A DNA stretch of 34,579 bases from Magnetococcales bacterium (GTDB lineage: Bacteria; Pseudomonadota; Magnetococcia; Magnetococcales; UBA8363): assembly GCA_015232645.1 (NCBI GenBank), contig JADFZF010000012.1:1-34579 (forward strand). Reading direction: 5' to 3'. The position numbers and the translations under genes were made by a program. Under the pieces are notes generated by a model. It did not search any database. It was not told the origin of the DNA and saw nothing but the letters and a program-made list of their open reading frames with translations. Shown here piece after piece: positions 1-34,579 of the stretch (positions are counted from its first letter, which is position 1; each line of letters begins with the position of its first letter).

Positions 1-13
1 GGCGCGCGCCTGC

Positions 14-48
14 GCGATTTTTCCGCAAAAATCACGCGGAAAAATCGC
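14..48. repeat. Perfect 13-bp inverted repeat (GCGATTTTTCCGC / GCGGAAAAATCGC) with 9-nt spacer
   Basis: Read directly: 14-26 GCGATTTTTCCGC, 36-48 GCGGAAAAATCGC are exact reverse complements. Confidence 0.85.
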
Positions 49-80
49 TTCGGGTAAAGGGGCGCGTGAGAAGCAAAATC

Positions 81-126
81 AAAATCAAAACCCTGGGGGC
101 AATCCCCCAGACCCCCTTTTTTTTTT
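81..126 (+). repeat. GC-rich hairpin repeat / terminator-like element, copy 1
   Basis: CTGGGGG(93-99)-CAAT-CCCCCAG(104-110) followed by ACCCCC and a T10 run; the same sequence recurs inverted at the window end. Confidence 0.75.
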
Positions 127-550
127 AATATTCCCGAACCGGTGGGATCTGAATATGGACGTAACTGGCGGTGCCGATATTACGACGTCACCATGGCAAA
201 CGTCAATTGTCGCCATGACGAGACACAATGACAAATGATGTGTTTCACAGCATCTCCCCGGGCAAGAGGTCGAATGAGCCTTCCAAATTCATCTGCCTCT
301 TTGCAGGCATCAAATTGAAAAAGTTTGCAACCAAACCTAACATTGTTGACAAATACCATACCCTTGGCCTGCTTTCGGTTACCTCGTCATCGTTTGCAAC
401 AATCCCCAAACAGATTGTGACCATATTTTTCTGTATTTTTCTTTGGTTGGCGGCATAATCAGTCCAAAGAGATCACCCCGACCCGAACTATCGCGGATTG
501 GGGTAAGGTCCAGCCATGATAACGGCAACCGTCCTTCAGGAGAGAGAGAC

Positions 551-1432
551 ATGACCACCGCCCACTTCACCCTCAGCCATATTCTTCAAGCGCCTTCCGA
601 TACCTGGGATGGCCCGGAATACAACGATTCCGCCAAAGGATCATCCCGAGTAAGGATCGTATGGATGGTGGTGTTGACCGCCATTGTGGCGACAACGACG
701 TATGTGTATGTCAACCACCGCCACATGCAAACGATGAAGGGAGTTGTTCACTCTCGGAGTGTTCTCCAGGAAAAGTTGAATGAAGCCACCCGGACCGCCG
801 ATACCCTGAGAGAGCAACTGGCCCTGACCACCCTGTCTTTGGAAGAATGGCGTAACAAGGTGAGCGGTTCCACCAAGGTGATCGAAAATCTGACCGTCTC
901 GCGACAAGCTTTATCGGATCAGTATGAGCAGGCGAAACGGCAGTGGCAGCAAGATCGGAAAACATTGGAAAATCAATTGGGGACAGTGCGTCAGAACGGT
1001 CACCGACCGTCCGCGGTCCAAGTCGTCGTAACTGCAGAGCCATCCGTTGCCACCCCTGGGGCCCTTGCCACCGATCAAATATTACTGGCTCAGGCCAAGG
1101 GGTTGCAAAATCGGCTACAATCAGGCTGTGTTCAGGGGGATTGTGTCAACGGACAGGGAGCTTGGCATTTTGATAATGGCGATATTTACGTGGGGACGTG
1201 GATCAATGGTCTCAAGGATGGCCAGGGACTGTACCGGTATGCCAGCGGCGCCTGGTATTTTGGCAGCTGGTCTCAGGACCTCAAACACGGGCACGGAGTG
1301 TATCATTTTGCCAATGGCTGGCTTTATGAAGGGGGTTGGTTCAAAGGCAAACGTAACGGACTGGGGGTCGAAACCTCCCCCATGGGCCAAGCTAAAAAAG
1401 GACAGTGGGTAGACGATGGGCAGGTTTCATGA
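551..1432 (+). CDS. Membrane-anchored coiled-coil protein with C-terminal MORN repeats
   Basis: ORF 443-1432; ATG at 551 chosen because of upstream AGGAGAGAGAG. N-terminal TM (VRIVWMVVLTAIVATTTYVYV), coiled coil, then MORN repeats (YVGTWINGLKDGQGLYRYASGAWYFGSWSQDLKHGHGVYHFANGWLYEGGWFKGKRNGLG). Confidence 0.85.
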   Translation: MTTAHFTLSHILQAPSDTWDGPEYNDSAKGSSRVRIVWMVVLTAIVATTTYVYVNHRHMQTMKGVVHSRSVLQEKLNEATRTADTLREQLALTTLSLEEWRNKVSGSTKVIENLTVSRQALSDQYEQAKRQWQQDRKTLENQLGTVRQNGHRPSAVQVVVTAEPSVATPGALATDQILLAQAKGLQNRLQSGCVQGDCVNGQGAWHFDNGDIYVGTWINGLKDGQGLYRYASGAWYFGSWSQDLKHGHGVYHFANGWLYEGGWFKGKRNGLGVETSPMGQAKKGQWVDDGQVS

Positions 1433-1477
1433 TTAGCGGGGTGGATGAACTCGACTGGTGAACAACACCCCCGGTGA

Positions 1478-2551
1478 TTAAAATGTCGCGTTCAGTCGCA
1501 TCAATTCATGGCAACGGCTCACGGCGCGGCGAAACTCGAATGCCACCGGACCTTCTGGACACAACTGGTCAAATTCAAACTCGCTGTAGAGCCGTAGAGG
1601 GATACGAGATTCGTACAGGAGATCGACCAGGATGACGAATCTGGAGGCGGCATCGGCGATGTTATAGCGCAGGTCGGGGATCCCGGAAATCATGACCGTG
1701 GTAGCCATTCGCGCCAGATCCATATAGTCGGCGGCCCCCAGGTTACGGACGCACAGCTCAGGGAAGTCCAACCAGTACAGCCCTCCCTTTTGACCGCGCA
1801 CGGCGACGTCATGGCGTCCCAATTTGATTTTTGTGGCGTTCGGGGTGGTGTCGGTCAGGAGAAGAAACTCATCCGCGGCCGAACCTCCCTTAAGCGATGC
1901 CAGTGGGCCACCCTGACGGCGCCAATCCGCCCCGCTGGAAAGATCCAACGGTTCTACACGACTCTTGATGACTTTCAGTAATGGAAGAAAGCTGGCGCGG
2001 TTGTACCCTCCTTTGAACAGGTTGTCGATGTCCCAGTTGGAGGTGGCGCACAGCGTCACCCCACATTGAAACAAAGCATCCAGCAACCGTCCCAACAGCA
2101 TGCCATCAGCGATGTGGTCGATAAAAAATTCATCAAAACACAATAACCGCGACTCTCTGGCGATGTTGCTGGCAATATAAAGCATGATATCCACATTGAC
2201 TTCGGGCTTGGCCTTGTGCAATCGGTGATGCAATTCGTCCAGAAAGGGGTGGAAGTGGACGCGCCGTTTTTCTGGAAACGGCACGGAGTCGAAAACCAAC
2301 TGCATCAACATCGACTTGCCGCGGCCCACGGGTCCATGCATATACAACCCTTTGGGTTCCGACGCCCCATCTTCATAGCGCCATACCAATACCCCCTTGT
2401 AGGCGGTCAGGACGCATCGGCGACCGAGGGCAGTCACCAGATCATCGAGAATCGGCAAAGCGGCGGCTTGATCCTGGTCCGAAGCCAGAGAACCTTGCGC
2501 CAGCTTATCGCGATAGCACTGGCTGGGGAGAGGATGCGATGGTTGCGACAT
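1478..2551 (-). CDS. zapE: AFG1/ZapE family ATPase (cell division protein ZapE-like)
   Basis: Walker A GLYMHGPVGRGKSMLM, FHPFLDELHHRLH, LLCFDEFFIDHIADGMLLGRLLDALF, ATSNW: the AFG1/ZapE signature. Confidence 0.9.
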   Translation of the reverse strand: MSQPSHPLPSQCYRDKLAQGSLASDQDQAAALPILDDLVTALGRRCVLTAYKGVLVWRYEDGASEPKGLYMHGPVGRGKSMLMQLVFDSVPFPEKRRVHFHPFLDELHHRLHKAKPEVNVDIMLYIASNIARESRLLCFDEFFIDHIADGMLLGRLLDALFQCGVTLCATSNWDIDNLFKGGYNRASFLPLLKVIKSRVEPLDLSSGADWRRQGGPLASLKGGSAADEFLLLTDTTPNATKIKLGRHDVAVRGQKGGLYWLDFPELCVRNLGAADYMDLARMATTVMISGIPDLRYNIADAASRFVILVDLLYESRIPLRLYSEFEFDQLCPEGPVAFEFRRAVSRCHELMRLNATF

Positions 2552-2759
2552 GATGGAGCTTCCTCGTATCGGGTTGTATTAGGTTGACGGATCGGCAAGG
2601 CGATGATTTCACGGCCAGGAATCATCATGAAGGCAAAGTCGATTCTGGAACCGATGCATTTTATGGATTGCGGCTTCGGCGGATGCTCGATTCTGCCATG
2701 AGTATTGCAGAAAATCGTCGCTTGAGGTAAGGAAAAACCTGATGGTTGGATCGTTCTGG

Positions 2760-2786
2760 CCCAGGGCGCGGCCTGGGGCTTTTTTT
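2760..2786 (+). terminator. Candidate intrinsic terminator (+ strand)
   Basis: CCCAGG-GCGCGG-CCTGGG-GC-TTTTTTT; stem plus T7 on the + strand, although the flanking genes are on the - strand. Confidence 0.5.
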
Positions 2787-2800
2787 CAGGTCTTGAATGG

Positions 2801-4039
2801 TCAACGATCAATCTGAAATCGGGTTCCGAGTTCCGGGATGACCGGCCCAGGCCATTGATTTTCGGATCCTGTCGCCTTCCGGATCCACAGCGGCGAAGAT
2901 AAAATCAAACGCACCAGGTCGCTTTGCCGTTGGGTATTGGTTTTGTCAAATATGGCCTTAAGATGGGTACGGGCGGTGTTTTCGGTCATCCCCAACCGTT
3001 CGGCCCCCTCGCTGAGAGAATTTCCGAGTGTCAATTGTCCCGCCAAGTCCGCTTCTCGGCGTGTCAGTCCGAACATGCCCTGCAACAATTCGGGTGGAAC
3101 TTCCTGTGGAACCAGCGGGTCGGTGACATAAATCACCGCCAAGGGGTGCTGTTCCGATTCTCTTCCGAGGGACGGATTTTTATGGCTGGCCAGTGAGGAG
3201 ATCATGACCAATAAAGGTTCTTCGACCTGGCGACGGCGGACCGACAGGCTTTTGGATACGATTGGTTTCGGGGAAGTCTGGCAGGTAGGGTTGATCACCT
3301 TCCAGATATGCTGTTGCATTAGACTATTTTCCTTTGAATCTTGTATAAGCAGATGCCCACCCTGGGAAATCAACCCATCGCGCATGTTGATCAGGTGGGT
3401 TGCGGAATCATTGGCGAACAGGATCTGTCCGCTATCATTGACAATAAAAATGCCCATGGCTGTTTCATCCAAGGCACTCATGGCCACGCGTTGATTGAGA
3501 TCCGATGTCACTAAACGTTTATGCAGAGAAAGAGCACGCTGAAAATGGGGGGCTATTTTTCCCATTGCATCAATGGCTTCCTGATTGAAGGGCAGACCAT
3601 TGGGAGTACGGAATACTCCAATCCCCATCATTGTTTTATTGTTATTGTCTCGTAAGGTGATGATCAGAGCATATTTCGTTTTGGAATGACGTAATATTTC
3701 TTGGCACACGTTGGAGTCATGTGACAACGCCTCGCCAGTCAGGCCCATGCGGCAAGTTGCGGGCTTTCCCGTAGAGGAGTTGCACACCACCACTCGAGGA
3801 TTTTCGGCGATCATGCTATGAAATTTCTTCTCCAACTCTTGGTCAAATTTCATTCTGTCACCGGCACCATGCTGCAAAGAGATATTGAATAAGGGGTTAT
3901 CCTGGTCAAAATGAGCCATGAGAGATGATTCGGCATTCAACAACGTCGCCACATCCATGAGGATCCGTTCCCATTTTCCGGAATCGGCCACGGAATCATA
4001 AATATTTTCAATGGTTGAGAAAATTCTATTTTTGAACAA
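2801..4039 (-). CDS. LuxR-type HTH transcriptional regulator with PAS-like sensor region
   Basis: C-terminal HTH: FGLTRREADLAGQLTLGNSLSEGAERLGMTENTARTHLKAIFDKTNTQRQSDLVRLI; central PAS-like segment (ALDETAMGIFIVNDSGQILFANDSATHLI). Confidence 0.85.
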   Translation of the reverse strand: MFKNRIFSTIENIYDSVADSGKWERILMDVATLLNAESSLMAHFDQDNPLFNISLQHGAGDRMKFDQELEKKFHSMIAENPRVVVCNSSTGKPATCRMGLTGEALSHDSNVCQEILRHSKTKYALIITLRDNNNKTMMGIGVFRTPNGLPFNQEAIDAMGKIAPHFQRALSLHKRLVTSDLNQRVAMSALDETAMGIFIVNDSGQILFANDSATHLINMRDGLISQGGHLLIQDSKENSLMQQHIWKVINPTCQTSPKPIVSKSLSVRRRQVEEPLLVMISSLASHKNPSLGRESEQHPLAVIYVTDPLVPQEVPPELLQGMFGLTRREADLAGQLTLGNSLSEGAERLGMTENTARTHLKAIFDKTNTQRQSDLVRLILSSPLWIRKATGSENQWPGPVIPELGTRFQIDR

Positions 4040-4306
4040 GGTGTCTTCCCAATATAAACAACCGTTAATAGTAGCTATTTTCTATCAATATAGTGTAAAT
4101 CCGGTCGAGGTTCAAGGTTCATATCCAAAGTATTTCGTCACATTGGGGTGGAAGGTGGCTGAAGAGACATGATTGACTTGGGTTAAATTTTTTTTTGTTT
4201 TCTACCCTATTTGGGTGATTACCTGCTGGCACGAGTAGTGGCAGAATAATGCCGAGACCTCTAGTAGATATAAGTTATTATAATATTATTTTTAGGGTTT
4301 TCCGGT

Positions 4307-7306
4307 GTGATTCAATCTATTGCAGCGTATCTTTCAAAGAAAAACTGGGCGTGGTCCATAAGAAGACGCGTTGTGGTTACCATTGCAACGTTTTTTTTTG
4401 TTACCAGTCTATCAATGGTGATTTTTGCGTATAATAATAGATGGATGGAACTGGAAAGCGATGTCCGCGAGGATGTCAATGAAACACTTCAAGACTTTCA
4501 TTACATGCTTCAGGTCGAATCCGTCGGGCTTGATAAACTGCATTCTGGTCTCGTTCAGAATGTAGAAATTATCCAATATTTTGCTGAGCGTCATTTAGAA
4601 AAATTACAGAATTCGGTCGCACCGGTATTCGCACAGATGAAATCGGATTTTTCCGTTACTCATCTGTATTTTATTGAACCAGACGGCCGGGTTTTTCTAA
4701 GGGCACATAAGAATGAACGTGGGGATATCATCCACAGGAATACGTTTCTACGCGCTTCGTTGGCCAGAAAGAAATCCAGCGGTATAGAAATGGGAAGGAA
4801 TTTTTTTTCCTTGAGGAATATCCATCCGGTGGATTGGAAGGGGGAGTTCACAGGTTTTATCGAGCTGGGATAAGAACTCGATTCCATTTTTTTCGATCTG
4901 AAAAAACTGAGCGGTGCTGATGTCACGCTATTGATGTCGATGGACTACGCCCGGATCAAGAATGTCCATATCAAACCCATCACTCTGTTTGGAGTGAACA
5001 TCTTAGAGTCGACGTATCAACAGAAGGCGGTCCAGCTGATCCAATCACTGGGGGCGGTTCCCATTGAAACCGGGTTGAGGGAGACAGTGGTACAAATTGT
5101 TTCCGATGATGATGAATATTTTGCAGTGGGATTGACTCCCTTCAAGGATATGGTTGGGGAAACGGCCGGAGTTCTCATGTTTCACTGGAGGATAAGTGAT
5201 AAAATAGAAATAATGCACTATCACGTTGCGCTCAACGTTATAATATTCTCATTTTTTTTGTTTTCAGCTATGGCATTACTGTATTTGTCGGTCAGGAAGA
5301 GCCTGATTCTGTTTGGTAATTTAAGTCGCGGTATTGTCGAAGTCAGCGAAAGTTGGGATCTGAGCAAACGCCTGGAGGTTCAGGATCGAGATGAGGTTGG
5401 CCTGTTGGTGGAAGGGTTCAACCGTTTTCTGGAAAAATTGGACCAGATGACGCAACAATTACGCTCCATGAACCAGAGCCTGGAACAGAAGGTCACGGAA
5501 CGAACCCTGGAATTGCAAAATAAGGTACAAACGATTGAAATGACAACGCGAACAATGGCGGCGTTGGCACAGCATCATCAGTTGATCTTGAATTCGGTGG
5601 GAGAGGGCATCTACGGCATCGACGTTTCGGAAACGACGACATTCATCAACCGGGCCGGAGCCGCCATGCTCGGCTGGGAGGCCTCGGAACTCATTGGTAA
5701 ACATCTCCATAACATCATACATCACACTCGGGTTGATGGAGGCCCCTATTTACCCGCCGACTGTCTCATCTGTCGGACCATTCGTGATGGCGAATCGCGA
5801 ATTCGAAGTGACGAAATATTTTGGCGTCGGGATGGTTCATCATTTAATGTCGAATATATGGTCGCCCCCATCAAGGAATATGATGGCAAAATATTGGGAT
5901 CGGTCGTTGTGTTTCGTGACATTACCGAACGGCTGCAAGCACAACAGGCCGGTCAACAACTTAATTCTTTGCAACGGGTATTGAATGCCATCTACCGATT
6001 ATCGTTTCATTCGGTCACCATGCAGGAGAAGTTGGAGAGTGCCCTGCGAGAGATTATGAGAATTCCATGTTTTTTCAATCAATCTCAGGGCGGCATCCTG
6101 CTGTTGGACGCGGATGAGGAAACATTATGCCTGACGGCGCATCAGGGGCTGCATCCCTCTCTCCTGGGGTTATGTTCACGGGTCAAGTCGGGTCAATGTC
6201 TGTGTGGCAGAGTAGCGCAAACTGGCAAATTCATGCATGTGGCGGAAATCGATGATCGACATGATCACCGATTTGAGGGAATGCATCCCCATGGACATTA
6301 CATCCTGCCGTTGATTTCCAGGAAACGGATGCTGGGGGTTTTGGTCCTTTATTTGGATCATGGCCATCTTTATCAACCGGAGGAAGAAGAATTTTTGACC
6401 ACCATAGGCAACGCCCTGACGAGTTTGATTGAGCGTCATCTGGAGGATGAAGCGCTGCACTCTTTGAATATCAGTCTGGAGGCCCTGGTGCGGGAACGGA
6501 CGGCCGAATTGCACAACCATATCGCCTCCTTGAAAGCTTATCAGGAACAGTTTGTTCGTTCGGAACGGATGGAGGCCCTTGGGGGAATGGTGGCTGGAAT
6601 TGCTCACGAGATCAATACCCCGGTCGGAATAGGTTATACTGCTTCGATGTATTTGCGAGATCAAACGATGCAGTTCATGAGATCGTTTGAGAGTGACAAT
6701 CTGACTTATGAAATCGTTCGGGAGTATGTATCCTCGGCGGACGAGGCGACTCAATTGATTGCTGCCAATCTGAGCCGGGCCGATGAACTGATCAAAAGTT
6801 TCAAGATGGTCGCCGTGGATCACGGCAGCGAGCTGGCTCGGTCGATCCAGTTGAAGCAGTATATCCAGGAAATCATTCTCAGTCTGCGTCCCAAACTTAA
6901 AATCACGGAACATCGGATCGATGTCACCTGCCCCGATGACCTCACCATCATGACATTTCCTGGAACGTTGGCCATCATCCTGGTGAATCTGATCATGAAT
7001 TCCCTGACGCATGGTTTTGAGAATATCAGAGCCGGCCACATCCAGATTCGGGTGACCAGCAGCGATGATGAGGTACAAATGGTCTACCTGGATAATGGCT
7101 GTGGTATGGAGAAGGAAACAGTCAAACGAATTTTTGAGCCATTCTATACCACCAAACGGGGGCAGGGTGGCAGCGGACTGGGGATGCACGTTGTCTATAA
7201 CCAAGTGACGCAAAAACTTGGCGGTAGCATTGTTTGCCAAAGCGACTTTGGGAATGGGGCGACGTTTATTCTAACCTTCAAGAAAAATATTGATATGATT
7301 CATTAG
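4307..7306 (+). pseudogene. Cache-HAMP-PAS-GAF sensor histidine kinase interrupted by in-frame TAA at 4871-4873
   Basis: ORFs 4307-4873 and 4931-7306 are in the same frame; reading through gives ...GEFTGFIELG*ELDSIFFDLKKLSGADVTLL.... Downstream: TM, HAMP, PAS (LILNSVGEGIYGIDVSETTTFINRAG), GAF, H-box GMVAGIAHEINTP, N-box and G-boxes (YLDNGCGM, GSGLGMHVV). Confidence 0.75.
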
Positions 7307-7325
7307 ATGGGATTCAGGTGGAGAG

Positions 7326-8879
7326 ATGAAGACTGGAAAATTGTGTTTGACAAAAAGCGATGATCAGCCTCAGAAAGGGCCATGCCTGCAGAATGATCTA
7401 AGTAAACTATGGAAAGTAATGATCATTGACGATGATCCAGATGTTCACCATGTCACCAGGATGGTCCTTGGCAAGTTTCAATTTGAAGGTATGGGATTAC
7501 AATTTATTGATGGATACTCCGGTTCCGATGCCAAACGCCTTCTTCAGGACCATCCGGACACGGCCATCATTCTGTTGGACGTGGTGATGGAAACGGAGGA
7601 TTCTGGGCTCAAAATTGTTCAATTTATTCGACAGGAGCTGAAAAATCGCCTGATACGCATTATTCTCCGTACCGGTCAACCGGGACAGGCGCCGGAATTC
7701 GAGGTCACGGAAAAATACGATATCAACGATTATCGGGAAAAAACCAGTCTGAGTTCGACCGTTCTGGCCACTTCGTTGTACTCTTCGCTGCGCGCCTATC
7801 GGGATATACGCGCCCTGGATAAGACTCGAATGGGTTTACAAAAAATCATCCATGCCACGGGTAATTTATTTGAATTGCGTTCGCTCAACGAATTGGCCAT
7901 GGGCATCCTAACTCAAATAGCGGTCCTGCTTAATATGGGGAATCATGTCAGTTGCAGCGAAATGGAATGTTTTGCTGCCACTGACGAACTGGGACAACTG
8001 ACCATCTATGCCGCTTTAGGGAAATATGAACCTTTTGTAGGAAAACCGGTTCTGCAGGTAGTGTCCAGTGAGATAGGGGAGCTCATCGGCAAGGCCCAAA
8101 AAGAAAATAAAAGTCAATATGCCGATCGCTGTTATATCGGGCAGTTCAAAACTAAAAATGGCATAAGGAATATTCTTCATTTTTTATATAGCGAACCACT
8201 CCTGCCGTCGGACCGGGAACTGATCGATCTTTTTTCGTTAAGCATCTCGGCATCGTTGGAAAATCTCTTATTGAATCAAGAGGTCATCGAAACACAAAAG
8301 GCTGTGACCTTCACCCTGGGTGAGGTCATCGAGGCCCGCTCCGGGGAAGCGGGTCATCATGTCCGCCGGGTCGCGGAAGGTTCACGTCTTTTGGCTGGTC
8401 TGCTTGGTCTGGATCAGCGTGCAGTGGATTTGATCTGGATGGCGTCGCCGCTGCATGACCTGGGTAAAATTGGGATTGCCGATGCCATCCTCAATAAACC
8501 TGGCCCCTTGGACCCGGAGGAGTGGGACAGGATTCAGCAACATCCTTCGATCGGCTGCAAGGTGCTTCAAGGTCAGGACAAAGAGGTCATCCACGCAGGT
8601 CGCATCATTTGTGCCCAGCATCACGAAAAATGGGACGGTTCCGGGTATCCGGATGGGCTGTCGGGGGAATCGATCCATATTTTTGCCCGCATCACGGCCA
8701 TCATCGATGTCTTTGATGCTCTTTATCATAAACGAACGTACAAGCAGGCTTGGCCACTGGACAAGATCGTGGCCCTGTTCCAGGATGAAAAAGGGAAACA
8801 CTTTGAACCTCGGTTGGTCGATGTCTTCCTCGACCATTTGCCGTTGTTTTTAAGGATTCAGAACGATTATCAGGGATGA
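7326..8879 (+). CDS. Response regulator: REC - DUF3369-like - HD-GYP phosphodiesterase domain
   Basis: REC (MIIDDDPDVHHVTRMVL...AIILLDVVME); central DUF3369-like region; HD-GYP signature (HDLGKIGIADAILNKPGPLDPEEWDRIQQHPSIG, HHEKWDGSGYPDGLSGE, IIDVFDALYHKRTYK). Confidence 0.92.
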   Translation: MKTGKLCLTKSDDQPQKGPCLQNDLSKLWKVMIIDDDPDVHHVTRMVLGKFQFEGMGLQFIDGYSGSDAKRLLQDHPDTAIILLDVVMETEDSGLKIVQFIRQELKNRLIRIILRTGQPGQAPEFEVTEKYDINDYREKTSLSSTVLATSLYSSLRAYRDIRALDKTRMGLQKIIHATGNLFELRSLNELAMGILTQIAVLLNMGNHVSCSEMECFAATDELGQLTIYAALGKYEPFVGKPVLQVVSSEIGELIGKAQKENKSQYADRCYIGQFKTKNGIRNILHFLYSEPLLPSDRELIDLFSLSISASLENLLLNQEVIETQKAVTFTLGEVIEARSGEAGHHVRRVAEGSRLLAGLLGLDQRAVDLIWMASPLHDLGKIGIADAILNKPGPLDPEEWDRIQQHPSIGCKVLQGQDKEVIHAGRIICAQHHEKWDGSGYPDGLSGESIHIFARITAIIDVFDALYHKRTYKQAWPLDKIVALFQDEKGKHFEPRLVDVFLDHLPLFLRIQNDYQG

Positions 8880-9234
8880 TTGGCCCGTCCTGGATCCTGA
8901 GGCAAGGGGGATTGGTGAATGGGACAGGTCCGGGAAACGGAGGCCTTCCCAGATCCACCCGATTCGCCAGTCCGGTTTATTTGACCGGATGCCCCTATCA
9001 TGCCGATGGAACCTTCCAAATCGTGTCAGCCTGAAAAGGTGGTTCGGTGACCGCGGTCCACCGGTGCCCCAGAGAATCTGTTGGTCGCGTTTGCATTTCG
9101 ATGACGAAGCAGGTACCATGGTGGCAGTTATGTTGTAACCAAACCACTTGACCTTATCAACAACCCGGTATGGCGTTGGAGGAACCTTGAGGTTTTCAAC
9201 GGCAATGGCACGTCTACCCCCCCTTTGATTTTTT

Positions 9235-10557
9235 ATGGATTTTAGTCTGAAGCCCATCCCCGTCCTGCTTGTCGATGATCAGGAGATCACCGGCTATGTC
9301 CTGAACAAGATGATTTCGGAGGAATTCCAGGGTGATTTTGTCCTGCACTCCATCCATAACCCTCACGCAGCCTTGTCCAAGGCCCAGGAGACGGCACCCG
9401 CCGTCATACTGTTGGATCTGGTCATGCCCGAAATGGACGGCTTGACGCTCCTCCACCAATTTCGACGACATCCCGGTTTCATCGATACCCCCATCATCAT
9501 GCTTTCTTCACAGGAAGAATCGTTTTTCAAGGCCAAGGCCTTTGAGATGGGGGCCAACGATTACCTGGTCAAATTACCGGAAAAAATTGAGCTGATGGCC
9601 CGTCTGCGCTATTACGCCCAAGCCTATTACAATTTGTTGCAGATCCGGGAATCCCATCGAATCCTCAAGGAAAAGGAACTGCAATTCCGCATTGTCACCG
9701 AATCGATTCTGGAAGCCATCGTCGCTGCGGATCTGAATGGGACGATCCGTTTCTGGAACCAGGGGGCAGCGACACTCTTCGGCTACGGTCGGGACGCCAT
9801 CCTTGGTCAACAGGTGGACCGGCTGATCGCCCCCCGATTCAACGCCGAGTTCAAGCAATGTTTCACCGCATTGATGGCCAAGGGAACGTTGACACAGTGT
9901 GAAGTACGCGAATGGCTCGGGGTGCATCAGGATGGACGGGAATTTCCCATGGAAATTTCCATCAACTCCTGGACCGAAGAAGGCCAAACTCTCATTGCCA
10001 GCGTGATCCGCGATATTACCCAACGCAAGAAGGAAGAGGATCGCATTCGTTACCAGGCCAATTACGACCTGCTGACCGATCTTCCCAACCGTCATTATTT
10101 CATGCAACGCCTGGATGAAAGCATCTCCCTGGCCCACCGCCAGGGGGTTTCGTTTTCGTTGTTGTTCATTGATCTGGATCGGTTCAAATGGGTCAATGAT
10201 ACCCTGGGGCACGATGCGGGCGACCTGCTGCTGCAACAGGTGACGCAACGAATGAAACATTGTATCCGCACCACCGATACCTTGGGACGCCTCGGCGGCG
10301 ACGAGTTCACCGCCATCCTTTACGATATCAACCCATTCGGGACCAAGATCGTTGCCAGAAAAATATTGGATGAACTGTCCAAGCCTTTCATGCTTCAGGC
10401 GCGCCAAGTGCAGATTTCCGCCAGCATTGGCGTCACGTTGTATCCGGAAGATAACGAAAACAAGGAATCCCTGCTCAAGAATGCCGATGTTGCCATGTAC
10501 GTCGCCAAGACTGCCGGGAAGAACCGATATTGGTTCTTTAACCCCGTGGAAAATTGA
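9235..10557 (+). CDS. REC-PAS-GGDEF diguanylate cyclase
   Basis: REC (VLLVDDQEITG...VILLDLVMPEMDGL), PAS (ESILEAIVAADLNGTIRFWNQGAATLFGYG), GGDEF (DLLTDLPNRHYFMQRLD...RTTDTLGRLGGDEF); intact active site and RxxD I-site. Confidence 0.95.
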   Translation: MDFSLKPIPVLLVDDQEITGYVLNKMISEEFQGDFVLHSIHNPHAALSKAQETAPAVILLDLVMPEMDGLTLLHQFRRHPGFIDTPIIMLSSQEESFFKAKAFEMGANDYLVKLPEKIELMARLRYYAQAYYNLLQIRESHRILKEKELQFRIVTESILEAIVAADLNGTIRFWNQGAATLFGYGRDAILGQQVDRLIAPRFNAEFKQCFTALMAKGTLTQCEVREWLGVHQDGREFPMEISINSWTEEGQTLIASVIRDITQRKKEEDRIRYQANYDLLTDLPNRHYFMQRLDESISLAHRQGVSFSLLFIDLDRFKWVNDTLGHDAGDLLLQQVTQRMKHCIRTTDTLGRLGGDEFTAILYDINPFGTKIVARKILDELSKPFMLQARQVQISASIGVTLYPEDNENKESLLKNADVAMYVAKTAGKNRYWFFNPVEN

Positions 10558-10711
10558 TTCCATGAATAGTAATCGTCAAGGTATGGTTTTCCAAGGCCAC
10601 GATCCGCGGATCCCGCCGGCGGCTGACATTGGGGGAATGGATTGGGTCCTCGGGTTGTTCTGTCGAGGAGGATCGGCAACCGGGGCAAACCAGGATGGAT
10701 AGGGAGCAGAC

Positions 10712-12019
10712 ATGAAGCAAGGCCACCCAATGAGCCGTCGTTTTTTTCTCAAGTCATCCCTGGCCGCGGGGACTATTTTGCCGACGGTTCTGGGGATGCT
10801 GCCCCATCCGGTCGGCGGACGGGCCCTGGCACAGTCGGAAAAAGGAGTCGGCCAGGGCTGGCTGGAACTGGCGGCCCGACGGGGCGAGCCAACGGGGAAA
10901 TTTGGCAAAATTGGCGATCCGGTCACCCTGACGGTGGGATACCAACCGTATTGTACCCCCTATTGGACATCAACCGTCAACAAGCAGGCACAGCTCTGGG
11001 CGCAATATCTTCCCAAAGGGAGTCGGGTGCTGTGGTTTCGATCCCTTTCCGGACCACTCATTGGCAATAATATGAATGCCGGCAGCAATCAGTTCGGTTA
11101 TATGGCGGAGACTCCGGCGCTCCGGGCCGGGGATATTGTCGCTTGCGACATGGTTTCGGTGACCGGCTACGACTCGGGAGAAACCGGAGCCATCGTCGTG
11201 CGTCGGGATTTATGGGATGAAAAAAAAGTGGCAGCGCCGGTCGACCTGAAAGGAAAACCAGTCGGCACCCCCTTTGGTTCCTATTCCCATCGGCAGTGTC
11301 TCACCTGGATGGAGCAAAACAAAATCGACCTTGATCTGCTTGACCGCTCCATCGAACTGCAAATGAGTCAACTCAAACAGGGAACTCTCTGGGCCAGCGC
11401 CCTGTGGGAACCCTACCCGTCGTGGATGGAATATCGGCATTTGGTCAAGCGTTGGATTTCTGGATTGGAGATGCCCTGTACCTGCACCACGACCAACAAA
11501 GAGGCGACGCCACATACCTTTCGGGTGGTCGGGGCCACCTTGGCGGTCCAGGATTGGATACGTGAAAGACCCGATATTATCGCCGCGTATCTAAAATCGG
11601 AAGAGGAAAGCCGTGATCTGCTGACCCATGCTCCCGACCTGGCGGCCTATTACATCTGGAGCGATATTCCGGAAGTGCCGCCACCGGTGATTCGCTCCAG
11701 TCTGGACATGATGGTTTGGGATGGTCGGATCACCGCCGCCATCCGGACCCATTTACAGGGATGTGCGCGCCTGTGGCGTGCCCACGGTCAGCTGCAACAT
11801 GAACGTTCTCAAAATCCCGATGCGTATGTGGACGAATGGGCCAATGGTGGTTTTCTTGACTTGGCCATTGGGGAAATGCAACAAGAGCGACGTTGGACTT
11901 CCGCCACCCAACCCGGTTTTCCCAAACTTATGAATGATGGACAACGTCAGCGTCATGAGTGGTCACGCTATGCCGATATTCAGGTACGCCAGGTCCCCTG
12001 GTCGCCAACCAGGCTATAG
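10712..12019 (+). CDS. Tat-exported NitT/TauT-type ABC transporter substrate-binding protein
   Basis: Twin-arginine signal MSRRFFLKSSLAAGTILPTVLGM...ALAQ; SBP-like body (DPVTLTVGYQPYCTPYWTSTVNKQAQLWAQYLPKGSRVLWFRSLSGPLIGNNMNAG). Upstream GGGAGC near the 10712 ATG. Confidence 0.75.
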   Translation: MKQGHPMSRRFFLKSSLAAGTILPTVLGMLPHPVGGRALAQSEKGVGQGWLELAARRGEPTGKFGKIGDPVTLTVGYQPYCTPYWTSTVNKQAQLWAQYLPKGSRVLWFRSLSGPLIGNNMNAGSNQFGYMAETPALRAGDIVACDMVSVTGYDSGETGAIVVRRDLWDEKKVAAPVDLKGKPVGTPFGSYSHRQCLTWMEQNKIDLDLLDRSIELQMSQLKQGTLWASALWEPYPSWMEYRHLVKRWISGLEMPCTCTTTNKEATPHTFRVVGATLAVQDWIRERPDIIAAYLKSEEESRDLLTHAPDLAAYYIWSDIPEVPPPVIRSSLDMMVWDGRITAAIRTHLQGCARLWRAHGQLQHERSQNPDAYVDEWANGGFLDLAIGEMQQERRWTSATQPGFPKLMNDGQRQRHEWSRYADIQVRQVPWSPTRL

Positions 12020-12087
12020 CTTGTCGGCCCGGCCCATGACCCCTTGCCCCAGACCTCAGGGGCACCTTCCGGCCAGAGGGGGAGCAG

Positions 12088-14703
12088 GTGGATTTTAATT
12101 TTTCTTTACGTAATAAGCTGTTGCTGACTTCCCTGGCCATTGGGCTGTTGCCGGTATTCCTGATGGGGTTGATTACGACCTACCAGGGGGCCAGTACAGT
12201 TCGACAGAGCGAATTGGAACATTTGCAGAGTATTCGCGATCTGAAAAAAACACATATCGAAAAATTTTTTCTGGAGCGAAAGCGCGATCTGAATTCCCTG
12301 ATGGATGTGGCGCAACTGCTGGAATACGAAGCGGAGTCGCGTCTGCGCAACATCGTCGAAAGCAGGAAGCAGTATACGGAATTGTTTTTCAGGGAACGCC
12401 TGATCGATGCCAAGGTGTTTTCCCGCAGTGAATCGCTGACCCAGGCAGTTGACCAGTTTTCCGGGGCCTTCAAGGTGGAGGGTCAGCGGATCGGGGGAAT
12501 GGCGTGGAAGGCGGCATCAGACCGATTTGCGACCGAAATCGATCAATACCGTCAGGAACGCGGTTTTGATGATGTGCTGCTGTTGGACACCATGGGCAAC
12601 GTTGTCTACGCCGCCGCCCAGGGGAGTGACGCCGGAGGGAACATCCATCGCGATCCCCTGGACAAGACCTCCTTGAATACCGCTTTTACCCTGGGACTAA
12701 AAGGTGTTCACATCGAGGATTTTGCCCCCTATGCCCCGGTCCGCGGCGAGATGTCGGCGTTCATCACCGCGCCAGTGCAACGATTTGGCGAGGTCATCGG
12801 CGTACTGGCCTTGCGCCTTTCCGTGACCACCATCGATGCCATCGTTCAGAGCTTTGCCGGGATGGGGAAAAGTGGCCGGGTCGCTTTTCTCACCCCATCC
12901 GGCCCTCTGCCACGTTCTTCGTTTTATCCGGCGGCCGCGGTCGCCCTGACCACTGCGGGTGATCATGAAGGGGACGCCAAAGAGGGGTCACCCATCCGAT
13001 TCGTGGCCGAGGATGGCAGTGGCATTCTCCGTTTGGCCAGCGTGATGCCCGTCAACATACCGGGTCTGCAATGGCGTTTGGAGGCCGGCGTCCGCCTGGA
13101 TGAAGTGATTAACCCGGTGGGCGACAAGGCCTATGAAAGCTTTTTTTCCCGTTATGTGCAAAACCTGGGTTATGAAAATTTATACATGGTTCAACCAGGA
13201 GGTCGGGTATTTTTCGCCGCCCGTCCCAGCGATCTTCTCGGTGTCAACCTGTTGGAGGACCCCAGAAGCAAAAAGACCCATCTGGCTGGGATGTTGCGGA
13301 CGGTTTTGGAACAACATGGCGAGGGGATCAGCGATTTGATCCCTTTGGGATTGGCCGGTGACGCCCCATTCAGTTTCATCGCCCGTCCTTTGCTGGCCAA
13401 CGACAAGGTGGCGTTGGTGGTGGTGCTGCAAATGGCGGATACTTTCATCAACGACATTATGAAACAGCGCCATGGCTCGGAGGACAATGGTGAAACCTAT
13501 CTCGTCGGCCCCGACCATTTGCTGCGGTCCGATCCGGTTCTGGACCCGGAACATTTTTCGGTGCGCCAATCGTTTGCCAACCCGGATCGCAACCGGGTGG
13601 ATACCCCTGCCGTCCGCAGAGCGTTGGAACAGCAGTCGGGTTCCATGGAAAGCGTCAACTATCGTAACGATCCCGTATTCGTCTCCTTTGCTCCGGTACA
13701 GGCGGGTCAAGTGACCTGGGCCCTGGTGGCGGAACGAGATCGGGATGCCGTGTTGCGGCCAGTGAGGAAGTTACAATTTATTTTTTTGGCATCGGCGTTG
13801 GCGATCACGTTGCTTGTGGTCGTGGTCGGCTGGTGGAGTTCGCGGCGGATCACGCAGACGTTGACCTTGGTTTCCCAGGAGACGGTGAGGGCGGCGGGGG
13901 AAATCGCCGCGACCATTCTGCAACAGGAACGTATCTCTCGGGCCCAGGCGGATGCCATGACCGAAGTGGCGGCTGGAATGGAGAGGCTGTTTGAGACCGC
14001 ACGGCGCTCGGTGGAACAGGCGGATGCCGCCGTGGCGGAGAGTGGCAGTGTCCTGGAGTTGGCCAAAAGCGGAGAGGAACGGTTGTCGGCGCTCCAGGGG
14101 AGCATGGATACCAATGGACGCAGTGCCGAATCGGTGGCGCAACAGATCCGTTCCTTGAGCGACAAGTTTGTTCAGATCGATGAAATCAGCGCCATGATGA
14201 CCGACTTTGCGGTCGAAACCAAAATGTTGGCCATGAATGCCGCGGTTGAGGCGGTACGGGCGGGGGCCAAAGGCAAGGGATTCACGGTATTGGCGGAAGA
14301 AATACGTAAACTGGCCGAGGACAGCAAACGTTCCACCGATCGGATCAACAATTTGGTGTTGGAACTGCGTCAGGTGACCACCGGAACGGTCAAGGAATCC
14401 CACGAAGGGGCGAGGACCGCCCAGGAAGGTCTCGCTATGGCCCGTGAGACCATCGGCACCTTTGCCCAGGTGACTGCCTCGGCCGAGAACGCCGCCGCCA
14501 ACGCCGGACAAATTACCCTCAACCTGCGCAACGAAGAGGAAGAGATCAAACAACAGTTGCTCAACATCACCAGGATGAAAGAGGCGGCAGGCGAAAATGC
14601 ATCGGGGATTGCCCTGATCTCCGAAGGGGTAAGAAATTTCGACCGCATCGTCAGGGTGTTGGATGGTTTCATCCACGGCAGGCCTTCCGCAGGCAACCAG
14701 TGA
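12088..14703 (+). CDS. Methyl-accepting chemotaxis protein with large periplasmic Cache-type sensor region
   Basis: GTG start with GGAGCAG; TM1 LLLTSLAIGLLPVFLMGLIT; Cache-like segments (FFRERLIDAKVFSRSE, GETYLVGPDHLLRSD); TM2 FIFLASALAITLLVVVVGWW; MCP hairpin FAVETKMLAMNAAVEAVRAGAKGKGFTVLAEEIRKLAE. Confidence 0.93.
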   Translation: MDFNFSLRNKLLLTSLAIGLLPVFLMGLITTYQGASTVRQSELEHLQSIRDLKKTHIEKFFLERKRDLNSLMDVAQLLEYEAESRLRNIVESRKQYTELFFRERLIDAKVFSRSESLTQAVDQFSGAFKVEGQRIGGMAWKAASDRFATEIDQYRQERGFDDVLLLDTMGNVVYAAAQGSDAGGNIHRDPLDKTSLNTAFTLGLKGVHIEDFAPYAPVRGEMSAFITAPVQRFGEVIGVLALRLSVTTIDAIVQSFAGMGKSGRVAFLTPSGPLPRSSFYPAAAVALTTAGDHEGDAKEGSPIRFVAEDGSGILRLASVMPVNIPGLQWRLEAGVRLDEVINPVGDKAYESFFSRYVQNLGYENLYMVQPGGRVFFAARPSDLLGVNLLEDPRSKKTHLAGMLRTVLEQHGEGISDLIPLGLAGDAPFSFIARPLLANDKVALVVVLQMADTFINDIMKQRHGSEDNGETYLVGPDHLLRSDPVLDPEHFSVRQSFANPDRNRVDTPAVRRALEQQSGSMESVNYRNDPVFVSFAPVQAGQVTWALVAERDRDAVLRPVRKLQFIFLASALAITLLVVVVGWWSSRRITQTLTLVSQETVRAAGEIAATILQQERISRAQADAMTEVAAGMERLFETARRSVEQADAAVAESGSVLELAKSGEERLSALQGSMDTNGRSAESVAQQIRSLSDKFVQIDEISAMMTDFAVETKMLAMNAAVEAVRAGAKGKGFTVLAEEIRKLAEDSKRSTDRINNLVLELRQVTTGTVKESHEGARTAQEGLAMARETIGTFAQVTASAENAAANAGQITLNLRNEEEEIKQQLLNITRMKEAAGENASGIALISEGVRNFDRIVRVLDGFIHGRPSAGNQ

Positions 14704-16256
14704 ATGCCCCCGCGATGTCCGATAACGATGGTCGCTACGATCAAATGGGATCGAACGCTGGAAGGGATTGGTGGTTACGGTTCGAGTCCCTTCTGGAACA
14801 GAAAACCGGGCTATCCCTGGCCCATCCGCGGTCGTTGATTGCCGACCTGGTCGGTCAGCGGATGACGGCATGGAACCTGTCCGACCGCGACGCCTATCTG
14901 TCCCTGTTGTACGATATCGACAAAGGGCGGTGGGAATGGTCGGTGTTGCTGTCGGCACTACCGGTCCATGAGAGCTATTTTTTCCGCGATCCCGATCAAT
15001 TTTCTGTCATCCGGGAGCAACTGTTGCCGGAATTGTGGCGAGGGAAACGGGGGCAGGAGGGGGAACTGTCGATTTGGAGCGCCGGCTGTGCCAGCGGCGA
15101 AGAGGCCTATACCCTGGCCATGATATTGGAGGATTGGTCGGTCGCCACGACGACCGATCCGTGGCCTATCCGCATATTGGGAACCGATATGGACCCCAAT
15201 GGTATCCAGCAGGCCCGGGAGGGGCGTTATCGATCGTGGTCGTTTCGCAGCGTCGCGCCCGAGGTGTTGGCGACCTTTTTTCATGCCGAGGGGGATCAGT
15301 GGTACCGTATCGATTCGCGTCTGAGGAATCGGGTCCGGTTTGAGGAACTCAATCTTTTGGAAGCCGAGCACCATCTGGGTCAGGAACCACGGTTCGACCT
15401 GGTGCTGTGCCGCAATGTGTTCATCTACCTTTCTCCCCAGGCGGTGCGGCATATTTTGACGGCGATGCATGCCCTGTTGCGACCGGGAGGGTATCTGGTG
15501 ACCGGGCATGCGGAACTCGACCTGCAGCTCGTGGCCCGGCATGGTTATCGGACGCGGAATTTTCCCCACAGTCGGGTGTATCAAAAACCGCTGCCTGGTG
15601 AGGAACCGGTCGGGAGTTCACCCCTATCCCGGGGGGGATTCAAACCGGGAAGTCCCTGGTCGGTCCAGGCTCCGAATCCGCGTCCAAGTACCGATCATTC
15701 GCCAGGGATGTCATCAGGCAGGCCGGGTCTTGCGGTCAGCGGCGATGATGGTGCCGGTCCCGACATGGTGTGCGCACGGATGCGACGGCATATCGTGGCT
15801 GGACGTCATGCCGCGGCCCAGGCGGAAGGGGAAGCGGCCAGGCCGATCCATCCCAATGATGCCCCCATCCAGACCATGCTGGCCTGGGCCTTGGCCAATC
15901 TGGGCCGATCGGCCCTGGCGGAAGAATCGTGTCTGGAAGCGATTCGGATGGATCCCACCGCCTCGGAACCGCATCATCTGTTGGGCCAGATCTTGTCGGA
16001 AACCCAGAGGTTTGCCGAGGCGGAAGGGAGTTTTCGCATGGCGATTTATCTCGACCCCGGCGACATTTTGGCCATGATCGAGTTGGGCAATACCTTGGCC
16101 AGACTCGGACGGCGACAAGAAGCGCGACGGGAGTGGATGGTGGCAAGGAATCTGTTGGCGCGAGAACCTGACGATCGGCAGGTGGGCGTCTTTGAACACT
16201 GGTCGGTGGCATCATTGAAAATTGAACTGGAACGCCTGCTGCGCGAAGGTGGCTAA
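14700..16256 (+). CDS. cheR: CheR-type methyltransferase with C-terminal TPR (WspC-like)
   Basis: ESYFFRDPDQFSVIREQLLPEL, WSAGCASGEEAYTLAMIL, ILGTDMDPNGIQQAREGRY, FDLVLCRNVFIYLSPQAVRHIL; C-terminal TPR (SALAEESCLEAIRMDPTASEPHHLLGQILSETQRFAEAEGSFRMAIYLDPGD). GTGA overlap with upstream MCP. Confidence 0.93.
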   Translation: MNAPAMSDNDGRYDQMGSNAGRDWWLRFESLLEQKTGLSLAHPRSLIADLVGQRMTAWNLSDRDAYLSLLYDIDKGRWEWSVLLSALPVHESYFFRDPDQFSVIREQLLPELWRGKRGQEGELSIWSAGCASGEEAYTLAMILEDWSVATTTDPWPIRILGTDMDPNGIQQAREGRYRSWSFRSVAPEVLATFFHAEGDQWYRIDSRLRNRVRFEELNLLEAEHHLGQEPRFDLVLCRNVFIYLSPQAVRHILTAMHALLRPGGYLVTGHAELDLQLVARHGYRTRNFPHSRVYQKPLPGEEPVGSSPLSRGGFKPGSPWSVQAPNPRPSTDHSPGMSSGRPGLAVSGDDGAGPDMVCARMRRHIVAGRHAAAQAEGEAARPIHPNDAPIQTMLAWALANLGRSALAEESCLEAIRMDPTASEPHHLLGQILSETQRFAEAEGSFRMAIYLDPGDILAMIELGNTLARLGRRQEARREWMVARNLLAREPDDRQVGVFEHWSVASLKIELERLLREGG

Positions 16257-17330
16257 GTGAACGTATCCTCCTCATCAGCAGCCGCCTGGCCACATCTGGT
16301 CTTTCGGCTGAGTGACAAACTCTATGGGCTTGCAGCGGAGTCGGTCCGTGAGATCGTCCGTTTGCCGGAAATTTCACCTCTGGATGACCTGCCGCCTCAG
16401 GTAGCCGGTCTGGTCAACGTTCGCGGGCGGTTGGTGCCGGTCATCGATCTGGAGGCACGGATGCGGACCGCGGCGCGCTTATGGCATACTTCCGATTTTC
16501 TCATCATCGCCATACTTCACGATGACGTTGATATCGCCATGATTGCCAATCACATCGTTGGCATCCACGACCTGCAGCCGCGGCAGTCCGGAGAGCTGGA
16601 TGCCCTGTTGGGAGATGGGGAAGGGGGGGCACACCATGGATTTTTGGCCGGGGTCGCCCATATCGAAAACCAAATGGTGGCGTTGTTGGATTGTCACCAT
16701 CTTTTATTGCCCCGGGAACAAAAAGCACTCGGCGAGTGGGGGCGGGCGGATGAAGAAAGAGGTGACCCAGGGGCAGGGCGATCACTCTCTCCGCGCCGTT
16801 TCAGCCCCGGGTCGACCGATCGGGAACATAGCATCTTTCGCGAACGCGCCCGTCGGTTGATGAATCCGTTGCGCGGTACCGATGCGATCGTTGCCCAGGC
16901 CTTTGTCATCATCGAATTGCACCAGACCCGGTTGGCGTTCACCATGGAGGCGGTCCGGGGTTTTGTCAGCGTCATGCGGATGACCCCGATTCCGTGTTGC
17001 CCGGAGCATGTGGCGGGGATGATGAGTCGCCGGGGCGAGATGTTGACGTTGGTGAACGTGTCCATGATGTTGTCCCTTCCCAACGTTGCGAGGCCGATGG
17101 AAAAAGCGGTATTGGTGGAAATTCAGGAGGACGAGGTCTTGGGGCTCCTGGTCCACCAAGTGGTCGAAGTGGTCTATCAGGATGTCGATACCCTGTTTGT
17201 TCCCGTGGCGCCGGAAGATGGTCCGGCTCATAAGCTCGGCTCCCTGCGTTGGCGGGGGCAGTTGCTGGCGGTCATCGATCCCGCCAAACTGCTGCGTTCA
17301 CCGGAATTGGTGGTCGACCAGGCACCTTGA
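16257..17330 (+). CDS. Tandem CheW-CheW adaptor fusion
   Basis: Two CheW-like units: LVFRLSDKLYGLAAESVREIVRLPEISPLDDLPPQVAGLVNVRGRLVPVIDLEAR, and AFVIIELHQTRLAFTMEAVRGFVSVMRMTPIPCCPEHVAGMMSRRGEMLTLVNVSMML. Confidence 0.9.
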   Translation: MNVSSSSAAAWPHLVFRLSDKLYGLAAESVREIVRLPEISPLDDLPPQVAGLVNVRGRLVPVIDLEARMRTAARLWHTSDFLIIAILHDDVDIAMIANHIVGIHDLQPRQSGELDALLGDGEGGAHHGFLAGVAHIENQMVALLDCHHLLLPREQKALGEWGRADEERGDPGAGRSLSPRRFSPGSTDREHSIFRERARRLMNPLRGTDAIVAQAFVIIELHQTRLAFTMEAVRGFVSVMRMTPIPCCPEHVAGMMSRRGEMLTLVNVSMMLSLPNVARPMEKAVLVEIQEDEVLGLLVHQVVEVVYQDVDTLFVPVAPEDGPAHKLGSLRWRGQLLAVIDPAKLLRSPELVVDQAP

Positions 17331-17364
17331 TATTGAATTAATGGGAAATTTTGGAGTGGTCACC

Positions 17365-19521
17365 ATGAAAGTCAAATTCAAACTTTCAAGAATAATAACA
17401 CAGGGACTTATTTTTGCAGGATTACTGCCTGCCATTGGAATCAGCCTGTTTGCCTATGTGACCTTGACCCCGGTGCTCAAACAAACGGCGGTCCATCAGC
17501 TTTCCGCCGTCCATTATGGCAATACCCGGGAGTTGGAGCGCTACTTTGCCATCATGACCAGTCAGGCGCTCCCCATGATCGAGAACCCTTTGATCGTACA
17601 GGCCTTGGTTGACTTCACTCAGGGGGCGGCCGCCATCGAGTCGGAACTGGGTTCCGAATTCGATCGCGAGAAGGAGTCGCACCTGAATCAATTGCGGGCG
17701 CGGTATTTGGAATTGGCCGGTCGGATGCGTCTGACCGCCCCGGAGGAAGCGTTGAGTCTGTGGTGGCCCCGGAGCCGCGTCGGGCTATTGCTGCAATCCC
17801 GGTATATTGGCGACAATCCCTACCCGTATGGCACCAAGGCCAAACTGGACGGCCATTCCGGCGACGGCCTCTATGGAGCGGCGCACGTCCGCCATCACCC
17901 TCTGTTACGCAACTGTCTTAAACGCTCGGTGTTTTATGATTTGCTCCTGATCGAGCCCAAAGAGTTTCGCATCGTCTATTCGATACAAAAGGATTTGGAT
18001 TTTGGGCTCAACCTGAGGACGGGTCCCCACAGTGGGAGTCGGTTGGCCGCCACCGTCGCCCAGGCCATGAACCAAACCATGCCTGGAAGCCTGTTCCTGT
18101 CTGATTTTGAACTGTATCCCCCGTCTCCCAATCGTCCCAGCGGCTTTGTCGTTCTGCCGGTGTTCGATGATGGACAAAAGCTTGGGGCACTGGCGCTGCA
18201 ATTCGCCGCCACTGCCATCGAAACGGTGACCAACAACGGCGGCCTCTGGCAGGAGATCGGCCTGGGAACGACGGGGGAAAGTTTCCTCACGGGGCCGGAT
18301 AAAATCTTTCGCAGCAACGTTCGCCCCATGCTGGAGGATCCAAAAAGTTTTATCGCGACCCTCCGACATAACGGCGTTGATGAAATCATCCTGACCCGGA
18401 TGGAACAGAATCGCAGCGTCAGCTCGTTTCTCCCCTGGACCGCTCTGCCCGACGACGAGGTGACCCGGGGGATTCGGCATGGTCCGGAAGAACTGACCGA
18501 TTATATGGGGCGCCAGGTGTTGGCCAGCCATTCCCCGATCACCCTTCCCGGAGGGCAGCAATGGACCCTGTTCACGACGATTTCCTTGGGGGATGCCTAC
18601 CGTACCCTGTACTTCATGCAATGGGGAACAGCGGTCATCGTCCTGATGTCCATCTTGGTCATCGGCTATCTTGGTCGGTGGATTCGTGATAGAATCATGA
18701 TACGGCTGCAAGGGCTGTCCCAAACCATATCGATGTTTCTTGAACAACTGCGCAACCTGGTGACGCAACAGGAATCGACCGCCAGTCAGCAGGCCTCTTC
18801 GGTCAACGAGACCAATGCCACTTTGGCGGAATTGGACAGTTCGGCGCGCAAAACCGCGGAACATGCGACCAAAACCACCTCTTTGGCGGAAAATTCACGC
18901 GACCTGGTGAGCTCCGGCATCGGCCAATTGGAATCACTGCGCCAAGGGATGAGCGACACCAAGGAAAAGGTGACCCAGATTGCCAACCATATTCTGGAGT
19001 TGAGCGAACAGACCGACCAGATCCGTGATATTTCGCGTCTGGTATCGGACTTTGCGAATGAGACCAAAATGTTGGCCATGAACGCCGCCGTCGAGGCGGT
19101 TCGGGCGGGCGAACATGGAAAGGGATTTTCGGTTTTGGCACTGGAAACCCGCAAGCTGGCCGATGAATCCAAGTGGTCGACCAAACGTATCAACGCCCTG
19201 GTGGGGGAAATTCAGAAGGCGACCAATGCCACGGTGATGATTACCGATGAGGGGAGCAAAACCATGACCAGGGGTGTGGAGATGACCGAAAAATCGGTTC
19301 TGGTCCTCCATGAGATCGCCGAGGCCATGGAAACCGGTCTGGAACGCATTCAACAGATCTCCCTCAATGCCAAGCAACAATCTCTGGCCATCAGTCAGGT
19401 GGTGGGAGCCATGAATGCCATCAATGCCGGAGCGCGGGACAATGAAACCGGTTTGGCCCAGGTCGTGGCGGGGATACGCTCTTTGGATGACGCTGCGAAT
19501 AACTTGAAGGATTTTCTATGA
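17365..19521 (+). CDS. Methyl-accepting chemotaxis protein with periplasmic Cache-type sensor
   Basis: Start trimmed from ORF 17086; ATG 17365 has GGAG upstream (17341 is an alternative). TM1 IITQGLIFAGLLPAIGISLFAYV, GESFLTGPDKIFRSN, TM2 TAVIVLMSILVIGYLGRWI, MCP tip FANETKMLAMNAAVEAVRAGEHGKGFSVLALETRKLADES. Confidence 0.92.
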   Translation: MKVKFKLSRIITQGLIFAGLLPAIGISLFAYVTLTPVLKQTAVHQLSAVHYGNTRELERYFAIMTSQALPMIENPLIVQALVDFTQGAAAIESELGSEFDREKESHLNQLRARYLELAGRMRLTAPEEALSLWWPRSRVGLLLQSRYIGDNPYPYGTKAKLDGHSGDGLYGAAHVRHHPLLRNCLKRSVFYDLLLIEPKEFRIVYSIQKDLDFGLNLRTGPHSGSRLAATVAQAMNQTMPGSLFLSDFELYPPSPNRPSGFVVLPVFDDGQKLGALALQFAATAIETVTNNGGLWQEIGLGTTGESFLTGPDKIFRSNVRPMLEDPKSFIATLRHNGVDEIILTRMEQNRSVSSFLPWTALPDDEVTRGIRHGPEELTDYMGRQVLASHSPITLPGGQQWTLFTTISLGDAYRTLYFMQWGTAVIVLMSILVIGYLGRWIRDRIMIRLQGLSQTISMFLEQLRNLVTQQESTASQQASSVNETNATLAELDSSARKTAEHATKTTSLAENSRDLVSSGIGQLESLRQGMSDTKEKVTQIANHILELSEQTDQIRDISRLVSDFANETKMLAMNAAVEAVRAGEHGKGFSVLALETRKLADESKWSTKRINALVGEIQKATNATVMITDEGSKTMTRGVEMTEKSVLVLHEIAEAMETGLERIQQISLNAKQQSLAISQVVGAMNAINAGARDNETGLAQVVAGIRSLDDAANNLKDFL

Positions 19522-19567
19522 CCTGTTGTAACTACCCGGCCCTTTGGGATCAAAAATAGCGACTGCC

Positions 19568-21874
19568 ATGATCAAGGACCGGGAGCTGCGCAATCTGTTT
19601 CGATCCGAGAGCACCGAGCGTCTGGAACGGCTCGGGACGGGATTGCTGCGGCTGGAACAATCTCCCGGAGATACCGAGGCGATGCAGGGGCTCATGCGTG
19701 ATGCCCATAGCCTCAAGGGAGCGGCACGCATGCTGGGCGAGAGCGAGGTCGAAAAACTGGTGCATTGTTTTGAAGAGGCGTTGCGTCCTTGCTTTGAAGG
19801 CCGCCTCGCCATGAATCGTGAACTGTCGGATCGGTTCAACCGCGGTCTTTCCGATATCGAAACGTTGATCAACGACTCCATCGCGGGGGAAAAGAGCAGC
19901 GTATCGGTTTTCGAAGCCATGAACCGGCTGCGTGGTTTGACGACCCCAATGGCGGCAGCGGTCCGATCGGAACCGGGGCCACCCGCGACCGTGCAGCCCC
20001 AGGTGATCGTCGCCCTCCAACCTGCTGTCCGGGAACAGCCCCCCGTGAACCCGGCAGGTGCGGTGGAAACCGCTCCCAAGGGATTGCCGCCGCCGGTCCA
20101 GCGGGAGATCAGCGGTCCGAAGGAGGATTCGCCCCGCCCGGCATCGAACGACAAGGCCGTCACCACCGAGCCCATCCAAACCATGCGGGTCAGTGCCGAC
20201 AAACTGGATCGGCTGCTCAGCATGGTCGGAGAGCTGCTTGTGGTTCGCAACCGGATTCAGCGCCGTTTTGAAGACGTCAACGAATTGATTGCCCAGTGGG
20301 GGATGGTACAACGACTGGGATGGGCCCAAAGACGGCACTTGCCTGACCTCTCCGATCCCCTGGAGGGGGTGGATCGGGGACTGGAAAACCTGCGGCGGGA
20401 ATTGTTCGAGGACAATTCCATGTTGGAGTTGGTGGTCGGGGAACTGGAGGAGGGGATTTGGAATTTACGCCTCATGTCGCTGTTCGACCTGTTCCGTGGC
20501 TTTTCACGCATGGTACGGGAAATTTCCCGGCAACAGGGCAAGGAGGTCCAATTGCTGCAGGAGGGGGTGGAAACCACTGTTGACAAACATATCGTGGAAG
20601 CCTTGAAGGATCCATTGATGCATCTGGTTCGCAATGCGGTGGACCATGGGCTGGAAACACCCAGGGAACGATTGCTGGCGGGCAAACCGCCTCAGGGCAC
20701 CCTCTGGCTCCGGGGCCGAAGTTTTACCGACCGGGTGGAAATCGAAGTGGCCGATGATGGCAAAGGATTGAATTCCGATGTGATTTATGATCGGGCCAAA
20801 GCGGAGGGATTGTTGCTGCCCGAGGATTCCCAGGAGTTGTCCGATCATCGACTTCTGGACATTCTATGTACTTCAGGTTTTACCACGAGCCGCTACATCA
20901 CCGATCTTTCAGGGCGGGGGGTCGGAATGAATGTGGTTCGGGAGCAGGTGGAACAGCTCAATGGTCAATTGCGCCTGATCCATCAACCCGGCCGTGGATG
21001 CCGTTTCATCCTTTCCATTCCCAACGCCCTTTCTTCGACCCCCGTGTTCGTCATTGCCCTGGGGAATCAACGGTATGTCATTGCCATGGAACATGTCCAA
21101 GGGGTACGTCGGGTTAGCCCGGATGACATTTTCCGTCTCGATGGCCACGATACCATCGACCTGGAAGAAAGACCCATTGCCGTCGCCAGCTTGGAGCGGC
21201 TGCTGGGTTTATCCGACTCCCAGCTGCAACGTCAGGAATCGCGGCATCGCCCCTGCCTCATCCTGACTGCGGGTGGAGAGCGTCTGGGGTTGTTGGTGGA
21301 TGATCTGCTGGATCAGCAAAAACTCGTACTGAAGCCTTATGTCTCCCTGTTGCGCCGGGTACCCAATGTATCGGGTAGTACCATTCTTGGTACCGGTGAG
21401 GTATGCATGGTCCTGTCGGTGGAGGACCTCCTGGTCACGGCGCGGCGGAAGCGGCTGGCCACGCCTGATCACTCTCACGAAGATTCAACCGGCGGCATGG
21501 CGGAAACCCGGCAGCGGGTGGTCTTGTTGGTGGAGGATTCCATTACCACCCGCGTCCAGGAAAAACGTATCATCGAAGGGGCGGGCTATCAGGTCATTAC
21601 CGCGGTCAATGGCGTGGAGGCTTTCGAAAAACTGGGACGATTTCGCGTTGATGCCGTGGTCAGCGATGTCGAGATGCCGGAAATGGATGGCCTGGCGTTG
21701 ACGGAAAAAATTCGTGCCTCGGGGACGTTGCAGACCATTCCCGTCATTTTGGTCACCTCCCGTGCCTCGGCTCGGGACCAGCAGCGCGGCCTCATCGCCG
21801 GAGCCAATGCCTACCTGACCAAGAGTGGTTTCCAGCAGGATCAACTGATTCAAACTCTGCGGAGGTTGACATGA
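19568..21874 (+). CDS. cheA: Hybrid chemotaxis kinase CheA-REC (WspE-like)
   Basis: Hpt LMRDAHSLKGAARMLGESEVEKLVH; HATPase HLVRNAVDHGLETPRERLLAGKP, LSGRGVGMNVVREQVEQLNG; CheW-like P5; C-terminal REC VVLLVEDSITTRVQEKRI...AVVSDVEMPEMDG. ATG 19568 preferred over TTG 19544. Confidence 0.95.
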   Translation: MIKDRELRNLFRSESTERLERLGTGLLRLEQSPGDTEAMQGLMRDAHSLKGAARMLGESEVEKLVHCFEEALRPCFEGRLAMNRELSDRFNRGLSDIETLINDSIAGEKSSVSVFEAMNRLRGLTTPMAAAVRSEPGPPATVQPQVIVALQPAVREQPPVNPAGAVETAPKGLPPPVQREISGPKEDSPRPASNDKAVTTEPIQTMRVSADKLDRLLSMVGELLVVRNRIQRRFEDVNELIAQWGMVQRLGWAQRRHLPDLSDPLEGVDRGLENLRRELFEDNSMLELVVGELEEGIWNLRLMSLFDLFRGFSRMVREISRQQGKEVQLLQEGVETTVDKHIVEALKDPLMHLVRNAVDHGLETPRERLLAGKPPQGTLWLRGRSFTDRVEIEVADDGKGLNSDVIYDRAKAEGLLLPEDSQELSDHRLLDILCTSGFTTSRYITDLSGRGVGMNVVREQVEQLNGQLRLIHQPGRGCRFILSIPNALSSTPVFVIALGNQRYVIAMEHVQGVRRVSPDDIFRLDGHDTIDLEERPIAVASLERLLGLSDSQLQRQESRHRPCLILTAGGERLGLLVDDLLDQQKLVLKPYVSLLRRVPNVSGSTILGTGEVCMVLSVEDLLVTARRKRLATPDHSHEDSTGGMAETRQRVVLLVEDSITTRVQEKRIIEGAGYQVITAVNGVEAFEKLGRFRVDAVVSDVEMPEMDGLALTEKIRASGTLQTIPVILVTSRASARDQQRGLIAGANAYLTKSGFQQDQLIQTLRRLT

Positions 21875-22929
21875 TCCGGGTGGTTTTGGTGGACGATTCC
21901 CCCGTGGCCTTGAAAATTTTGCAGGATATCGTCGAAGCGGATGGCGACATTGTCGTGGCTGGTTCCGCCGCCGATGGTCTTATCGGTTGGCAAAAGATAC
22001 GGGAGATCCGACCCGATGTGGTTTGTACTGATTACCACATGCCCAATATGAACGGTCTGGCCTTGGTGCAGGCCGTCATGTCGCAACATCCCCTGCCCAT
22101 CCTGGTGATCAGCGTTTCAGTGGCAGAGGAAGCCGATAACGAATTGGTCATGTCGGTGTTGCAGGCGGGCGCTCTGGACATACTGGCCAAGCCACCGGGA
22201 GGGCCCAGCTCGCGCAACGAACGTTGGGGACGACAATTACGGCAAAAGATTCGCGTGCTTTCCGGCTCGCAGCCCATGAAATTGATCCAATATTCCCCCT
22301 ATACCGGTCTCAAGATGGAGGAACCGCCTGGGAAAAAGTCTCCATCCGGTGGTGTCATCGTCATCGGAGCTTCCACCGGCGGTCCCCAGGCCCTGACCCG
22401 GATACTCAAAGCCTTGCCCGAAGATTTTTCCTGTCCGGTGGTGGTGGTACAACACATCGGCGCCTCTTTCCTGCCTGGCCTGGTGACCTGGCTCGGCAAG
22501 GGGATCGCCTTGCCGGTGATCCACGCCCGGGCGGGTGATCGCCTTCGCCCCGGGACGATCTATTTTCCTCCCGCCACCGCCAATCTTTCGGTCACCGAGG
22601 CGGGTCAGTTTTTCTTTCATCCTCATGATCCCGGTCAGGATGGGGTGAACCTGTTTTCCATCGACCTGACCTGCACCTCCTTGGCCCACTGCTTCCAGGC
22701 TTCGGTATTGGGAATCCTCCTGACCGGCATGGGCAGCGATGGTGCCCGGGGCCTGTTGGAAATTCGTCGGCGCGGGGGGGCGACCATCGCTCAGGATGAA
22801 GCCTCCTCGGTCATTTTCGGCATGCCGCGGCAGGCGATCGAACTGGGTGCCGCCAGGGCGGTCCTGCCCCTGAATGACATGGCGGGCGCCATGCTTTCCT
22901 GGTGCCGCACCGGGAGGATCCCATGTTGA
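21871..22929 (+). CDS. cheB: CheB methylesterase response regulator (WspF-like)
   Basis: REC (VVLVDDSPVALKILQDIV...VVCTDYHMPNMNGL); methylesterase motifs VIVIGASTGGPQAL, VVVQHIGASFLPG, GILLTGMGSDGARGL. ATGA overlap with CheA. Confidence 0.95.
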   Translation: MIRVVLVDDSPVALKILQDIVEADGDIVVAGSAADGLIGWQKIREIRPDVVCTDYHMPNMNGLALVQAVMSQHPLPILVISVSVAEEADNELVMSVLQAGALDILAKPPGGPSSRNERWGRQLRQKIRVLSGSQPMKLIQYSPYTGLKMEEPPGKKSPSGGVIVIGASTGGPQALTRILKALPEDFSCPVVVVQHIGASFLPGLVTWLGKGIALPVIHARAGDRLRPGTIYFPPATANLSVTEAGQFFFHPHDPGQDGVNLFSIDLTCTSLAHCFQASVLGILLTGMGSDGARGLLEIRRRGGATIAQDEASSVIFGMPRQAIELGAARAVLPLNDMAGAMLSWCRTGRIPC

Positions 22930-24167
22930 ACATTCTCTTGGCCGACGACAGTCCGGTTTTTGCCAAACTCTTGAAACGACGTCTGGAGCATGATCAACGT
23001 TACCACCTGGTCCATGTGATCGACGAGCGAGAATTGCAACAAACCCTTGCCGATGACTATGATTTTCTTCTGGCGTTGGTTGAATTTTCCTTGCCCGAAT
23101 TCCGTCATGGCCAGGGGTTGCAACGGCTGGTCAACAGCCGGATCCCGATCATTGCCCTGGTCTCCATGTTTCATGGCAGCCGGGGATTTTCCCCGTTGGC
23201 CGACTATGAAATCGTCGACTATGTGACCAAGAAATCGATGAATTTGGATCAGATTATCGACATGATCGAGCGTATGGAAAAAAATACGGACCATCCCATT
23301 CTGGTCGTCGATGCCTTGTCCGCGCATCGCCGTCTGATTGCCAGACCATTGCAGTTATACCGTTTTCCCGTCTTTGAAACTCAAAACATGCAGGAAGCCA
23401 TGCAGGTGCTGTCCGAGCATCCGGAAATTCGTCTGGTGGTCACTGATGATTCGTTGCCGGATGCCGACGGTCTGCAACTGCTCGATTGGATACGCCACAC
23501 TCTGAAGCGTTCTCGGGATGATCTGCTGGTTATTGCCCTGTCCGGCCAAAGGGAGCAGGCTGCGGCACGTTATTTCAAGGAGGGAGCCAACGATTGGCTC
23601 GCCAAACCGTTTCAGCGCGAGGAATTGATTTATCGTGTGCATCAAAATATCGAGCGCTATGAAAATGATTGCGCCATGGAGGCCCTGGCCAGCCAGGATG
23701 CGGTGACCCGGTTGGCCAACGTCCGCCATTTCCACGATGTGGGAGTGACGCTGTACAGCAATGCCGCCCGCGACAATTTGGCCATTACCCTGGCCGTTCT
23801 CGCCCCCGACGGGCTGGATTCGTTGGTGGACAATTATGGCGATTATGCCAGGGTATTGACTCTGAGAAGCATCGGCGATCTTTTGAGCGGCGCTTTCCGC
23901 AAAACCGATATTGCCGCCAGGCTCGAGGATGATGCCTTTGGTATATTGATCGCCAACCCGCAACCCGACAACACCGGACTGGTGTTTTCTCGCTTGAAGC
24001 GGCGTATTGAAGCGATGCGGATTCCTTATGAAGATGATTTCATCCAGGTCAAGGTCAGTATCGGCATCACCTCGAGGCTGGTGGGTTCCCTGGACGACAT
24101 GATGGCCCATGCCCGGGCCAATCTCGCATTGGCCCGGCAGGAGGGGAAAGGTATTCACCTGGGGTAA
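22923..24167 (+). CDS. REC(D-to-E)-REC-degenerate GGDEF protein in the WspR position
   Basis: REC1 MLNILLADDSPVFAKLLKRRLE...LALVEFSLP (Glu at phospho-acceptor); REC2 ILVVDALSAHRRLI...VVTDDSLPDADGLQLL...; GGDEF-like domain with RKTDIAARLEDDAFGILI. ATG 22923 follows GGGAGG and overlaps the cheB stop. Confidence 0.88.
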   Translation: MLNILLADDSPVFAKLLKRRLEHDQRYHLVHVIDERELQQTLADDYDFLLALVEFSLPEFRHGQGLQRLVNSRIPIIALVSMFHGSRGFSPLADYEIVDYVTKKSMNLDQIIDMIERMEKNTDHPILVVDALSAHRRLIARPLQLYRFPVFETQNMQEAMQVLSEHPEIRLVVTDDSLPDADGLQLLDWIRHTLKRSRDDLLVIALSGQREQAAARYFKEGANDWLAKPFQREELIYRVHQNIERYENDCAMEALASQDAVTRLANVRHFHDVGVTLYSNAARDNLAITLAVLAPDGLDSLVDNYGDYARVLTLRSIGDLLSGAFRKTDIAARLEDDAFGILIANPQPDNTGLVFSRLKRRIEAMRIPYEDDFIQVKVSIGITSRLVGSLDDMMAHARANLALARQEGKGIHLG

Positions 24168-24269
24168 CGCCGAAGCCTTTTTGTCCCCGTGCTGACCGGG
24201 GGGAGCCAACGATTGGCATGGGTCTGGGAAGGAGGATCCCGACCATACTATTGGAAATGATCAAGAAAA

Positions 24270-24306
24270 AGTGGGGTTCTGGGAGGTATACCCCAGCCCC
24301 CCTTTC
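24270..24306. repeat. Diverged copy of the GC-rich hairpin repeat between convergent genes; likely bidirectional terminator
   Basis: GTGGGGTTCTGGGAGGTATACCCCAGCCCCCCTTT; CTGGG(24279-24283)/CCCAG(24292-24296) stem with outer GGGG/CCCC; similar to the copies at both window ends. Confidence 0.55.
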
Positions 24307-24308
24307 TG

Positions 24309-24878
24309 TTAATCATCTCTGCCACCCCCCCCCGCGGAAGAGGGGGGCCGAACGGTGACGTTCAAGGTCGTGAATTCATATTCATTGTCGGTGTACTTTT
24401 CCAGGGCCAGCCGCTCCAGGGCATCCCATAATTGGCACAGGAAGGTCCCTGCCCGCCGGTGAATTCCCTGGTTTTCACTCTCCCTCGGGCCGGCGATATT
24501 GATGATTTGGATGCGATGCTGTTGAATCCAACGAATGACTTCGTCGATGGGATGAGGCTGGCTCAAATCGACTTCCATGCAGGGGATTCCCAATTTCCGG
24601 GCATGGCGCGAGGTCAGCGCGCTGCCCCCCCGTAACTGGTTTTGATACAACACCAGCGTACCATCCGCATCCTGGACATTGAGAAAGGTGCGATAGCGAT
24701 AGTCGAGATGAATGGTTTCTTCCAACGGATAACGCCTGGGAATCACCCCATCTTCGGAGCGGCGTCCCTTGGGGCACCACCCCCCTACGGCGATTTCCCG
24801 GTCCATGCCGAAGTCCAGGGCCGCCCGGTCGACCCCGGTTTGGCCTCCGGATATGATTTTCTTGATCATGACCATCAT
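24309..24878 (-). CDS. Putative molybdenum carrier protein (MoCo carrier-like, Rossmann-type)
   Basis: KKIISGGQTGVDRAALDFGMDREIAVGGWCPKGRRSEDGVIPRRYPLEET...NVQDADGTLVLY...INIAGPRESENQGIH: characteristic of the family. Confidence 0.85.
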   Translation of the reverse strand: MMVMIKKIISGGQTGVDRAALDFGMDREIAVGGWCPKGRRSEDGVIPRRYPLEETIHLDYRYRTFLNVQDADGTLVLYQNQLRGGSALTSRHARKLGIPCMEVDLSQPHPIDEVIRWIQQHRIQIINIAGPRESENQGIHRRAGTFLCQLWDALERLALEKYTDNEYEFTTLNVTVRPPSSAGGGGRDD

Positions 24879-25033
24879 CCACCATCATATATCATTCTTA
24901 AGATCATCGGCACAAGACAATCATTTTTCTGATAATTAATCAACCAAAAAAATCATCCATGGATTGGACAATCCGCATTGGGGTAACATGCGGCATCGCT
25001 TTGAACGTTGAAACCCCGAGGAGCTTGACACCC

Positions 25034-25936
25034 ATGGCCAGATTGTCTGACGAAGAACTCATCGCCGAACTCAAAAAACGATTCGATGCCACCAAACAAG
25101 CCCTCTACGACGTGAAAATGGTGACCAGCAAACTGGAGGAGGTCAACAAGAAGCTCCAGGCTTCGGAGCAGATCAAGAGCAACTTTATTTCCCACATGAA
25201 GAATGAAATCAATAACCCGCTTACATCAATTCTTGGACTGTCCGAGCAACTCAAATCGGGTGAAATGCCGCCCGAGTTGATTCAAACCATCGCCACCTCC
25301 ATCCATTCCGAAGCCTTCAGTCTGGATTTCCAACTGCGTAACATTTTCGCTGCCGCCGAAATGGAGTCGGGGGAGTCGGAACTGCAAATTTCCCGCACCG
25401 ATGTCCTGACCTTGATCAGGGATGCCATGGACTCATTCAAGCATCTGATTTCCGATAAGAATCTAAAGGTCAAGTTTCCCGAGAAAAAATCCGACGAACC
25501 ACCTCTCCTCTTCAAGACCGACACTGAAAAATTAAGTCTGATCCTGAGCAATCTCATTTCCAATGCCGTGGAGTTCAACGTCGATAACGGCAAAATAGAG
25601 ATCAAGGCCTCCGTGGTCGACGGCCGTTTGAATGTGACCGTACGTGATACCGGGCCCGGCATCGACCCGGAAGAAATTCACGTCATTTTCGACCGTTTCG
25701 TACAGTTGGAGTCGGGTGCGCGTAAAAGCCATAAAGGACACGGACTTGGCCTGAGCATCGTTCAGGCCCTGGTGGAAATGATGGAAGGAAACGTGACCGT
25801 GGATTCGGTCGCCAAAGGCAAGGGTACCATTTTCTCCATATCGATCCCTGAAGTGCAAACCGACACGGATGCCGATGCCTTTTCAGTGGATGGCAACGAA
25901 TTCTTCTTCGATGACGAAGAGGTCAAGGCTTTCTAG
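25034..25936 (+). CDS. Soluble histidine-kinase-like protein with Asn at the phospho-acceptor His position
   Basis: Start trimmed from 24959 (GAGGAG before ATG 25034). Coiled coil, H-box-like FISHMKNEINNPLTSILGLSEQL, N-box LILSNLISNAVEFN, G-boxes VRDTGPGI and GHGLGLSIVQ. Confidence 0.85.
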   Translation: MARLSDEELIAELKKRFDATKQALYDVKMVTSKLEEVNKKLQASEQIKSNFISHMKNEINNPLTSILGLSEQLKSGEMPPELIQTIATSIHSEAFSLDFQLRNIFAAAEMESGESELQISRTDVLTLIRDAMDSFKHLISDKNLKVKFPEKKSDEPPLLFKTDTEKLSLILSNLISNAVEFNVDNGKIEIKASVVDGRLNVTVRDTGPGIDPEEIHVIFDRFVQLESGARKSHKGHGLGLSIVQALVEMMEGNVTVDSVAKGKGTIFSISIPEVQTDTDADAFSVDGNEFFFDDEEVKAF

Positions 25937-25937
25937 C

Positions 25938-26411
25938 ATGGCAAGCAACGATAAAGATAACAAACCCTTCCTCCTGCCCGGGACGCTTTTTGCCAAGAAT
26001 GGTGACTACATTATTACCACCGTGCTTGGCTCATGTATTGCTGTGTGTCTGTGGGACAAAACGCTCAAGAGAGGGGGGATGAATCATTACAAACTCCCCC
26101 TTTGGAACGGGGACGGGCTGGCCTCACCCAAATTCGGTAACATCGCCATTGAAAAATTGATTGAAAACCTTTTGGGAATGGGCTGTGCGCAACGTAACAT
26201 CATCGCCAAGGTCTTCGGCGGTGCCGCCGTGATCCAAAGCTCCAGTGGATTGCTCAATGTGGGGGAACGTAATATCGAGGTGGCCCGGGACTATCTGGCC
26301 CAGGCCCGGATCCCCATTCTTGCCTCCGATGTCGGCGGTACCCAAAGTCGAAAGGTGATCTTCAATACCGTCGATGGCAGCATCCTGATGAAAAAAGCGG
26401 CTCCGCAATAA
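25938..26411 (+). CDS. cheD: CheD chemoreceptor glutamine deamidase
   Basis: Start trimmed to ATG 25938. VLGSCIAVCLWDKTLKRGGMNHYKLPL, NIIAKVFGGAAV, VGERNIEVARDYL, IPILASDVGGTQSRKVIFNTVDG: CheD signature with Cys and His. Confidence 0.93.
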   Translation: MASNDKDNKPFLLPGTLFAKNGDYIITTVLGSCIAVCLWDKTLKRGGMNHYKLPLWNGDGLASPKFGNIAIEKLIENLLGMGCAQRNIIAKVFGGAAVIQSSSGLLNVGERNIEVARDYLAQARIPILASDVGGTQSRKVIFNTVDGSILMKKAAPQ

Positions 26412-26435
26412 TGTTCCATCCCCGGCAAACGGCGA

Positions 26436-27056
26436 TTGATGTCCGGCATCGACTTCATGAACCGAACCCGGCCATCGGAATCGGACCCGGTCATGGCAGC
26501 TGAATCCTGGAAAACCATTTTATGCCTCGGGGATAGTCTGACCGAAGGCTTTGGTGTCGCCGATGCCCAATGCTATCCGCGCTTGTTGCAACAACGGCTG
26601 CGGTTGCAGGGGAGTGCCATCCGGGTCGTCAACGCCGGCATTTCGGGCGACACCACCCAGGGAGTCCTGGAGCGCCTCGATGACCTGTTGACCACTCCCG
26701 TTGACTTGGCCATTGTCACCATCGGCCTCAATGATGTTTTTATGGGGTACCCTGCAACGATCATTCAAGATAACCTGGAAACCATCGTCCAAACCCTGCA
26801 GCGACACCCATCCCGGGTGGTTCTCTCCGGTCTGCGGCTGCCTAGCGACTTTCCCCAGCCGATCCGCCATGAGTTTGCCGCCCTCTATCCGCGCCTGGCG
26901 GCAAAATATCACCTCGATCTGATTCCCTTCTTTTGTGAAAACATTTTTGAAGATCGAGCCTACAATCAATGGGATAACGTCCATCCCAATGCCGCCGGCT
27001 ACCGTGTCATTCTGGAAACCGTATGGAAAATTGTGCAGCCTCTCCTGCCCCGATGA
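26436..27056 (+). CDS. GDSL/SGNH esterase (TesA-like arylesterase / lysophospholipase)
   Basis: Block I ILCLGDSLTEGFGV; NAGISGDTT; GLND; DNVHPNAAGY. Confidence 0.9.
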   Translation: MMSGIDFMNRTRPSESDPVMAAESWKTILCLGDSLTEGFGVADAQCYPRLLQQRLRLQGSAIRVVNAGISGDTTQGVLERLDDLLTTPVDLAIVTIGLNDVFMGYPATIIQDNLETIVQTLQRHPSRVVLSGLRLPSDFPQPIRHEFAALYPRLAAKYHLDLIPFFCENIFEDRAYNQWDNVHPNAAGYRVILETVWKIVQPLLPR

Positions 27057-27266
27057 AGGCCCCAGGATGGGCGTTGATGGCGAGTTGATCCAGTCGAGCC
27101 TCTGATCGCCTGATCAAGCCATTCAAAACCAACCATAATCGTAACCCGGCATATAATTTGCTTTAAATATTCTGTCTACCATACCGTGATTCCTGAGACA
27201 TTCCCCGATCGTCAACCGAATCCATCCAAGGAAAGGGCGCCACCGGGAGTGTTTACGAAGCCCCGG

Positions 27267-27330
27267 GTAACCGTTCACTCCCTGCCGAATCCCATCCGCC
27301 ATGCCTTTCATGGAAAGACTGAACGGTTAC
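27267..27330. repeat. Perfect 11-bp inverted repeat in the leader of the glycosyltransferase gene
   Basis: GTAACCGTTCA (27267-27277) and TGAACGGTTAC (27320-27330), 42-nt spacer; 38 bp upstream of ATG 27369. Confidence 0.75.
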
Positions 27331-27368
27331 AGTCCTGGACTTAGTCACTCGCCCTAAGAGGATCCAGA

Positions 27369-29411
27369 ATGATTCCTTCCTCCCGACTCGAAATGTTGAC
27401 CAACAATCAACTGACGAGAACTTTCCAGAAAAATATGCAGGTTGTGCAGGCCAAGGACCCAGAACTGTATCAAACCATTATTAAGAATATTCATTTGGCC
27501 AATCATCGGGTCACACCGGTCATTGTTGACGATAAAATTGTCAATATGGAAATTTCATTTGGCCATGATCGGAAGTATAAACTTCATGACGAAGATATCG
27601 GTGAGGATGAACTGTTGACGCTGGCCCAGACCATCGACCACGAACACTCCATTCTGCTGTACAAAATTGGTTTTGGTCAGGTATTCCTGGCCCTTTATGC
27701 GCTCACGGAAAAGCCGAACATGTATTTTGATGTTTTAAAAAAACCAATTTATATCGTAGAGCCCTCCATTTCTCATTTCGTCCTTTTCCTGTCCCTGCAT
27801 GATTTGCGTGATGTCCTTCAGTCGGAACGAGTTTTCATTTTTCTTGAGGATATCCCTTTTACTGAATTCAATAAATATTTGCAGCTGCCCGGAGTACGAA
27901 TACCGAAAAAAATGGTTTCGGGCATCAAGATTCCAGGAGAGTTATTTTCTAGTTGTGACGAATCAGAAAAGAGAACACAGTTATCAACCGTGGTCTCGAA
28001 ACGAATGGAAGACATGGAAGAAGAAAAGAATCGGCTGTTGTTGGACGTCAGGCGATATTATTCCGAGCGGTCCTGGGAAACGTGGCAGGCCATCTTTTCC
28101 AAATCACCGGCAAGACCGCCGCGGGTGTTGGGTTTGACCTCCATCTATACCACATTCCTTCAATATTGCATGCGCGATTGGCTGGAAGGTTTCAAGGACT
28201 ATGGCTGTGAAACCCTTCTTCACATGGAGCCCTCAGGAACACGTCTATTCGGCGTGATAGAAATGTTACAGGATTTGCACCAATTTCGCCCCGACCTGAT
28301 TATCCTGTTGGACCATTTCCGTTATGAAAACAAGGGGCTTCTACCCCTTTCCATACCCGTGGTCAGCTGGATCCAGGATCTGCTGGATGAGGTGGTCGAT
28401 AAGAAGGGTGGAACCATAGATCCCCTTAATTTCGTTTATAGTTTTTCAAAAACCTGGCTCTCCAGTGGTATCTTTTCCGGTCCAAGGTTCAAGGATTGTC
28501 CGGTTGATTTTCTCTCCCTAGGCATCAACCCGAGGATCTATCATCCGCTGCCAGACATACCCAAAGACATTGATGTCCTGTATGTTTCTCATCTTTACCA
28601 TTCTTCCCGGACTTTGCACCCGTTTCGGGCCGGCGTTGGCGGTGAAGCCATCTGGGACCGATATGAGGTTCTCCTTCTGGCTGACAGAATCATTACTTCA
28701 GAGCAGCTGGAAATGATCTTCAAATGTACCGCGCGCCATTTGGATCAAGTGAATTATCAAGATTTACTGTATATCCTGAAAGACGAGACATCCAACCGTC
28801 GCTTTGCGCAAGGTGTTTTTTCGGAATGCCGAATCGAACCGAACGATAGACTTTATGGTTTGTTCAACCAGGGATCGGTATGTCGTCTGACGTTGGATGC
28901 GGCCAGAATCATCAAGGCCAAACCGCTCATCGAACTGGCCGATGAACCCATCACCCTGTGCATCTACGGCAAACACTGGGACGATATTGTCGAACTGAAA
29001 CGATCCACCAAGGGTCCCACGGCCAACGGCAGTTCCTTGAACCAATTGATGAACCGCGCCCGTATTTGTATCAACAACAGCGGCGGGACGACCATGCACA
29101 TGAGAGCCCTGGAAATCCTCGGCGCCGGGGTGTTCATGTTGTCTCGCCGCATTCCAAGAGATATGGATAATGCCGACTTGCGCGACTATTTCGTTGAGGG
29201 TGAGGAGGTCATATTTTTCGATGATGGTCCCGATTTGAAGGACAAGGTCCATTATTACCTGAACCACGAAAAGGAACGGGAAGAAATTGCCGCTCGAGCC
29301 CACGTCAAGGTGATCGACCTGTTCAGCTATAAAAACATAGCGGCACAGATTCTGGACAAGATTTGTAATCATTTCGGTAACATTCAGCCACCAGGTACGG
29401 GATCCCGCTGA
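27369..29411 (+). CDS. CgeB-like glycosyltransferase with Maf-like N-terminal region
   Basis: C-terminal Glyco_trans_1_2/CgeB-like region (NRARICINNSGGTTMHMRALEILGAGVFMLSRR...DYFVEGEEVIFFDDGPDLKDKVHYYLNHEKEREEIA); N-terminal ILLYKIGFGQVFLALYAL...IYIVEPSISHFVLFLSLHDLRDVLQSERVFIFL. Confidence 0.78.
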   Translation: MIPSSRLEMLTNNQLTRTFQKNMQVVQAKDPELYQTIIKNIHLANHRVTPVIVDDKIVNMEISFGHDRKYKLHDEDIGEDELLTLAQTIDHEHSILLYKIGFGQVFLALYALTEKPNMYFDVLKKPIYIVEPSISHFVLFLSLHDLRDVLQSERVFIFLEDIPFTEFNKYLQLPGVRIPKKMVSGIKIPGELFSSCDESEKRTQLSTVVSKRMEDMEEEKNRLLLDVRRYYSERSWETWQAIFSKSPARPPRVLGLTSIYTTFLQYCMRDWLEGFKDYGCETLLHMEPSGTRLFGVIEMLQDLHQFRPDLIILLDHFRYENKGLLPLSIPVVSWIQDLLDEVVDKKGGTIDPLNFVYSFSKTWLSSGIFSGPRFKDCPVDFLSLGINPRIYHPLPDIPKDIDVLYVSHLYHSSRTLHPFRAGVGGEAIWDRYEVLLLADRIITSEQLEMIFKCTARHLDQVNYQDLLYILKDETSNRRFAQGVFSECRIEPNDRLYGLFNQGSVCRLTLDAARIIKAKPLIELADEPITLCIYGKHWDDIVELKRSTKGPTANGSSLNQLMNRARICINNSGGTTMHMRALEILGAGVFMLSRRIPRDMDNADLRDYFVEGEEVIFFDDGPDLKDKVHYYLNHEKEREEIAARAHVKVIDLFSYKNIAAQILDKICNHFGNIQPPGTGSR

Positions 29412-29503
29412 GTTGTTTGATCATAACTCGCCCCAGGGGCCATGGCGACGTTGACCGAGCGAATCTTGCGCCGGTGTCATCTTGAGATCAAAGAGAGGAA
29501 AGA

Positions 29504-31477
29504 ATGCGTGTCCTTTTGGTCAGTCCCAGCTATGCCAATGGCTTCGATTCCGGTTATTTTCCGTTGGGTTTGGCATCCATCGCCGCATTTGCCAAAGATG
29601 CGGGCCACGAAGTCCATTGCCTGAACTTCAACCTGTACCGGCGTGAAGAACGCCTCCCGGTACTGGAACAGGAAATGAAACGCATCAAACCCGATCTGGT
29701 GGCTACCGGAGGTCTGTCGGTCATCATGGATGCCATCGCTGCCATATTGGGCACCGCACGTCATGTTGACCCCAAGGTAATCACTCTGGTGGGAGGAGGG
29801 GGGTTCACCGCCGATCCGGAATTGATCTTCCGATATCTTCGTCCCGACTTTGGTGTTGTCGGAGAAGGCGAGGAAAGCCTGGCCGAGTTGATGACCGTTC
29901 TCGATACCGCTGCGCGTCCCCTTTCCGAGGTCCAGGGGATCGCCTTTTGGCGGGATGCCGTCCCCGTTTTCACCGCGGAACGCCCTCCCATCCGCGACCT
30001 CGATGCCCTGCCCGACCCCGATCTGGAAGGATTCGGAATAAAAAAATTCGTCGCCATGCAAGAGCTTCCCATTTCCTTCAACTATCATTGTACCCAGGAA
30101 GTGGGACGTGTCATGAATCTTTCCGCCAGCCGTTCTTGCCCCTATCGCTGCACCTTTTGCTTCCATCCCTCGGGTCTGAAATATCGCAAGCGTTCCATTG
30201 CGCGGGTAGTGGATGAATTGTTCACCATCAGAGACAATTACGACGTCCGTTATTTCGGCATTTATGATGAACTGTTCGATTTCACCCCGGGGCGAATCGA
30301 AGAATTCTGCCACGCCTTGATTGACCGCCGGGCCAACGTCCAATGGCGCTGCTCGCTGCGCGTCAACAAGGTGACGCAGGGGTTGTTGGACCTCATGCAC
30401 GATGCCGGGTGCCAGCTGATTGCCTATGGTCTGGAAAGCGGCAGCGACAGGGTGTTGAACAGCATGCGCAAACGCATCAGCACCGCCCAGATTGCCCGAG
30501 CCATCTCCTTTACGCGCCAGGCCAAAATTGGTATTCAGGCGCAATTTCTCTTCGGCGATCCGGCGGAAACCGAAGAAACGGTTCAGGAAACCTTGCGTTT
30601 CAAGCAGGAACAAAGTCTGGATTTCATCGACTGGTCCGCCGTCACCCCCTACCCCGGAACCCCGCTCTACCACGACTGCATCGACAAGGGCATCATCAAG
30701 GACCGCATTGCTTTTCTTCAGGAAATATCCCGAGGAAACACCTATCTTTGGAATACCCCTCAACCTGCCGTCAATATGACCTCGCTTCCCGAGGAAAGGT
30801 TTCGTCAATTGTATCTGGAATTGCGGGAGGGGGTCGATTCGAGCCATCTGCGTCGGACGGCCCTGCTGCGGCGATGGCATGCCGTGACCCCCAGTACGTT
30901 CGAAATGACCCATTATTGCCGTACCTGTCAGCAGGAGCGGACCTTGACCATGGCCTATCCTCCCGAGGCCTACCCCGACGCCCCCGATCCCTGGCTGCCG
31001 TTGTTCGGAGTGCGGGAAGTCAACGCCTTGTGTTCCCAATGTCGGCGCAAGGTCGCTTTTCCCCCGTGGCTGTTCCCGGGGATGAAGGAAACCTATGGAC
31101 GTTTTCGACTCAAACTGCAGCAACTGGTCGAGGAGGGGACTCCCCTGGCCATCATGCCGGCCATGGATCGCTACCTGACCCTCTTCACCCAACAGATCGA
31201 CCTCGGTTCCCTGTTCCCTGATCAGGTCGGACTGGTATTTGATGACCGGCCCCATCGGATCGGGCAAAAGTTTTTTGATGTCGATATTTTCTCCTGGGAC
31301 CGGATCGTAACCGAAAATCTGCAAGGGATGTCGCTTCTGGTGCTGCCCTCCTGGAACCCCGAACAGTGGCGACAAAAATTATCACTCCTGGGGCTTCCAC
31401 CCCAGCGCATCATCTACTGGCAGGATTTCTACCAATCGGTAACGCCTGGAAGTCACGGAGAAGTTTCATCGCCTTGA
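29504..31477 (+). CDS. B12-binding-domain radical SAM protein with C-terminal Cys-rich region
   Basis: RBS AGAGAGGAAAG; N-terminal B12-binding-like fold (VLLVSPSYANGFDSGYFPLGLASIAAFAKDAGHEV); radical SAM CxxxCxxC SASRSCPYRCTFCFHPSG; YGLESGSDRVLNSMRK; HYCRTC...ALCSQC. Confidence 0.88.
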   Translation: MRVLLVSPSYANGFDSGYFPLGLASIAAFAKDAGHEVHCLNFNLYRREERLPVLEQEMKRIKPDLVATGGLSVIMDAIAAILGTARHVDPKVITLVGGGGFTADPELIFRYLRPDFGVVGEGEESLAELMTVLDTAARPLSEVQGIAFWRDAVPVFTAERPPIRDLDALPDPDLEGFGIKKFVAMQELPISFNYHCTQEVGRVMNLSASRSCPYRCTFCFHPSGLKYRKRSIARVVDELFTIRDNYDVRYFGIYDELFDFTPGRIEEFCHALIDRRANVQWRCSLRVNKVTQGLLDLMHDAGCQLIAYGLESGSDRVLNSMRKRISTAQIARAISFTRQAKIGIQAQFLFGDPAETEETVQETLRFKQEQSLDFIDWSAVTPYPGTPLYHDCIDKGIIKDRIAFLQEISRGNTYLWNTPQPAVNMTSLPEERFRQLYLELREGVDSSHLRRTALLRRWHAVTPSTFEMTHYCRTCQQERTLTMAYPPEAYPDAPDPWLPLFGVREVNALCSQCRRKVAFPPWLFPGMKETYGRFRLKLQQLVEEGTPLAIMPAMDRYLTLFTQQIDLGSLFPDQVGLVFDDRPHRIGQKFFDVDIFSWDRIVTENLQGMSLLVLPSWNPEQWRQKLSLLGLPPQRIIYWQDFYQSVTPGSHGEVSSP

Positions 31478-31624
31478 TGGATCAATCCGGCTTCCTTGTT
31501 CTCCAGTTCATCGGGTTGTTGTTCAACACTGCAATCAATTACCGAAAGGATCCCCATTCAATGGTTTTCCCGACCGCCCCAAGGGTCTGCCTGTCCTTCA
31601 CCCATTCAACCCGGTAGGTTTGAC

Positions 31625-32437
31625 ATGAGCGATACCCCCATCAGCCATGTTTTTTTCGTGACCAGCCACGGCACTGCTGGTGATCATTTGTTCAACTGGT
31701 TCGGCAAGGCCCTCAATGCTCATCCGGAAATCCTGGTCTATCTAGGCGAATCGGTCAGGCAAAAATATTTCAAGGAAAGATCGCGCAAGGAACGACCTGA
31801 CCCGATTTTGTTTACCCGCTTTTTGGCCGATCTCGGCACCTCCTATCAAGCGGTCGGCGACTGCTATTCCTACCGCGCCTATCAGTTGGAGTTGCTCCGT
31901 GAAGCCTTCCAGAACCAGGTCCGTTTTGTCAACATCGTCCGTCACCCTTATACTTGGCTCTATTTCTATGTGGGATGGCGATGTTCCAACATGCGTATGC
32001 CTCCCGGGGAAACCGGCCCGTTGGACCATGAATGGACCATCACCCGTCATGATGAATTCGCCCAATTGGGCCTCAAACCCTACACCAAGGGGGATGTCTC
32101 GGTCTGGGCCTCGTATCAGGGCATGCACATCCTCAACCGCATGATATCGGATCAACGGATCGGAAAACTGAATTTCCGTCTGGAGCAGGTGGCCCAAGAC
32201 CGCGATTGCTTTCAAGGGATCATCGACTATCTGACCTTCAACAGGGTCCGTTTCGATTCCGCGCTGCTGGACCTGATTTATGGTTGGGTTCACGTTCCTT
32301 TCCGAGGCAGTTCCGAGGTTCGATTCGACTCCGATACCGAATACGCTTCATGGCCCGACTGGAAGCGGGAAGCTTTCAGCAGAATCGTCAGTCAGGAAGC
32401 CTGTGACATGTTTCGTCAGTTTGGGTACTCCTTATGA
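31625..32437 (+). CDS. Sulfotransferase-like protein
   Basis: Start trimmed to ATG 31625. 5'-PSB-like VFFVTSHGTAGDHLFNWFGKALNAHPEI and 3'-PB-like VRFVNIVRHPYTWLYFYVGWR. Confidence 0.65.
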   Translation: MSDTPISHVFFVTSHGTAGDHLFNWFGKALNAHPEILVYLGESVRQKYFKERSRKERPDPILFTRFLADLGTSYQAVGDCYSYRAYQLELLREAFQNQVRFVNIVRHPYTWLYFYVGWRCSNMRMPPGETGPLDHEWTITRHDEFAQLGLKPYTKGDVSVWASYQGMHILNRMISDQRIGKLNFRLEQVAQDRDCFQGIIDYLTFNRVRFDSALLDLIYGWVHVPFRGSSEVRFDSDTEYASWPDWKREAFSRIVSQEACDMFRQFGYSL

Positions 32438-33255
32438 CTCCTACAACCAATCCCGTTACCGCTGCTCCCATCGTTCACCTGACGGTCTTCAAGTCGGGGA
32501 CGGAAATGTTTCGTAAAATCATCACCGATATGACCGGCCTCCCATTTGAGGAACCACCTCTCGTTCGGGGAAAAGTCAACTACAAGGATGTGAACCAGCT
32601 TTATCATAAACCCGGGCATTTCTATTCCTGGCATCTGTATCCCACTCCGGAGGTTCGTCGGAAAATCAAGGAAATGGCCGCCAAACCGGTTCTGCTGATT
32701 CGAAACATCTATGATCTTCCCGTGTCGATGTATCACCATTTTGCCAAAAATATCGATGCCGACATCGGCATGGGCCGGGATGTCGATCATTATTTTAGGG
32801 AAGTTGATCACCCCACCGGTCTGGCCATGATCATCAATGGTTTCATCAAACCCGATTTCATCTGGCCCGGGTTGGGGACCCACCTGCAGCACATCCAAAT
32901 GTTGCTGGAGTTGGCCCGAGACTATCCCTCTTTCCTGACTTCCTATGATCGTCTTCTGCTGCATAAAGCCAGGGAACTGAAGGCTCTGGCCACTTTCCTG
33001 GATCTTCCCATCAGTGAAAACCGGCTGGCCACCATCGTCGAGGAATCCAGCTTCGGAGCCATGAAGGCCAAGGCCGATGCGCTCAATATGGGTTCCCATT
33101 TTCGCAAGGGTCGGGTCAACAGCCATGCCGAGGAGCTGTCGGGTGAACACATTCGGATGATCCATCAGGTCATTGACAGAGAGGCCCCCGATTTACCGGC
33201 CATCGCCAAGGCCGCGGGGTTCGAAGAAATCCTCACCACTACCCTCCATCCCTGA
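32434..33255 (+). CDS. Sulfotransferase-domain protein
   Basis: VHLTVFKSGTEMFRKII (PSB-like), VLLIRNIYDLPVSMYHHF (3'-PB-like), ATFLDLPISENRLATIVEESSFGAMKAK...HFRKGRVNSHAEELSGEH typical of the sulfotransferase C-terminus. ATGA overlap with preceding gene. Confidence 0.8.
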   Translation: MTPTTNPVTAAPIVHLTVFKSGTEMFRKIITDMTGLPFEEPPLVRGKVNYKDVNQLYHKPGHFYSWHLYPTPEVRRKIKEMAAKPVLLIRNIYDLPVSMYHHFAKNIDADIGMGRDVDHYFREVDHPTGLAMIINGFIKPDFIWPGLGTHLQHIQMLLELARDYPSFLTSYDRLLLHKARELKALATFLDLPISENRLATIVEESSFGAMKAKADALNMGSHFRKGRVNSHAEELSGEHIRMIHQVIDREAPDLPAIAKAAGFEEILTTTLHP

Positions 33256-33284
33256 CTCCCTTCTCAAGAGAAAGATTGCCACCC

Positions 33285-34412
33285 ATGAGTGATCAAATCG
33301 GTTATTATCGCCAGGTTCAGCCCTTTCAACGCGACACTTCCGATCTGAACCTGTTCTTGAACACCCGCAATGCCCTTTATCGGCATTTGGGGATCGTTCC
33401 CGCTTTTCTTTTTCGCCAGTCGATTGTTGAATTTGGACCCGGCTTCGGCGAAAATGCCATCCTGCCGCTGTTGCACAAGCCCCGCCGTTACGTGCTGGTC
33501 GATTCCAATGAAAACTGTCTGGAAAAAACCCGGGACCGGCTGACTCCCCACCGCCATCCCGATACCCAACTGGACTATCGCCTGTGTACCATCGACGAAT
33601 TCCACAGCGACGAAACGTTCGACCTGGTCATCTGTGAAAGCGTCATCCCCCGGGAAATTCAACCCGAAAAAATGTTGCTCAGCGTCGCCCGCCACGTATC
33701 CATGGGCGGGGTTCTGATCATCACCTGTCAGGACCAGGTCTCGACGTTTGCCGAGTTGCTCAGACGCTTGATCACCCTGCTGGTGGTCCCACTCAATGCC
33801 CCTCTGGAGGACAAACTGGCCCGACTGGTGCCATTGTTCGAACCGCACCTGAAGACGATCCAGGGGATGAACCGCTCTCCCAGCAACTGGATCCTCGACA
33901 ACCTGCTGCGCCCCTGGGAGGATGTTTCCTTTTCCATCGTCGATGCCATTCACGCCCTCCGGGATCGGTTCGACGTTCACGGCACTTCACCCAGGTTCAT
34001 CACCGACAGTCGTTGGCATCGGATTATCCAATCGGACGATCCGGGATTCAACGATATCGCCGAGAAGGACTATTACTCCCAGGTCCATAATCTCATTAAC
34101 CACAGGGAATGGACCCCTGCGGTACCCGTTGAGAAAAATAAACAATTATTGGAGATGTGTCTGAAAATATTCGAATTGGTCCGGACCGTGGAGAACCAAC
34201 AGGATCGGAACCTGGTCCCGGTCATCCTGGACCACCTGCAAACGGTCATCGAACTCGCAGCCGATTTTTCCGTGGCAACCGGTCAGGCCTTGCGCGATTA
34301 CCACCGGGTGTTGGATCGGTTCCATCGTAGCGGAGTTTTGGAGCCATTTTCAGAATTTGCGCCACTTTTCGGACGTGGGCAACAATTCGCGAGCTTTGTC
34401 CGGCGTTGCTGA
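33285..34412 (+). CDS. SAM-dependent methyltransferase (class I) with C-terminal extension
   Basis: Motif I IVEFGPGFGENAILPLL, motif II VLVDSNENCLEKTRDRL, FDLVICESVI, MGGVLIITCQDQ. ATG 33285 preferred over TTG 33276. Confidence 0.78.
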   Translation: MSDQIGYYRQVQPFQRDTSDLNLFLNTRNALYRHLGIVPAFLFRQSIVEFGPGFGENAILPLLHKPRRYVLVDSNENCLEKTRDRLTPHRHPDTQLDYRLCTIDEFHSDETFDLVICESVIPREIQPEKMLLSVARHVSMGGVLIITCQDQVSTFAELLRRLITLLVVPLNAPLEDKLARLVPLFEPHLKTIQGMNRSPSNWILDNLLRPWEDVSFSIVDAIHALRDRFDVHGTSPRFITDSRWHRIIQSDDPGFNDIAEKDYYSQVHNLINHREWTPAVPVEKNKQLLEMCLKIFELVRTVENQQDRNLVPVILDHLQTVIELAADFSVATGQALRDYHRVLDRFHRSGVLEPFSEFAPLFGRGQQFASFVRRC

Positions 34413-34446
34413 ACACGACTATTTCCCGAATATTTCAAGACTTCCG

Positions 34447-34484
34447 CTCCCGTTGATGCGGTCGAACAGACCGTTTCACGGGAG
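34447..34484. terminator. Nested stem-loop downstream of the methyltransferase gene
   Basis: CTCCCGT(34447-34453) ... CGGTC(34459-34463)-GAACA-GACCG(34469-34473) ... ACGGGAG(34478-34484). No strong T tract follows, so termination is not certain. Confidence 0.5.
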
Positions 34485-34540
34485 TCTCTTGTCTCATTCT
34501 TCGTAACTATTCAGCTCCCCAGGTTGAAAAATATTGAAAA

Positions 34541-34579
34541 AGAAAAGGGGTCTGGGGGATTGCCCCCAGGGTTTTGTTT
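34541..34579 (-). repeat. GC-rich hairpin repeat, inverted copy at window end
   Basis: AAAAGGGGTCTGGGGGATTGCCCCCAGGGTTTTG is close to the reverse complement of copy 1 (81-126); CTGGGGG-ATTG-CCCCCAG stem at 34552-34569. Confidence 0.75.

Follow-up and report, generated by a model that had tools for sequence, protein, structure and literature searches.

A degenerate GGDEF pseudo-response regulator as candidate c-di-GMP reader in a Wsp-like chemosensory cluster of Magnetococcales

Introduction

What can a GGDEF protein whose active site (A-site) is dead and whose inhibitory site (I-site) is complete do in a chemosensory gene cluster? We studied this question for P0001, a protein encoded on a stretch of DNA of 34,579 nucleotides (the window) from contig C33 of a Magnetococcales MAG (3.4 Mb, 74% complete). 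The initial annotation saw in P0001 a candidate c-di-GMP reader. On balance we consider it probable that P0001 is a dead GGDEF pseudo-response regulator that would bind c-di-GMP at its I-site and act as local reader for a Wsp-like pathway; the sequence evidence presented below, a dead A-site beside a complete I-site under selection, supports this candidate role.

Results

Gene content and order of the cluster

By gene content the cluster is of the Wsp type, with MCP, CheR-TPR, CheW, CheA-REC, CheB and a WspR-like cyclase. The genes are:

9235..10557, + strand: WspR-like REC-PAS-GGDEF diguanylate cyclase, intact (RTTD, GGDEF); first gene of the conserved cluster
10712..12019, + strand: Tat-signal-like solute-binding protein, weakly SsuA/nitrate-binding-like; found with this cluster only
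12088..14703, + strand: MCP with dCache-like sensor
14700..16256, + strand: CheR-TPR (WspC-like)
16257..17330, + strand: double CheW
17086..19521 (listed ORF), + strand: second MCP; true start downstream, at about 17300, as orthologues match from residue 94
19544..21874, + strand: CheA-REC (WspE-like)
21871..22929, + strand: CheB (WspF-like); its end overlaps the start of P0001
22923..24167, + strand: P0001, REC1-REC2-degenerate GGDEF pseudo-response regulator, 414 aa; orthologues in G004, G005 and G001

The P0001 orthologues come from the Magnetococcales MAGs JADGCQ01, PEAK01 and JADGCN01. The gene order as listed, from REC-PAS-GGDEF to P0001, is kept in all four species; in G001 the cluster is spread over two contigs and we infer its continuity there.

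The REC-PAS-GGDEF protein (9235-10557) shares 73-77% identity with its orthologues, its GGDEF, metal and RTTD motifs are intact and its best PDB match is WspR, receiver included. Since this intact WspR-like cyclase heads the cluster in 4/4 species, c-di-GMP is made, and probably also read, by the pathway. The initial annotation had proposed that the usual output had become a receptor, with c-di-GMP integrated instead of produced. The cyclase gene contradicts this proposal and we rejected the idea that a reader has replaced the cyclase; as production is kept, P0001 is an extra component. WspR combines one canonical receiver with an active GGDEF domain as output of the Wsp CheA, a description that P0001 does not fit and that suits the 9235-10557 protein better. 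Judging by its residues, P0001 is best described as a pseudo-response regulator rather than as a replacement of WspR.

The solute-binding protein (10712-12019) has no Pfam match and only weak similarity to sulfonate/nitrate-binding proteins; it may present ligand to the MCPs. Just upstream of the cyclase, at 4931-8879, we found a PAS-GAF histidine kinase and a REC-DUF3369-HD protein. Because the HD-GYP motif of the latter looks intact (HHEKWDGSGYP), a c-di-GMP-degrading enzyme may adjoin the putative writer and reader. In G005 (L063) the kinase and HD-GYP genes are absent upstream of the cluster, and the contigs of the other two species end too early there. Also in G005, the gap between the second MCP and CheA-REC is ~2 kb (L032:6573-8611) compared to a short gap in the window. 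Downstream of P0001 the window holds cpYpsA (minus strand), a small histidine kinase and cheD (24309-26411). In G004 a PD-(D/E)XK transposase-family gene (L031:4914-6005) lies directly 3' of the P0001 orthologue, and beyond it come the genes of a large hybrid kinase and of a REC-SpoIIE phosphatase; the downstream flank of G004 is therefore unlike that of the window.

Distribution and descent

In the genomes searched, P0001 occurs in four of the eight sampled species of one genus and in no other genus. Both P0001 and the solute-binding protein are present in 4/48 genomes of the order, all from this genus, and the genus members without the two proteins include MAGs that are 95-99% complete. No further P0001 orthologue was found in the 48 genomes of the order or in 399 genomes of the phylum. 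A contig search with the P0001 sequence alone matched no orthologue; with the P0001 alignment it returned the same three orthologue MAGs only. In the tree the dead-GGDEF proteins form one branch (100/100), and their nearest relatives are active Magnetococcales REC-REC-GGDEF cyclases. Those nearest active relatives that we checked lie outside any such chemosensory cluster.

Domain layout and degenerate receivers

P0001 is divided as follows:

22923..23288, + strand: REC1 (residues 1-122); Glu54 replaces the phospho-acceptor Asp in 4/4 orthologues
23289..23663, + strand: REC2 (residues 123-247); D175 and K228 retained; of the acidic pair one Asp of two (D130) is left in P0001 and none in the three orthologues
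23664..24164, + strand: degenerate GGDEF domain (residues 248-414)

The Pfam matches of P0001 comprise two REC stretches (83.3 bits) and the GGDEF domain. For the latter the initial annotation had suggested a profile alignment: residues 256-409 match PF00990 with 62.6 bits (cut-off 23.8, E 5e-17), and because of this score we regard the domain as real. Its AlphaFold2 model, computed from an alignment of 60 sequences, has a mean pLDDT of 94.4. The top PDB matches of the model are GGDEF domains, down to E 6e-16, and several of them are crystals with c-di-GMP (3ign, 6ttr). Sequence and fold thus place the entire domain among the GGDEF domains. In the full-length model of P0001 (4 sequences) the GGDEF part is poor.

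Both receivers are degenerate, a point that the initial annotation had missed. A phosphorylatable response regulator has an acidic pair, the phospho-Asp, a Ser/Thr and a Lys, and P0001 does not present this set. Because REC1 carries Glu54 in 4/4 orthologues and the acidic pair of REC2 is degraded, P0001 is unlikely to serve as a normal phospho-acceptor.

Loss of the catalytic site

Two features mark the former active site:

23925..23939, + strand: dead A-site EDDAF, residues 335-339; DDETF in the three orthologues
23802..23804, + strand: A294 replacing the metal-binding Asp; A in 4/4 orthologues, D in 18/18 active relatives

As reference we used 18 homologous REC-REC-GGDEF proteins with GGEEF. 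Across the GGDEF domain, 20 columns that are conserved in at least 80% of these active relatives are lost in 4/4 P0001 orthologues. Among them are the metal Asp (A294), F298, K299, N302, H307, G310, D311, G335, G336, E338, D398, K405 and R409. Measured against an active diguanylate cyclase (GG(D/E)EF, metal Asp, guanine and phosphate contacts) all four orthologues fall short: the metal Asp, the guanine-binding Asn/Asp, both Gly of the A-site, the catalytic Glu and the phosphate-binding Lys/Arg are gone in each of them. The active relatives keep the catalytic and substrate residues in 18/18 cases, save one exception at R409. Furthermore 14 of the 20 lost columns now vary among the P0001 orthologues, like unconstrained sites. 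Because 20 conserved columns are lost in 4/4 and 14 of these have become variable, cyclase activity or GTP binding by P0001 appears very unlikely.

Some degenerate A-sites are active, for example AGDEF in VCA0965 (PMC3974145). This precedent would speak for residual nucleotide handling by P0001, either as a cyclase remnant or through an allosteric GTP site of the kind seen in some GGDEF-EAL enzymes; given the residue classes lost in 4/4 orthologues, we find it hardly credible. An allosteric GTP domain was rejected, as the guanine and phosphate contacts are lost.

Retention of the I-site

The residues of the I-site are:

23769..23771, + strand: R283, second half of the I-site; aligned with WspR position 198
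23991..23993, + strand: R357, invariant in 4/4
23898..23909, + strand: I-site R326-K-T-D329, invariant in 4/4

The EDDAF A-site and the RKTD I-site are exactly as the initial annotation had described them, in their bases, their residues and the gap of five residues between D329 and E335, which is the canonical RxxD/A-site spacing. It had also proposed a check of the I-site across orthologues, and R326 and D329 proved invariant in 4/4, so that the RxxD of an I-site receptor stands five residues before the A-site in every orthologue. The remaining I-site charges, R283 and R357, are likewise invariant in 4/4. Position 198 of WspR, with which R283 aligns, is one that we take to complete the WspR I-site. 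R357 lies 22 residues past the first A-site residue, the same offset as the secondary-site Arg794 of SgmT (PMC3509222). Secondary arginines at both places (WspR position 198, SgmT R794) are thus found in all four orthologues.

Presence of the RxxD motif has to be judged against its base rate. Among the GGDEF domains of the source genome (31 domains, one genome) RxxD is near universal; its presence alone is therefore inherited and carries little weight, and the argument rests on co-retention tests instead. For the 18 active relatives we compared R283 with RxxD: both are present in 9, both are missing in 8 and the two disagree in 1 (9/1/0/8; Fisher p 4e-4, a value inflated by the relatedness of the sequences). 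This association is the strongest of any GGDEF-domain column. Secondly, we considered the 21 charged columns common to the three nearest active relatives, of which the dead clade keeps 4/4 in the I-site compared to 4/17 elsewhere (Fisher p 0.012; a small test and only moderately significant). The I-site charges were retained along a stem branch with 1.55 changes per column. D329 is conserved too in most relatives that lack the RxxD Arg, and its conservation may be structural. What we take as informative is that RxxD was kept together with R283 and R357 despite the catalytic loss, and that these residues are invariant in 4/4.

The length of this stem branch and the many lost motifs could also mean that P0001 is a pseudogene decaying at the operon's end. 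However, the reading frame is intact in 4/4 species and dN/dS is ~0.1-0.16 in every P0001 domain (0.09-0.16 for the GGDEF part), the same as for CheA and CheB. We rejected decay on the basis of dN/dS and regard it as the least credible reading of the locus.

A further alternative is an adaptor without ligand, a scaffold or decoy that docks CheA/CheB via its pseudo-receivers, with RxxD as inherited remnant or structural element. Glu54 in REC1 and the lost acidic pocket of REC2 show a repurposing of the whole of P0001, RxxD is near universal in the GGDEF domains of the genome and the dead clade keeps ~45% of the columns common to its nearest active relatives anyway. Against this, all four orthologues keep the surface arginines R283, R326 and R357 but have lost most of the other conserved charges, and R283 and RxxD act as a unit in the relatives. 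We therefore hold the adaptor to be unlikely, though worth keeping in mind.

The I-site could also serve a partner. GGDEF pairs bridged at their I-sites are a known mode of inhibition (PleD/WspR), and both P0001 and REC-PAS-GGDEF carry a full RxxD within one conserved cluster. Here c-di-GMP would cross-link the dead GGDEF domain to that of the operon cyclase and tune its product inhibition. Homodimers or other binding targets are equally possible, and this variant seems quite improbable to us.

Other GGDEF domains of the same genome deserve mention. L180 (G000:C104:4882-5166) is degenerate as well, with an AHGQF A-site, an RQMD I-site and the metal Asp lost, and is a second candidate reader. 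L181 and L182 (G000:C110, C421) lie on separate contigs; both are partial GGDEF domains of closely similar sequence, with the motifs HIGGDDF and RGRD.

Discussion

A candidate c-di-GMP reader

We consider a c-di-GMP-reading role of P0001 likely because of the catalytic loss, the invariant I-site charges, the purifying selection and the joint retention or loss of R283 and RxxD; this support comes from four orthologues of one genus. The reading step is based on the retained residues together with the precedents SgmT (PMC3509222), CdgA (PMC3271064) and PopA (PMC8865702).

In the reader model, ligand signals received by the solute-binding protein and the MCPs would reach CheA-REC, which would phosphorylate the REC-PAS-GGDEF cyclase and thereby raise c-di-GMP; the chemosensory kinase most plausibly drives this WspR-like cyclase. 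P0001 would bind c-di-GMP and then dimerise or shift its conformation via the I-site. Its pseudo-receivers would in turn act on CheA/CheB, or on some target downstream, and close a feedback loop. From gene order alone, P0001 most plausibly feeds back on the pathway or on a local target. Taken to its full extent this would be an array equipped to receive its own messenger: the cluster cyclase makes c-di-GMP, a phosphorylation-proof double pseudo-receiver senses it via the I-site and acts back on CheA/CheB, and c-di-GMP replaces phosphorylation as input. As a whole this picture is possible, though we offer it tentatively and with some doubt.

If binding is true, the cluster contains a compact, co-inherited writer/reader pair and c-di-GMP feedback on a chemosensory pathway becomes directly testable. 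P0001 would also exemplify clearly how a second-messenger input can replace the phospho-input of a response regulator. Our search of the open-access literature found no published case in which a degenerate I-site GGDEF protein and an active WspR-like cyclase are fixed together in one chemosensory operon. Degenerate GGDEF receptors are already known; the pairing with an operon-mate WspR-like cyclase and the degenerate receivers are added twists.

Comparison with known systems

The Wsp system shares with the P0001 cluster the MCP, CheR-TPR, CheW, CheA-REC, CheB and a GGDEF response regulator. P0001 directly follows cheB, as wspR follows wspF in what we take to be the wsp order. In contrast to Wsp, the active WspR-like cyclase (REC-PAS-GGDEF) is the first gene and P0001 is an extra dead protein; two MCPs, the solute-binding protein and the double CheW are further differences. 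Chemosensory cluster 2 of Halomonas titanicae also encodes a multi-receiver GGDEF protein, and clusters of this type were reported in Magnetococcales too (PMC5907407). Unlike P0001, the Halomonas protein has the layout Hpt-REC-REC-GGDEF, and its phospho-sites, A-site and I-site are all intact.

Of the known receptors to which the initial annotation had likened P0001, PopA is the right comparison, together with SgmT and CdgA, whereas PelD is a loose one, being unrelated to GGDEF domains according to PMC3509222. PopA of Caulobacter crescentus has two receivers and a GGDEF domain with a dead A-site and an intact I-site, and is a c-di-GMP receptor (PMC3509222, PMC8865702). PopA serves in CtrA degradation as a protease adaptor; the P0001 gene instead belongs to a chemosensory cluster that has a cyclase of its own, and the P0001 receivers are degenerate, unlike those of PopA. 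The dead clade groups with active Magnetococcales cyclases in a tree that took in no PopA, and as far as this tree shows P0001 would be a separate case of a PopA-like solution.

SgmT and ActA of Myxococcus xanthus resemble P0001 in their dead A-site, their RxxD and a secondary-site Arg at the same offset, and SgmT binds c-di-GMP through the RxxD Arg (PMC3509222). Unlike P0001, SgmT is a hybrid histidine kinase and ActA a regulator with one receiver, and neither is presented there as member of a chemosensory cluster. CdgA (Bd3125) of Bdellovibrio is a degenerate GGDEF protein with RxxD that binds c-di-GMP and produces none (PMC3271064); it acts at the predatory pole and no chemosensory gene cluster is described for it in that paper, unlike P0001. 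Finally, the Cle proteins and ShkA of Caulobacter are chemotaxis-type or pseudo-receiver readers of c-di-GMP (PMC5677366, PMC7010744) and in this respect resemble the role proposed for P0001. By these accounts the Cle proteins are CheY-like and have no GGDEF I-site, and ShkA binds c-di-GMP via a pseudo-receiver domain, not via a GGDEF I-site as proposed for P0001.
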